Of a DNA stretch of 64,000 nucleotides, positions 1-64,000 are shown one piece after another; position 1 is the first letter of the stretch, and each line of letters opens with the position of its first letter. The notes under the pieces are model-generated. The model was not told the DNA's origin. It searched no databases and saw only the letters and a program-made list of their open reading frames with translations. The position numbers were made by a program, and so were the translations under genes. This DNA is from Phytophthora colocasiae (Eukaryota; Oomycota; Peronosporomycetes; Peronosporales; Peronosporaceae): NCBI GenBank assembly GCA_018806915.1, contig JAGKQI010000033.1, positions 930,001 through 994,000 of the forward strand. The letters run 5' to 3'.

Positions 1-1
1 G

Positions 2-268
2 ACGCAGCTGAAGGCCAACATGCTGATGCAGCTGGACGGTTCGTCGCCTATCTGTGAGGACATCGGTCGCCAGATGCTGACGTACGGCCGCCGCATGACC
101 CCCGCCGAGATCTTTGCTCGCATCGACGCTGTGGATGCCGCTGCTGTCCGTAAGACGGCTGACGAGGTCATTAACGACAAGGAGCACGCCCTGGCTGCTA
201 CGGGCCCTATCCACGAGCTGCCGGACTACAACTTCATCCGTCGTCGCTCGTACTGGCTGCGATACTAA
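2..268 (+). CDS. PMPCB: Mitochondrial processing peptidase beta subunit, C-terminal 88 residues (5' part outside window)
   Basis: The open frame enters from the left edge and stops with TAA at 266-268. The stretch LQLDGSSPICEDIGRQML, then RRMTPAEIFARIDAV and a C-terminal WLRY, follows the C-terminus of animal and fungal MPP-beta almost residue by residue. MPP-beta is the catalytic subunit of the matrix metallopeptidase that removes presequences from imported proteins. The zinc-binding HxxEH motif is in the N-terminal half and is not visible here. No intron lies in the visible part. The gene has ordinary codon use and marks the start of host single-copy DNA. Core-1 subunit of complex III is a paralogue, but the 'SSPICEDIGRQ' block fits MPP-beta better. 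Identification is from sequence likeness recalled by eye, not a search. Confidence 0.9.
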   Translation, partial: TQLKANMLMQLDGSSPICEDIGRQMLTYGRRMTPAEIFARIDAVDAAAVRKTADEVINDKEHALAATGPIHELPDYNFIRRRSYWLRY

Positions 269-1441
269 GCGAGTCGTGTGGCCCCCGCATCCCGTCGTCG
301 TCAAGAAGGGAGAATGATGCATAGAGGCTGAAAAACGAGATAATCAGGTGAATTTTCTGGCTGGGAAAGCGGACGGGCCGTACTCCACTTTGCCACAGGG
401 GAGAAACACGAACGAATGCAAAAGAAAAATGAATCGACTACGAACGCAGTGTCTTCATTACTGTTTTGAAACGATTTCACGCACAGTTAGAGGGCCAAGG
501 TTGCTGACGAGTTTGCTGTCGTGAGTTTCCCAAAAACTGCGATGTTGTAGTAATACCATGCTCCGAAACCACACTTTTTCGAGATTTCCATGTTCGAGAT
601 CTTGCACAAGTACTCGCAAAGCTCGCTGGCGGAACATATTTTGAATGATTTTAGCGGCCCCATGGAAGGCTTGGATTGCTCAAGCAGAAAATAACGATGA
701 CGCAGCAGCAATGGAGCTTCCCGATGGCTTTGCTACTTTTGGCAGCAATAGGAGGGAGAAAATTCTCGCTAAGATCAGCTGAACATGGCCCCACTTACCG
801 AGTCCAGTTCTTGTGTTACTCTCTGTTCTTGCTCCTGCATGATAAATGAGTCATTTGATTATTACCACTTATACAGGGCGAAGGAGCTACTGATCGACTC
901 GCTTATTCGGCCATTTTTGTTCTTGCTTCGCTGCAGTTAACTGTTGGAAGTCGCACATGCGACCGACCGTATTGCGCCAGCAACTCCTTGGCGCCAGCAA
1001 CTCCCTGGCACCAGCAACCAACGCAGAAACCTACAAGAAACTACCACACAGTTAGCTAACCAAGACAGATAGGTAGCTAGCAACACCAACCTTTATTCAT
1101 TCTCAATCTTACCTAGTGCGAGGCACTACAGCAGACAACAGCGCGAGGCGCGAGAATCACCCATTCCATTTTTAACTTCAGAAGAGGAATCGTGTTTAAT
1201 GCAGAAATCGTTGGCGATTCTTGCTTGCCAATCCAGGTTAGAATCACAAGCCTTCGTGTCGTCTTGGACAGAACCAGCTTCGGGGAATCCTGACGCATGA
1301 CCTCTTTTACTACTCATGTTCTCCAAATAGGTATTTATTGATTAGAACGAGTTCAGGAACCGTGTGCTGATTCTGGCATCGAATAGCATGTAGGTATTCC
1401 TGATCAGGTTGGTGACTTGAAGTGATCTTGCGTTGATTGGT
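269..1441. other. Intergenic region, no convincing gene
   Basis: Both strands contain only short open frames (up to 74 codons) without recognisable motifs. The first ~150 bases probably include the 3' UTR of the MPP-beta gene. A short 17-nt tandem repeat is listed separately. Nothing else stands out. Confidence 0.6.
974..1018. repeat. 17-nt short tandem repeat, 2.6 units
   Basis: Unit GCGCCAGCAACTCCTTG at 974-990 and 991-1007 (one mismatch) followed by a partial third copy with GCACCAGCAAC. It is intergenic and of unknown significance. Confidence 0.8.
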
Positions 1442-1448
1442 TCATTTC
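1442..1448 (+). promoter_or_regulatory. Candidate oomycete initiator (Inr) for the BRCT gene
   Basis: TCATTTC matches the oomycete core-promoter initiator YCAYTYY and lies 55-62 nt upstream of the ATG at 1504, the usual distance in this group. A clear flanking promoter region motif downstream is not obvious. A 7-nt match alone is weak; spacing and the second case at 13473 add support. Confidence 0.5.
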
Positions 1449-1503
1449 AAAATACCATCAAAATACATATTTAATATCAGTGGGTGTGTTACACTCATCG
1501 AGT

Positions 1504-3413
1504 ATGGGTGGCGACGTCGAGTGCGTCTACGGCGGCAATTCGTCTGGGCAGGACACCCCCGTGGGGTTCCGAGATTCTCCAGGCCAATGGTACACGTCCA
1601 ACTACCGTAAGCGCAGCGCGTTGTCGCAACTGGAGGATGAACAGACGCAAACGCAACGCGATAGCCAAGCAACAGAAGTAGCCACGGAAGTAGCGACAGA
1701 GGTGGCTACTCAACCGGATCGAGAGCAAGCGCCGTTGTTCGTTGCTGCTACACCCAGCCAAGATGATTTACATTATGAAGAGGAGGTGGACGAGGAAGAG
1801 ACTCAGATTCGCATGACAAATTCTGAAGAGCAAGACGGTAAGATAGAGTCTGGTGGACGATGGAAGGTGACTAACGCGCTTGAATACTTCTAGGTGTTCC
1901 CAAGCCAGAACGAACGATCTTTGAGGAGGCGGTGCCACTACCGATAGCATCTGCAGAGAGCGGCACGTATAGATCCTTTGGCGGTATTGGAATTCGGAGC
2001 AGTGATGATGACGTTGATTCGGACATGTCCGACGACATGTTGGAACAAGACGGCTCTGTTTCTGGATTCACATCTATCGCTGCTTCTTTTCAGTTGAGAG
2101 AGAAAGAACCAGAAGTTGTGAAGCGGATCTACAAGCCGCGTACACCGTTTCGGGCATCCCCAGCTCTATCAGTTCGCGACAACTCAGAAAGCAGTGGTGG
2201 GGAGACAGAGATTGAAGGCGAACCAAAAGAGGAATCACCTGTGAAATTCTATGCCATAAAGGAGAGCGACAGGACGATGTCTAAGGGTGGCTTGAGACCA
2301 CGCTTAACCAAGAGCGCCAGCTACTCAAAGTCAATCGCTATCGAGGGTCCTGCATCGGACACAGCACGTATGGTTCGATCACTATCGACACCTGAAACGG
2401 CACAAACTGAATCACGTCGCAGCTCGAAGCGGGACCACAGCGAGTATCCTACAGAGGTCTACACAGACCCTAAACGGCCTCGACATCATTCGACTTCTTC
2501 TTCACGGAGTTTGGACTTGGCGGCTTTGCAAGACAATCAAACCGCATCACCAAATCCGTCCGCCGAGTCTCAGAGTTTATCGGACGAGGAGGTTACTGAT
2601 GATATTCAAGTAGATAAAGGTAACTCGGCTGAGGAAGCTGCTTTAGATGTACAAGAGTCCTCGCCGCCACGTAAGACTCCGATTTCTAGCCGCGGAAAGA
2701 AACGAGCACCAAGCAGTCGAACTGCTACAGATGCATCGACAGGGTCACAAGCTGAAGGTGGGTCAATCCGGATTATCCTAACGGGACTAGAACCCACTGC
2801 TGCAATCCGCAAGAAGATTAAGGCGATCAGTGGCGCTGTATATGAGAGCAACATCGAGAAGGCTACGCATGTGATAGCTCCTCAAGACCACCTGAAGCGA
2901 ACGGTGAAACTGCTGTGCGGAATCTCGTGCTGCGGGCATATTCTTGGCGAACGCTGGCTAGACGAGTCGGCTCGGGTCGGCACCGGAGTCGATGAGCAAG
3001 CGAACTGCCTCCATGACGAGGAAGCGGAAAGCAAATGGCAGTTCAACTTGAAAAGCACAATATATGACGTGCCTGCTGCTCAGCGTCAACGTCTACTCGC
3101 CGGGTACAGCGTATTTATCACTAACCACAAGTCAGTGCTGCCCCCAGTGAAGGATCTGGTGAAGATCGTGGAGTGCGCAGGCGGAAAGGCTTCATCAACG
3201 GGAAAGCCTGGAACTAACGACTTAGTGATCACAAGCGAGGCGGCTTTGGCCGTTGCATCTGTGCGGAAGCAGCTCGGGGGCGCGAATCCAGAGCGGGTCT
3301 ACTCCCCAGAACTGATCCTCAGCAGCGTCCTGCAGCAGAGCGTCGACCTGGACAAACACCGCTTGAAACTTCCTGAAATCGGCAAGACGTGGGCTACTAA
3401 GCGTCGGAAATAA
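1504..3413 (+). CDS. Tandem-BRCT protein, MDC1/PTIP-like C-terminus (two exons)
   Basis: Exon 1 is 1504-1837 and exon 2 is 1894-3413, giving 617 residues. The 56-nt intron (1838-1893) has GTAAGA, a CTAAC branch-like site at 1871 and a TTCTAG acceptor; splicing restores one frame. Residues 1-400 are Ser/Glu-rich and look disordered, with Ser-Arg and acidic stretches. Two BRCT domains fill about 405-497 and 509-607. BRCT1 has the LTG motif and KRTVKLLC, the positions that contact phosphate in phosphopeptide-binding BRCT pairs such as MDC1, and WLDES matches the MDC1 helix region. BRCT2 has GYSVFITNHKSVLPPV and YSPELILSSVLQQ. The likely role is a nuclear DNA-damage adaptor that binds a phosphorylated partner. 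An in-frame GTG at 1480 exists, but ATG 1504 is preferred. A close paralogue of this BRCT pair ends the gene at 10619-13381, facing this one. Confidence 0.8.
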
Positions 3414-3498
3414 CGCTGAGGTGTTTGCTTGGTGTATTACAATAATAAGTTTGTGTCTTGAGCGATACACTGATAATAATTAGTACTGGTGCATGTGC

Positions 3499-3996
3499 CT
3501 ACTTGGCGGTCTGGCGAAGGCCGAAGAGCGCACAGCCTAGCAACGAGACTACACACATGGAAAGCAGATGCTGGCGCGCCATTGTTTCTTCGATCCACTT
3601 GTCGAGACTGTTGCTGCGACGGCGCGTCAGGCGGCTGACTGTAATCTCGGTTGGCACATCGCAGTAGCACACAGGTGAGTCCTTGGGGCAGAACTCGCGC
3701 TCCAGCACAAGGTGCTGGCCGCGCTGATCTGCGAAGGATAGAGTCTTTTTCGGAGCGGCTGAGTAACTGACTGTGATCATCTTGGTTGTGGACAGTTCAT
3801 CAAGTCTTGAGCCGCGCGAGGAACCGCCGCATGTGAAGGCACTGTCCTTGCGCAGACAGGAGCGTTGACGCAGCTTGCGCGGCGTTGGCGGGGGGTAGTA
3901 GTGATGGCGGCGGCCACTTCCTGCGTACTTTTGTCCGATGGTCATTGGCTGCTGCATATGCAGCGAGCGTGTACTGGAGCTCGTGCACGAAGTCAT
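3499..3996 (-). CDS. Small basic protein with C-terminal membrane anchor, unknown function
   Basis: 165 residues from an ATG in good context (AAAC before ATG). The frame stays open upstream to 4269, but that part is low in typical coding character, so I chose the inner start. Features in order: a Ser/Gln N-terminus, a basic YYPPPTPRKLRQRSCLRK patch, a conserved-looking core KKTLSFADQRGQHLVLEREF, a basic RLTRRR segment, and a final hydrophobic stretch (MCVVSLLGCALFGL) followed by RQTAK. This suggests a tail-anchored protein with most of its mass in the cytosol. The K-T-L-S-F-A-D core resembles the RVxF-type PP1-docking segment of phosphatase-targeting subunits, but that link is speculative. 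It is convergent with the BRCT gene, 85 bp away. An upstream exon cannot be excluded. Confidence 0.55.
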   Translation of the reverse strand: MTSCTSSSTRSLHMQQPMTIGQKYAGSGRRHHYYPPPTPRKLRQRSCLRKDSAFTCGGSSRGSRLDELSTTKMITVSYSAAPKKTLSFADQRGQHLVLEREFCPKDSPVCYCDVPTEITVSRLTRRRSNSLDKWIEETMARQHLLSMCVVSLLGCALFGLRQTAK

Positions 3997-4736
3997 GTTT
4001 GATGGATAACGCTTTTTCGTAAATGAACTTGGTTGGGACTGCCACGAAATGAAGCCGGTGACGACGGTCTGCTGGCGACGGCCCTTCCTGTTGCAATAAC
4101 AATAGACTCGACGAAAGTTAGTGTACCCGACAAAAGTTATACCCAACCCAAATTGGGTACACATGCCCAGTTGTAGACGAGCCCATCCCCTTCCATGGTG
4201 CGCTCCAAAAAGGGGATGGGGGGAGGTCGTTCCTGACGCGTAAATGCATGGCTTGCACAGCGTACACAAACGCTGTCGCGCTGAGAATATAGCATGTGCT
4301 GCATCAAATGGCCTTACATACTCGTACCAAGTTTCGGCCTCGAAAACGTATTGTGGAGAGAGCTGTGTGTTTTTGTAATTTTACAAACTGTCAGGGGATT
4401 CGTCTACATATGTATACCTATCCGGATAACACTAGATACACAGATATGCTATACGCATACTGGACATGAAGCGTGACTTGAAGCAGATCTCCATACTTTA
4501 GCCAAGTGTGAACAGAGCGCATCAGCTTGCGTTTCAACGACGCCAATGGCTGCTCCACTAGGGCCCGAAATGCAGTGCCGCACTGTCGCCGACATGTCGG
4601 CAATTCGCAGCGCTGGAAGGACAGCCAGCTACGTGTCCGATAGATTGGTGCATGTAAGCAGGGTTATGTTGATATCTTGCAGCATCCGCCTCCATAATAG
4701 TATGTCGTCTTTCAGTGCGGATTATTCATACTATGC
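3997..4736. other. Intergenic region up to the Crypton insertion, no gene seen
   Basis: Only short open frames without motifs. It should contain the promoter and any upstream exon of the 3499-3996 gene. It ends at the ACCATA core where the Crypton array begins. Confidence 0.5.
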
Positions 4737-4751
4737 ACCATACCGTAAAAA

Positions 4752-4779
4752 TTCCAACCAGGTCTGACCGGTTCCAACC
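4752..4779. repeat. Subterminal TTCCAACC repeats, left end of Crypton A copy 1
   Basis: TTCCAACC at 4752-4759 and 4772-4779, direct orientation, 12-nt spacer. The same pair starts copy 2 at 7600-7627. The motif returns at the right end, so it is likely an arm-type site for the element's recombinase. Confidence 0.65.
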
Positions 4780-5057
4780 TGTACCGGTAAAAACCATAAT
4801 CACTTTAGTGACATTCTATAGTGACACTGTGCGCACACCAATCGCTGCCACGTGCCTTCCTCTTACTCTTCGTTTAGACAAGGACAAGGACTACCCGAGA
4901 GGCGAAGACGTGAAGTAACAAGGATCTCGTGGCATACCTCGTGCTAGTGACGGCTAGAAGCTCCTACAAGCCTCGGCGTGTGCGTGTGTTCCTGTGCGTT
5001 CTTGTGAGGTGTGTACCGACAGCTCCTGGTGAGTATGCGTCCCTGTGTGTGCTTTGG

Positions 5058-5137
5058 GGTGGTGTTTATTCTGTGACGGTGCCTCCGGGGTGGAGGAGCA
5101 GCTTTTGCTGCGATCGGTTCGAATCCGATCATCGCCT
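5058..5137 (+). other. tRNA-like segment with a perfect B-box, Crypton A copy 1 (copy 2: 7906-7985)
   Basis: GGTTCGAATCC at 5116-5126 matches the tRNA B-box and forms a 5-bp T-arm (ATCGG/CCGAT). GGTGGTG (5058-5064) can pair with CATCGCC (5130-5136) over 7 positions, two of them G-U, like an acceptor stem. GCAGC-TTTT-GCTGC just before the T-arm looks like a long variable arm. No proper D-arm or anticodon loop is visible (U33 missing), so it is not called a tRNA. It lies on the strand opposite the recombinase, about 60 nt past its stop. Confidence 0.35.
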
Positions 5138-5185
5138 TCATTTGACTATACTGTTTGTGCTCTGTATTGTATATGTATATGTAGG

Positions 5186-7287
5186 TTATTGTATGGGGCG
5201 TGTGCGAATGAAGCTGGGGAGTGCGGTGACTGGTGTTGGGTGTATGATGCTTCCGTTTTCGACTTGCTCGTGGTAACGCGCTATATGTGCGTCGAGTTTG
5301 CCGTTCTGAAGCATCTTGCGAAGGATTTTCAACGCTGTGCCGACCGCAATGGCTGAAGAGCCATTCTCCTTCAAGAATAAGATCAAGTTCTCCTGCGCAC
5401 GCTCCCGATTTCCAGTACTTCGCTTTTAAACGCGGCAGAAGCTTCATGCAGCGCAAACCCATCGGTACGAACAGCAACATGTATCCTACCGCGTGTCTCG
5501 ACTCGTATATGTGTGGTTTTTTTTACAGAACGCGGGGCATATACACGTGGCGTCGCAGTAAACCACTCGTACCAAACGGCTGAGAGCGACCGTGTACTCT
5601 TCTTCTTTGGGCGGACTGCGTTCTGGACATTCTGCACGTCAATGGAAACTACTGCGTCAACACTGGTTTGTTCGCTGGCTGTTTGGCGATCGGTATGTGT
5701 ATGGAAGTGGGCTTCAACTGCTAACAGTCGATCTTCAAGTCTCTTGTTTTGTAGGATGAGGACGTCAATCTGCTCCGACTGGCGTTTTACGAGTTCCAAA
5801 ACTGCTGATGATTCGGAGTTCACTTCTCGAGAGCTTGGCAATTCTAGAGGGGGATCGAAGGCTCGACGTATGGTGGCACTCCAAGCCAGCACCTCTGCTT
5901 CTCCAATGGACTGTTCCGCCATGACACCGCGCAGTCTGCACACAAGGGCGCTACGGTCATCAAGTAGGAGAGCATCAGGGTAGTGCATGACTACAGTTGC
6001 CATCAAACAGTCTGCAACAGCTTCGTCTAGGTTGAGAGCTGAGTCAGAAAAAGCGAGCGTGTTCGAGAACAGCAGTACTTGGAGAGCACGAGCACGGTCA
6101 CGAATCGGTGGGTCCAGGGCATGGAGAGACGGGAGCCTTGCGCCTTCCTTTGGGTTCCATCCGCTCAGGACACGGCCTACATTTTGATCCGCCTGAGTGG
6201 TCCCCAGCATGTACCCAAAAGCCTTATTCACACGATCCAATTGCCACCCACCGCGCTCAATGATCCAGTTTTCAGCCAGACTACCGTCGTTGGCATGCAT
6301 GGCATCACCGCGACGAAAGGAATGAGAAGTAAGCCCGGAGGTAAGCTTTAATCCCCTCTGATGCGCCACTTTCTTGATCCTAACCAACAGTCTGTTCACG
6401 TACGCTTGTGCGCCAGGTACAGATGCGTTTATGGAAGACTGCTGGGCGCATTCAAGTGGATTGGGGCTGTCGTCTGCCTCAAGCAGTTCAATTAGACTGA
6501 GCTCCTCGACGTCGTTCGCATTTTCTGTGTTTCTCTTCTTTGACATGAATTGAGGGTAGAAGCGCTTGCTTGGCGCCGTCTGTGTAGCGAGTGACGTCGC
6601 TAAGGTAAAAATCGGACACGTCATGAAGCTTGTTGGGTCTTTAAACAGCGAAATACCCTGCAACAATGCTGTTTTCACTCGTTTGAATCGTAGGAAAAGC
6701 ACTCCGCCTAAAATTTGTATATCGGGTTAGATTTTGTTTTTAACTAACAACAGTAGTTAGCAAACTCACCAGGTAGTATAGAGAGCTGTTGCTTTTCAAG
6801 TTGTTCTGCATCCGAGCTACGTCCGTATAAGTACCACAGCATCACAATTAGTGAGGCGTCTAAGTAAGCGTCTGCAGACTCGGAGGTGTACAATATTCAA
6901 ATCTTGCTTAGAACATGGGGGTGCTTTTTTTTCAAAGCCACCACCCTCTCGATTGTTGCAAAATTTTCCAAGACCTGCGAGAACCTTCTGTAGCTGAGGT
7001 TTTACTATCGAACCTTGTTGAGGATACATATCCAGCAACCAGTTCTTGACATTTCCAAAGTAGGCGAGACAGGTGTTTGTCGAACGAGACTTGTCGGTTG
7101 CTCTAGCAAGAGAATACGCATACTTATCTAATAGAATTCGTAGCACCTTACCAGTCTTGTCTCCATCAATTAGTTCGTGGGTTTTGGTCAGTGTCATGTT
7201 CTCAGTTTCCAGAAACGCTGCAAAAGAATTGAGCGCTGTCACTCTCGCCTTCTTGCTGTTGGCAGGGGCAAGCGACGCGATCGACAT
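5186..7287 (-). pseudogene. Crypton A copy 1 tyrosine recombinase, frameshifted
   Basis: The start MSIASLAPANSKKAR at 7287 aligns with the Crypton B and C starts. An N-terminal DNA-binding part is followed by the catalytic domain: WYLYGRSSDA (first Arg), HSFRRGDAMHA (H-x-x-R), GGWQL, and NKAFGYML with the Tyr nucleophile. A 62-nt intron (6708-6769; GTGAGT, TTTTAG, CTAAC inside) joins the two halves. The reading frame breaks near 6890-6900, after CSKQDLNI, with a few residues missing compared with Cryptons B and C. A 1-nt loss near 5390 truncates the C-terminus after KSEVLEIG. A conserved C-terminal WYEWFTATPRVYA motif is present before that. The first break is shared with copy 2, the second is not. 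Mobilisation would need help from another copy unless the shared break is bypassed. Confidence 0.85.
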
Positions 7288-7428
7288 CGCTTCTGCGGAC
7301 TACTTCTAATTGTGAAGGCGAAACTCCTGTGTAGTTGGAACTTCTGTCATTAGTCAGAAACTTCGGGATATTTTGTGAATATGCATTTGTATGGACTATT
7401 GTATTGAATATCACATATTTTCAAAATA

Positions 7429-7459
7429 TTCCAACCATATATGGTCAGAATGGTTGGAA
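7429..7459. repeat. Inverted TTCCAACCA/TGGTTGGAA pair, right end of Crypton A copy 1
   Basis: Two 9-nt arms around a 13-nt centre, the shape of a tyrosine-recombinase binding site. A further GGTTGGAA is at 7562-7569, 16 nt before the ACCATA core. Copy 2 has the same at 10276-10306 and 10409-10416. Confidence 0.65.
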
Positions 7460-7584
7460 CCATTTTCCCTTTCTACAATTTCACATGATTGGCCAAAATT
7501 GTCTCTATAGTCTATTTTTATTGGCGGATTAACTTGCTGTACAAATTTACAAAAATAGCTTGGTTGGAATAGAGGGAATATTAT

Positions 7585-10437
7585 ACCATACCGTAAAAAT
7601 TCCAACCAGGTCTGACCGGTTCCAACCTGTACCGGTAAAAACCATAATCACTTTAGTGACATTCTATAGTGACACTGTGCGCACACCAATCGCTGCCACG
7701 TGCCTTCCTCTTACTCTTCGTTTAGACAAGGACAAGGACTACCCGAGAGGCGAAGACGTGAAGTAACAAGGATCTCGTGGCATACCTCGTGCTAGTGACG
7801 GCTAGAAGCTCCTACAAGCCCCGGCGTGTGCGTGTGTTCCTGTGCGTTCTTGTGAGGTGTGTACCGACAGCTCCTGGTGAGTATGCGTCCCTGTGTGTGC
7901 TTTGGGGTGGTGTTTATTCTGTGACGGTGCCTCCGGGGTGGAGGAGCAGCTTTTGCTGCGATCGGTTCGAATCCGATCATCGCCTTCATTTGACTATACT
8001 GTTTGTGCTCTGTATTGTATATGTATATGTAGGTTATTGTATGGGGCGTGTGCGAATGAAGCTGGGGAGTGCGGTGACTGGTGTTGGGTGTATGATGCTT
8101 CCGTTTTCGACTTGCTCGTGGTAACGCGCTATATGTGCGTCGAGTTTGCCGTTCTGAAGCATCTTGCGAAGGATTTTCAACGCTGTGCCGACCGCAATGG
8201 CTGAAGAGCCATTCTCCTTCAAGAATAAGATCAAGTTCTCCTGCGCACGCTCCCCGATTTCCAGTACTTCGCTTTTAAACGCGGCAGAAGCTTCATGCAG
8301 CGCAAAACCCATCGGTACGAACAGCAACATGTATCCTACCGCGTGTCTCGACTCGTATATGTGTGGTTTTTTTTACAGAACGCGGGGCATATACACGTGG
8401 CGTCGCAGTAAACCACTCGTACCAAACGGCTGAGAGCGACCGTGTACTCTTCTTCTTTGGGCGGACTGCGTTCTGGACATTCTGCACGTCAATGGAAACT
8501 ACTGCGTCAACACTGGTTTGTTCGCTGGCTGTTTGGCGATCGGTATGTGTATGGAAGTGGGCTTCAACTGCTAACAGTCGATCTTCAAGTCTCTTGTTTT
8601 GTAGGATGAGGACGTCAATCTGCTCCGACTGGCGTTTTACGAGTTCCAAAACTGCTGATGATTCGGAGTTCACTTCTCGAGAGCTTGGCAATTCTAGAGG
8701 GGGATCGAAGGCTCGACGTATGGTGGCACTCCAAGCCAGCACCTCTGCTTCTCCAATGGACTGTTCCGCCATGACACCGCGCAGTCTGCACACAAGGGCG
8801 CTACGGTCATCAAGTAGGAGAGCATCAGGGTAGTGCATGACTACAGTTGCCATCAAACAGTCTGCAACAGCTTCGTCTAGGTTGAGAGCTGAGTCAGAAA
8901 AAGCGAGCGTGTTCGAGAACAGCAGTACTTGGAGAGCACGAGCACGGTCACGAATCGGTGGGTCCAGGGCATGGAGAGACGGGAGCCTTGCGCCTTCCTT
9001 TGGGTTCCATCCGCTCAGGACACGGCCTACATTTTGATCCGCCTGAGTGGTCCCCAGCATGTACCCAAAAGCCTTATTCACACGATCCAATTGCCACCCA
9101 CCGCGCTCAATGATCCAGTTTTTCAGCCAGACTACCGTCGTTGGCATGCATGGCATCACCGCGACGAAAGGAATGAGAAGTAAGCCCGGAGGTAAGCTTT
9201 AATCCCTCTGATGCGCCACTTTCTTGATCCTAACCAACAGTCTGTTCACGTACGCTTGTGCGCCAGGTACAGATGCGTTTATGGAAGACTGCTGGGCGCA
9301 TTCAAGTGGATTGGGGCTGTCGTCTGCCTCAAGCAGTTCAATTAGACTGAGCTCCTCGACGTCGTTCGCATTTTCTGTGTTTCTCTTCTTTGACATGAAT
9401 TGAGGGTAGCGCTTGCTTGGCGCCGTCTGTGTAGCGAGTGACGTCGCTAAGGTAAAAATCGGACACGTCATGAAGCTTGTTGGGTCTTTAAACAGCGAAA
9501 TACCCTGCAACAATGCTGTTTTCACTCGTTTGAATCGTAGGAAAAGCACTCCGCCTAAAATTTGTATATCGGGTTAGATTTTGTTTTTAACTAACAACAG
9601 TAGTTAGCAAACTCACCAGGTAGTATAGAGAGCTGTTGCTTTTCAAGTTGTTCTGCATCCGAGCTACGTCCGTATAAGTACCACAGCATCACAATTAGTG
9701 AGGCGTCTAAGTAAGCGTCTGCAGACTCGGAGGTGTACAATATTCAAATCTTGCTTAGAACATGGGGGTGCTTTTTTTTCAAAGCCACCACCCTCTCGAT
9801 TGTTGCAAAATTTTCCAAGACCTGCGAGAACCTTCTGTAGCTGAGGTTTTACTATCGAACCTTGTTGAGGATACATATCCAGCAACCAGTTCTTGACATT
9901 TCCAAAGTAGGCGAGACAGGTGTTTGTCGAACGAGACTTGTCGGTTGCTCTAGCAAGAGAATACGCATACTTATCTAATAGAATTCGTAGCACCTTACCA
10001 GTCTTGTCTCCATCAATTAGTTCGTGGGTTTTGGTCAGTGTCATGTTCTCAGTTTCCAGAAACGCTGCAAAAGAATTGAGCGCTGTCACTCTCGCCTTCT
10101 TGCTGTTGGCAGGGGCAAGCGACGCGATCGACATCGCTTCTGCGGACTACTTCTAATTGTGAAGGCGAAACTCCTGTGTAGTTGGAACTTCTGTCATTAG
10201 TCAGAAACTTCGGGATATTTTGTGAATATGCATTTGTATGGACTATTGTATTGAATATCACATATTTTCAAAATATTCCAACCATATATGGTCAGAATGG
10301 TTGGAACCATTTTCCCTTTCTACAATTTCACATGATTGGCCAAAATTGTCTCTATAGTCTATTTTTATTGGCGGATTAACTTGCTGTACAAATTTACAAA
10401 AATAGCTTGGTTGGAATAGAGGGAATATTATACCATA
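7585..10437 (-). mobile_element. Crypton A, copy 2 (head-to-tail with copy 1)
   Basis: Starts at the shared ACCATA (7585-7590) and ends at ACCATA 10432-10437, period 2,847 bp. Same orientation and content as copy 1. Relative to copy 1 it has +1 base near 8252, +1 near 8305, +1 near 9120, -1 near 9205 and -3 near 9408, which sums to the 1-bp length difference. The flanking host DNA would close to ...TATGC-ACCATA-GCGTG... if both copies were removed. Confidence 0.88.
8034..10134 (-). pseudogene. Crypton A copy 2 tyrosine recombinase, frameshifted
   Basis: Same layout as copy 1: start at 10134, shared frame break near 9740, intron at about 9555-9616, then the catalytic domain. Private breaks are a 1-nt loss near 9205 (just before the H-x-x-R motif), a 1-nt gain near 9120, and a 1-nt gain near 8305 that moves the C-terminus (FALHEASAAFKSEVLEIGERAQENL) to another frame. 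The C-terminal part that is cut in copy 1 is readable here to the stop at 8034. Homopolymer indels of one base could also be assembly errors and should be checked against reads before calling the copy dead. Confidence 0.83.
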
Positions 10438-10618
10438 GCGTGCGATTCTTGCTTGACCAAGCAGAATTTCATCAGTCATCTGCTGATTGGTGAAAAAGTG
10501 GGTTGCCAAGTTTCACGGTAACTAGCGTGCACCTTGCACACAAACTACTTTCGCTCCTCATATATTTACGTTAAGAACCGAGGTCAAAGTTGCGGCGACG
10601 GAAAAGTGTTCGTGACGT

Positions 10619-13381
10619 CTACCTGCGCCGGCGACTGCCACCACCACCACCTGACGGCTCGAGGTGGTTCTTGTCAAAATGTATGTGCTGCTGCAGGATA
10701 CTGCTCAAAATCAGCTCGGGAGAGTAGATCTTTTGCGGATTTGCTTGCGTCAGCGTCTTGCGAACTGAGGCCGTGGTCAGTGCAGCATCACTCGTGATCA
10801 CCACGTCGTTCGGGCCAGCGCTGCCCTTCGTCACAGCAATTCCACCAGCGCACTCGACAATCTTTGCTAGATCTTTCACTGGCGGCAGCACCGATTTGTG
10901 ATTAGTGATGAACACCTGAATGCCAGCGAAGAGTTGCTGCCGCTGTTCCAGGGTGACATCGTACATTGTTTTCAGGAGATCAAAATGCCATTTTGCCTCG
11001 GCTTTTGCATCCTTCAAGCAATGCGCTCGCTCGTAAACTGGAGCACCCACACGAGCTGACTCGTCGAGCCATCGGACGTCCAGGATGTGAGTGCAGCGGG
11101 AGACACCACAAAGTAGCTTCACGGTTCGCTTAAGTTGGTTCTTTGGGGCGAGGATGTGCGTAGCCTTCTCAATATCTTCCTCGTAGACTGCCCCCGCAAT
11201 TGAATCAATTTTCTTTCGGATGGCAGCAGTAGGCTCAATACCGGTGAGGATGATTCGGAGTTCCTGGGTTTTTTGCTCTTCGTTAGCGGGTTCATTCGCA
11301 GGAATCTGCGTAGCATCAATCTCGCTCGTAGACTCGTCGGTTGGAACGGTTGGACTTGGTTGGGTTGGCAGTAGAGTGGTGTCATTTGGGTCTTCAGACT
11401 TCCTCGTCAGCCATCTTCTTTTCGGAGTTTTCATCGGTGGCGAAGCGATGGTAGCGGCAGACGAACTAGTTGAAGGCTGTTTCGACTTTTCGGTTAAGCG
11501 TCGCGATTTCTTCTTGGCCGAAGCTGCAGCATCGATAGTAGGTTCTTCTTCCGTAATAGTGACTGAAGTACCCCTGATCTGCTCACCACATTCTTCGTCC
11601 GTCTCATCATCTGGCTTGGAGGTATTGAACTCTGTCGGACTTTGTCTTATGCTGGGCTGTTGCTTTTCGTCTGCAGAGCTTTCACCGCTGTTAGATATAA
11701 TCTTGAAAGTGCGCTTCTTCCCTACATGTCCACCACGCCTTCTGGTGTTACCACGAGCGTGGGCTTCTTCTTGTTCCATCTCTTCTCGCTCTCTTTTCTC
11801 CCTTTCTGCCCGTCGAGCTGCAGTTTGAGCACTGTCAATGGACTTCCACACTTGATCAAACCAGAAATCAATTCTTGTCCTCTTTTTCGATACCAAAGTA
11901 ACTCGGTTTTCAGTTCCGTTGGAAATAACCAAGCTCCACTCTTTATCTCCTCGTGGCTGTTCGCCAATTTCCATCTCAGGCGCATAAGTGTCAAAATGGC
12001 ACAAAGATGAGTGTCTCGCCCACCCGTTTAGCTTAAAAACGAGTAGCCATCTAGCATAGAAGACAATTTCGACCAACTCACAGGGGGTCGTTGTTGGTTT
12101 CCTGTCCTTGCTGGGTACCATCCAAAAAACTCCAGGAAGATGATCGTCGTAAAAGGATGGAAACTCTGTAGGGATAATATCTGTTTCCACAAGTTGAGTT
12201 GTAATCTCCTCCGGCATAGGAATGTTGCTGATCGCTCGGCCTTCATGGAGTACTTCAAGACGCGACCCATTCATTTCCAGAAATCCTCCAATGGCATCAA
12301 CCCATCGTTGTTTCTCCGTAGCGTCATCCCAAGCAAAAACTAGCGTTGTGTCTTGCAAAATTAACGCCAAAGCACGGTCTTCATCAGTAGACTCCAGAAT
12401 TGGCACACTGGTGGGAATGTGCTCGAGAAATATAGCATCCTGCTTGAGATGAAGACATTGCAGAATCGTGAACAAGTCCCCTGATTCAGATTCCTGGCGT
12501 TTGCTGCACACTAAAGTCCCGTCCTGAAAGATATGAGCGTAAATTTCATCTGGCTCAGTGAGCCACCCCTTTGCCGATAAGCCAACTTCAGAGGGATCAC
12601 TTTGACGCCTTACTAGAAGCAAAACTTCTCCGTGAAGAAGTAGCTTGTTATCGGACAAATCGATAAAAGCCTCAGCCCCGTCACCGCGGAATTTGGTTTG
12701 AAGCGCAATCAGCTCGCTTTCTGCTTGAACGTCGGCCTTGGCGAGATGAATGAAGTGCTTGTTCTCCTGTGCAATATGAATTAGCTGGGGAGCATAATTG
12801 ACCTTGGTTTCATCGCTGCCATTCGTAGTGGAATCATCTTTACCCTCCACTGAAAGGGTCTTGCTCAGCGCTTCTACAAATTCCACCAGGGCATCAAAAC
12901 GCTTTAACGGCCGCCCAACTAGCTTCTCAGGAGTGAGTTGCTGCATTGTCAAATACCGTTCTATCACGTTCCTGTCTGCCGATTCCCTCATCAGCACTGC
13001 TTTCAAAACTGCTTGCGTAGCTTCACTTCTGCAGAATAACTGTTTGTAGACGACACGGAGGACGCACAGCATGTCCCCAAGAACTCCCACGACGTCACTG
13101 CATCTTTCATCAGCTGATTGGCCATCTACAGGCAATCGGTCCTCCAAAATTAACTTCAGCTTCGCTTGGAAAAACGCGTGAAGGTACCGAAGCTGCTCTG
13201 CTGCCTCCACGAACCGATCGAATGTGACAGCTTCCACGACAGATTCACCGAGCTGTCTGCACTTAAATCGCAACTTACACACTAGGTCCTGATTTAATCT
13301 CTCCAGGAACTGTACGTATTCACCGTCCTCCTCTAAGAACACGCGAAGTCCCGCCTGTGCGGCTTCCCACCTTTCTCGCAT
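10619..13381 (-). CDS. DH-PH-like protein with C-terminal tandem BRCT domains
   Basis: About 920 residues from ATG 13381; the frame is open a little further upstream to a TTG at 13408. Order seen: (i) residues ~1-190, helical, with EDGEYVQFLERLN, a long middle helix and RPLKRFDALVEFVEAL, resembling conserved blocks of a Dbl-homology RhoGEF domain; (ii) ~210-390, a PH-like domain ending in the typical DATEKQRWVDAIGGF helix; (iii) ~400-520, a second PH-like fold with FWFDQVWKSID; (iv) a charged, disordered linker; (v) BRCT1 ~709-800 with LTG and KRTVKLLC, and BRCT2 ~812-910. The BRCT pair is clearly paralogous to that of the 1504-3413 gene. ECT2 combines BRCT and DH-PH in the opposite order. 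A role linking Rho GTPase control to a phosphorylated nuclear partner is possible but unproven; the DH call is by pattern only. No intron is evident. Confidence 0.75.
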   Translation of the reverse strand: MRERWEAAQAGLRVFLEEDGEYVQFLERLNQDLVCKLRFKCRQLGESVVEAVTFDRFVEAAEQLRYLHAFFQAKLKLILEDRLPVDGQSADERCSDVVGVLGDMLCVLRVVYKQLFCRSEATQAVLKAVLMRESADRNVIERYLTMQQLTPEKLVGRPLKRFDALVEFVEALSKTLSVEGKDDSTTNGSDETKVNYAPQLIHIAQENKHFIHLAKADVQAESELIALQTKFRGDGAEAFIDLSDNKLLLHGEVLLLVRRQSDPSEVGLSAKGWLTEPDEIYAHIFQDGTLVCSKRQESESGDLFTILQCLHLKQDAIFLEHIPTSVPILESTDEDRALALILQDTTLVFAWDDATEKQRWVDAIGGFLEMNGSRLEVLHEGRAISNIPMPEEITTQLVETDIIPTEFPSFYDDHLPGVFWMVPSKDRKPTTTPCELVEIVFYARWLLVFKLNGWARHSSLCHFDTYAPEMEIGEQPRGDKEWSLVISNGTENRVTLVSKKRTRIDFWFDQVWKSIDSAQTAARRAEREKREREEMEQEEAHARGNTRRRGGHVGKKRTFKIISNSGESSADEKQQPSIRQSPTEFNTSKPDDETDEECGEQIRGTSVTITEEEPTIDAAASAKKKSRRLTEKSKQPSTSSSAATIASPPMKTPKRRWLTRKSEDPNDTTLLPTQPSPTVPTDESTSEIDATQIPANEPANEEQKTQELRIILTGIEPTAAIRKKIDSIAGAVYEEDIEKATHILAPKNQLKRTVKLLCGVSRCTHILDVRWLDESARVGAPVYERAHCLKDAKAEAKWHFDLLKTMYDVTLEQRQQLFAGIQVFITNHKSVLPPVKDLAKIVECAGGIAVTKGSAGPNDVVITSDAALTTASVRKTLTQANPQKIYSPELILSSILQQHIHFDKNHLEPSGGGGGSRRRR

Positions 13382-13472
13382 CACCAAAGTTGTATGAAAT
13401 GGCGCCAACGGTTGATATGGATGAATATCGTATTTTTTCCGACAGACAACTTAGTAGGATTGTGCAACGAAT

Positions 13473-13479
13473 GAAATGA
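13473..13479 (-). promoter_or_regulatory. Candidate oomycete initiator for the DH-PH-BRCT gene
   Basis: TCATTTC on the minus strand, 92-98 nt upstream of ATG 13381. Same motif and similar distance as for the paralogue at 1442. Confidence 0.45.
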
Positions 13480-13562
13480 ATGGCACTCTGACCAATCACG
13501 GAGTCTCCATTCACTATTTTCATCCAATAAAACCGCTTAAAGATAAAGTTTTAGTTCCGACA

Positions 13563-13588
13563 GCTTCCGACAAATATTTGTCGGAAGC
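13563..13588. repeat. 26-bp perfect palindrome upstream of the Crypton B recombinase
   Basis: Arms GCTTCCGACAAAT and its exact complement meet without a loop. It lies 134 nt before the recombinase ATG, in the region expected to hold the left end of the element, and contains two inverted TTCCGAC motifs. Likely recombinase-binding or self-regulatory site. Confidence 0.7.
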
Positions 13589-13721
13589 GAGACACAACAT
13601 GTATATGCAGATAGTGAAATGTAGTCAAGTTTACACTATTAAAATATCCTCATAATTACTACAATTAGGCAAAAACCTAATATAGGACGTAGTGGAGCTG
13701 GTGGTCCAGGCAGGAACCTGT

Positions 13722-15878
13722 ATGAGTATCTCTGCACTCATCCCTACGAACACGCAAAAAGCGCGCACTACAGGGATCAGTGCTTTCGAGCGTATGCTTA
13801 AAGCAGAAAATGTGTCTATGAACGTAATTCAAGCCTGTGTAGTTAGTGACAGCTCCGGCAAGAGTCTTGCGGCCATCATGGACCGCTTTGGCTACTACCT
13901 GGCGACGTATGAAGGTAAGAAAGGTAAGTTGGCGTCTAACACAGCCATTTCATACTTTAGGAACGTTAAGCATTGGTTTTTTGATGAGCATCCTCATCTT
14001 CGGGTTCCCACCGAGTTAATCCTGCTAAAGCAAGGCAAGACTTTAGAAAAACATTGCTTGAAACGTGACAATGGGGGATTTACTAACAAAGCTCCTCCTT
14101 GTACGAAGGCGGATTTAAGTGCGCTAATTCGCTATGTGTACAGCACGGCCTCTGTTGCTACCGACTACGAAGATGCGGCACTCGCGTGCCTCATGTGGCA
14201 CTGTTTTGGGCGCTCCTCGGATCTCGGCTACATCAGCAAGCAGCACATCACAATGTCAGCAGACAACATTTTCTACGTACGCATGCTTCGCGTAAAAACC
14301 GCTGAAGAGCAAGGCCTCACCCTCGTACCTGACCGCGACGATTTCCTCACTTGTCCCCTGCACACGCTTGCCGTCGCTCTGGTGATGCAGGAGGCGCCGT
14401 GTGCCTCTCTGCTAAGTCAGCTTCCCTCTCTCGCCACCACCGCTCCAACCTCGCTAGGTGCTGGAGCACCTCTGCTTGAGGTGCTGCGGGTTAGCGTCGC
14501 CGATTGCAACGACACTGCACTGGAATTGGGAGCGTCCACGTCGCTACCCAGCATCGCCACCCTGCCACCCACACTAAGTCCGCCCAGCCCCAGCTCGTCC
14601 CAAGCCACCACTGCCGCCCTACCAGCTCAGCCTCCAGCATCAAGTCCCGCAAGGTGCAGCCAAAGTCGCGGCGAGGACGGAGTCCAAGCGTACGTCAACC
14701 GCTTTTCGAAGCGGGTGGCTGAACCGGCTGGAGCAACCAGCAACCTGACCTCGCACTCCTTTCGCCGCGGAGGAGCCCAGCACGCCAACGGAGACGAGCA
14801 CCTAGCTGCACAGTGGATCTTTGACCGGGGGTCATGGGATATGACCCGCACAAACAAAGGGTTCGCTTATGTCTTCAACACCCCGCGCGAAGACCGAAAG
14901 GTTGCCAGAATGCTGAGCGGCTGGAGCGCTGACGAAGTTCCCGTTATCGTGGACGTTGCAGCGCTGGATCATGGTGCACAGGAACGCATAGCGCGCTTGG
15001 AAGAGCTGCTGTTCAGTTCCTGCATCGGGCTGGCAGACGCAAAGCTAAACGTTAGTCGCAAGGTCATTGGAGTGCTGACAGCTTACCTTATCAAGTATTT
15101 CCCGCAAGTTAAGGCGCAGGCGCCTGACACATTGTTCGTTGCGCGTATCGAGGAATGTTTGCGCGTGGCTGATATCCCGGTCGCCGACATGCTGGCTTGG
15201 TCAATGGCTATCAATTCAGCTGCTGCTGCGAGCCCTGAACAAGCACACGAAAAATCGGAGGCAAAGAGCAACTGCTGCCACGCTGGGTGTCACCATGAGG
15301 CTGTCATTAGCGAGATTATTGAGAGCAACCGGCTCATGTCTGCGCGTCTGCTCGCGATGGAGGCGACCGTCCTGAAGAAAGCGCTACCTGTCAAGAATAC
15401 TAATGAACAAGGACAAGAACAAGCGTCGTCAGAGCAAGCACCACCCCCAAAGCGAAGAAAGAAAGCTGCTACAAACCTGTCATCGCTGTGGTATGAGTGG
15501 TACACGAGGATTCCCCGTGTCTGGCATTCTAGCGACTGCCAGAAGAAGTCCGACTATCGCCTGGGCGTTGCGTACATGAAACTCTTTCTTGATGGTGGAT
15601 TCGAGCTGCGCGAGGAAGCGGTAGACTTCAAAGACCGTGTCCTCGAAGTAGGAGAACGCGCTGAAACAGCCGTCCTTGCGTTCTTGAAGAAGCAGAACAT
15701 CCGGGCAAAAGGAGCAAGCAGTGTACTGCGCGAAATGCGCAAGCTTCATCGATCTGGCGCACTTGACAGTCGCATCATGGTATATCGCAGCCACCTCGCC
15801 CTGGAGAGGATCGTCGACCCAGCGCCGGCTGCTTCACAAGATGTTCTACAAGTAGTAGGACAAGAGTTAGCAGCATAA
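13722..15878 (+). CDS. Crypton B tyrosine recombinase (transposase), intact
   Basis: 718 residues, one exon, from an ATG (MSISALIPTNTQKARTT) that aligns with the starts of Cryptons A and C. An in-frame GTG at 13692 is less likely. The catalytic set of the tyrosine-recombinase family is complete: R164 in CFGRSSDL, K192 in LRVKTAEEQG, H345 and R348 in HSFRRGG, W372 in RGSWD at the usual His/Trp place, and nucleophile Y383 in NKGFAYVF. A Ser/Pro-rich insert of about 80 residues (235-315) separates K192 from the H-x-x-R motif. The C-terminal third has a Cys/His cluster (CCHAGCHH), a basic PPKRRKK segment that could be a nuclear signal, and the SLWYEWYTRIPRVW motif shared with Crypton A. It is the only complete recombinase in the window and so could act on its non-autonomous relatives. 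Crypton assignment is by motif, not by tree. Confidence 0.9.
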   Translation: MSISALIPTNTQKARTTGISAFERMLKAENVSMNVIQACVVSDSSGKSLAAIMDRFGYYLATYEGKKGKLASNTAISYFRNVKHWFFDEHPHLRVPTELILLKQGKTLEKHCLKRDNGGFTNKAPPCTKADLSALIRYVYSTASVATDYEDAALACLMWHCFGRSSDLGYISKQHITMSADNIFYVRMLRVKTAEEQGLTLVPDRDDFLTCPLHTLAVALVMQEAPCASLLSQLPSLATTAPTSLGAGAPLLEVLRVSVADCNDTALELGASTSLPSIATLPPTLSPPSPSSSQATTAALPAQPPASSPARCSQSRGEDGVQAYVNRFSKRVAEPAGATSNLTSHSFRRGGAQHANGDEHLAAQWIFDRGSWDMTRTNKGFAYVFNTPREDRKVARMLSGWSADEVPVIVDVAALDHGAQERIARLEELLFSSCIGLADAKLNVSRKVIGVLTAYLIKYFPQVKAQAPDTLFVARIEECLRVADIPVADMLAWSMAINSAAAASPEQAHEKSEAKSNCCHAGCHHEAVISEIIESNRLMSARLLAMEATVLKKALPVKNTNEQGQEQASSEQAPPPKRRKKAATNLSSLWYEWYTRIPRVWHSSDCQKKSDYRLGVAYMKLFLDGGFELREEAVDFKDRVLEVGERAETAVLAFLKKQNIRAKGASSVLREMRKLHRSGALDSRIMVYRSHLALERIVDPAPAASQDVLQVVGQELAA

Positions 15879-15910
15879 TGACTCAATACGATAATAAGCA
15901 GGTTAAGCCG

Positions 15911-15990
15911 ACAGAAGGGACTCGAACCCCCAGCTCTTTACCATCAGAGCTCTGCACCTGCAGTGCCAGCGGTCTTGAGTGGCTTGCGTC
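15911..15990 (-). other. tRNA-like remnant with B-box, 3' of the Crypton B recombinase
   Basis: On the minus strand GGTTCGAGTCC (15918-15928) is a perfect B-box match. Just upstream GAGCTCTGATGG resembles an A-box and folds as a small hairpin. Only about 38 nt lie before the T-arm instead of 48, so an arm is missing. It lies 40 nt past the recombinase stop and antisense to it, the same arrangement as in Crypton A. Confidence 0.3.
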
Positions 15991-16080
15991 TGCACCTTCA
16001 AGCCGCACGACGTCCTCCATCCACACGACATTCTCACACGGTGATCTCCAACCGCACGGCTTCCTCCTCCAGCTCCTCCA

Positions 16081-16206
16081 GCACGGCGTCATCCTGCAGC
16101 ACGGCGTCCTCCTCCAGCACGGCGCCCTCCTCCAGCACGGCGCCCTCCTCCAGCACGGCGTCCTCCTCCAGCACGGCGTCCTCCTCCAGCACAGCATCCT
16201 TCAGCA
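16081..16206. repeat. 18-nt minisatellite, 7 units
   Basis: Unit GCACGGCGTCCTCCTCCA repeated at 18-nt steps with C/T variation, the last unit diverged. Because the unit is a multiple of three, both strands give open repeats: acidic VLEEDA-type on minus, LLQHGV-type on plus. I see no support for either being a gene. Confidence 0.85.
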
Positions 16207-16692
16207 GCTCAGCATCCTCCAGCGGCGCGACGCCTTCCCGTCGTCCGGCACGCCGTCGTCCAGATCGTCTGGGCATCCGCACAGGAAGCTTGCCAGCGCC
16301 ACCCGTGTCTCGTTCAGTCGCTGTTTGAGAGTGGGGAGAAAACTCAGACAGGAAAAAAACCTCCCTCTTAGCGAGGTTTTTCCTGCTTGTCGGAAATGTC
16401 GGTGAGTCGGAACCGTCGTGTTTTGGCCGACATCCTGTCTTATGACTTGTCTTCAGTATGCCCAAAAATGACCAATCGTTGACTCTCAAACTGTTTTCAG
16501 CGAATAGCGTACCGGTTTAAAACCATTTTTAGCCAATCAGCGGATAGAGGTTAGGCGATAGATGTGCCGACATTTTGCCGATGTTTTTTGTCGGCAAGGG
16601 GGCCACATATTCTATCAAGACATACAAAAACCAAGGCATTCGTGAATTTGACGGATATCAAGAAAACGGCCGACTTTACACTTACTTAAAGA

Positions 16693-17511
16693 ATGAGCCT
16701 CCAAGACCTCGCTCCGGACAACACGAAGCGTGCCCAGACAACTGCGCTCAACATCTTCAATGAGTTTCTGGAAGTGGAGAAAACGACTATGGTCTTTGTG
16801 CGCTCTATTTTTCGTGATGATGACACCGGCGCAGCTTTCAGGAAGTTGATGGATCGCTTTGCTATGTTTCTCGCGTTCTCGAACGGGAAAAGCGGCGAAC
16901 CGCGAAAGCGCAATACTGTGATGAGCTATTACCGCAATGTGAAAAACTGGTTCCTGGATGAATTTCCCCAACAACGTCCTCTAGTCGAGCATCAGCTGCT
17001 GAAAATGGGTCGAATCCTTGAGCGCCATTGTTTGAAGCGGCTACAAGGCGGCACAGTGACCAAAGCTCCCCCGTGTACGAAGCAAGATTTGAACGTTTTG
17101 ATGGATGGCATCTATTTTGAAGCAGCCCAGGCAAAAGATTACCAAGATGCCGCTCTACTAGCTATCATGTGGTATGCTTTCGGAAGAGCGTCTGACCTTA
17201 CCTTTTTCAGAAAAGTAATTTGTCAGTTTCTGCAGCTAATGTTCTCTTTATCCGCCTTATCCGCGCTAAGACATCTGAAGAGCAAGGCCTGTCACTCTAT
17301 CCCGATGAGAGCTCGTTTGTTACGTGACCTCTTCATGCTATTGCAATGGCACTTGCCATGCAAGAGTTTCCAGTGTCCTCTCTGTTGGACCTAAAACAAC
17401 TGTCAGCAGTGGAAAAGGATGGCATCCAGTTGGTACTTAACAAGAGTCCCCTGGCTGAGGTACTTCAGCACGGTAGTGATGGTAATGACAGAGATGATGT
17501 CACACCGGTTG
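16693..17511 (+). pseudogene. Crypton C tyrosine recombinase, 5' half, degraded
   Basis: Starts with MSLQDLAPDNTKRAQTT and keeps the N-terminal domain and the first catalytic box YAFGRASDL (R165). After FFRK the frame shifts by one base near 17213. The shifted frame continues with the Lys box IRAKTSEEQGL, then meets a TGA at about 17326-17328 where Crypton B has Cys (FLTCPLH), and goes on to ...DDVTPVV until G1 interrupts it. The H-x-x-R and Tyr parts are not in the window. So the copy was probably already damaged, or decayed after G1 landed. Confidence 0.8.
17508..17511. repeat. Presumed left target-site duplication of G1 (GTTG)
   Basis: The four bases before the TGTAAC start of the G1 LTR. 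The partner copy would be next to the missing 3' LTR, outside the window, so this is an expectation only. Confidence 0.3.
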
Positions 17512-17971
17512 TGTAACGGGGTTACACGTACAAGTGGTTATACCACTTGTAACTCTAACAGTTAGGATAACTGTTAGAGGTTGGAAATGGGCCTCAGACC
17601 TTGGTGAGCTGTACACACCAATGGATACATGGGCGAACCACATTATTGGGTGGTTCGTGTGCATTTGTGCATATTATTGGTAGAAAGTAACGGATTTCTA
17701 CCAATCACTGAGCAGAGTTTCTGCCAACCACACGTTGGCAGACCCTTTAGAAATAGATAACAAACAGTTTTAGGAGGTCCATAATTGGCTTATGCCAAAT
17801 TCAATAACAGTTCTCATTTTACGGTATTTTGCAGTTTAATTTAGTTATATTTGATTTAATTATACTTATTTAAATAAGTATACTTAAATTAAGTCTATTC
17901 TAATTGAACGCTTCCTCATACACGTAAGCGCACGTGTACGCCATCTAATAGGTCTAGGTAGACCCATTACA
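17512..17971 (+). repeat. G1 5' LTR (460 bp)
   Basis: Begins TGTAA and ends TTACA, a 5-bp perfect terminal inverted repeat, with a primer-binding site 2 nt further on. It holds several perfect dyads, for example a 12-bp stem with 3-nt loop at 17553-17579 and a 22-nt AT-rich palindrome around 17863-17884. The end is inferred from TTACA and the PBS because the second LTR is absent. Confidence 0.75.
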
Positions 17972-17973
17972 CC

Positions 17974-17991
17974 TGGTAGCACTTTGTAGTC
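17974..17991 (+). other. G1 primer-binding site
   Basis: TGGTAGCACTTTGTAGTC starts 2 nt after the LTR end. TGG is the complement of the tRNA CCA tail. The tRNA was not identified. Confidence 0.6.
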
Positions 17992-18060
17992 CGTCCCACG
18001 ACCGACTGCTGTTCGTTCGTATGGAGTCATACGAACGCGGGGTAGAGAACTCCCCAATGG

Positions 18061-19005
18061 ATGAGGGATCCGCTGACCCCTCACATGTCCGTGACGCGCA
18101 CGGACTGTGCCCACCTGTCAGATCCAGAGTGGGAAGCTTTCCAAAGACTTTCACAAGTCATTGGAGAGGCAGCGGTAGCGACGATGCTTCGTACGCTATC
18201 GCCGACAGAGCAACACGGTGTTGCTCTGGGGTACATTGTTAAGGAGCAACGAGATGTTGCTGCCTCGGTGGCTTCCCCTAAGCCACGCGTGGAGTCGTTG
18301 AAACTCCACGTGAGTACCTACACGGGGAAGGAGGACGAGACCCTCCTTCGTTGACTTGTCGAACTTGACACAGCCGTTGCGGCTCGACGTATCGTCGATC
18401 CGATGTCGAAGGTCGCGTTCGCCATGTCATGTCTTGGCGGACGTGCGAGGAGTTGGGCCTATGGGCGCCGACTCTCGGATCCTACGTGCTTCGGCACGTA
18501 CGAGGTGTTCAAAGAGGAGCTCAAGCTTGCGTTTGAGCCCCCGAAGAACGAGTTCAGATCGAGAGCGGAGTTTCTCGATCTGCAGCAGGCCAAGGATGAT
18601 GTTCACACCTTTGCCCAGCGTGCTCGATACTTGGTATCGAACATAGTGGCCAACCCGATCGACGAGGCGACCAAGGTCGTCACGTTCATGAAGGGACTAA
18701 GAGATGGTCCCGACAAAACATATCTCTTCCGAGAGTATCCGAATACTCTCGAGGAGGCGATCAGCCTTGCAATGCAAGAGGAGTTTAGCCGGCGTCAAGC
18801 TAAACTCCATGCGAACGCGCCGAAGCCGGCGCGTCCTGTTGTGAAGACGGGAGGACCGGAACCTATGGACCTCTCGAGTGCTACGACCGCTGGTCAACAG
18901 CAGCGTAGGAACAGCAAGGTTCGATGTTACAAGTGTAGTAACATCGGTCACTATGCACGTGAGTGCACAGCGGGCGGGCGTTCAAAAAACGCCAAGGACC
19001 AGTAG
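18061..19005 (+). pseudogene. G1 gag, with one in-frame TGA
   Basis: About 314 codons from ATG 18061. The capsid part runs through VAFAMSCLGGRARSWAYGRRL and the FKEELKLAF region typical of Gypsy Gag, and ends with one zinc knuckle, CYKCSNIGHYAREC (C-x2-C-x4-H-x4-C), which binds the element's RNA. TGA at 18352-18354 interrupts ETLLR-LVELD, where relatives usually have Trp, so a single G-to-A change from TGG is the simple explanation. An inner ATG at 18403 could restart translation. Gag would assemble cytoplasmic particles carrying the RNA. pol overlaps the last 43 nt in the -1 frame. Confidence 0.8.
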
Positions 19006-22000
19006 GCGCTGGGCGTCCTACTGGTGATGCAGTCTCGCGTGTCGAGCTTGGACACGCGACGATGAGGACTGCTGCCCCCAGCGAGAAGGTTTCTCGCTGT
19101 AAGCTGCAAGATGACAAGCCAAACCTTGTCATCCTGAACGTGATGTCGAAGAGACTGAACTCTCTTCGTGCCCTAGTGGACTCGGGCGAGTCGAACAACT
19201 TTGTTCGACAGGGAAGTCTTCGAAGGCTTGACTTCGAAGAGGCCGACACGCCTCGCGGCGTGTTGGAGGTGTGGTTGGCAACAGGTGCCACCGTGAGGAC
19301 TGAGAAGCGCGTAGTCCGTGTGCGCTTCTCTTACAAACGAAGGACGTTTGTAGAATATCTTATCGTCTTGAATCTAGACGATAAGTTCGACTTGGTATTA
19401 GGCATGCCGTGGCTTGCACGGCATGACCCGGTGATCAACTGGGAGAAGCGTACGCTCGTACGCTTCAACAACGCATGCGCGACAGAGAGCGATGGCCCTG
19501 TCAGTGCTGCACATGCACCAGGCGGTGCATGTGATTCCCCAGTTGAGGCAGCAGCGTCCGCCGCTGCCTCCGATCGCCGCCGGCAACCGCCAGCGACTCA
19601 GGGAGTCGTTGGGAGAAAATGTGTGTCGACTCAGAAATCTGAGCCGAAGGGTCGCGGTCACATGAGTGATGGTCAGGTGAATGTGAATCACCTGACGCGT
19701 AAACATCTGAATGATGTTTGTCACATGAGTGATGGTCAGGTGAATGCGATTCACCTGAGAGAAGGTAAAATACCGGTATTACCGGTATCCTTGGAGGTAC
19801 TTCAAGCCCCCAAGGGTCGCGCCGACGACGTCGCGTCAACTCTGGGAGTTGACGAAGCAAATAATATTCGGGGAACCGAAAGGCGTGCGTCAGCTCTGGG
19901 AGCTGACGCCACTGGCGCGTCGCTGCTAGTTCTGGGAACTAGCGATCGTGCATCAGCTCTGGGAGCTGACGATATGTGTACAAGCGAACACTCGCTAGCG
20001 CAGGAAGCTAGCGAGAGCACGTCGACTCCGGGAGTCGACGATGCGGTTGCTTCATCCGCTCCCGGAGCGGATGGAGGCGCAACGGTTCAGGGAACCGACT
20101 GCGCGGCAGGAGGTGCTGGCGGTTGCAAACGCCCAGCACCCGAACAACCTGCGTGCTCACGTGCAGCAGCGCTGCACGCGATGAGCGGCACTCAAGCAGG
20201 GCTTGATAGTGCGAGTCAGCGGAAGGAATCCGCTGACGATTGCGATAACGTCCCGTCCAAGGTGCGATGCCTTGGACGTGGAGCACCTGGAGTCGGGCTC
20301 CATGGTAGATCTTCGCGGCGCAAGCTCAGGGAGCTGCGCGAGTCTCAGTCCGGGACTGAGACGGGTGTATCTGCAGTGCAGACACCGAGTGTCGAGACGT
20401 TGAATGTCTTGACACGTACTGGTACTGGGTTACAGTACCAGAGGATACGGTTGGAGAATCCGCCGACGAGTGCGTCGGCGTTGACCGCACTTCCAACGAT
20501 GAGTTGGAAGCGCTTCGCACGAGACTTGTACGATGGACGCATCGATCAAATTTGCATTCTCTCGGATATCGAGAGAGTGGATCGCGAAGCCGAAGAGCTG
20601 AAGCAGCTCGTCGTCGATGGGATCACTGAGGGTGATGACTCCCTCAGTGCGAAGACTAAGAAGCAGCGCTTCGAGGAGCAAAGTTGGGACTCGTTGAGGT
20701 CGAGTCCCTACTACGAAGTTCTGCGGGAGTACAAGGATGTACTCCCGGACGAGATTCCTTCGGAGCTTCCGAAGGATAAGGGCGTACAGCACGAGATTGA
20801 TCTCGTGCCGGGCACGAAGTACTGTGTTACACGGCAGTGGCCACTGCCGCGTGAACAAGTGCAAGCGATCGACGACTTCTTTGAAAGTCGTCGTCTTGCC
20901 GGTCAAGTGCGGGAGGCAAAGTCCCCGCACAGTGCCCCAACGTTCTGTGTTAAGAAACCACAGGGCGGCTGGCGCATCGTTCATGCGTACAACAAGTTGA
21001 ACGATGCGACGATACCAGCGCAGACGCCGATACCGCGAAAAGATGTTATCATCGATTCGATGGCCTTGAGCACTATCTTCAGTGCTCTAGATCTGCGTGA
21101 TGGATTCTATCAGATCCTCATGCGTGAGAGGGACATCCCTCTCACTGCGGTAAGCACTCCAAGCGGTATGCTTTGGGAGTGGGTCGTCATGCCACAGGGG
21201 CTTAAGAACGCCCCTGCGACGTTCAATAGATGCGTGACACATCTATTGCGCTCGGTGCGCGACTTCGCACCGAGCTACTTCGACGACGTGTTCGTCCACA
21301 GCCGGGCTGTGAACGGGAAGACGGACATTGAGATGCACAAGGTGCATCCCCGGAAGCTGCTAGAGCTTATGAGGAAACATAAGCTCTATGCGAACCTGAA
21401 GAAGTATATCTTCGGGGCGAGCGAGATACCCGTGCTGGGGTGTCTCGTGGGGAAAGACGGCGTGCGCCCTGACCCAGAGAAGGTCAGAGTGATCAATGAA
21501 TGGCCCACGCCATCCAATGTGAAGGAACTGAGGCAGTTCCTTGGGCTTGCCACGTACTTGTGCAAGTACGTGGAGAACTATGCGGGCAAGATTCGCCCGT
21601 TGTCACAGCTTCTTAAGAAAGAAGCTGAGTGGATTTGGACGACCGAGTGCGAGGATGCATTCGGTGCAGTCAAGCAGGGCTTGACTGAAGCGCCGATCTT
21701 GGCCGTGGCGGACCAAGATCGTCCATTCCACGTAGTGTGTGATGCATCCGACTTTGCAATCGGATGTGCATTGATGCAGCACGATCACGAAGGGCGTGAT
21801 CGTGTGGTCTACTATCAATCGCGTCAGCTGAAGCCAGCTGAGCGTAACTACCCCGTACATGACAAGGAGCTCCTTGCCATGAAGTATGCACTCGCAAAGT
21901 TCCGAGTGTATCTACTTGGGAGTAGCCCGTTCGTGGTCTATACAGACCACGCATCATTGCGGACGGCGATTAAGTCGCCGCACATCTCGCAACGTATGGC

Positions 22001-22970
22001 GAGATGGTTGTCCTTCTTCGCGGAGTACAACTTCCGGGTGGAGTACAAACCCGGAAGACTCAATGTAGTGGCCGACGCGTTATCGCGTCGACCTGACTAT
22101 GCGGAGACGGTCGACGCCAACGCAGTTGGCGTCGTGAGGACAAGTGTGCCGTCGTCAACGTTGATTAACGACGTGAAGAACGCGTATGCAAGGGATGCAG
22201 ACGCGAAGGGGCTGCTGGAGTTCCTCGCAGCACCTTCCGACGTGGCACGTCGGAAGCTAACCCCTCATCTTCGAGCTCGTGTACACCGCTATCGTGTACA
22301 CGAAGGCCTACTGTTGTACAGTGCAGTAGACGACAATGCGGATCGCATTGTCGTTCCGAATGATCATGACCTCCGGTTGAGGATCATGTTCGAGTATCAC
22401 GATGCCCCCACGGCAGGGCATCCGGGTCGTGAGAAGACATACACTCTTCTCACGCGTGACTTCTACTGGCACCACCAGTACAAGTGGGTGCGCAAGTACG
22501 TACGTGCTTGCGAGGTTTGTCAACGCGTGAAGCCTGCGCCGTTCTCGCAGGCTCCTCTTCAATCACTTCCGACTCCGTCGGAGTGTTGGCAGTCCATGTC
22601 CATGGACTTTGTCTTCGGTCTTCCGCCAGACAGCAAGCGGAGGACGGGCATCGTTGTCTTTGTGGACCGATTCAGCAAGATGGTTCATCTTGCTGCCGTC
22701 CCGGCTACTGTTACAGCCGCGCAGACTGCGCGACTGTTTGTTGACATGGTGTTCAAACACCATGGCATGCCGCTCGACATTGTGTCGGACCGTGATCCAC
22801 GCTTCACAGCGCGGTTCTGGCAAGAAGTGTTTACACTTCTTGGTTCACAGTTATCAATGTCGACTGCGGATCATCCGCAGACGGACGGACAGACCGAACG
22901 TGTCAACCGTGTACTGGGTGACACGTTGAAGAGCTACGCTCACTCGTTCCCGCATTGGAGCGAGTGCTTG
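18963..22970 (+). CDS. G1 pol: protease, reverse transcriptase, RNase H, integrase (interrupted by G2)
   Basis: Order: retropepsin with ALVDSGESNNFV (DSG, where DTG is common) and LVLGMPWL; a long variable linker with repeats; reverse transcriptase with the active site YFDD at 21277-21288; RNase H with VVCDASDFAIG, YTDHASL and a LNVVADALSR end; integrase with an H/C zinc finger (GHPGREKT ... ACEVCQR) and the catalytic D, D, E in SMDFVFG, SDRDPRF and GQTERVN. It ends in ...WSECL at the G2 insertion and resumes with PMAEFAINNS at 53761. Expressed as a Gag-Pol fusion by -1 frameshift. Apart from the insertion, no stop was seen in this 4-kb frame, so G1 pol was intact when G2 landed, although gag has a TGA. 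No chromodomain is visible in the part present. Confidence 0.92.
18984..19025 (+). promoter_or_regulatory. G1 programmed -1 ribosomal frameshift signal
   Basis: A AAA AAC at 18984-18990 is a canonical X-XXY-YYZ heptamer and is phased correctly to the gag frame. After a 7-nt spacer a 9-bp hairpin follows: ACCAGTAGG at 18998-19006 pairs with 19017-19025 around a 10-nt loop. The gag stop TAG is at 19003-19005, inside the hairpin. Slipping back one base enters the pol frame. Confidence 0.85.
19658..19757 (+). repeat. 63-nt in-frame direct repeat in the G1 linker
   Basis: Two copies start at 19658 and 19721 with TCACATGAGTGATGGTCAGG. They encode HMSDGQVN twice. Each copy also holds its own dyads, so the repeat adds to the hairpin pattern. 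Confidence 0.8.
22967..22970. repeat. G2 target-site duplication, left copy (CTTG)
   Basis: CTTG before the TGTGGTG start of the left LTR equals CTTG at 53757-53760 after the right LTR. Removing G2 and one copy restores the G1 integrase frame across ECL-PMAEF. Confidence 0.92.
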
Positions 22971-24251
22971 TGTGGTGGAGCGGATCTGCCAAAATCTCGT
23001 TAGGGCAGGTCCCGATCACCACTTGCGCCCAGACACCGACTAACGGAGGGGGTCCCCCGATGATCCGTGATCTAGCTGTGTGTAGTATTCACCTTGTGTA
23101 CCCGTCGGTAGGCGGGTTACGCTCTTCCAGGTGACTTCTGAAGGTGTCTTGTAGGTCGGAAGAAAGTCTTGCGTGACGCAGGGGTTTGAGGTAGCGTGGA
23201 AGTACTTCACTCCACCTCGGGGTACTTGATCCCGGTCGTAGGCGAGTTCTCGAGCCTTGATCCGGGTGCCTGATTCTTGATCCAGGTCTTCCAATAGTCC
23301 AGTATTAGGGATTCGGTCCCTTCCTTTACGTTGCTTGCCGCTTCCGATAGCGGGGGTCTTGAGAGGGCGGATTCGACGGGATCCTTAGGCTAAACAACCA
23401 AGTCCTTCCGATCCGATGTATGCACTTAAAGGATAGTTCACTAGATAGGGCAAAGCTGGCCAATATATTATCCAGACTTAACCGCTATACTAGGTCACGT
23501 ATCCTTACCTTCCTGACGCTTGTAGGGCCAATGTAGTTCCCGGTTCCAGGCGTAGCGAAGACACTTGAGTAGTTCAGGGCAAATTCGATTCTGTTTATGG
23601 TTATTCCTATGCCTACTAATCCCATCCTGATTTACTATCCTACGATCACATGACACTGGCTACAGAGCTGATCCCTAGCTTGTTTCCCCTAACCCTGATC
23701 TTGAGCCGATTCCGTACTTAACCGAAGCTTGATCTCGCACTTAACCGAAGCTTGATCTCGCACTTAATCGGGGCTTGATCGCGGCCTGATCCCGCTTGGT
23801 AATCCTTCAAAGAATCCGGATCAGGCCACCAGAAGAGTCTGCGTCGCGCCTGGGGCTGGATCTCGTACTTAAACGGGAGAAGATCACTGCGTGATCCTGC
23901 GTGATCCTGCTTCGTTGCCGCCCGGGGAAGTAGGATCATGCTGTTAGAGGCTTCGGGGTGCCGGGGTAAGCCGATCGTGTTCACTTGGGACCCCGTCATC
24001 GTTGATCGCGCAAGAACATCCTTGATTCCCCCATTCTTCCTCCGGCAGGATTCGGATCACCCACGAACACCGCTCCACTTGCTCCTCCGCCGGTGTCTCT
24101 GTTGCCTGTTCCCCGGCGGGACCCATCGTACCTTCGTCTGATTCGACCCAGATCTGGGGATCACAGGTCCCCCCTGTCGCTCGTTCCGACTCTATTCGGG
24201 TTCGTGGCTGATATTGTCTCTCCGGGAAAAATTCTCGTCCGCTTCACCACA
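22971..24251 (-). repeat. G2 left LTR (3' LTR in coding sense), 1,281 bp
   Basis: Starts TGTGGTGGAG, ends CTTCACCACA, an imperfect terminal inverted repeat. It carries two 23-nt units CGAAGCTTGATCTCGCACTTAAC at 23723-23768; the other LTR has four. Confidence 0.93.
23723..23768. repeat. 23-nt tandem repeat in G2 left LTR, 2 units
   Basis: Units at 23723-23745 and 23746-23768, the second ending AAT. The matching array in the right LTR is 53167-53258 with 4 units, accounting for 46 of the 62 bp length difference between the LTRs. Confidence 0.9.
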
Positions 24252-24260
24252 TCCGCCCCC
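24252..24260 (-). other. G2 polypurine tract
   Basis: Minus-strand GGGGGCGGA directly before the 3' LTR in coding sense. This is the expected place for the plus-strand DNA primer of reverse transcription, and supports the minus orientation of gag-pol. Confidence 0.7.
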
Positions 24261-24285
24261 AGCACGTAAGTTGAGCTGCCGCAGC

Positions 24286-24292
24286 TCACTTC
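24286..24292 (+). promoter_or_regulatory. Candidate initiator for the G2 antisense ORF
   Basis: TCACTTC fits YCAYTYY, 63-69 nt upstream of ATG 24355. The same spacing as host genes suggests an own promoter just inside the LTR. Confidence 0.35.
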
Positions 24293-24354
24293 GGGTTTAT
24301 TTCCACATTCACCACCTGGAACACAAGTCGTTCAAGTACCACCACTCCCTTACG

Positions 24355-27201
24355 ATGTCCGATCCGCCTCCCTCGCCCCCTTTGACGCCGAGAACGCCCT
24401 CGAGCGAGCACTCGATCCGATCCGACCGATCCACGGCCTCCCGCTTCTCAACCCCCGGGGTAAACCCTGAGCTGGTCACCTTGCAAGCGAGACTGGCCCA
24501 CAGCCAACGGATGCGCGAAACCTTGAGTCGCGATCGGGACCACCTGGACGACACCGTTCACCGGTTGCGATCCGACATGGAGGATATGGAGCGCTTCCGG
24601 GACGACCAGGCGGAGGAGATCTTGCGGCTGAACGCCGAAATCGCTCGTCTGCGGTCGGGAACCGGAGATGTTATCGGTGGGGACGCGATCGCCGCCTTGC
24701 AGGATCAGCGGGCTCAGCACGACGCCGAACGGCGGGAGTCTGAGCAGCGAATGGCTCGGATCCAAGCGCGGCTAGACTCTGCGCTCGAGGATCTCGACTT
24801 CCGGCTGGCCGAACTTCGCATAGCCGGGGAGACGAAGATTGAACTCCGGGATGAGCTTCAGGATCGCGAACGGGAGCTCGCCGCCGTGCGTCATGACCTG
24901 ACCCTCACTCAGCGTAGCCTTGATCGCTGGCAGAGGAACGATTCCTCCCAAGGTCCACAAGCGGCCATGGCCATGCCCGCTGATCAGACTCGCCCTACGG
25001 CAGAGGAGGCTCGGTTGAGGTTGGAGTTGACGCGGACCCAAGCGGAGTTGCTCGCCGCTCGAGCCGAAGTCGCGTACCTGGAACGCGAGGCAGAGGATCA
25101 CCAGGCTGAACTGGCTCGGGCACACCTCGCCTTGGAGGACGTATCCGCACCGGATTCTCGCGCCCCGCCTTTGGATGCAACCGCCGATGCCGCCGCCGTA
25201 TCCAGCCTGGAGCAAGATCTGGTAGACGCCTTGGGAAATCTGGAAATAATCCAGCACGACCGGTACCAGCTCTCCGTCCAGCATCGCGCCGCAATTGCCG
25301 AGCGGGATCAGGCCGTCGCAGACCTGGATCAGGCCCGCCTCGACCGGGATCAGGCGATGCAAGATCTCAATCGAGTCACGGTAGATCGTGATCGAATCCA
25401 GGTCGACCTGGACGATGCCACCCAAGATCGTTTATCGGTCCTCGCAGACCTTGACGTGGCCCGTTCCGCCCGGGATGCGGCGACACAGGAACTGGACCAG
25501 CTCCAGCGACAGAACGCGTCGGCCCTCGCTGACCTCGACCAACTCCAGCGACAGAACGCGGAGCTTCGACAGGCTCATCAAGAGCTGGACGCTGATTATG
25601 CCGAAGCCGAACAGCAGCTGCATCACGCCGAGGATTCCTCCGCTCGGTTGTCCTCGTGGATCGCGGATCGACGGGCGGCTCGTGCCACCAAAAGATCTCG
25701 AAGCGCCTCCGCTTCCCCGGCCGTTCCTCCTTCCTCACGCAAGCGTCCAGCTCGGAGCTCCTCAGCTCCCCGTGATCTAAAAACTGCAGCCACCGAAGCT
25801 CCCGGATCAACCCAGCCTGTCACACCAACGGTGGTTCCGACCCCGGCAGGATCAACGGCGAGCCCGCTGGATCTGTTGGCGGACCAAGCTTCTGGGCAAG
25901 CCGGAGGGGAGGAAACCGACACTCCAGCCCCTGATCCGACCCCAGCACCGACGGATCAGTCCGGATCGCTCCCCGCCGAGGGTGATTCGCCGGATGAGGA
26001 AGAGGAAGACTCCGACTACGATCCCCAGCACCCATTCTCATCGCCGTCCGAAGAGGACGAAAGTCCAGAACCCAGCAATGGAACTAGTTCTGAGGCCGAA
26101 TCGGAACGTTCCAACGAGGCGGAGGACTCCGAGGAGGACGAGACTCTACACATGGGCCGTCAACGGTCTATCTCGACGCACCGGCGCGAGTCCGGTCAGG
26201 TTCCGAGAGCCGGACCTTCTGGCACTCGTGGATCGGGGTCTCCGGACGGCTCAAGCCCATCTCCGGATGGATCAGGCCCGCCGTCTCCAGGATCACCCCC
26301 GGGTTCCCCGTCACCGCCGCCACCTCCTCCCGGCGGTTCCCCGCCCCTCGGGCTCCGACCACCCCTGTTCCCGGTCGCCTCTTTCATTCCAGGGTACGAT
26401 CGGCAGCGTACCTTCGCGGCCGCTGACATCGTACCGTGGGATCCGCAGGTGATCGGGCAGTATTCGATCGTGGGTCTGATTGCCAGTTCTCTGGGCAAAC
26501 GGTTGTTGATCCCTTCGGGTTGGCTGTACCCTTCCCAGATACAGGCCGAGCCTGCACCGACCCCCGGCACCGAATACCTCAACGAGTTGATCACGGGCGT
26601 GAACGTGCTTGATCTGCTGGCTCCGGAGCCGTGGAACGACTTCGCGAACCCGGGTCCCCTTACGTTCGACCTCGATTTGCACGAGAGGGAGGGAACACCC
26701 CTCGCGGCCGTGGCCGCCACCTATCGCGTCCTGGAGGAACGGCACCGTCAAGCATTTTGGGAGGCCACCCATAACTTCGAGATCACCTCTGCCATGCAAG
26801 ATGCGGATCTCGAACTGCAGCGGTATTATGTTGCTCGCAAGGCCAGGCGGAGTCGGGCTGGGTCTGCTTGGCGCCAGTTCCTTGCCTCCTTCCCCGCCAT
26901 AATGCGCGACCAGTGGTTCGATCTCGACATCCTGTTGGATCCGTTCTTCCTTCACCTCTCCATTCCGGGAGTGGACGTGGTTCGTTGGTATCCCGGCGTG
27001 GTCTCTCGGCGTGCCAACCGGGCGGATCCCACCGCGAACGTCCCAGAGCCGGCGAACCTGATCAAGGCTCTGGAGGAGTGTGACGAGGCGGATCCGTGGC
27101 GTAACCAGTATCGGCAGGACCCGGTCAACCATCCCGCTACCAGGATCCCCCGCCTTATCGGCAAGTTCAATCCTCCTCCCGCTGGGGCCGCTTCTCCGTA
27201 A
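24355..27201 (+). CDS. G2 antisense ORF: coiled-coil / acidic protein of unknown function, intact
   Basis: 948 residues, antisense to gag-pol. I do not recognise a known family. Order: Ser/Pro-rich N-terminus (MSDPPPSPPLTP); a very long coiled coil, about residues 50-450, rich in Glu, Arg, Leu and Asp heptads, with near-repeats of the DRDQA type; a basic KRSRSAS/SSRKRPARSSS stretch that could direct it to the nucleus; a Pro/Thr and strongly acidic region (EEEEDSDYDP); a Pro-Gly-Ser hinge; and a folded-looking C-terminal domain from about 720 to the end, with HRQAFWEATHNF. That last motif has counterparts in the G3 (ALWERTHW) and G4 (QAFWEETHW) antisense proteins. The frame is free of stops over 2.8 kb, so it was under coding selection. 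It ends tail-to-tail with pol, 355 bp apart. The frame is open upstream into the LTR, but the first ATG outside it is at 24355. Confidence 0.8.
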   Translation: MSDPPPSPPLTPRTPSSEHSIRSDRSTASRFSTPGVNPELVTLQARLAHSQRMRETLSRDRDHLDDTVHRLRSDMEDMERFRDDQAEEILRLNAEIARLRSGTGDVIGGDAIAALQDQRAQHDAERRESEQRMARIQARLDSALEDLDFRLAELRIAGETKIELRDELQDRERELAAVRHDLTLTQRSLDRWQRNDSSQGPQAAMAMPADQTRPTAEEARLRLELTRTQAELLAARAEVAYLEREAEDHQAELARAHLALEDVSAPDSRAPPLDATADAAAVSSLEQDLVDALGNLEIIQHDRYQLSVQHRAAIAERDQAVADLDQARLDRDQAMQDLNRVTVDRDRIQVDLDDATQDRLSVLADLDVARSARDAATQELDQLQRQNASALADLDQLQRQNAELRQAHQELDADYAEAEQQLHHAEDSSARLSSWIADRRAARATKRSRSASASPAVPPSSRKRPARSSSAPRDLKTAATEAPGSTQPVTPTVVPTPAGSTASPLDLLADQASGQAGGEETDTPAPDPTPAPTDQSGSLPAEGDSPDEEEEDSDYDPQHPFSSPSEEDESPEPSNGTSSEAESERSNEAEDSEEDETLHMGRQRSISTHRRESGQVPRAGPSGTRGSGSPDGSSPSPDGSGPPSPGSPPGSPSPPPPPPGGSPPLGLRPPLFPVASFIPGYDRQRTFAAADIVPWDPQVIGQYSIVGLIASSLGKRLLIPSGWLYPSQIQAEPAPTPGTEYLNELITGVNVLDLLAPEPWNDFANPGPLTFDLDLHEREGTPLAAVAATYRVLEERHRQAFWEATHNFEITSAMQDADLELQRYYVARKARRSRAGSAWRQFLASFPAIMRDQWFDLDILLDPFFLHLSIPGVDVVRWYPGVVSRRANRADPTANVPEPANLIKALEECDEADPWRNQYRQDPVNHPATRIPRLIGKFNPPPAGAASP

Positions 27202-27556
27202 GTCGTGCTAACTTCGATCACCTGCAGCAAGGCTCGGGGCTTCCCCCCGAGTTCGGATTCGGAACCCCATCTAGGGCCGTTCTGCATTCTTCCATCTCCA
27301 TTCGTAACTCTCATAATCTCCACTCGTGATTCTCGTAATCTCCATTCCCACAGTCATTTCATCGTACTCCATCATTTTTGAGAATGTGATCCCCTTTCAT
27401 CTCCATCTCGACATCCCGGATCACCATCTTCCAACGTCAAATTCCCTACGCACATGCATATACACAAATACAAAACTCTCGCTCTGATCTGGATTCTCCT
27501 CCACATCAGCTCCTTCGATCACGGCGAGGCAACCCTGTCACCTCGCCTGACTTCCC
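27202..27556. other. G2 convergent 3' region between antisense ORF and pol
   Basis: 355 bp between the two stops. Pyrimidine-rich and AT-rich, probably holding both 3' ends; no gene seen. Confidence 0.6.
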
Positions 27557-30500
27557 TTACACTTCTTCATGCGACTGCATCACGCCGAACCGGTTCCGAT
27601 TAGCGTGGTCACGTAGGAACGCGCTCAATATGGCCCCACAGTTAAGATCAGCTTCGTCGACCCACGTTGGCTCATCATAACCGACCCAGTGCACCAGGAA
27701 TTCACGATAGATCCGGCCGTAGCGAGTTCGTTTCCCACTTCGCATGCCCGAGATCCGTTCGACTTCGTACTCATCAGCATCCAGATCTGGGACCCAACTG
27801 TCCTCCGGAAGGAGGATCTCATCGAAATCGAGCCGATCTGCTTCATCTACCTTCAACTCGATCCGCGGTCGATCTGGGAAATTCCGTACCAGCTTTAGCT
27901 TAGAAACATGAACCACCGGGAAGATATGGTAATCAGAGCCCGCGATCTCCAGCTTGATCGTGAATTCATTGAGCTTCTCTGCAACACGGAACGGGCCGTG
28001 CCAAAGGTGGGCGAGTTTACGCGCATACCCCTCCTTCACACGATCTAGATATAGCCAAACTCGTGATCCAGCTTCGATCTGATGCGGATCGACATCCTCA
28101 TTATGCCGATCGGCTCGGTCTGCAATCGCCTCTCGTAGCCTAGCGTTGACCTGTTCTCGCGACTGCTGGTAGTATCTCTGAACCCGATATCTCCACCGTC
28201 TTGGATCGCGATCGTGGCGTCTGGTCGATCCGATCGGGATCGTTGCTTTCAACGTCGATCTCGGATCCCATCCGTGTACCAAATAGTGAGGGGTATCTCC
28301 CCGAACCCGATCGTGAGCCGTGTTAATAGCGAACGTCAGTCTCTCCGCATATTCATCCCAGTCCTTTTGATCGAGATCTTGAACATACATCTTGATCGCC
28401 CTAGTGGCCGTTTGCACCATCCGTTCTGCAGTCCCATTGGCCTGTGGTCGGTAGGCCATCGTTGCCCGTTGTCGCTGCCCCAGGATCCTATTGAACGATC
28501 TGAAGAAGTCGGACATGAAGCCCGGTTCTCGATCGTGCCTGATCATCTCGCTAGCACCAAATCTGCGGAACACGCATTCTTCATAAGATTCCGCGACGGT
28601 CTGGGCCGATCGGGAGGAACTAGCCTTTGCGATCACATATCCCGTGAACAGATCTACCCAGATCAGTAGTTCAGTATTGCCTTTGTTGGATCTGGGCAGA
28701 GAGGGTATGTGATCCATCGCTATGATCTGGAATGGGTATGTCGCTTGCAGATTCCCAGGCGACTCGCCTCGGATCGTGGGTCTCCCCTTTCCGGTCTCAC
28801 AGTCTACACACTCGCCTACGTATCGCTGCACGCTCCGATATAATCCCCTCCAGTGGAAATGATCTCGGATCCGCTGATAAGTGCGTCCGATCCCTTGATG
28901 TCCCCCTTCCAGAGTCGTATGGTAGTGGTGGAGGACATCCTGCTGTAGCGTTTCTGGGACCACAAGTCTCATCAGGCGATCGCGATCACCACTTGATCTC
29001 GGCCCTGGTGGGCAGTAAAATAGCAGATCTTGTTCGTCTACCTCGTACTCGGAGGCGATCTTGGCGTAAGATCCAGATTCGGCTCGAGTAAGATCCGCGA
29101 TCTGCCCAGCCAGGTACTTCTTTAGTCCTGCGATCCAGACCTCCTCGTTCTGGGCTCGCCTGATCCGATCAACCCGCATCTCTCGGATCAGTTCCTCTCG
29201 CAGGACAGCGGCACCAGGTCGCGCTCGGGCTGCACACGTGGCTACGGCCGACACTTGCACCGTTCGATCTTCAACTCGAGGGATCAACACCTCATTAAGT
29301 CGATTCAGGGTGATCAGATCGCATCGATCTGCCTCCTCGTGGACTTCGATCCCGCTTCCTCGTTGCAGCGCGGCACTCGCCAAGCTATCTGCACTCCCAT
29401 TCCAGTCTCTCTTCACATGGACAAGCTCGTGATCTCCCCAATTCCGCAAATGATCCAGCACTTTCTGTTTCAATAACGTCAATCCTGGCGCCTTACAGTC
29501 GATCTCGCCCCGGACTTGTCGGATCACCAGGTTCGAATCGCCACAAACGACCAAACGGCGGCGTTCTAACTGTGCGATCATGCCAAGACCTAGCAAGAGT
29601 CCGCGGTATTCCGCTTCATTGACAGTAAGACTCTCCGCATAGTCTGATCTAGCCTTGATCACTTTCCACTCCGGCAAACTCCACACGATCGCGCTGAAAG
29701 CGCCTCCTCCTCGTTTCACGCGTGCCGAACCGTCGAAACTCACTACCCATAGCTCCTCACCTGGATCTACGGTGGGAATCGGCATCTGGATCTTACGTTT
29801 TGGTTCCTTCTGTGGCGCGATCGCGATCAGGGCTTCGTCGATCTCCGATCTAGGCGTTATATTAGCTGCAATCGCCCCCAGTATCTCATCCTCTCCCTTC
29901 GTACACTTCGTGATCTCGAGTGTCCATGGGGACAGTAGAGCAGACCATTGTCCCAGACGTCCTTGGAGGCCGGCAGACTTGAACAGCCAGGCAAGCGTGG
30001 AGTGTCTGGTTAGGACCTTGATCCGACGTCCCACCAACAGGGTGCAGTGTAGATCCAAGATCCGAAGTAGAGCCAACACCTCCTTTTCGGCAACATTATA
30101 GTTTAGCTCGTTCGTCTTCAAGGTTCGGCTGGCAAACGCGACCGGGTGGTAGATCTGGTCGTGTTCCTGCATTAGTGCGGCGGAAATCGCCCAGTCACTG
30201 GCATACACGATCACCACGGGTAACTTCGTCATGTCGAAGTGACGAAGGATCGGGGTCGACGCGATCTTGGTTTTCAAGGCTGTAAACGCCCTGTGTGCCC
30301 TACCCCACCTTTCGTCGCCAGCTCTTTGGGCCAGATTGGCTTCGACCTTGCTTGAACAAGGGGGAGGCATCGCCCCCAAGTCAGGATCCGGTGTACTATC
30401 CCCTTTTTGAGTCGAGGTGTCGGGTGATCCATCCTGATTCGACTTAAGCGCAACGGGATCTCGATTGATCGGGTCCGTACTATCCATGATCTTTCGAAGA

Positions 30501-31636
30501 TCTGGTCGCTTCTTCAGTTCTGCGAACTCCACCTCACGTAGTTCATATAGGACCGATGCATATAGACTATAGTAATTCAAACTTCCCAGGAACGATTGCA
30601 TGGATCGGAGTGACCCAGGGAATGGTAGGTCCGTCAGAGACTTCAGGTCTTTCGGGTTTGCCTCCAATCCGTCGATCGACACTTTGTGTCCGAGATATTC
30701 CACCTTATCCATGCCCCAGAAGCTCTTCACCACACTGATCGAGAGATTCCACTTATCACAGGCCTCCAATAGGTCTTCCACCCGATCGCACATTTGATCC
30801 CATGTTCCAGCCGTGATCAAGATATCGTCGATGTATGATCTCCGTCCTAGAACCGACGGGCGACCAGGATCCTCCGGGATTCCTGATTCAAACACATCTG
30901 CAGAGTCTTCCGTATTCCCTGACTGGGAGATCTTCAAAAATCCATATAGGGCGTTGTCCACAAGACGTTGATAGATCTGAGGGGCGTTCTTCAGCCCGAA
31001 CGGCATGCGATTCCACTCGAAGAGGCCGAACGGGGTGATGAAAGCTGAGATCGCGCGAGCTCGATCGGTCATTGATACGACCCAGAATCCACTCGCCATG
31101 TCTAATGAACAATACCACAGAACCTTGTCAAGATCTTCTAACAGGTCATTGATCAGAGGCATTGGGTAGATCATCAGCCTCGTGAGACGGTTCACCAGCC
31201 GATAATCGATACATAGTCGGATATCTACGCCGTTCTTCTTGATGATCACCACGATCGGAGACGCCCATGGCGATGTCGATGGCCGAATGATCTTGGCAGC
31301 TAGGAGTCCTTTGATAAGATCCGATACTTTCTCGCGGAACTGTGGCGCCACCTTTCGGACTCGTTGTGCAATCGGCTTTGCATCACCTACGTCGATATCG
31401 CATATAACACCCTTGGCCGCTGGAGGAAGTGCGTTTCCTTTCCCGATCAGGAGATGTCGCTTCTGCCAAATAATCTGTCGAAGTTTCTCGATCTCCTCCG
31501 GGGTAGCCGATCCTGGATTTCCTACCTGCAGATCTTCGATCCTGACTTCTTCAGTGGTGGAGATCTGGATCTCTGGTACTACTGCGAGATTATCGCCTAG
31601 ATCTTCGGCCGAAAAATCGCCACTTTCATTGGCCAA
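27557..31636 (-). CDS. G2 pol: RT, two RNase H domains, integrase, chromodomain
   Basis: About 1,359 codons. RT (residues ~85-330) has LCIDYRLVN, CSLDMASGFW (D179), MPFGLKNAP and the active site YIDD (268-271). The first RNase H (~480-600) has VIVYASDWAIS, with Tyr in place of the first catalytic Asp, so it is probably inactive. The second RNase H (~650-780) is of the cellular type, with D, E, D, D in SFDGSARVK, NEAEYRGL, CGDSNLV and GSADSLAS. Integrase has a GGHQGIGRTY...CVDC zinc finger and D, D, E in AMDHIPS, RHDREPGF and NGTAERMV. A chromodomain ends the protein (EYEVERI ... YREFLVHWVGYDEPTWV), which usually directs integration to modified histones. The frame joins its protease part only after a 1-nt shift at 31626-31636. 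Near LNYYS the usual KFIEDLPVIA stretch is missing. Confidence 0.93.
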   Translation of the reverse strand: MANESGDFSAEDLGDNLAVVPEIQISTTEEVRIEDLQVGNPGSATPEEIEKLRQIIWQKRHLLIGKGNALPPAAKGVICDIDVGDAKPIAQRVRKVAPQFREKVSDLIKGLLAAKIIRPSTSPWASPIVVIIKKNGVDIRLCIDYRLVNRLTRLMIYPMPLINDLLEDLDKVLWYCSLDMASGFWVVSMTDRARAISAFITPFGLFEWNRMPFGLKNAPQIYQRLVDNALYGFLKISQSGNTEDSADVFESGIPEDPGRPSVLGRRSYIDDILITAGTWDQMCDRVEDLLEACDKWNLSISVVKSFWGMDKVEYLGHKVSIDGLEANPKDLKSLTDLPFPGSLRSMQSFLGSLNYYSLYASVLYELREVEFAELKKRPDLRKIMDSTDPINRDPVALKSNQDGSPDTSTQKGDSTPDPDLGAMPPPCSSKVEANLAQRAGDERWGRAHRAFTALKTKIASTPILRHFDMTKLPVVIVYASDWAISAALMQEHDQIYHPVAFASRTLKTNELNYNVAEKEVLALLRILDLHCTLLVGRRIKVLTRHSTLAWLFKSAGLQGRLGQWSALLSPWTLEITKCTKGEDEILGAIAANITPRSEIDEALIAIAPQKEPKRKIQMPIPTVDPGEELWVVSFDGSARVKRGGGAFSAIVWSLPEWKVIKARSDYAESLTVNEAEYRGLLLGLGMIAQLERRRLVVCGDSNLVIRQVRGEIDCKAPGLTLLKQKVLDHLRNWGDHELVHVKRDWNGSADSLASAALQRGSGIEVHEEADRCDLITLNRLNEVLIPRVEDRTVQVSAVATCAARARPGAAVLREELIREMRVDRIRRAQNEEVWIAGLKKYLAGQIADLTRAESGSYAKIASEYEVDEQDLLFYCPPGPRSSGDRDRLMRLVVPETLQQDVLHHYHTTLEGGHQGIGRTYQRIRDHFHWRGLYRSVQRYVGECVDCETGKGRPTIRGESPGNLQATYPFQIIAMDHIPSLPRSNKGNTELLIWVDLFTGYVIAKASSSRSAQTVAESYEECVFRRFGASEMIRHDREPGFMSDFFRSFNRILGQRQRATMAYRPQANGTAERMVQTATRAIKMYVQDLDQKDWDEYAERLTFAINTAHDRVRGDTPHYLVHGWDPRSTLKATIPIGSTRRHDRDPRRWRYRVQRYYQQSREQVNARLREAIADRADRHNEDVDPHQIEAGSRVWLYLDRVKEGYARKLAHLWHGPFRVAEKLNEFTIKLEIAGSDYHIFPVVHVSKLKLVRNFPDRPRIELKVDEADRLDFDEILLPEDSWVPDLDADEYEVERISGMRSGKRTRYGRIYREFLVHWVGYDEPTWVDEADLNCGAILSAFLRDHANRNRFGVMQSHEEV

Positions 31637-32097
31637 ATTGGGTCTGATCGGCGTTCTCGATCCCTTCAGGAGATGTCGGATCGGGTTCGTTCGTTAATGG
31701 ATCAGGGAGTCTATCGTCCTTGGCCGTCAGGATCGGGGTGTCCTCAACCGTGGGGCCGGCGTTAGCGTCGGATTCATGTTTGGTCTCGTTTTTAAAATCT
31801 GGTTTTTCTGTTTTTACCTCGATCTCTTCTTCGCATGTCCGATCTGTCCGATCTGGGGCCTGATCTGGCAAGCTCTCATTCGTCTCAGTCTCACCGCCCC
31901 CAGCTTCGCCACTCGGGGTCCTGTCGGAACTGATCATAATCGGTGGGGTATCCATGGGATCCGGTTGGGGGTCGATGAATGCGACCTTGACTTCGACCGC
32001 ATCGGTTGGTAATCGAGGTCCTAATGTCGATATTGGCGTAGGATCAGGATCGGTCTTGGTCGTTCCACCTCGGCGGAGTATGGATCGTGGCGTAACG
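31626..32097 (-). pseudogene. G2 protease-RT linker, distal piece (cut off from its protease by G3)
   Basis: Reads VTPRSILRRGGTTK ... QTQFGQ and stops at 31626, overlapping pol by 11 nt in another frame. In G3 and G4 this linker is continuous with RT, so a 1-nt indel near 31630 is likely in G2. Crossing the G3 insertion (and dropping one TSD) joins it to ...SVERPTY at 49643. The region is acidic and Pro/Thr-rich, typical of a flexible linker. Confidence 0.75.
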
Positions 32098-32101
32098 TAG
32101 G
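32098..32101. repeat. G3 target-site duplication, left copy (TAGG)
   Basis: Matches TAGG at 49639-49642 on the other side of G3. Removing one copy with G3 joins the G2 linker frame (PTY-VTP). Confidence 0.92.
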
Positions 32102-33997
32102 TGTCGCGAAGTCGGTGCAACTTTTACCGCGGTGCAGGGGCGTACAGTGAACCTGGAAGTGTGACTACCGGTAATTATACCAGAGTCGCACAGCAAGGTG
32201 GGCGTGTGTTACCTTGTGCTGTCCTCGTAGGTTCGTTGTCTTGGTAATTAGACCCTCGCCGGGGTCGTGAGAGTGTTGGTGAGAGTGAGGGTTCCTTGCG
32301 TAGGCCGTCGGATGTCCTTCTGGTCCTCACAGGAGCGCTTGGGAGTCGAACGTTTTCCGGTGAACACTTGTGTACACCAGAGATTTCTGAAAGCAAAAGA
32401 GAAATTAATACAATGGGAAGTCCAGTAATTAGACTTCCGAGATAACCGCAATATAGAGTTCCGATATACAAATATGTAGCTGCTCTTATTCTTTCCTGGC
32501 CCTTGAGCAGTGGGCTAGTTCTCCAGGTCAACTAGGGAAATGTTCACCAGACACCTGGTCTGTCTGGTATTCCCGTAACTTTCGCGCACCACCCTCTAAT
32601 ATATAGAGGGAAAATAAACCAATACACTATCAGTTATATAACAGTCTACCGAGCGTCTTGAGAGCGACCGTCTAGCTCCCAAAACCTGTCCAAACGTACA
32701 ATATGAAATGGGCTACCGCTAGAGACAAGACAAACGACCCAACTAGTAAATGGAATAGGTGGGTCCTCTCAGGTCTCTACGTTACGCTGATCTCCACCTA
32801 AAGGGGCTTGATAGGTGAGAGATCACACGACTCAAAGCTTTGTCGTGGCCTTACACTTCCGAAGAACCGACGAATCGACCTTGGGGTTGTAACGCAAATT
32901 TAACTCGGGGGTACCGATCAAATTGAACTCTGGTTATCTATCTCGTATCTCTCTGTCTTCTGTCTTCCACATTCTCATATACACTTGGTCTCAGTATAAC
33001 TCAGGAACTTTCACTTGGGCTCACTATGGTAGTCGATGCTGCAGATCTTGTCGAGTCGACACTTAATGATGTCATTACAGGGATGAGCAGGTTGCGTTTC
33101 ACTTGATTGCGTGAGGTCGTGTTGGGTACACTTGGTTTCAGTATGGGGTGGACTTCAGAGTGTCAAAGTCTGGTATCCTGTTCATCAGGGTCTGGAATCA
33201 TGTGCGTCGGAGACATGTTCATCGGAACCATGTACTCCAGAATCATGTACATCAGAGTCATAAATACCAAAGTCGTGACACTTGGGTCTGTTCATCGGAG
33301 TCTTGTACGTCGGAGTCTGTTCATCGGAAACTGGTAAATGTCTGGAATATTGCTTGTATAAGCCGGACACATCAGACTTGTTTACCAGAATCATGTTCGT
33401 CAGACTCATGTACGTCGGACTTCATGTACGTCGGACTTCATGTACGTCAGACTCATGTACGTCAGACTTCATGGTGTGATATCAGAGCTTCCATACGTGA
33501 TACCAGAAATCCATGAATGTTTTTAGGGTGCGGAGCACGTATACTACAACGCACGAAGTCCAGTTGGGATATGCGCGGGGTGCGCTACGTCCGGTGCGCG
33601 ATACTTGGTATCTTGTGGGTATAACTGTATTCCTTGAACCATCATCGTCACACAGAACGGCAACGGGATGAGGTTTCTCAGAGATACATTCTTCTGAGAG
33701 ACTTTCTGCCAACCTTTAGGCACTCATCGTCGGGGAAAGTCCGGCGATCAGACTGAGTGTTATTGTCTCTCGGAGTTTGTGCACTTTTCCGAGGAACACT
33801 TCTGATCTCTTGGGCCCCTTTGCAGTACAGGTGAAGGTTAATATATATAGCAGTTTTCTTCCACAGACCCATCATATTGTCACACGGGACATAACCTCGT
33901 CCCACATCTCCCTTCCTCCCACAATCCAGTATATGTCCAATCACATCACAGCGTAACGTCCATATCCACTCAAAAAATCGTAATTAGCAACGTGTCA
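32102..33997 (-). repeat. G3 left LTR (3' LTR in coding sense), 1,896 bp
   Basis: Starts TGTCGCGAAG, ends CGTGTCA. Same length as the right copy at 47743-49638. It contains a word array at 33181-33476. The start and the block around 'CTGCTCTTATTCTTTCCTGG' resemble the G4 LTR, so G3 and G4 are related families. Confidence 0.95.
33181..33476. repeat. Degenerate array of TGTACGTCAGACT-type words in the G3 LTR (also 48822-49117)
   Basis: Words such as ATGTACGTCGGACTTC, TTCATCGGAGTC and ATGTACGTCAGACTC follow one another at 14-18 nt steps. The most regular stretch is 33400-33476. Similar CAGAC/TCTGG words also occur in G3 gag. Confidence 0.75.
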
Positions 33998-34008
33998 ACC
34001 GCCCCTCC
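33998..34008 (-). other. G3 polypurine tract
   Basis: Minus-strand AGGAGGGGCGGT abuts the 3' LTR in coding sense. Comparable tracts abut the left LTRs of G2 and G4. Confidence 0.7.
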
Positions 34009-34253
34009 TGGTCATAATTCGTCAGTGCGGAACTTTCTCCAAACTAAGCATCATGGCCAGGACAGTACGTCAGAGGTCCCGTGAACATAGTGTAGCTGTG
34101 ACGCTCTCAAAACTTCCGGGGTTTCAAAGTCTCTGGTGTCCTGTCGCTCAATCTGATTCCATCAGACTCAGAAATAGCCAACTGTCGTATCCCACAAACG
34201 GCCACATCCCGATTTCCTTTCTGACACACAAGTCAGAAGAAGATCCAGCAACT

Positions 34254-37164
34254 ATGGGCTCCCCATCGGCTTCTACTACTGACGACGCCTCGGGCACTGG
34301 GCCTGCTTCGGCATCCGTAGCGTCGCGAGGTGGTGGTGATGGTACTCCCTCATCACCTGGTGGCAGCTCAAGCGCCCCAGCCTCACAGTCGAGCGCGTCC
34401 GCCGCTCCGAAGCAGGGCGTCGATGCTGCTGACAGCGATAATATCACGATCGTGCCTGACACGTCTACGACCTCTGCCTCCACGAATCCTTCCTCTGGCG
34501 TCTCAACTCCATTCCCTAGAGGACCGCACATCCTTTCCACTACTGAGGTGGATAGCTTGTTTGCGCCTGGGCAGCAACTGTTGGGCGACATGACTGCTGA
34601 CGCCCCTTCCAACTGGGTGGACCCCGAGCCAACGCCTGAAGGACAGCCATTCTTGGTTGTCGTTCCGGCGCTCGCTGAAGACTTTCGTGTGGGCAACCAC
34701 ATAGCAAACATATACGGGGGGGCCGGGCGTTCTGGTGGGCCTCGAGGGATTTACGCCGGCCGACATCTCAGAGCTTGAACGCGTGATTCCTGACTTCACT
34801 GAAGGTCAGATGCTCGTTCCTCATGTGGGGGGGGGACAGTCGTAACCGCATGAGTCTCGAGGCACACATGGGATCCGTTGACGTCCTCCGGGAGTTGGCG
34901 GCAATCCTCCTGCACCTCCCTCATCAGCGCCTCGCCGAGCGGGTGTACAAGACGTCGGGTTACCTGAAGCAGATGGCTGGCGCTCACCGTCGGCTTCGAC
35001 TCCAAGTAGAGTCCCAGGGCGGTGCATCTCTGGTGGACACGGCCGCTATCCAGAACGAGTCCGAGGATCTCAAGCGTCAGTGGGTTTTCAACTGCCAGTA
35101 TTGGCGTCATGAAGTGATCGTCTGAATGCAGAGTCCAAGAGCCTCGCGGCCCATTATCAGGACCAGATAGATGCTCTGGAGTCCGAGAAGGCGGCCTTAG
35201 AGGAACGCCTGGCAGACTCTCAAGCGGAAGTCCGGTTGCTGAAGGCTCGCCCCACGACCACAGCCACAGACTCCTGGGGTTTTCTGGAGTACCTATTTGA
35301 ACACGGGGAATTGAACGGCAGCTGGGTACGTCTAAGAGAGCTTCTGGTGAACTTCCAAGAAGGTAAGGCACCTCCGGGAGATTGGGACACCATTATCAAC
35401 GTGACCGCGATGGATCAGCGCAAGGCGGAAATTCCTGACTTCTCCAAGCGTCTGGCGAAAGTTCGCTTCAATCAAGCTGCGGAGGCCAAGAAATCGGCCA
35501 AAGTGCTGGATCTAACGGGTGCTGGTAGTGCTGTGACGGTCTCCGGTGAGCATGTTGGCAGCTCCGAGAAGTTAGGCACTCGCCCGGTGAACAAGTCTGG
35601 GTCGCCTACCAGGTCAGCCAAATCTTCCGGTTCTCCACCACCCAAGCCTACCAGACCTTCTGGGAAACATCGGGTTCGTGTCCCTCAGGATCGCCCCAAG
35701 AACTACACGCCTGGCATCGATTCGGTGCGTCCGGCGAACGCCAAGTCTCTGGTGTCCAAGGACGTAGTTCACACCACGTTACCGGCTGGAGTCGTCTGGG
35801 AAGAAGTTCGTCCGGACTTGCGCTTGGCTCTGCTCGCCGGCATTTCTTACGAGACAGCGATGAAGTGGCTGCGCACGGACAAGCCCGCCCACAGCCTGTT
35901 CACGGGGCGCCCCTTGGTAAAAATGCTAGTGAGCATGATGTACTGGCGCAAGCTGAATCAGACCCCGTGGACTTCGTACGTCCCAGAGACGTATTACAAG
36001 ATAGCTGAGGAGGAACTGCGCCGGCTTCGGAAGAACGATGTGGAGCCACCGGTCTGGGAGGCACTGGATGCTCACGTCCCATATCCCATCAGTGAGCCTG
36101 AGTCCACAGAGGATGACCCTCAGAAGGACCCGGACTTCAAGGAGTCTGGTGAACAAGAATCTGCATCCAGCGACAGCGAGTCTGACGACGAAAAGTCGAG
36201 CGGCAACAGCGATGACTCGGACGACGATGAGTCTGATGATCATTCGCACGCCGGCAACAAGCGTCCACGGGACTACGAGTCCAGCGACTCGGATGACTCG
36301 GGTCCAATAATCCCTACCAAGAAGTCCAAGCGGGATAGTGTGCACGAAGCATCCCGATCCAAGTCAGGCAGTCAAAAGTCCGGTGGCACCTCCACGTCAA
36401 GTCCCAAGAGCAAGAAGTCCGGTGGTTCGCCCAAGTCAAGTTCCAAGGACAAGAAGTCTCAAGACTCCAAGTCGCCTAAGAGTTCTTCGGGCAAGCGACC
36501 TTCTGGTAAACTCCGGAAGTCAAGTCTGGTATCCAAGTCGTACAAGTCGCTGGCGCCAAAGGAATTACTGACGATCGAGGCCCCGGACACACATTGTTCT
36601 TCGTGGCTGTACTACGGCATTCCGGTCCAGCCGACAAGTGACACCAAGACGTCCATCGGGCAGACTCCAGGGTTCCCAGACTTCGAGCCCCACAGACACA
36701 GTCTGGCACGCCTGAAGAAACGCTGGAGCTCCAAGAAATATCAAGCCCTGCTGGACGAAGTGCCAGCGCCCTGGGACGTCATGTACCAGAACCGTCGGAC
36801 CGAGCTGTACTTTCACCGGCGTGAAGACCTCTGTCCCTTGGTTCAGGCGGACATCGAAGAGCTCGCGTCTCTCATGCGCAAGCACGCCCAAGCACTGTGG
36901 GAACGCACTCACTGGGTGATAATGGATCCCGATGAAGACCTGCTGTCCGGTGAACAGCACAAGGAACGTGGGCTCCGACGTGCATCTCTACTACGCCAAT
37001 ACCGAGGGGCAGTTTCCAAGATTCTGAAGCACAAGGACTTCCCGGAGACGCTCATGTTCGAGCCTGGTATCTGGAAGGTCCCGGACAAATATTGCCCATG
37101 GATCTGGCAGGACCCACGTGCACGTGACATCGGAGGTCCCAAGTGCCTGAGCTTGCGCAAGTAA
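34254..37164 (+). pseudogene. G3 antisense ORF, frameshifted
   Basis: About 970 codons from ATG 34254 (MGSPSASTTDDASG) to TAA 37164. The frame changes at G-runs near 34720 and 34830 and again near 35110, then stays open for 642 codons. Order: Ser/Ala-rich N-terminus; a coiled-coil middle (ALESEKAALEERLADSQAEV); a conserved domain VVWEEVRPDLRLALLAGISYETAMKW; an acidic, Ser-rich stretch with KRPRDYESSDSDDS and PTKKSKRD, likely nuclear targeting; a Lys/Ser-rich repeat region; and a C-terminal domain with SWLYYGIPVQ, LWERTHWVIMD and YCPWIWQDP. The G4 protein has counterparts of all the conserved blocks. Function unknown. Confidence 0.8.
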
Positions 37165-37699
37165 CTCGAAGCTATCGACTCAGCGGAACCGGCGCGCACG
37201 CAGTGGGCCACAGCGTCTTCCGACAAGGACTGGATGGAATTCGTGCCATCCGATCTCCGGAAACAAGCTCTGACGCCCGCTGAACGCGCCGAAAATCCTG
37301 TCTCTCTGAAGTAAGTACGCCAGAAGTCCGGTGTACTCTTCGCGACATCTCCGGGGAACTACACTTCTTTTTCCAGAACAACTTAGTCGTCTGCATATCG
37401 TAGCGTAGTAACAATTCCAAATATAGTTCCCCGACGACCTTCTCCTTTAACATCCTCACATGTCGTTCAGTAATCTTCTTCTCATAGCATCATCATAATC
37501 CACTTCGTAAAATTCCATCATACACACACAACCACAAAATCATCTCCATACAAATTCACATAACAATCACCATCTCTGGGAGTCACGTATCCCCGAAATC
37601 ACATTTCCGAAAGACATGTCTCTCAGACACCTCATCTCTGAAATACATCGTCTGGTGAACAGTGATGTTCACCAGAGTTTTCAGAATAGGTTTTAGAGT
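37165..37699. other. G3 convergent 3' region between antisense ORF and pol
   Basis: 535 bp, pyrimidine-rich with CATCTCCATA-like runs. No gene. A GTCTCTGAAG-type tail near 37300 extends the antisense frame's similarity to G4 (SDKDWMEFVPSDLR) beyond the TAA, so the TAA at 37162 may itself be a mutation. Confidence 0.5.
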
Positions 37700-40600
37700 T
37701 TAAACTCTGGGGTGATCGTCTCCAGCTTGCATTGCCTGGAAACGAGCTCGCGCTCGTGCACTCTGATTGAACTCATATAGCAAAGCGCCACAGTTCAGCT
37801 TTGACAAGGGTAGCCACTCTGTCTCGTCGTACCCCTTCCACTTGACCAGGTATTCGCGAAGTCTCTTGGAGGTCCTGGTATTTGCTCCACCGAGTGTCTA
37901 GTATCTTTTCCACTTCGTATTCATCGTTCTCGGTGTCGGGCTCCCAACTGTCTTCTGGTAACAGCGCTGCATCAAAGTCATCATCCCCATGGACATCGAG
38001 TTCCACAGTCGGTCTTCTGGGAAACAAGGCTCTCGGTTTCAGGCGACTTATATGAACCCAAGGGTTCACCCGATACCCGGTGTCCTCGACCTTCAGTTTC
38101 ACACGAAAATCATCCAACATCTCTTCAATCCGGAAAGGGCCATGCCCCATGTGCGCGAGTTTCCGACTCAACCCCGTTTGTACCTTAGGGATGTATAGCC
38201 ACACAGCATCACCGACGGACTTTAGACGTTCTGACAGCTCCTTCCACTTTCGGGTCTGTTCTTCAGAACGCTCCCGCTTGGCCTTCTTCTGAAGTTCTTC
38301 GGCACAGGCTTGAGCGTAGCTGTAATCTCGCTGCATCTTCCGACGCCACTCATAAGCAGTGCGCTCTTGTACACCAGAAGGTTTCGGACCAAGCATCGCG
38401 GACACAGTCCCATGAGCATCCCATCCGTGCACCAGAAAGAAAGGTGTTTCCAGACGGGTCGCATCAAAGGAAGTGTTTAATGCGAACATCAGACGCTCGG
38501 CGTGGTCGTCCCAGTCACTCTGATCAGCTTCGGCGATGTAGGCCTTGATGGCGCGCACGACCGTCTGAACAGACCGTTCTTGCTGGCCGTTCGCCTGAGG
38601 ACGGTACGCCAGAGTCGCTCGCTGTCTGCTTCCCAGGAGATCCCGGAAACACCTGAACACTTCACTCATGAACCGAGGGTCCTGATCATGGCGTATCAGG
38701 GAACTAGCTCCGAAGTTCCGGAAGACACGTTCCTCGTAGGCCTCAGCGACATCTTGAGCCGTAGTAATACTCATAGGCTTGCACATCACATATCCTGAGA
38801 ACATGTCTTGGAACAACAACAGGAACGTGTTGCCTCTGGCAGACTTTGGCATGTGCGTCACGAAATCCATGGACACCACTTCAAAAGGTCGACTGGGTTC
38901 GATGTTGCCGGGCGACGGTCCAGGATTCGGGGGACGCCCCTTGCCACTTGCACAGTCCATACACTCCTTGACGAACCTCTCCACATCAGCATACATACCA
39001 ATCCAGTAGAACTCGGAGCTCAGCTTCTCGAACGTACGTTTGATTCCCTGGTGAGCACCTTGGTAATCCCCATGAGCATAGTGCAGCATATCAGCATGCA
39101 AGTCTCTGGGAACCACAAGTCTGAGTTCATCGACCATGTCTCTCGGACGTTCTCTGGTAGCACGGCTGAGGCGGTACAAAACGTCTCTGGAATCCAAGAT
39201 GAAGTCATCGGCAATCCTGGCAAGTTTCCTTATTCGGGGTCGTGGTAGATCTCCCACGTCACCCTTAAGGAACTTAATGAGTTCTGCCAGATGAACATCT
39301 TGAGTCTGGTGAACTTTGACCCGCCGCCAGCGTTCTTCCTGAAACTCCAATGAGCCCATGGGTTCACGAGCCTCCGCGTCATCTGGTAGGTTTGCTTCTT
39401 CCTGATTGCGTGCACGAGTGATGGCAACAAGCACCTTGGCAGCATGAGGCAGGGGCGCAGACTCTGGCCCTGGGTCATCCATCTCCGGTGTACAATCGTG
39501 TTCACCAGAGGTCTGGTGAACATCATCCGGGGCTGCAGAAGACACCCCTGCGGGAGGCTTCATCAACTTTTCTGGGATCTTGGACACCAGTTTCAGATGA
39601 GTCAGTTCGTCAGGGTCTTGGACCTGCCAGGACTCGCCAAGAACGAGGGTCTTGGACGTCAAATAGTCCGCTGCTTGATTGAACTCACGCTTCACGTGCA
39701 CTAGCTTCAGAGACTGGAACTTGATCTTCAGAGACTCGAACTCGGCTAATTTCCGCTGCAGGTTCCGCTGATTACAATTGATCAGACCTTGGGCCTGTTG
39801 GATAGCAATACGAGAGTCTCCGACAACCACCAAGTCTCGGATACCACGTTCCAAAGCCAACTTCAATCCATTGATCAAACCACAGTATTCCGAGTCATTC
39901 ACAGTGACATCTTTCAGAGCGAACCCTTGGGCTTCCAGGATATTCCACCCCGGGAGCTCCCAGAGCACACATCCGCAGCTTCCCAGGCGAGTGGATGTCT
40001 TGGCGGCACCATCAAAACTCAGAACACAACCTCGGTAATCAGCCTCTAGCATCTCCACGCTAATGGGTGCTGGGGGTTTGACTCGCCCCTTGACGGGGAT
40101 GAGGTTTTCAGAGACCTCATCGAGGTGTTCACGGGGTGTGATGCCCGCTCCAAGAATAGCCGGGAGACCATCTTCATCTCGCTGGATCCTGCGAATCTCC
40201 AAATTCCAATGTGACAACTTCAGTCCCCACTTCACGTTCCGACCATCAGCCGAGCTGGATGACAGGAGCCATTTCAACACCGAATGTCTGGTGTACACCG
40301 TGATCACGGGACTCGTGTTTACCAGAGCCCGAAAGTTGTCCAGAACCCTGAGAATCGCGATGACCTCCTTCTCTGCAATGTGATACCGGAGTTCTGCCTC
40401 ATTCAGCACACGTCCAGTGAACCGTACGGGGTGTATCACTTCATCGTACTCCTGTCCCAAGACGGCTGAAGCAGCTCACGGGTTCGCATGAGGTATAATA
40501 ACGAAAGGTCTGGTGCGATCTGGGTGTCTGAGGAGCGGTGTCGCGACAATCTTGTGCTTCAGAATCTCAAAGGCTTCCTTAGCTCGAGCCAAATCTCGGC

Positions 40601-43421
40601 CAGCGCGAATCTGTTCGTCAGACAACTCGTAGAGCACAGCAGCGATCACCGGTAAGTCTTCAATAAACTTGTTATAGTAATTCAGACTTCCCATGAAACT
40701 CTGTACTCCCTTGAGTGTCGACGGGAACGGCAATTCTTCCACTCCCTTGACGATCTTCGGCGTGGCTCTCAGCCCTTCAGCACTGATCTCATGCGACAGA
40801 TAAGGGATCGTCAGCTTCCCGAACTCGCTCTTGGGCAAGCTCACAGAAATGTTCCAGTATCTGAGTCTGAAAAGCAAGGCGTTCAAGTCTTCACAAAGTT
40901 GATCCCAGGTGGGCGCCCCATGAGCAATGTCGTCAATGTAAGAACTTCGACCGAGTACCGGTCCCATGAAGGACGGGACTGGGATGTTCCTCTGAAAGAC
41001 AGTCATTTGGTCGGTGAGCACCGGAACCTCTGGCATGTGTTCATCAGAGTTCTGAAGTTGTTCACCGGACATCAGACCATGTACGTCAGAGTTCTGGGGT
41101 TCTAACTTCAGGAATTCCAGCACATCAGGATCAACGTCGGCTTCTTCTTCAGGTGACAGTCGCACAAACCCCCACAGGCAGTTATCCAGCATAGCCTGGA
41201 ACACCAGAGGGGCGTTCTTCAGACCGAAGGGCATTCTTACCCACTGAAACTGTCCAAATGGGCAAATGAACGCTGAGATCAGCCTTGCACGCTCCGTCAT
41301 TCGAATAGCCCAAAAACCACTCGCCATATCCAGACTCATAAACCACAGTGCTGCCTCAAACCCAATCAACAGATCGTCTATCAGGGGCAACGGATAACGC
41401 GACAACTGGATAAAACCATTCACCACTCGGTAATCAATGCACATGCGTATATACACACCATTCTTCTTGAGAACGATCACAATTGGTGATGCCCAAGGCG
41501 AAGTCGAGTACTCGATGAGTCCGGTCTCCAGGAGTTTCTTCAGAAGTTCGTACACCTTGATCATCAGGTGAGGGGCAACGGACCTCGGACGTTGGGCAAC
41601 AGGTTTAGCATCTCCCACGTCCAAGTCACAGACCACGCCCCTTGCCGGGGCAGGTGCGGCATTGCCGTCTCCCAGAAAGATTTTCCGATGATACTTCAGA
41701 ATGTCCCTGAGTTTCTTCTCCATCTCCGGCGTTGTTTTCCCGGGTACTGCGACGTCAGCCTTGCCAATGTCACATTCAGGAGTCAAATCTTCCAGTTCAG
41801 GTAACATAACCAGCTGGTCACGTAACTGAGAGAGCAGCTCTGTTCCTTCCCGAATGTAGACACCGGGTTCCAGATCCAATTCCTCATTCGTGACTCGCAT
41901 GCACCGCTCGTACTCGGCTCGGAGCTTTTCCACAGGGGTGCCTGGCATACACTGGATTGGGATGTCCCATGAACAGTCTGTCGGATCCTCATCTCCCATG
42001 AACAGTTCACCGGAAACACTCAGGGTGACTTCATCCTTGACAATGTTACTCGAAATTTCAGACGTGTTTCCGGAGTCTTTCGGAGTCTTTTGCTCTGATG
42101 CCAATTCCAGATCTCCGGTGTTCACAGCGGTATCTCGGGTCTCCTCTTTTCCGGCATCCACCCAGTCATCTGTCTGCGTAGCCACATCCAAAGCGAAACG
42201 AACTTGTTTTGCTCGTGGGACCGAAGTAGGCCTCACAAACTGTACTCGAGCATTATCCAGCCTTGGGCGTTGTAAGATCTTAGTTGGCCACGGGTATACC
42301 GGGTGATCCACACACGGAGGTTGAGGCATCAGATCCTCCAAGTCAGCTTCGGCCTTCAGGCGTCTCTTCGTCTCTGGTGACGGAGTGTTCTCCAGGATCA
42401 AAACTTCCCAGTCACGATAGGCTGCAGAGCCTGGCCGTACAAAGCGACCATGTCGTGGGAAAAATCCATACTCCACAATCCTTGCAACGTCAGAAAATTC
42501 ATTCACCCACGTATTCTTGTCAGAAATATTCACCACGCGCACCGCCACAGGCCATGACCGGGCTGCATAAATCAGCTGAGTCACCCAACGGTCTCCACGT
42601 TCCGCCCACACGACTTCTCGTTGCGGGTTCGTCGGACCAAAATCAATGCGAACAACAAATTCTTCACCAGGTCTCAGAAGTACAGCTTCACTTGGTCTGA
42701 TGGACCTGTTCCTGCCGATGTGATCACCAGGCTCCCAGCTGCATACCATTACCACGACTTCGTCTGGCATAGATACCAGTCCCTCACGAACGCTGATCCT
42801 CAGACCAGCGGCGAACATGAATCCCATTCCCAATAGCACGTTTATACCTTCGCCGATATTCGCAACCCAAACATCAACAATGTAAACCACTCTCGGTCCG
42901 AGAGTCAGCTTGATCTCAGCACTGGCACCAATGTACGTCGGAACTCCTCCCATCCCAGACACTCTTGTTTGTTTGTGTGACTTGAGCCTGAGTCCGAGCT
43001 TACGCGCAAAGTCGTAACTCAGGATGTTGATAGTCGCACCGGTGTCCAGGAGAATCTTGGTCCGATGATCATTGACAGCGCCATGCACCATAACCACATC
43101 ACGCTTTGCAGGATCAGGGTAGTGATCCTCCCACCAGCCATAACATTCTCCGTCTTTCAGACGAAACTGGATTGTGTCGTCCGGAGGCGGTTCATTGTCT
43201 CTCGGAAAGTCCGGTGAACAGTCTCTCGGAAAGTCCGATGAACTGTCTCTCAGACGCGGAATTTCTGAAGACATGGCTGATTCTTGAGCTAAAGCGGTCA
43301 TGCAATGTTGATTTTTAGGTTGGGTTGTTTTCAGCTCCGGTCCTACGTACACTAGAACACATAACTCTGGGGGTGTGCCTTGCCCGGCGCGTTTCGGATC
43401 CCCATCCGACGGGCTTGCTAG
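37700..43421 (-). pseudogene. G3 pol: protease, RT, two RNase H, integrase, chromodomain; one stop and one frameshift
   Basis: The frame is open from inside the gag end. Protease: KILLDTGATINILSYDFARKLG. RT: MCIDYRVVN, MSLDMASGFW, MPFGLKNAP and SSYIDDI. TGA at 40476-40478 follows IIPHANP, where G4 has a TGG Trp codon, so a single substitution splits RT from the rest. RNase H 1 shows PHANP in place of the Asp motif and is probably inactive; RNase H 2 has SFDGAAK, NDSEYCGL, VGDSRIA and QAADYL. Integrase: VSMDFVTHM, RHDQDPRF, NGQQERSV. In the chromodomain, after LDTRWSK, two bases seem lost near 37895, moving REYLVKWKGYDETEW to another frame that stops at 37700. Expressed by -1 frameshift from gag. 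Confidence 0.92.
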
Positions 43422-43427
43422 TTTAAC
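43382..43427 (-). promoter_or_regulatory. G3 programmed -1 frameshift signal at the gag stop
   Basis: Minus strand: G TTA AAC (43427-43421) followed at once by the gag stop TAG (43420-43418). pol is open in the -1 frame here. A two-part hairpin follows: inner TCGGAT (43409-43404) with ATCCGA, GGGG loop, and outer GCCCG with CGGGC (to 43382). GUUAAAC is a known slippery variant. The same heptamer plus TAG ends G2 gag. Confidence 0.75.
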
Positions 43428-46400
43428 TGTTTCCCAGAGTCAGCCTCGTCACCCAGGAGTCTCTCCAGTAGGTGATCCGGCAGGTCCTTCAGTGTACCTT
43501 GACGGGCTAGTTTCTTGAGGGATTCCAGGGTCTTGATGTCCTCGCATGGCCTCCCAGAGTGCACCTTTCCGCAAACCTCACACGGCGGTACTCGGCACAT
43601 CCTGCTCGGGTGACCTTTCTCCTGACATCTGTCACAGATAATGTCTCTCCAGCAGTTCTCTTCTGAATGACCCGAGCGGCGACACTTCCCGCAGAACTTG
43701 TTCCAGTAGTCAGGGTTATCGCGCCGTGTCTGCTGGAAGTCTTGACCTGACGATCCTCGGGGAGACTGGGGCGGCGGTCGCCATCCCATGTTATCCATGA
43801 CTCGGTAGACTTCGTTTGTCAGAGTCTGGGTCCAATCAGCACCACCAGGCGCCTGAGAGGCAGATTGTACACCAGACGAAGATTGTGCACCAGACGAAGA
43901 TTGTACACCAGACATTTCGCGATCGTGCTCTGACGACGAAGCTCTGGCATCCTTCTCTTGAGTTCTGGTATCCGCATCGACATCGTCAGAGGCATCCGGG
44001 TCTGCTTCTCGGGCGACGTAAGTCTTCCCCATACGCTTCGGCTTAAACTGTCCGCGTGGGAGATTGTCCGCTCGGAAATCCCGATGTCTGGTGGTCGTAG
44101 TGTCTTGATCAGCTGTTCGCCAGACATCTTCGTCCTGTTGCAGAGCATACTCCAAGTCCGAGATACTCCTGAACTTCCGGCCTTGTAACGCGATCTTCAG
44201 ACGTTCGTCCTTCAGCTTGGTGATGTACCTCAGAACGTGTTTCTCCAGGCGTCTGGAGGATTTTCTGAAGTCTACCTCAGCTTTTCCGGCGGCCGAGTTC
44301 AGGCGGTAAAAGAAGTCCAACGGAGTCTCGGAACTCTTCATTTCCATCGTGAAATATCTCTCGGAGTATGATGACCGGGCCTTGCAATAGCGCCTGCGAA
44401 ACTCCGACGATAGTTCCTTCCAGTCACGGGAAACGCTCTTCGGAAGCTGGTTGAACCAATCTCTGGCAGACACCGGGAGCTTCAGCTTGAGTTCCTGTAT
44501 ACGGGTCTTGTTCGTCCACGCTCCCTGAGATGCCATGTTCACGAAGCGTTCCCACCAGTGAACCCGTTCTCGTAATGTCGCTCGGGGATCAAATTCTCCG
44601 ATGATACTTGAGTTTATGAAGGGCCTCATAGTCAACAGGGTCGCTCCAGCTTGTCCATGGGACGCAGAAGTCAGGTTAACAACCTCCGGAGGGTCCAAGT
44701 CATCAGACGACGAGTCACTTGAGTCCGAGCTTGAGTCACTTGAGCTTCCACCCGGGTCTGGGTCATTCCTGCGTCTTCCAGGCCTTCGCGGAGCGTCCCG
44801 ACCATCTTCGGAGCGTCTTTCACTCGGTTTCCGGTGTCCATCGCGCCTGGGAGTCGCTGGGCGCCTTCCTTCAGTCTTGACCTCGGTCAGGGGAGCCGCT
44901 TGAGCCGTCTGGGTCGTCGTAGCGGCCGCGGTGGCCGCGCCATGCCTTCCGGCCTTCGCGCGCTTGGTTTCGGTCGATCTCCGTAGGGGAAGAGGCGTAT
45001 GGAAGGCCTCCGTCGTTTTAATGGGTGTAACCCTACCCCTGCTGGCGACTCCTTCTGATCCCCTAACCCCCGGTGTGCAATCCTCCGTATCCCGACTGTT
45101 CACCAAAAGTCCGGTTGCCGGTTTAGGGTCATGTTCACCGGAGATCCGACTTGAAGTTGCTACTTCAGGGTGGGCGACCCCTTGAACTTGGGACAATGTT
45201 GCACGAAGGTTCCTCAATTCTGCGACCTGGAAACGCTGCATGTTCTGGGAACTTTCTCGCTCCCTGTCGCGCTCCGACTCCACGTCGTGCACCCGCTGTC
45301 GTAAGGTCTCCATTTGCGAAATCCAGTCACGTTTCAGCTCGTCTGCCCAACGCGCACGTTCAGCTTCGGCCTCGGCTTCCCGTTGTTTCCAGCGATCTGC
45401 AAACTCGGTCTCCAGACGCTGTACGTCGGAAAACTGTTCACCAGAAACTTGTTCGTCGGACACCTGTCTCTCAGACGATTTCGAATGATATTTGAGCTTG
45501 GACTCTGACGCTTGACTCCGACGTTCTTCCAAGTCATCCGCGCGTCTCTGGGCTTCCAGTCTGGCGCTCTCAGACTCAAGTAGTCGGTCGGTAAGTGTCT
45601 GGATCTGTTGGCGCGTATCAAGTTCTCGTTGTTCACGTCGACGTTCACGCTCCATGGATTCCAGACGTTCTCTGGCCAGAAATTCCTTCTGCTCCTGTTC
45701 CATCCGACGCTGCCATTCCTGTTGCTGCCGCATAGCGTTCAATTCGATCTGCGCTGGGCCTGATCTCTGGGAACTTCGTGTGTGGCTTGACGCAACAGAA
45801 CCCAGGCGTCTGGAAGACACTTTCTGGTGATCCTCGCTCTTCAGACTCTGGTGCCTGCTCTGGCGGCTTCTCCCACGACTCGAGACGGACGATGATGGGG
45901 CTTCCGGCGTCCGGTGAACAGAATCTCTGGTAGACAACTGTCTCTCGGACTTCCCTTCTGGAAACTCCGGCTTCTCTTCCAACATCTCGAAGTCTTCAGG
46001 CTCCGACTTCACCGGCATCAGTGTTCGTGTCACGTGGATTCCCATAGACTCTCCGGCGAGCATTCCTCCGGCATCAGCACCTTGGGCGATCATCGCCAGA
46101 CCTCCGACAGACAACGGCATATGTGCAGACGCCCCTCGACTCATGGACATCAGCGACGAGTCTGTGGAACTTCCACGAGAGGTCTGGAGTCCCGACGAGT
46201 GGTCATCCGACGTACGCGAGGTCCCGATGACACTTGGTACAGGCGCATCAGTCGTCAGAGAGCTGCCTCGATCTTCAGACATTGGTACACCAGACTCCAA
46301 GCGAGTGCTATCAGAGTGATTCTCGTATACCGGCAGCGAACTTAGCGACGGCGTCGACAGTGCAGATGGTGTCGACGAGACTTGCGGGCGTGGCGGACCA

Positions 46401-47650
46401 TGTTGCAGGCGCTTGGACTGCGGCGGTTCTCCACTGCTGGACCTGTCAGAACTATGTGTGACTCTGAGTCCGGTCACCCGGAGTCTCATGATCAGCTGTC
46501 GTCCTTGTAGGTCAGCCTCCTCATCGCGTAATATACCATCAGCTTCGCCTTGACGTGCTTCGTTGCCTGCTTTTGTGTCTTCTGGGAGTCGATTAACTTG
46601 TGACCTGGCGTTCACAGTGGCCCACTCAACCAGTTCTTCAGCAAGTCGGCTCTGAAGCTCCGTCGCCACACTGCGCACTTGAGGTTCGAAGATAGCAGAC
46701 GCTTGGGTCTGAGACCACCTCGGTAGCAGGTTCTGGAACGCAAATCCTGCTTCATACAGCATCGTCTGAAGGGCAGCGACGCACTCGGGTGCCGTCAGAG
46801 TATTCATCGAGATCTCGACGTACGACAAGTCTTGGATTCGGCCAAAACTATGGCGCCTCAAGCAGAACTCCGATATCCACATGTCTTCCGGAAATACTGA
46901 AGAACACCGCCACTTGATGTAGTCGCCCGTTGCTGCCGCAGCCTTCTGAAAGACATTTGCGTCAGGCTTCGCTGTTCGCCAGGCGTATTCGACGTTCGGC
47001 GGAACAATTCTTCCAGCGTCCATGTCCCTCCAGCGGCGGAACTCACGGCGTACGTACTTCAAGGCACGTTCTCCATCCAGCGAATCAGCCCTCCCAGACT
47101 CATCAGACGGTGTCTTCAGAGAATCTTCGGACTTCATCGGCATGTCGTCAGACATCGGAGTGTCTTCGGACTTTGGAGTCTTCGAGACACGTTCATCAAC
47201 CAGTCCGGGTTCCGTTTTCACTTCCCCCACAGACTTCCCAGAAGTCGTCGACTCAGAACACAAGTCAATGACCTCCGGGGACTCGACCACGTCGGCGCCT
47301 CCCTCAGACGCCTCATCACCACCCTCACGGGCAGTGGCCACCTCGTCACCAGAAGCTTCAGCTTCGGACGGACCTTCCTCAGAACCTTGTTCGCCAGACA
47401 CATCGGGTGTCTCTTGGGCTTCAGGCTCCGCAGCAGGCTGGTCTTCGACCGCCGGTTCCGGGACGTTCACCTCCTCGGCTGCTTCCTTTTCACGCGCAGC
47501 CTTCCTCTTCTCGCGTGCCGCCTTCTGAACAGCATCCAAGTCGGGTTGTTCGTCAGGCGGAAGACCTTGAAGACGCTTCGACTGACGTGTCGCCATACTG
47601 CGACCACCGCGTCCCCGACGTCCTCCTCTCGTAGTTCCATGTGAAGCCAT
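43418..47650 (-). CDS. G3 gag, very long (about 1,410 residues)
   Basis: The frame is open from inside the LTR, but the first ATG in this frame is at 47650 (MASHGTTRGGRRGRGGRS). The N-terminal ~850 residues are an extension not seen in ordinary Gypsy Gag: an RGG-rich start, an acidic Ala/Glu region, Ser/Thr-rich stretches and a coiled coil (RRMEQEQKEFLARERLE...). The capsid domain follows (FINSSIIGEFDPRATLRERVHWWERF, ARDWFNQLP, DFFYRLNSAA). It ends with three zinc-knuckle-like motifs: CGKCRRSGHSEENC, CDRCQEKGHPSRMC and CEVCGKVHSGRPC. RGG and zinc knuckles suggest RNA binding. No stop interrupts it. It finishes in QLN followed by the frameshift site. The same word type, TCAGAC/TCGGA, that fills the LTR is common in its coding DNA. 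Confidence 0.9.
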   Translation of the reverse strand: MASHGTTRGGRRGRGGRSMATRQSKRLQGLPPDEQPDLDAVQKAAREKRKAAREKEAAEEVNVPEPAVEDQPAAEPEAQETPDVSGEQGSEEGPSEAEASGDEVATAREGGDEASEGGADVVESPEVIDLCSESTTSGKSVGEVKTEPGLVDERVSKTPKSEDTPMSDDMPMKSEDSLKTPSDESGRADSLDGERALKYVRREFRRWRDMDAGRIVPPNVEYAWRTAKPDANVFQKAAAATGDYIKWRCSSVFPEDMWISEFCLRRHSFGRIQDLSYVEISMNTLTAPECVAALQTMLYEAGFAFQNLLPRWSQTQASAIFEPQVRSVATELQSRLAEELVEWATVNARSQVNRLPEDTKAGNEARQGEADGILRDEEADLQGRQLIMRLRVTGLRVTHSSDRSSSGEPPQSKRLQHGPPRPQVSSTPSALSTPSLSSLPVYENHSDSTRLESGVPMSEDRGSSLTTDAPVPSVIGTSRTSDDHSSGLQTSRGSSTDSSLMSMSRGASAHMPLSVGGLAMIAQGADAGGMLAGESMGIHVTRTLMPVKSEPEDFEMLEEKPEFPEGKSERQLSTRDSVHRTPEAPSSSVSSRGRSRQSRHQSLKSEDHQKVSSRRLGSVASSHTRSSQRSGPAQIELNAMRQQQEWQRRMEQEQKEFLARERLESMERERRREQRELDTRQQIQTLTDRLLESESARLEAQRRADDLEERRSQASESKLKYHSKSSERQVSDEQVSGEQFSDVQRLETEFADRWKQREAEAEAERARWADELKRDWISQMETLRQRVHDVESERDRERESSQNMQRFQVAELRNLRATLSQVQGVAHPEVATSSRISGEHDPKPATGLLVNSRDTEDCTPGVRGSEGVASRGRVTPIKTTEAFHTPLPLRRSTETKRAKAGRHGAATAAATTTQTAQAAPLTEVKTEGRRPATPRRDGHRKPSERRSEDGRDAPRRPGRRRNDPDPGGSSSDSSSDSSDSSSDDLDPPEVVNLTSASHGQAGATLLTMRPFINSSIIGEFDPRATLRERVHWWERFVNMASQGAWTNKTRIQELKLKLPVSARDWFNQLPKSVSRDWKELSSEFRRRYCKARSSYSERYFTMEMKSSETPLDFFYRLNSAAGKAEVDFRKSSRRLEKHVLRYITKLKDERLKIALQGRKFRSISDLEYALQQDEDVWRTADQDTTTTRHRDFRADNLPRGQFKPKRMGKTYVAREADPDASDDVDADTRTQEKDARASSSEHDREMSGVQSSSGAQSSSGVQSASQAPGGADWTQTLTNEVYRVMDNMGWRPPPQSPRGSSGQDFQQTRRDNPDYWNKFCGKCRRSGHSEENCWRDIICDRCQEKGHPSRMCRVPPCEVCGKVHSGRPCEDIKTLESLKKLARQGTLKDLPDHLLERLLGDEADSGKQLN

Positions 47651-47721
47651 CTTGAATATAGACGCTTGACAGGAAACCCTCTCCTCAAACTCTCTTAGAT
47701 CCGGTGATATCACGATACCAA

Positions 47722-47740
47722 GATCCGGGCACGCGCACCA
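47722..47740 (-). other. G3 primer-binding site
   Basis: TGGTGCGCGTGCCCGGATC begins 2 nt inside the 5' LTR end. The identical 19 bases serve G2 (52394-52412). The tRNA is not identified; its 3' end should read ...CGGGCACGCGCACCA. Confidence 0.8.
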
Positions 47741-47742
47741 GT

Positions 47743-49638
47743 TGTCGCGAAGTCGGTGCAACTTTTACCGCGGTGCAGGGGCGTACAGTGAACCTGGAAG
47801 TGTGACTACCGGTAATTATACCAGAGTCGCACAGCAAGGTGGGCGTGTGTTACCTTGTGCTGTCCTCGTAGGTTCGTTGTCTTGGTAATGAGACCCTCGC
47901 CGGGGTCGTGAGAGTGTTGGTGAGAGTGAGGGTTCCTTGCGTAGGCCGTCGGATGTCCTTCTGGTCCTCACAGGAGCGCTTGAGAGTCGAACGTTTTCCG
48001 GTGAACACTTGTGTACACCAGAGATTTCTGAAGGCAAAAGAGAAATTAATACAATGGGAAGTCCAGTAATTAGACTTCCGAGATAACCGCAATATAGAGT
48101 TCCGATATACAAATATGTAGTTGCTCTTATTCTTTCCTGGCCCTTGAGCAGTGGGCTAGTTCTCCAGGTCAACTAGGGAAATGTTCACCAGACACCTGGT
48201 CTGTCTGGTATTCCCGTAACTTTCGCGCACCACCCTCTAATATATAGAGGGAAAATAAACCAATACACTATCAGTTATATAACAGTCTACCGAGCGTCTT
48301 GAGAGCGACCGTCTAGCTCCCAAAACCTGTCCAAACGTACAATATGAAATGGGCTACCGCTAGAGACAAGACAAACGACCCAACTAGTAAATGGAATAGG
48401 TGGGTCCTCTCAGGTCTCTACGTTACGCTGATCTCCACCTAAAGGGGCTTGATAGGTGAGAGATCACACGACTCAAAGCTTTGTCGTGGCCTTACACTTC
48501 CGAAGAACCGACGAATCGACCTTGGGGTTGTAACGCAAATTTAACTCGGGGGTACCGATCAAATTGAACTCTGGTTATCTATCTCGTATCTCTCTGTCTT
48601 CTGTCTTCCACATTCTCATATACACTTGGTCTCAGTATAACTCAGGAACTTTCACTTGGGCTCACTATGGTAGTCGATGCTGCAGATCTTGTCGAGTCGA
48701 CACTTAATGATGTCATTACAGGGATGAGCAGGTTGCGTTTCACTTGATTGCGTGAGGTCGTGTTGGGTACACTTGGTTTCAGTATGGGGTGGACTTCAGA
48801 GTGTCAAAGTCTGGTATCCTGTTCATCAGGGTCTGGAATCATGTGCGTCGGAGACATGTTCATCGGAACCATGTACTCCGGAATCATGTACATCAGAGTC
48901 ATAAATACCAAAGTCGTGACACTTGGGTCTGTTCATCGGAGTCTTGTACGTCGGAGTCTGTTCATCGGAAACTGGTAAATGTCTGGAATATTGCTTGTAT
49001 AAGCCGGACACATCAGACTTGTTTACCAGAATCATGTTCGTCAGACTCATGTACGTCGGACTTCATGTACGTCGGACTTCATGTACGTCAGACTCATGTA
49101 CGTCAGACTTCATGGTGTGATATCAGAGCTTCCATACGTGATACCAGAAATCCATGAATGTTTTTAGGGTGCGGAGCACGTATGCTACAACGCACGAAGT
49201 CCAGTTGGGATATGCGCGGGGTGCGCTACGTCCGGTGCGCGATACTTGGTATCTTGTGGGTATAACTGTATTCCTTGAACCATCATCGTCACACAGAACG
49301 GCAACGGGATGAGGTTTCTCAGAGATACATTCTTCTGAGAGACTTTCTGCCAACCTTTAGGCACTCATCGTCGGGGAAAGTCCGGCGATCAGACTGAGTG
49401 TTATTGTCTCTCGGAGTTTGTGCACTTTTCCGAGGAACACTTCTGATCTCTTGGGCCCCTTTGCAGTACAGGTGAAGGTTAATATATATAGCAGTTTTCT
49501 TCCACAGACCCATCATATTGTCACACGGGACATAACCTCGTCCCACATCTCCCTTCCTCCCACAATCCAGTATATGTCCAATCACATCACAGCGTAACGT
49601 CCATATCCACTCAAAAAATCGTAATTAGCAACGTGTCA
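47743..49638 (-). repeat. G3 right LTR (5' LTR in coding sense), 1,896 bp
   Basis: Near-identical to 32102-33997. Differences noticed: around 47889, 47983, 48034, 48121, 48880 and 49184. About 0.3 percent divergence points to a recent insertion. Confidence 0.95.
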
Positions 49639-50677
49639 TAGGTCGGCCGTTCGACCGACGGTAAGGGGATCTCTACGGTTTCCTGAGGTTCTGGTCTTGC
49701 GTCCACAGTCGCTTCTATAGCTAGGTTCTGCCACTCCATGTAGCGCCGGGACCCGACCGACACAAACCCGGGGAATCGAGGCACTTTTTCCTGATCAAGT
49801 ACCATTCCAACATGTAATCGGCGATCCAATCGTAAAATCTTCTCGCTCAAATTCGTGATCGCTAAATACCGAGTTCGGCCGGGTCCATTTACCACGGTGG
49901 GTACCCATTGGTCGCCTCTGGTCACCCATAATTTCTCCGTCGCCGATAATTTCACTCTCGATGCGGTCTCTTCAGATCCCCCAACTGGGATATGTAGATC
50001 TTCCTCCAATTTTACTGATCTTACCTTCTCCCCGTATAACCTCTTGCGACCACTAAGTGGGATCCCCACTTCGTTAGGCAAGCACATCGATCCCTTCGCA
50101 AGATCCATCCGGACCCCAGCCGGGATCATGAAATCCATGCCCAGGCATCTTGCCCGGATAGATCCCCGATCCAAATATCGAAAAAGTAGACCAAGTATCC
50201 CGCAAGCGTGATCTTGACCCTCGTCCTTCCCTCGGTGGTGTACACATTATCACCGATCCCAACACACTCCTGTCTCTGACTAGTGTCAAAGTGGCACCCA
50301 ACCTTACGAGCGAAGGCGGTATCCAAGATGGATACCTCGGCGCCAGTGTCCAGGAGCAAGATCGCTCTTTCATGATTGATCTTGCCTGAGATCTTGGCTT
50401 GGCGGAACCATTTTCCTGGTGCGTGGTATTTCCAATACCCCCTGGATTCTCCTTCCTTGAGATCCAAAGCCACTTCCGCACCAGATCGCGAGAACTCATC
50501 GATCCGGGGAAGACTCGCGATCTTAGCAGTATACGAATGCAACTTACATGTATTACCGCGCAGATCCGAATTCTCCCTATCTTGATCTCTCGATTTCTTG
50601 TTCACATATGCATAGATGCAATACTCAGAACGCTCGGCTCGTACCGGTTTCCAAACCGGCGAGCGTCCTAGTTTAAC
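49639..50677 (-). pseudogene. G2 protease and linker, frameshifted
   Basis: pol-frame reading begins at the frameshift site and is open a little into gag. The retropepsin has AILLLDTGAEVSILDTAFARKVG and FDIWIGDLSGQ. One base is missing near 50140: the next frame gives LGMDFMIPAGVRMDLAKG, which matches the LLGMGFMFAAGL part of G3 protease. It then runs through a beta-rich domain (LWVTRGDQWVPTVV, RYLAITNLSEKILRL) that is also present in G3 (RWVTQLIYAARSWPVAVRVVNIS), up to ...SVERPTY, where G3 inserted. The protease would process the Gag-Pol polyprotein. The single-base loss makes this G2 copy non-autonomous. Confidence 0.82.
50637..50677 (-). promoter_or_regulatory. G2 programmed -1 frameshift signal at the gag stop
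   Basis: Minus strand: G TTA AAC (50677-50671) then TAG (50670-50668), a 6-nt spacer, and a hairpin with CCGGTTT (50659-50653) pairing AAACCGG (50650-50644), extended by GCTCG/CGAGC across a 2-nt bulge. The pol frame overlaps in -1. Same design as G3 with a different hairpin sequence. Confidence 0.8.
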
Positions 50678-52413
50678 ATCTTTTCCACCTTCTCGGGGAA
50701 CAACCCAGCGTGTCGAGTCGGATCGTACCACTTGCGGATCTGGTTGTAAAATTCTTCCATGGGGCATTCTCCAGCTTCATGGATCTCCCCACAACCACGG
50801 CAGGTATACAGACAGCGATCCGTTGGGTGACCCCTCTTCCCGCACTTATCGCAGGTTAGACGTCTCCAGCAGTCTAGATCCGCATGCTTCCGCGATCCAC
50901 AGTGTGAACAGCGACCTCGATCATGATCCGAAGTACCCCGGCGATCCGTGATCCGGCCTCGATCTTGCACGTTCGCCTGCGATCGCGACTGATCCGGTTG
51001 GTGGGGAACGCCCCCAGTACCGATCTGCTTGTCTTCCGACGCGGCAAGATATATCCTCCGGAGATCGCCTTCAGAGTCGGATCCGTCCGATCCGGATATT
51101 TCCTCTGATTCCGAGCTCGGATCTTGGGTTTGGATCGCCCGTACCACCGCTCGAGTGGGTGCTGCCGGGGCACTGGCCGGTGCCTTTTGTCTGAACTTCG
51201 ATCCGAACGCAGATTTACGCTGCCGGCTTTTCTCCCGTTCCCGGGCACGAAGTACTTCCTCCAGTTCATCGACGTCGCTCAGCCGGAGTAGGGTCAGCCG
51301 ATCAGCTAACTCCGGATCTCCCAATGTCTCGATGTAGTGGTCTACATGTTCCCGGCGGGCCTTAGGGCTCCCATCCTTGATCTTCAGCATTTGAAAGTAG
51401 TCGTCCAACTTGTTGCTCGATCCAGTGGAATTAGTCGTCGGCGCGGTCTGGTCCGTCCGGATCCGGCGATTTTCTTGTTGATCGGGCATCTTGACCTCCA
51501 GCTTCGCAGCCACCGATCGCGTATCCTGTTTCTTCATACGCGATTTCAGGAACTTGGCGCCGGAGGGCCCTAACGACATGCGTTGCAGCCTTCTCGGGCT
51601 ATCTGAGTCTGGTTCCGAGGTCGCTGACGCGTAGCATGACGACCCAGTCTGGTCGGGCGTCATTGGGCGCTCGCCGACCAAGATCTTGAGGGAGTCGAAT
51701 AGATCATGGGTCGCAGATTGAATCGCTTGCAGTTCCAAATCAAATAGAGAGTTTGGGTCGAACTCTCCAGCCACCAAACCAGCTTCTTGGAGCAGATCAA
51801 GTAGGATCTTCACCGCGTTCAGGCGGTCAGAGCTAGTCCGGGGCTTCGACACTGGGCCGGTGAGGTTATCGATCTGGCGGACTTGTATGATCATAAGAAC
51901 AGGATCGTTAAGCAAGGTCTCGCTTAGCCTCTTCCTGTAGTAGGCCTGCTCGATCGCGTCCTTGGTGATCGTTGATCCTGGGTTGATCACATCTTCTGGC
52001 TCTGAGTCTGGAGCCTTCAATTTCGTCCGGGTGCTCTTGATCTTCTTTTTCTTGGTCGATCTTGAGGCAACAGTGGACTTGGTGAGCAGATTAGGTTTCA
52101 GCTTTGCTGATTCCTTATCGCTCGTGTGCGGATCTCGATTCTCATCGAGATCCGCAATGGCCCTCGACGGGGCCTTGGGAGGAATTCGAGGTTTTTCTTC
52201 GAGATCTGGATTGCGATCCAGGTCTGCCTCGTGCCTGTCAGTAGAGATCCTCCCAGAACTCTGCTGATCTGTGGATCTTTCCGTTTTAAGCGATGCCTCC
52301 GTCGATCCAACCTTCGTAGGCACTTCTTCCCCTTGTTCTTCTTTAATCTTGACATCTTCTTGGGACTCACGGTGATATCCGAAGTCACCAGAAGATCCGG
52401 GCACGCGCACCAT
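50668..52413 (-). CDS. G2 gag (581 residues)
   Basis: The ATG at 52413 lies directly at the LTR edge, so the primer-binding site is inside the first codons (MVRVPGSS). A charged Lys/Glu-rich N-terminus (KKKKIKSTRTKLK) is followed by a helical central part and a short region DDYFQMLKIKDGS ... DELEEVLRAREREKSRQRKSAFGSKF. It ends in zinc motifs CSHCGSRKHADLDC, CDKCGKRGHPTDRC and CRGCGEIHEAGEC, the same spacing of three as in G3. A classical capsid domain is less clear than in G3. The last residues MLN overlap the slippery site. No stops. It would package element RNA into particles. It is the first gene of the minus-strand transcript started in the right LTR. Confidence 0.85.
   Translation of the reverse strand: MVRVPGSSGDFGYHRESQEDVKIKEEQGEEVPTKVGSTEASLKTERSTDQQSSGRISTDRHEADLDRNPDLEEKPRIPPKAPSRAIADLDENRDPHTSDKESAKLKPNLLTKSTVASRSTKKKKIKSTRTKLKAPDSEPEDVINPGSTITKDAIEQAYYRKRLSETLLNDPVLMIIQVRQIDNLTGPVSKPRTSSDRLNAVKILLDLLQEAGLVAGEFDPNSLFDLELQAIQSATHDLFDSLKILVGERPMTPDQTGSSCYASATSEPDSDSPRRLQRMSLGPSGAKFLKSRMKKQDTRSVAAKLEVKMPDQQENRRIRTDQTAPTTNSTGSSNKLDDYFQMLKIKDGSPKARREHVDHYIETLGDPELADRLTLLRLSDVDELEEVLRAREREKSRQRKSAFGSKFRQKAPASAPAAPTRAVVRAIQTQDPSSESEEISGSDGSDSEGDLRRIYLAASEDKQIGTGGVPHQPDQSRSQANVQDRGRITDRRGTSDHDRGRCSHCGSRKHADLDCWRRLTCDKCGKRGHPTDRCLYTCRGCGEIHEAGECPMEEFYNQIRKWYDPTRHAGLFPEKVEKMLN
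52394..52412 (-). other. G2 primer-binding site, overlapping the gag start codon
   Basis: TGGTGCGCGTGCCCGGATC starts 1 nt from the LTR. The gag ATG provides its first TG, so the leader outside the LTR is absent. Confidence 0.8.
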
Positions 52414-53756
52414 TGTGGTGGAGCGGATCTGCCAAAATCTCGTTAGGGCAGGTCCCGATCACCACTTGCGCCCAGACACCGACTAACGGAGGGGGTCCCC
52501 CGATGATCCGTGATCTAGCTGTGTGTAGTATTCACCTTGTGTACCCGTCGGTAGGCGAGTTACGCTCTTCCAGGTGACTTCTGAAGGTGTCTTGTAGGTC
52601 GGAAGAAAGTCTTGCGTGACGCAGGGGTTTGAGGTAGCGTGGAAGTACTTCACACCACCTCGGGGTACTTGATCCCGGTCGTAGGCGAGTTCTCGAGCAT
52701 TGATCCGGGTGCCTGATTCTTGATCCAGGTCTTCCAATAGTCCAGTATTAGGGATTCGGTCCCTTCCTTTACGTTGCTTGCCGCTTCCGATAGCGGGGGT
52801 CTTGAGAGGGCGAGATTCGACGGGATCCTTAGGCTAAACAACCAAGTCCTTCCGATCCGATGTATGCACTTAAAGGATAGTTCACTAGATAGGGCAAAGC
52901 TGGCCAATATATTATCCAGACTTAACCGCTATACTAGGTCACGTATCCTTACCTTCCTGACGCTTGTAGGGCCAATGTAGTTCCCGGTTCCAGGCGTAGC
53001 GAAGACACTTGAGTGGTTCAGGGCAAATTCGATTCTGTTTATGGTTATTCCTATGCCTACTAATCCCATCCTGATTTACTATCCTACGATCACATGACAC
53101 TGGCTACAGAGCTGATCCCTAGCTTGGTTCCCCTAACCCTGATCTTGAGCCGATTCCGTACTTAACCGAAGCTTGATCTCGCACTTAACCGAAGCTTGAT
53201 CTCGCACTTAACCGAAGCTTGATCTCGCACTTAACCGAAGCTTGATCTCGCACTTAATCGGGGCTTGATCGCGGCCTGATCCCGCTTGGTAATCCTTCAA
53301 AGAATCCGGATCAGGCCACCAGAAGAGTCTGCGTCGCGCCTGGGGCTGAGCTTGATCCGGAGCTGATATCGTACTTAAACGGGAGAAGATCACTGCGTGA
53401 TCCTGCGTGATCCTGCTTCGTTGCCGCCCGGGGAAGTAGGATCATGCTGTTAGAGGCTTCGGGGTGCCGGGGTAAGCCGATCGTGTTCACTTGGGACCCC
53501 GTCATCGTTGATCGCGCAAGAACATCCTTGATTCCCCATTCTTTCTCCGGCAGGATTCGGATCACCCACGAACACCGCTCCACTTGCTCCTCCGCCGGTG
53601 TCTCTGTTGCCTGTTCCCCGGCGGGACCCATCGTACCTTCGTCTGATTCGACCCAGATCTGGGGATCACAGGTCCCCCCTGTCGCTCGTTCCGACTCTAT
53701 TCGGGTTCGTGGCTGACATTGTCTCTCCGGGAAAAATTCTCGTCCGCTTCACCACA
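52414..53756 (-). repeat. G2 right LTR (5' LTR in coding sense), 1,343 bp
   Basis: Matches 22971-24251 with TGTGGTGGAG and CTTCACCACA ends. It is 62 bp longer: two extra 23-nt units (array 53167-53258) and a 16-bp insertion near 53348. Confidence 0.93.
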
Positions 53757-53760
53757 CTTG
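53757..53760. repeat. G2 target-site duplication, right copy (CTTG)
   Basis: Identical to 22967-22970. Confidence 0.92.
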
Positions 53761-54060
53761 CCGATGGCAGAGTTTGCCATCAACAACTCGGTACATGCCT
53801 CGACAGGGCATACACCGTTCTACGTGAACGCCATGAGGCATCCACGATTGCCGAGCATGCTCGGCAGGGTAGCTTCCTCCTTAAGTGGGGGAGGATCTAC
53901 GGTTGCGTCCGAACAACCGCAGAATGCAACTGATAGCAGCACACTATCAGCTGCGGTGACGCGTGCGACGTCTCGTTTGAGCAGGAACGAGCGCGCGATG
54001 TCTGTGCCGGGCACAGACATGAGAGATGATAGCGAGCAGGCAGGGCCTGCTGCTGACAAG
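53761..54060 (+). pseudogene. G1 pol, integrase continuation after G2
   Basis: Reads on in frame from ECL with PMAEFAINNSVHASTGHTPFYVNA, the helix after the catalytic Glu of Gypsy integrases, then a Ser-rich stretch to ...AGPAADK, where the G4 LTR starts. The rest of the integrase and the 3' LTR should be to the right of G4. Hairpins typical of G1 continue through this piece (53998-54020 has a 10-bp stem). Confidence 0.85.
54057..54060. repeat. Presumed left target-site duplication of G4 (CAAG)
   Basis: Four bases before the inferred LTR start. The partner lies outside the window. Confidence 0.35.
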
Positions 54061-55664
54061 TGTGACGAGGTGGGTGAACACTTTCCGGACTTTCTGAAAG
54101 AAAAACCCGGTCGCCCAGAACGTATAGCTGGTGGCCAGTCCGATTCTGGAAGGAAACTTCCAGATGACACTTGAGAACTGGGGTCAGTCTCTACCTTCCG
54201 GGATCCAAATGGGTATCCGGAAGGCGGAGTTGGCGTGTGACCTTGTGGTTATCCTCCTTGGTGTCGTTTGTCTTCGAGTATCCGAAGGGTATTACCAGGT
54301 GAGTTACTTTCAGGTGTGATCAGATCCAAAGATCCAAAGTACCAAAAGTACTTCCAAATGCAGTTGGTTTTCTGGAAGGCAAAAGACTATTAGCAGAGTC
54401 CTCTTCCAACAGTTAACCAATACAATACAGAGAGTTAATATGCAAAACACGCAGCCGCTCTTATTCTTTGTGGCCCTCGAGCGGTGGGCACTCCCAATGC
54501 CAGTCGACGGGGTCTACTTCCGGAACACTGACTCAGTTCCGGGACCCTAACAAGCGCACCACTTCCGGATAACCACTTGGTTTCCGGAAGACAATATCCA
54601 AGATCAGGATATCCAGATGCCTGTATATCCAAATATCCAAAATCCAAATGCAATCTAGACTAGGAATCCAGATGCAAACGTCCAATCACACAGTAGTTAA
54701 TTCAATACAGTTCCAAGGGGCCAACTACTAACAACCTCCCAAAACGCAGTTATAATATGAAATGTGAATCCGGAATCCGGATTCCAACTGGAATATGAAA
54801 TAGGAAGATCCCTTCCGGATGCGCCGCCGGATCACTTACCCAACTTGGTCTCGAACCTTTGGTGGAGAGTCCCGCGGCGATGTACGCAGTCGACGCGGCC
54901 GTACGCTGGCTCAGCTAACTCGAAGCCCTCTGACAAGAGGCTGGTCCGCAGTGCTTTGCAGTATCTTCCAGGAAAACCTTCCAGAAGACCACTTGCGCCC
55001 TTGGTGGCAAATTGAACTCTCTGTTATTTATATACAAGTCTTCTGCTAAAGATTCTGCTAACATCTTGTTTTCACTATAGGAAGCGCACACTCATCAGGA
55101 GGCGCGTGTCTCTGGTGCGGAACCCCGAAGAATTCCGGCTGGTGCCGAACACATCCTGGTCGGTCGTCTTGGTCGGTCGGTCTTGACTTGGCTTGAGTAT
55201 ACTCCGAACCTCAATGTCCATACTGGGTACAAATCAGGCAGGGTCCGGACGCCCTTGGTCATCTGGATTCCCGATCCTTGGAATCCGGAAGTCCTCAGTT
55301 CAGCACTGGAAGCATGTATCCGGAATACACTTGGTCTGTGTATGGGCGACTGGATTCTTGAGCCCTTAGCCCTGACTGGAATGGCATCCAGATTCCCGAA
55401 ATCTGGATCTGGATTCCGGAAGTACGCACCACGAATTCACTTGGGCACCACATGGTGGACTTGATTCCTGAATAGTGGACTCCGATCATGGTCGGGCATC
55501 CGGATTCTGGAAGTCCGTATTCCGGAAGTCCTAAAGCAATAAGGTGAAAATGTATTCCACAGCTCAGTCCCAGGTACTCGATGCCTCAGCCAATCACCTC
55601 TCGACATATTGGGTGGCTCTGGGAGGCGGTGTCCAGATAGAAAATTTGAATCCACAGCTTCACA
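54061..55664 (-). repeat. G4 left LTR (3' LTR in coding sense), about 1,604 bp
   Basis: No second copy is in the window, so ends are inferred. TGTGACGAGGTGGGTGAAC resembles the G3 start TGTCGCGAAGTCGGTGCAAC; the end TTCACA is followed by a polypyrimidine run as in G3. TGTGA/TCACA form a 5-bp terminal inverted repeat. G1 hairpins stop exactly at 54060. An internal block near 54452 (CCGCTCTTATTCTTTGTGGC) matches G3. Confidence 0.7.
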
Positions 55665-55676
55665 ACCGTCCCTCTC
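55665..55676 (-). other. G4 polypurine tract
   Basis: Minus-strand GAGAGGGACGGT next to the LTR, parallel to the G3 tract AGGAGGGGCGGT. Confidence 0.6.
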
Positions 55677-56141
55677 GTCAGGATCTGTCATTGAGGAATT
55701 TACCTCCGAGCTTGACAGGTCCTTATGAGACGAAGCGTGGGCAAGTCGTCCAGATCACCGGATCACCGCAGACATCCAGATCACAATCCCGCAATTCACA
55801 ACGGCACTTGTCGTCGAGTCGCGTTTCCGGATTCCATACATCCAAATGCCCATCACGAAAATGCCGAACGGTCCGGTTTCAGGCGTCCCACACTGTATCC
55901 AGGTTCTACCCACCCGGGTCTCACGTATCCGGGTTCACCCTATCCGGGTTCAGGAAGTCCAAATCACTACACTGGGTCACATTCCATCCATCAATTGGCT
56001 GACGTGGCTTCTTTTCTGCGTCCGGTCCCAAGCGCCCCGGTCCCATCGCACGTTCAAACGGCAAGAATCATTCAGTCGGTCCGCACACATTTCACAATTT
56101 CGAGGCTCCAGATCACCCAAGCGTTTCCGCACGATCACATC

Positions 56142-58966
56142 ATGTCAGCAGACGCTCCTTCGACGTTCTCGGCGCCTCCACCAGGCAACACCTCGGTTGA
56201 GGGCGACACTGGTGACGCTGAGTCGCACCAGGGCGACACGGCAGTGACAGGGGGTCCAGATAGCGTTGTTGACGAGGGGAGACATGGTGCTGAGGGCACG
56301 GAGACTTGCCCGCCCGCAGGTGGAGACGGAGGCGTCCCTGAGGACGATGATGAGCCACTCAATCGAGTCTATCCGAAGTTCGTCACGCACAAGAGTGCGA
56401 AGGAGTTCGGGCTGTCCGAGGGCACCGCGTTCGGAAGTGAATCTTCGCGTCCCATCTACTTTAAGACTCCTCCATCCCACGAGCGCGACGACAACTTGCA
56501 AGTGGTCGGTGTTCCAGCTTCAACAGTGCATCGTGATGGCAACAGTTTTCTTCGGAACGGCTATGGCGGTTTGGAAGTCCTGATGCATTCTGAGAAGCTG
56601 TCCACCAGGGAAATGGCAGTGCTACACGACTTCTGCGCCGGTCATCTGGACCTTCGGGAATTCATCCTGACACCTCGGCCAGCCTCGCTTCCGGATGACC
56701 AGCTTCACGCACTTCTGGATAGCGTCGCCGTCAAGAGGGAGATCGCCAGCCTTGTTTCGGAGTACGACCTGAGAATCTCGCGCAGCGCGTCTTTGGAACC
56801 GTCTCTGCTCTTCGGAAAGTCATCCAGAAGTGCATCCGGACGCAGTCACTGCTCGAAGATCAGGATCCGGATCTCGTCAATGTCGGCAGGGTTCACGATG
56901 AGCTCGCCGAGCTTCGTCGGGACTACCAGTTGGTAACAAGTCATCTGGATCTTCGACACGCGGAAGCTGTTTCTGAGAAAGAAGAGGCTCTCCAGAACGC
57001 CCGTGACGACATCAAGCACCTGATGGAGGAGCATGACCGCGACAAGAGGGGTCTCCGGAAGCAGGTCGAAGATCTCACGAAGCGTTTGGATGATGCCCGG
57101 ACGCAGAATCGCCTTCTGGAACACCGCATCCAGAAACTGGCCTTTAATGCTGTCGACGTCATGAACTTCCTTGGCGCCGGCGAAGGACAGTCGACTGTCA
57201 CTGTGAACTGGCAACGGCTTCTGGAACTCCTGAAGCACTTTCAGAACGGCACAACTGTTCCTTCGGAATGGCGTACAGTCATCAGTGTCATCGCCACGGA
57301 TGACCCAGGACACACTTCGGCCCCTTTCGTCGAACTGCATCCCTCTCACGGAAGTGATGACGGTGATGCCAAGGAGAGCGATTCGTCGTCGTATCTGGAT
57401 CTGAGTCGTGGTTCTTCTGGCGCACCTGCATCCGGAAATCCAAGTTCCAAGTCTTCTTCCAAGCGCAAGCGTTCCAGTTCCGGATTCAAGTCTTCGAAGA
57501 AGGTCCCAAGGGCTCCCGACGTGATTCAGGCTCGTCCTTCTGAGTGGATTAAACATTCGGATGACGACTGTCGGAGTGACAAATATCCTCTAGTCTGGAC
57601 GGAGAAGCAAGCTCGAGAGTCCTTGACGGACTACCCGGTTGTCTGGAGTGACTTGCGTCTGGATCTTCAGAAACTCATGATGTCTGGAGTCAAGTATACC
57701 GGGGCTCTGGAATGGATTCGTGAAGACCGTGCAGTTCACGTGGCTTTCCAGTTGAAACCTCTCGTGGAGATGCTCACTCGGATGATGTTCTGGAACAAGT
57801 TGGATGACATTCCGTGGACCAAGTACGTCCCGCGTCGGTACTTCCAGATGGCTGAAGGTGTTCTCGATAAACTTCAGGATGAAGGTATCGAGCCAGAGTA
57901 CTGGGGACCTCTTGTGGATGGAGAAGACGACGTCGAAGATCCGGATCCGGAAGCCTTGGTTACGGAAACGGTGGATGACAAGACAGTGGATGAAGACTTC
58001 ATTCCAGATGAGACAGAGGTGGTGCATCCAGATGATGATCAGGGCCACTTAAGTTCCTCTCGCCGTGATCCTGACGTTCAGTCTCCGAAATCCAAGCGTC
58101 GTCGTTCCAACCGCTCTCCCAAGTCAGCATCCAGGGGCTATCGTGCACATGACCGGTCAACCTCCTATCTAGCTGCCAAAGACTTTGGGAACCTGACAAG
58201 ACTCGACAAGCAGACCATCGAGAATCCGACCGAGGGAGTGGCATCTTGGCTCCACTACGGAGTTCGTATGAAGAAGGGAGATCCGACGTCCACAGCGACC
58301 ACTCAGACTCTCGGGTTTCCGAATTCCGCTCCCAACAGGTTTGATTTCGACCTTCTGAAAGAGCGCTTCGTGATCCGGGCGTCCGAGCTTCCTCCGCTTC
58401 TGGATGAACGTCCTTGGGAACACGCATACAGTTGTCGGCCTCGGGATCTACTCTTCCATAAGCGCAGCGATCTGGATGCGAACGCCTTGGAGGCTCTCGA
58501 CACCTGGCTTTCTTTCGTGAGCGGTCATCTCCAGGCCTTCTGGGAAGAAACTCATTGGCTCACGTTCGACACTTCCGAAGCTGTGCATCCGAAGCTCGTG
58601 CGGATCTACTCCGAGCGATCGAAGCGCCACTCGTCCCTTAGGAAGAAGGCGATCCCGTTGCTCCAGAAGATCTCTTCCAAACTTCCAAAATCCATCTGGA
58701 ATGAGACGTGCGTCTGGAAGTACCCTGCGAAACTCTGTCACTGGATCCTGATGGATCCAGAACACTTCAAGCCTGGGACTTCGGAACCATACTCGCTCAA
58801 GGAACAGCTTGGGATTCTGGATGCCATGGAGCCTGCACGTGTTCAGTGGAGCTTCTCCACTTCGGATCAGGATCGCATTGCTCATCTTCCACCGGAAGTC
58901 CAAAGCACCCTGATTCCTGCGGATCAGCGTATCCGGATCGATGCCCTTTGGAACTACGGAAACTAG
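56142..58966 (+). pseudogene. G4 antisense ORF, one frameshift
   Basis: About 941 codons from ATG 56142 (MSADAPSTFSAPPPGN) to TAG 58966, with a single 1-nt frame change near 56800; each part is open. Order: Gly/Asp-rich N-terminus; a region FVTHKSAKEFGLSEGTAF; a coiled coil (ELAELRRDYQLVTSHLDLRHAEAVSEKEEALQNARDD is in two frames); a Ser/Lys-rich stretch KRKRSSSGFKSSKK; the conserved domain VVWSDLRLDLQKLMMSGVKYTGALEW with PWTKYVPRRYFQMAEGVL; an acidic stretch with SKRRRSNRSPKS; and the C-terminal domain SWLHYGVRMK ... QAFWEETHWLTFD ... YPAKLCHWILMDP. The same blocks in the same order occur in G3. No known family recognised; nuclear RNA- or DNA-binding is a guess from the basic patches. Confidence 0.82.
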
Positions 58967-59230
58967 GAGGTGTAGTTCAGATCGAGTGAGTCTTCCAATT
59001 CTCCATGTTTTCCATACGTAATTCGTCACTAATCACTCGTAATACACCCCACTTCTCCGAAAGTCAGCTTTTGTTCATCTCCTTCATATCCATCCTTCTG
59101 AAACCCAGGATTCCAAAGTTCCATCATAATCCGAAATCAGTTTCCAATCGTAATCAAATCAAAGTTCAATCGGTAGTCACAGTTCAGGAATCCCCTTCTC
59201 AAAACTTCCCGGATGATAGCATCCGGAAGT
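58967..59230. other. G4 convergent 3' region between antisense ORF and pol
   Basis: 264 bp, AT-rich with TCCATCATAATCC-like runs similar to the G2 and G3 counterparts. No gene. Confidence 0.55.
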
Positions 59231-62200
59231 CTAGACTTGGGGATGGTCGTCCCCGGCTTGCATAGCCTGGAACCTCGCTCGCGCCCTTGCCCCTTGATTA
59301 AATTCGTAAAGAAGGGCACCGCAGCTTAACTGTGACACTGGAAGCCATTCCGGATCCGGATAGCCTTTCCATTTGGCCAGGTATTCCCGATTCCTTTTCG
59401 ACGTCCGAGTACGTTTGGACCATCGAAGATCCAAAATCTTTTCGACTTCGTATTCGTTCTCTTCGGCATCCGGATTCCGACTGTCTTCCGGAAGAAGGGC
59501 AGCGTCAAAGTCATCGTCCTCGTCCACTTGGATCTCCGTGGTAGGACGTTTCGGGAAGAGTGCTCGGGGTTTCAAGCGGCTGATATGCACCCAAGGGTTG
59601 ACACGATATCCCGTGCCCTCGACCTTGAGTTTCACCCGGAAGTCCTGATGCACTTCAGCAATCCGGAATGGTCCATGCCACATGTGGGCCAGTTTCCTAC
59701 TTAGCCCAGTCTGGACTTTCGGAATATATAACCACACGGAATCGCCTTCCGAAAATCCGGATTTCAGCCTTTCCGAAAGCTCTTTCCACTTTTGCGTCTG
59801 GATTTCGGAACGGTGACGCTTGGCTTTCTTCTGAAGTCCTTCTGCAAAAGCCACAGCGTAATTGTAGTCCCTCTGCATTTTCCGTCTCCATTCGTACGCT
59901 GACCTTTCAGGAATACTATGTGGCTTTGGACCCAGCATTGCTGAAATTGTACTCTGGGCGTCCCAACCATGAATTAGATAGAAGGGGGTTTCCAGGCGCG
60001 TTGCATCGAAAGAGGTATTTAGAGCGAACATCAGCCTTTCCACATGGTCATCCCAATCACTTTGATCCGCTTCCATAATATACGCCCGGATGCTTCGAAC
60101 TACCGTCTGAACGGAACGTTCCTGCTGGCCATTTGCCTGCGGACGGTATCCCAATGTTGCTCTTTGGAGACTCCCAAGTAGATTCCGGAAGCACTCGAAG
60201 ACGGCACTCATGAATCGGGGATCCTGATCGTGTCGGATCAGGGAACTTGATCCAAACCTCTGGAATACCACTTGTTCATACACTTCTGCAACATCTTGGG
60301 CAGTCGTCGAAGACATGGGCTTGCACATCACGTATCCGGAAAACATATCCTGAAACAGGAGTAGGAAAGTGTTTCCGCGTGCGGATTTTGGAAGGTGCGT
60401 CACGAAATCCATCGAGACAACTTCGAAAGGACATGATGGCTCGATGTTTCCAGGTGACGGACCTGGATTCGGAGGCCGTCCCTTTCCGGATGCACAATCC
60501 ACACACTCCTTCACATGACGTTCCACATCTGCATTCATCCCAGGCCAATAGTATTCTGAAAGCAATTTCTCATGAGTCCTCCGGATGCCCTGGTGTCCAC
60601 CTTGGAAATCTTCGTGGGCATAGTGAAGCATATCAGAACGTAAGGATTCCGGAACCACCCAATCGAAGTTCTCCCAGAAAATCTCGAGGTCGCTTCTGGG
60701 TGACTGTGGACATCCTGAAGAGAATGTTTCTGGAATCCAAAGTGAACAAATCAGCCACCTTTGCAATCTTCCGGAGACGTTTATGCGAAAACCTCTGGAA
60801 ATCCCCTTTCAGGAACGCCTTCAGTTCAGACAGGTATTCGTCGGCATCCTGATGGACCTTGATCCGTCTCCAACGCTCGGCTTGAAGTTCCAATGGTCCC
60901 ATCGGAGGGGTATCCGGATCGTTTCCTTCTGGATCCCCAGCTTCCGCAATGACAGCCATCACTCGCGCAGACTCTGGTAACGGTTCCGAATCTGGTCCGG
61001 GAAGGTCGTTGTCATCCGGGATTCCGGATTCCTGAATCTGGATATCTGAAGGATGGGCCTCCGACAGTTCTGATTTCACCAACTTCTCTTGGATTTTAGA
61101 AACAAGTTCCAAATGCCTCAGGTCACTTTCGTCGGAAACCTCCCAGGATTCTCCTTGAACCAATGTCTTGGTCGTCAGGTAGTCGGCAGCCTGATTGTAC
61201 TCTCGTTTGAGATGCACAAATCTGACCTTCTGAAATCTGGATTTCAGAACTTCCGCTTCCGCAAGGTGTTTCTGAAGATGTGGTTGGTTACAGTTGATCA
61301 GTCCTTGTACTTGCTGAATCACAATTCTGGAATCTCCCACAATCACCAAATCCTGAATGCCTCTTCCAGATGCCATATCCATGCCCTTCAGAAGTCCATG
61401 GTACTCAGCGTCATTCACGGTGACGTCGTCCAGAATGAAACCTCGGGCTTCCAGAACCTTCCATCCAGGTAGCTTCCAGAGAACACACCCGCAACTTCCT
61501 TTCCGGGTGGAAGTCTTGGCAGCACCATCGAAACTCAGGATAACACCTTCGTAGTTCGCTTCCAACATCTCGATGCTCACCACTGGCGGCTTCCGGATGC
61601 GTCCTTTCGAAGGGATCAGGGATTCCGAAATCTTATCCAGATGCTCTCGTGGGGTTATCCCAGCACCCATTATCGCAGCCAATCCGTCTTCGTCCCTTTG
61701 AACCTTCCGGATATCCAGATTCCAATGTGAAAGTGCAAGTCCCCAAGGAACACACCTACCATCAGCAGACTTCGAGGTGATGACCCACTTCAGGACGGAG
61801 TATCGGGTGTACACAATCAGTTCGGACTGCTCAATCAGCGTTCGGAAGACCTGAAGTACTCTCAGGATCGCAATGACTTCCTTTTCCGCAATATGATAAC
61901 GGATTTCGGAATCATTCAGGACGCGGCCAGTATACCGGACAGGGTGGATCACACCGTTGTATTCCTGACCGAGGACAGCACATGCGGCCCATGCATTGGC
62001 ATGCGGAATGATCACGAATGGTCGATTTCTATCAGGATGCCGAAGCAATGGGGTCGAGACGATCTTGTGCTTCAGGATTCCAAATGCCTCCTTCGCCTGA
62101 TCCAAATTCCTTCCCGCCCTGATCTGCTCATCCGAAAGTTCATAGAGAACAGCGGCAATAACCGGGAAGTCTTCAATGAATTTGTGATAGTAGTTCAGGC

Positions 62201-64000
62201 TTCCGAGGAACGACTGCACCCCTTTCAGGGTTTCCGGAAACGGAAGATCTAAAACACCTTTTGCAATCTTCGGGGTAGCTCGGATTCCTTCAGCACTGAT
62301 TTCGTGGGACAGGTACGGGATGGCCAGCTTTCCAAATTCACTCTTCGGGAGGCTCACCGAGATGTTCCAATAACGCAGCCTGAATAGTAGTGCATCCAGA
62401 TCTTCACATAACTGATCCCAAGTCGGCGCGCCGTGAGCGATATCGTCGATATACGAACTGCGTCCCAGTACCGGGTTCATCTGTGAAGGAGCTGGGATAT
62501 TCCTCTGGAACACGGTCATTGTATCTGAGAGAATTGGCACTTGGATTCCTGAAGGGGAACTTCCGGATTCCAAACTTCCGGAATCCAGATTCTTAGATGG
62601 AGTCAACTTCAGAAAATCCAAGACTTCCTGATCCACTTCTGCTTCCTCTTCCGGGGATAGGCGCACAAACCCCCACAAGCAGTTATTGATTACTGCCTGA
62701 TATACCAAAGGGGCGTTCTTCAAACCGAATGGCATCCGGATCCACTGAAAGTGTCCAAAGGGGCACACGAAAGCGGAGATCAGCTTGGCACGTTCAGACA
62801 TCCTGATAGCCCAGAATCCACTGGCCATATCCAAACTCATGAACCACATTGCGCTTTCGAAGCCAATCAGGAGATCATCAATCAGGGGAAGCGGATAGTT
62901 GGATAACACAATAAATCCGTTTACCACCCGATAGTCAATACACATCCGGATGTCAACACCGTTCTTCTTCAGGACAATAACAATCGGGGATGCCCATGGA
63001 GATTCCGAGTGCTCGATCAATCCAGTTTCCAAAAGCTTCTTCAGAAGTTCGTACACTTTGACCGCTAAGTGAGGAGCGATAGAACGTGGGCGTTGCGCGA
63101 CAGGTTTAGCCGTTCCAACATCCAGATCGCAAATCACACCTCTGGCGGGGGCTGGAGCTGCATTTCCATCGCCCAGAAAGATACTGCGATGCCGTCTCAG
63201 GATTCCTCGAAGCTTTCGCTCTTCTTCTGGAGTAGTCTTTCCGGATTCTCCCACATCTGCCTTCTCGATATCACACTTCGGACTTAGCTCGTGTACTTCC
63301 GGAAGCATGACGAGTTGATCCTTCAAGTGTGACAACATATCACTCCCTTCATGCACATACACAGCTGGTTCCAAGGCGAGCTCTTCCGCATTCAGATGCA
63401 GACACCTGACAAACTTCGTTTCCAACTTCAGGATGGCCTTCTTCACAGCTTCCAGATTAAATTGTCTTCCTGATTGATCCATTCCAGAATCCTCTTCTGC
63501 GTCAGGCAAACCGTCTGGAATCTCGTCCCTTGGCACATTCTCATCTATGGAGATCGCATCAAACCACTCGTCACCGTCGGAATCCAGAAAACCATCGCCT
63601 TTGGGAACCTGTTGTCTTCCTGAAGTCTCGTTCGAAATTCCCTCCCGATGTTCATTTACAGTCAATATGCTATCAGGATTCTGAAATTCCGAAACGGCGG
63701 CATCTGGAAGCGGCCTTTCACCTTTCTGAATATCCTTCGGGGGATCTTGTAGTCGAACCATGCGGACTTCAGAACCACCCCTGGGAGGTCTCATCAAAAG
63801 TTTCTTGGGCCAGGGATATTCCGGCTTCTGGACACTTGGGGGTTGGGAAGCTTGGATCGCCTGAAGGTATCTCCGTTGACGTAATACTTCCTGGTGAGAA
63901 TTGGTGTTCTCGTAGATCAGGACTTCCCATTCACGATACCTCCGGAGTCCAGGTCTGACGAACCTTCCAAATGGATAGCATCCGTATTCCACAATCTGGG
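59231..64000 (-). pseudogene. G4 pol: RT, two RNase H, integrase, chromodomain (5' part outside window, one frameshift)
   Basis: Enters from the right edge in the protease-RT linker (RFVRPGLRRYREWEVLIYENT). RT: MCIDYRVVN, MSLDMASGFW, MPFGLKNAP, SSYIDDIAHG. RNase H 1 has IIPHANAWAACAV, so the first catalytic Asp is lost. RNase H 2 has SFDGAAKTS, NDAEYHGL, VGDSRIV and NQAADYL. Integrase: KECVDCASGKG finger, SMDFVTHLP, RHDQDPRF, NGQQERSV. Chromodomain: EYEVEKILDLRWSKRTRTSKRNREYLAKWKGYPDPEWL, then a conserved ALLYEFNQGARARARFQAMQAGDDH tail. One extra G near 60655 (LRLGGSG instead of LRLVVPE) breaks the frame between RNase H 2 and integrase. Otherwise open. Confidence 0.92.

What the first reader, a model, noticed from the sequence alone, without database searches (positions are those of the whole stretch)
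17512..22970. A retrotransposon written as an unbroken string of short hairpins
From the first base of the G1 LTR to the last base before G2, and again from 53757 to 54060, the DNA is a run of perfect inverted repeats: stems of 6-12 bp, loops of 2-14 nt, about one per 25-40 nt where I read closely. By a rough count, random DNA should give a 7-bp stem with a loop of up to 14 nt about once per 1.4 kb. Stem sequences all differ, so this is not a spread palindrome family. It runs through gag, protease, RT, RNase H and integrase without breaking conserved motifs, so codon choice has been bent to make pairing. It is absent from Crypton C, G2 and G4 at each border. This could be an ordered RNA genome fold for packaging, protection from or feeding of small-RNA pathways, control of ribosome speed, or the trace of a replication error mode that copies short stretches back in inverted form. 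I know of no described element like this.
Basis: seen in the sequence. Interest (0 to 1): 0.95.

Follow-up and report, generated by a model that had tools for sequence, protein, structure and literature searches.

The report
Retrotransposon written in short hairpins
A jumping element in a water-mould genome is written from end to end, genes included, as about a hundred and fifty short perfect hairpins that natural selection seems to keep, which suggests that the fold of its RNA or DNA matters alongside the proteins it encodes.

Summary
The window copy of this Ty3/Gypsy element (17512-22970) holds 100 perfect hairpins with stems of 7 bp or more, 61 of 9 or more; the other 58.2 kb hold 77 and 13. 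In pol, stems of 9 or more number 50 against 0.65 in codon-shuffled controls. A structurally complete copy has them from LTR to LTR and almost none in its flanks. Sister families (62% amino-acid identity) show a weaker excess; two distant Gypsy elements of the window are near chance. Positions turn over between families.

Copies differ two to four times less in stems than outside, and more in loops. Stem-breaking variants, like amino-acid changes, are rarer among shared than private variants, pointing to selection on pairing, though some mutational effect remains possible. Five loops are flipped in single or few copies, a known mark of template switching. Folding excess is 35% sense, 45% antisense; the highest viral figure I read is 23.4%. 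Function is inferred: a structural shield. None of eight literature searches listed an earlier description.

The parts
17511..22966 (+). Array of perfect short hairpins over the window copy (100 with stem >=7 bp, 61 with stem >=9 bp)
17512..17971 (+). 5' LTR (TGTAAC...TTACA), itself made of hairpins
   Evidence: 98.9% match over 461 bp to the 3' LTR of L031; its 5' LTR lies inside a longer 96.6% match; hairpin lists
17972..18060 (+). Leader after the LTR; begins near a TGG-type primer-binding stretch (label recalled, not tested); holds one 10-bp hairpin
   Evidence: sequence, hairpin list
18061..19005 (+). gag; start inferred from the reading frame; one in-frame stop in this copy
   Evidence: frame; Retrotrans_gag and CCHC knuckle found on the part 18403-19005
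18963..22970 (+). pol reading frame (open in this copy; the frame runs on into the inserted element to 23003)
19164..19457 (+). aspartyl protease domain (RVP_2)
19461..20432 (+). linker between protease and RT, with repeated hairpins of the type CTC-tgg-GAG
20949..21443 (+). reverse transcriptase (RVT_1)
21711..22028 (+). RNase H (RT_RNaseH)
22362..22877 (+). integrase: H2C2 zinc-binding and rve core
22967..22970 (+). CTTG, target-site copy left of the insertion
22971..53756 (.). 30.8-kb insertion (ends TGTGGTG...CACCACA) that splits the element; not part of the array
53757..54072 (+). Continuation of the same element copy (element positions 5528-5844), 5 hairpins with stem >=7 bp

Best explanation
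This is a young, multicopy Ty3/Gypsy LTR retrotransposon of an oomycete close to Phytophthora (host inferred from protein matches), and its whole nucleic acid (LTRs, untranslated regions, gag, pol) has evolved into a chain of about 150 local hairpins of about 9 bp. Shown: the array, its limits, its graded presence in related elements, its turnover of position, and lower variation in stems than around them. Supported: selection at the level of the element removes stem-breaking changes, and what is kept is the density of hairpins rather than particular ones. Inferred: the array works as a structural shield like the genome-scale ordered RNA structure of some RNA viruses. Dense local self-pairing keeps the transcript (and, because pairing is Watson-Crick on both strands, any antisense transcript or single-stranded cDNA) from forming long duplexes with other strands and from being reached by guide RNAs, while hairpins too short for Dicer-type enzymes are no target themselves. 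Template switching at the hairpins during copying occasionally flips loops.
For: Enrichment over codon- and dinucleotide-preserving controls. LTR-to-LTR extent with nearly empty flanks. Mean folding excess on 350-nt pieces: 35.4% sense and 45.1% antisense for L031 (22 pieces each), 34.1% for the window copy (15 pieces), 8.0% and 8.7% for families B and A (14 each), 1.0-1.8% for three other window stretches. Variants in 29 copies with stems defined in L031: singletons per site 0.067 in stems, 0.123 outside, 0.181 in loops; shared variants 0.020, 0.048, 0.110. Shared synonymous variants against opportunity: 0.15 stem, 0.53 outside, 0.66 loop. Private variants of copies with a stop or frameshift: stem/outside 0.76, N/S 1.59; shared variants: 0.30, N/S 0.54; Fisher P 0.004. 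Subfamily copy L051 against L031: stems differ 1.0-1.5%, outside 4.5-4.8%, loops 7.0-8.7%. Family-B subfamilies at 10.5% difference (L036, L041) keep 14 hairpins against 5.2 expected and gain 9 against 2.4, with 5 Watson-Crick double changes in 147 ungapped pairs. G1 hairpin positions are not shared with the sister families beyond chance in 2 of 3 comparisons.
Against: No sense-RNA signature in the fixed sequence: single mismatches inside stems that are fixed in the copies are A.C 20, G.U 15, other 27, where an RNA stem should favour G.U; antisense folds as strongly as sense; no GNRA-type loop preference was noticed by eye (not counted). Pairing extends into 3-4 nt loops that cannot fold (24 of 54 inner pairs, about a quarter expected). 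G.U-forming variants exceed A.C-forming ones in stems (48:28 against 121:172 outside, P 0.0008), but the same skew is seen among private variants of broken copies (30:20 against 59:85), so it may be mutational. Private variants are already low in stems (0.76 in broken copies; 0.28, but only 4 against 25 variants, in the 4 copies without a stop or frameshift, whose N/S of 2.21 shows no sign of selection; broken against unbroken P 0.08), so part of the depletion may be mutational. New hairpins exceed expectation clearly in only 1 of 5 directed subfamily comparisons. Nothing here tests silencing, packaging or translation; the shield step is analogy.
Confidence: 0.5

Rival explanations
1. Mutational drive without function: the element's copying machinery switches template at short inverted repeats, makes arms match and so builds and keeps perfect hairpins, as proposed for nematomorph mitochondria.
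For: Loops flipped exactly in place with arms intact: AAGGG to CCCTT (1 of 30 copies), AGC to GCT, GCT to AGC, GCA to TGC (one copy each), GCG to CGC (4 copies). 4 of 26 distinct clusters of 3 or more changes are exact in-place inversions and a fifth inverts the alternative allele. Pairing is equally strong on both strands and does not favour G.U. Palindromy runs into short loops. Arm matching and spacer inversion by template switching are described in yeast and RNA genes (PMC8604942, PMC8794818; passages read).
Against: Arm-to-arm copying should change one arm at a time: no excess of one-sided change (5 comparisons, P 0.06 to 0.97; the distant ones are saturated). Watson-Crick double changes are almost absent among close copies (1 in 30 aligned copies; none in six comparisons of L031, L051, L052 and the window copy), although single variants are many. 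By rough inference the visible flips (5) are far fewer than mutations in 18-base stems, but flips that change the protein may be lost. Stem depletion is stronger in shared than in private variants.
Confidence: 0.25
2. Selection for packaging or compaction: the hairpins bind Gag or compact the genomic RNA in the particle.
For: Element-wide, density-like trait; kept by selection.
Against: Stem sequences and loops differ, so no shared protein-binding motif is apparent; no preference for G.U in stems.
Confidence: 0.12
3. Mutational protection only: single-stranded cDNA folds into hairpins, stems are shielded from damage and loops exposed, and no selection is involved in today's pattern.
For: Singletons per site: loops 0.181, outside 0.123, stems 0.067; G>A and T>C are the transitions most reduced in stems (about 0.05 and 0.035 per site against 0.153 and 0.100 outside). 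The four copies without a stop or frameshift show low stem variation without a low N/S.
Against: Does not explain why hairpins arise (9 new against 2.4 in L036 to L041; 13-44 against about 2 between families) or the stronger depletion among shared variants than among private ones of broken copies (P 0.004).
Confidence: 0.1

Closest known systems
[quoted passage not shown] passages including parts of the abstract)
   Same: Hundreds of stem-loops over a whole genome, positions poorly conserved between relatives, paired sites less diverse than unpaired ones, folding excess above shuffled controls.
   Different: Here an LTR retrotransposon; stems are perfect and pair equally on both strands; the excess (35% sense, 45% antisense) is above the 23.4% called the highest recorded there; the LTR is included. 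My control was a dinucleotide shuffle (10 per piece) on non-overlapping 350-nt pieces, not the authors' program.
Coding palindromes in mitochondrial genes of Nematomorpha (PMC6649704; abstract, first part of Results and Discussion read)
   Same: Perfect inverted repeats inside conserved coding sequence, gained and lost between species, no excess of imperfect ones; template switching discussed.
   Different: There repeats of at least 15 bp were counted (mean 43, largest 142 bp), scattered; here arms are about 9 bp, packed about one per 50 nt over coding and non-coding sequence of a mobile element, with signs of selection on stems.
Template-switch homogenisation of inverted repeats and spacer inversion (PMC8604942 yeast, PMC8794818 RNA genes; passages read)
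   Same: Exact spacer inversion between intact arms, as in five events here.
   Different: There events at scattered sites; here on a background of an element-wide array.
Oomycete Ty3/Gypsy groups Chronos and Archon (PMC5348765; passages read)
   Same: Oomycete Ty3/Gypsy elements.
   Different: Those groups carry an additional archaeal-type RNase H. G1's pol gave no RVT_3 hit; that RVT_3 stands for this domain is recalled. Two other window elements do show RVT_3 and are near chance for hairpins. The word hairpin does not occur in that paper.

Membership tests
Ty3/Gypsy LTR retrotransposon | gag and pol with protease, RT, RNase H, then integrase, in that order | tested here: met
   Pfam hits in order on 18403-19005 and 18963-23003
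Ty3/Gypsy LTR retrotransposon | two LTRs with TG...CA ends and a target-site duplication | tested here: met
   L031: LTRs 99.8% identical over 462 bp, CAGTG on both sides (sequence); the window copy itself shows only the 5' LTR
Genome-scale ordered RNA structure | folding excess over the whole genome against order-shuffled controls | tested here: met
   35.4% mean over 22 pieces of L031, minimum 20.8%
Genome-scale ordered RNA structure | positions poorly conserved between relatives, paired sites less variable | tested here: met
Genome-scale ordered RNA structure | described in positive-strand RNA viruses, linked to host persistence | tested here: not met
   it is an LTR retrotransposon; hence 'works like', not a member
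Genome-scale ordered RNA structure | structure forms in RNA in the cell | not testable with these tools
   no probing data
Nematomorph-type coding palindromes | arms of at least 15 bp (the authors' counting threshold) | tested here: not met
   longest perfect stem 13 bp in L031
Template-switch hairpin evolution | spacer inversion with arms intact | tested here: met
Template-switch hairpin evolution | one arm copied onto the other | tested here: inconclusive
   no excess of one-sided change, but the distant comparisons are saturated
Chronos/Archon oomycete Gypsy | additional archaeal-type RNase H | tested here: not met
   no RVT_3 hit in G1 pol; equivalence of RVT_3 and that domain recalled

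The most novel reading that the evidence does not exclude
A transposon has evolved an element-wide, strand-symmetric hairpin code as armour against homology-dependent silencing: sense RNA, antisense RNA and cDNA all fold on themselves faster than they can anneal with each other or with guide RNAs, so a high-copy element stays out of the double-stranded RNA pathway. Selection acts on hairpin density as a trait in its own right, and one genome shows the trait at three strengths (G1; families A and B; distant Gypsy without it).
Probability: 0.28. Interest if true: 0.95.

Novelty: new variant of a known kind. Interest (0 to 1): 0.86.

Why it matters
It would be the first transposon I know of with a selected fold over its whole length, LTR included, and at a strength above the highest viral figure I read. 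Three strengths of the trait sit in one genome, so the open question of what genome-wide structure is for becomes testable: do small RNAs, expression, copy number and age follow hairpin density? The flipped loops also give a direct count of template switching in a retroelement.

Tried and rejected
Rejected: (1) a spread palindrome family: stem sequences differ, and comparing G1 with the window finds, besides itself, only short repeats inside it. (2) Base composition or codon usage: excluded by shuffles. (3) Repetitiveness in general: in pol, direct repeats of 8 or more number 18 against 7.1 and mirror repeats 11 against 6.5, against 64 and 2.1 for inverted stems of 8 or more. (4) An early count in which A.C mismatches far outnumber G.U counted overlapping helices; with unique hairpins they are 14 and 9 (one LTR pair counted twice). 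(5) Selection on sense-RNA wobble pairing, suggested, is not upheld by fixed mismatches, and the skew recurs in broken copies; unresolved. (6) Regular spacing: gap variation 0.89 against 1.01 at random, P 0.06. (7) Codon phase: third positions pair with positions 1, 2, 3 in 26, 22 and 15 hairpins; no strong rule.

Led nowhere: viral-contig scans with G1 and with a 13-sequence alignment found no relative, so no DNA of a named oomycete species was compared. Eight literature searches (the last listed only 2 papers) listed no earlier description; lists were capped, and subscription journals and preprints are mostly not held.

Limits: the broken/unbroken split is coarse (30 of 34 copies counted as broken by a stop or a short gap, some perhaps alignment effects; 4 not); one search was a first version in which all 34 came out as broken, so it separated nothing. 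Stems were defined in L031 (in 30% of copies; one search also in seven other copies, with like results). Stretches of a row with local identity under 88% or 90% were masked before counts. Copies are those the search scored best (30 of 40 full-length matches fetched; L002 and L003 replaced by their longer versions L031 and L032).
Full report
What was claimed and what is there. A scan confirms it: the 1-kb bins from 17 to 23 kb hold 8 to 23 perfect inverted repeats of 7 bp or more with loops of 2-15, the other bins 0 to 6. Without overlap there are 100 in 17512-22970 and 77 in the other 58,225 bp outside the element. Shuffling synonymous codons within the same protein leaves 5.9 of the 80 seen in pol, and 0.65 of the 50 with stems of 9 bp or more; the LTR and leader behave the same against dinucleotide shuffles.

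What carries it. Pfam places gag, CCHC knuckle, protease, RT, RNase H and integrase in Ty3/Gypsy order. The window's genome has 92.5 Mb in 105 contigs, and the search returned 40 full-length matches to a 1971-bp probe at 98-100% (a lower bound). The nearest listed proteins at 80% identity or more are mostly from Phytophthora species; the host's own name is not given. Copy L031 is structurally complete (about 8.3 kb, LTRs 99.8% identical, CAGTG on both sides), though its pol is split between frames. It has 3-7 hairpins per 250 bp over its length, including the 3' untranslated part, and one in the 1.5 kb of flanks seen. The window copy was split by a 30.8-kb insertion; its continuation at 53757-54072 carries the array again.

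Anatomy of the hairpins. In L031 (without the 3' LTR) the stem lengths are 41 of 6 bp, 36 of 7, 27 of 8, 47 of 9, 26 of 10, 12 of 11, 2 of 12 and 1 of 13. The fall after 9 is about what chance extension of a 9-bp stem would give (inference). Loops of 0-10 are enriched, with a weaker excess at 41-80, and hairpins with stems of 8 or more span mostly 19-28 nt. Hairpins cover 43.5% of the element at stems of 7 or more. Sense and antisense fold about equally. Fixed mismatches do not favour G.U.

Which elements have it. Searching with a P. ramorum relative found sister families in the same genome. In RT-integrase, stems of 9 bp or more number 27 against 0.46 in G1, 6 against 0.36 in L034 (family B), 5 against 0.30 in L035 and 6 against 0.20 in L033 (family A). 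The reverse-oriented element in L033 (969 bp) has none against 0.10. Four other window frames (two Gypsy, two without a Pfam match) have 1, 1, 0 and 0 against 0.20-0.27; at stems of 8 or more the frame 24214-27201 has 4 against 0.99. Folding excess shows the same grading. A tree puts G1, A, B and ten relatives together and two distant window RTs apart; inner branches near G1 are partly unresolved, and the two RTs are long branches.

Turnover and conservation. Hairpin centres of G1 coincide with those of L034, L033 and L035 in 1 of 16, 3 of 17 and 2 of 16 cases (expected 0.7-0.8; P 0.54, 0.04, 0.17); B and A share 2 of 17 and 2 of 16 (P 0.03, 0.02); the two family-A copies share 15 of 16. Between family-B subfamilies at 7.5-11.4% difference, 14-16 hairpins are kept against 5-8 expected when the same changes, matched for base and synonymous effect, are placed at random (200 simulations each, none reaching the observed). 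New ones exceed expectation clearly in one of five directed comparisons (9 against 2.4; the others 2-4 against 1.6-2.2). Between families 1-4 are kept against 0.4-1.1 (one of five at P 0.025), yet 13-44 new ones stand against about 2. In L036 against L041, the pairs show 133 unchanged, 7 single changes, 5 Watson-Crick double changes and 2 other doubles.

Selection or mutation. In the alignment of 30 copies, stems vary least and loops most, and synonymous shared variants are depleted in stems. If stems were merely protected from mutation, private changes of broken copies should show the full effect. They show a ratio of 0.76 to surroundings, against 0.30 for shared variants (P 0.004), while N/S falls from 1.59 to 0.54. 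Stem-breaking and amino-acid-changing variants thus seem to be filtered alike as copies breed. Against this, the four copies without a stop or frameshift have few stem variants (4 against 25 outside) with N/S 2.21, so low stem variation there is not matched by protein selection. The 0.76 leaves room for some mutational effect too. L051 repeats the stem/outside/loop pattern at 4.5-4.8% outside divergence.

Template switching. Among 71 hairpins with a variable loop, four carry a variant that is the exact reverse complement of the commonest loop, with arms intact. Of 26 distinct clusters of three or more changes, four match an in-place inversion with 4 bases on each side, and one more inverts the alternative allele. 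This is the spacer inversion described in yeast (PMC8604942, passages). Yet arm-copying is not visible and Watson-Crick double changes among close copies are nearly absent, so I take switching as a by-product or minor source.

Function. Viral GORS has the same set of features: many stem-loops, poor positional conservation, lower diversity at paired sites (PMC7642675, passages). The figures given there are 15% for SARS-CoV-2 and 23.4% for the highest; G1 has 35% sense and 45% antisense by a similar but not identical measure. I infer a shield against annealing and guide access. The strand symmetry fits that better than a sense-only RNA function, but no step of it is tested.

What is not explained. 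The G.U/A.C contrast between variants and fixed mismatches; pairing into loops too short to fold (24 of 54); the sharp 9-bp preference; and why loops vary even more than surroundings.

Verdict. A real, strong and, as far as eight literature searches can tell, undescribed property: a retrotransposon with an element-wide hairpin array that shows signs of selection. I rate it a new variant of a known kind because viral GORS and nematomorph coding palindromes exist.

Noticed in passing
L031 element positions 2237, 2731, 4351, 4683 (copies L004, L018 and others, L024, L028, L030): Loops of conserved hairpins flipped to their exact reverse complement in single or few copies (for example AAGGG to CCCTT): template-switch events.
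   Followed up: yes
window 22971-53756: A 30.8-kb insertion with ends TGTGGTG...CACCACA and 4-bp duplication CTTG splits the hairpin element; it seems to hold several elements itself.
   Followed up: partly
window 27557-31636 (-) and 60633-63992 (-): Two other Gypsy elements carry an RVT_3 match, the first also a chromodomain match just below the curated cut-off, as in the published oomycete Chronos group (PMC5348765; membership not tested).
   Followed up: no
window 19461-20432: The linker between protease and RT is rich in repeated hairpins of the type CTC-tgg-GAG (protein SALGAD-like); L032 shows breaks in its match there.
   Followed up: partly
window 17851-17892: An AT-rich 42-nt stretch of the LTR is its own inverted repeat at 90%.
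   Followed up: no
L033: Two elements of the same broad clade lie in opposite orientation; the reverse one (969 bp of RT) shows no clear hairpin excess, so the trait may be lost or absent there.
   Followed up: partly
stems of the copies aligned: C>T and A>G exceed G>A and T>C in stems, while the reverse holds outside; unexplained strand asymmetry.
   Followed up: partly
window 24214-27201 (+) and 43418-47761 (-): Long open frames (995 and 1447 aa) with no Pfam match.
   Followed up: no
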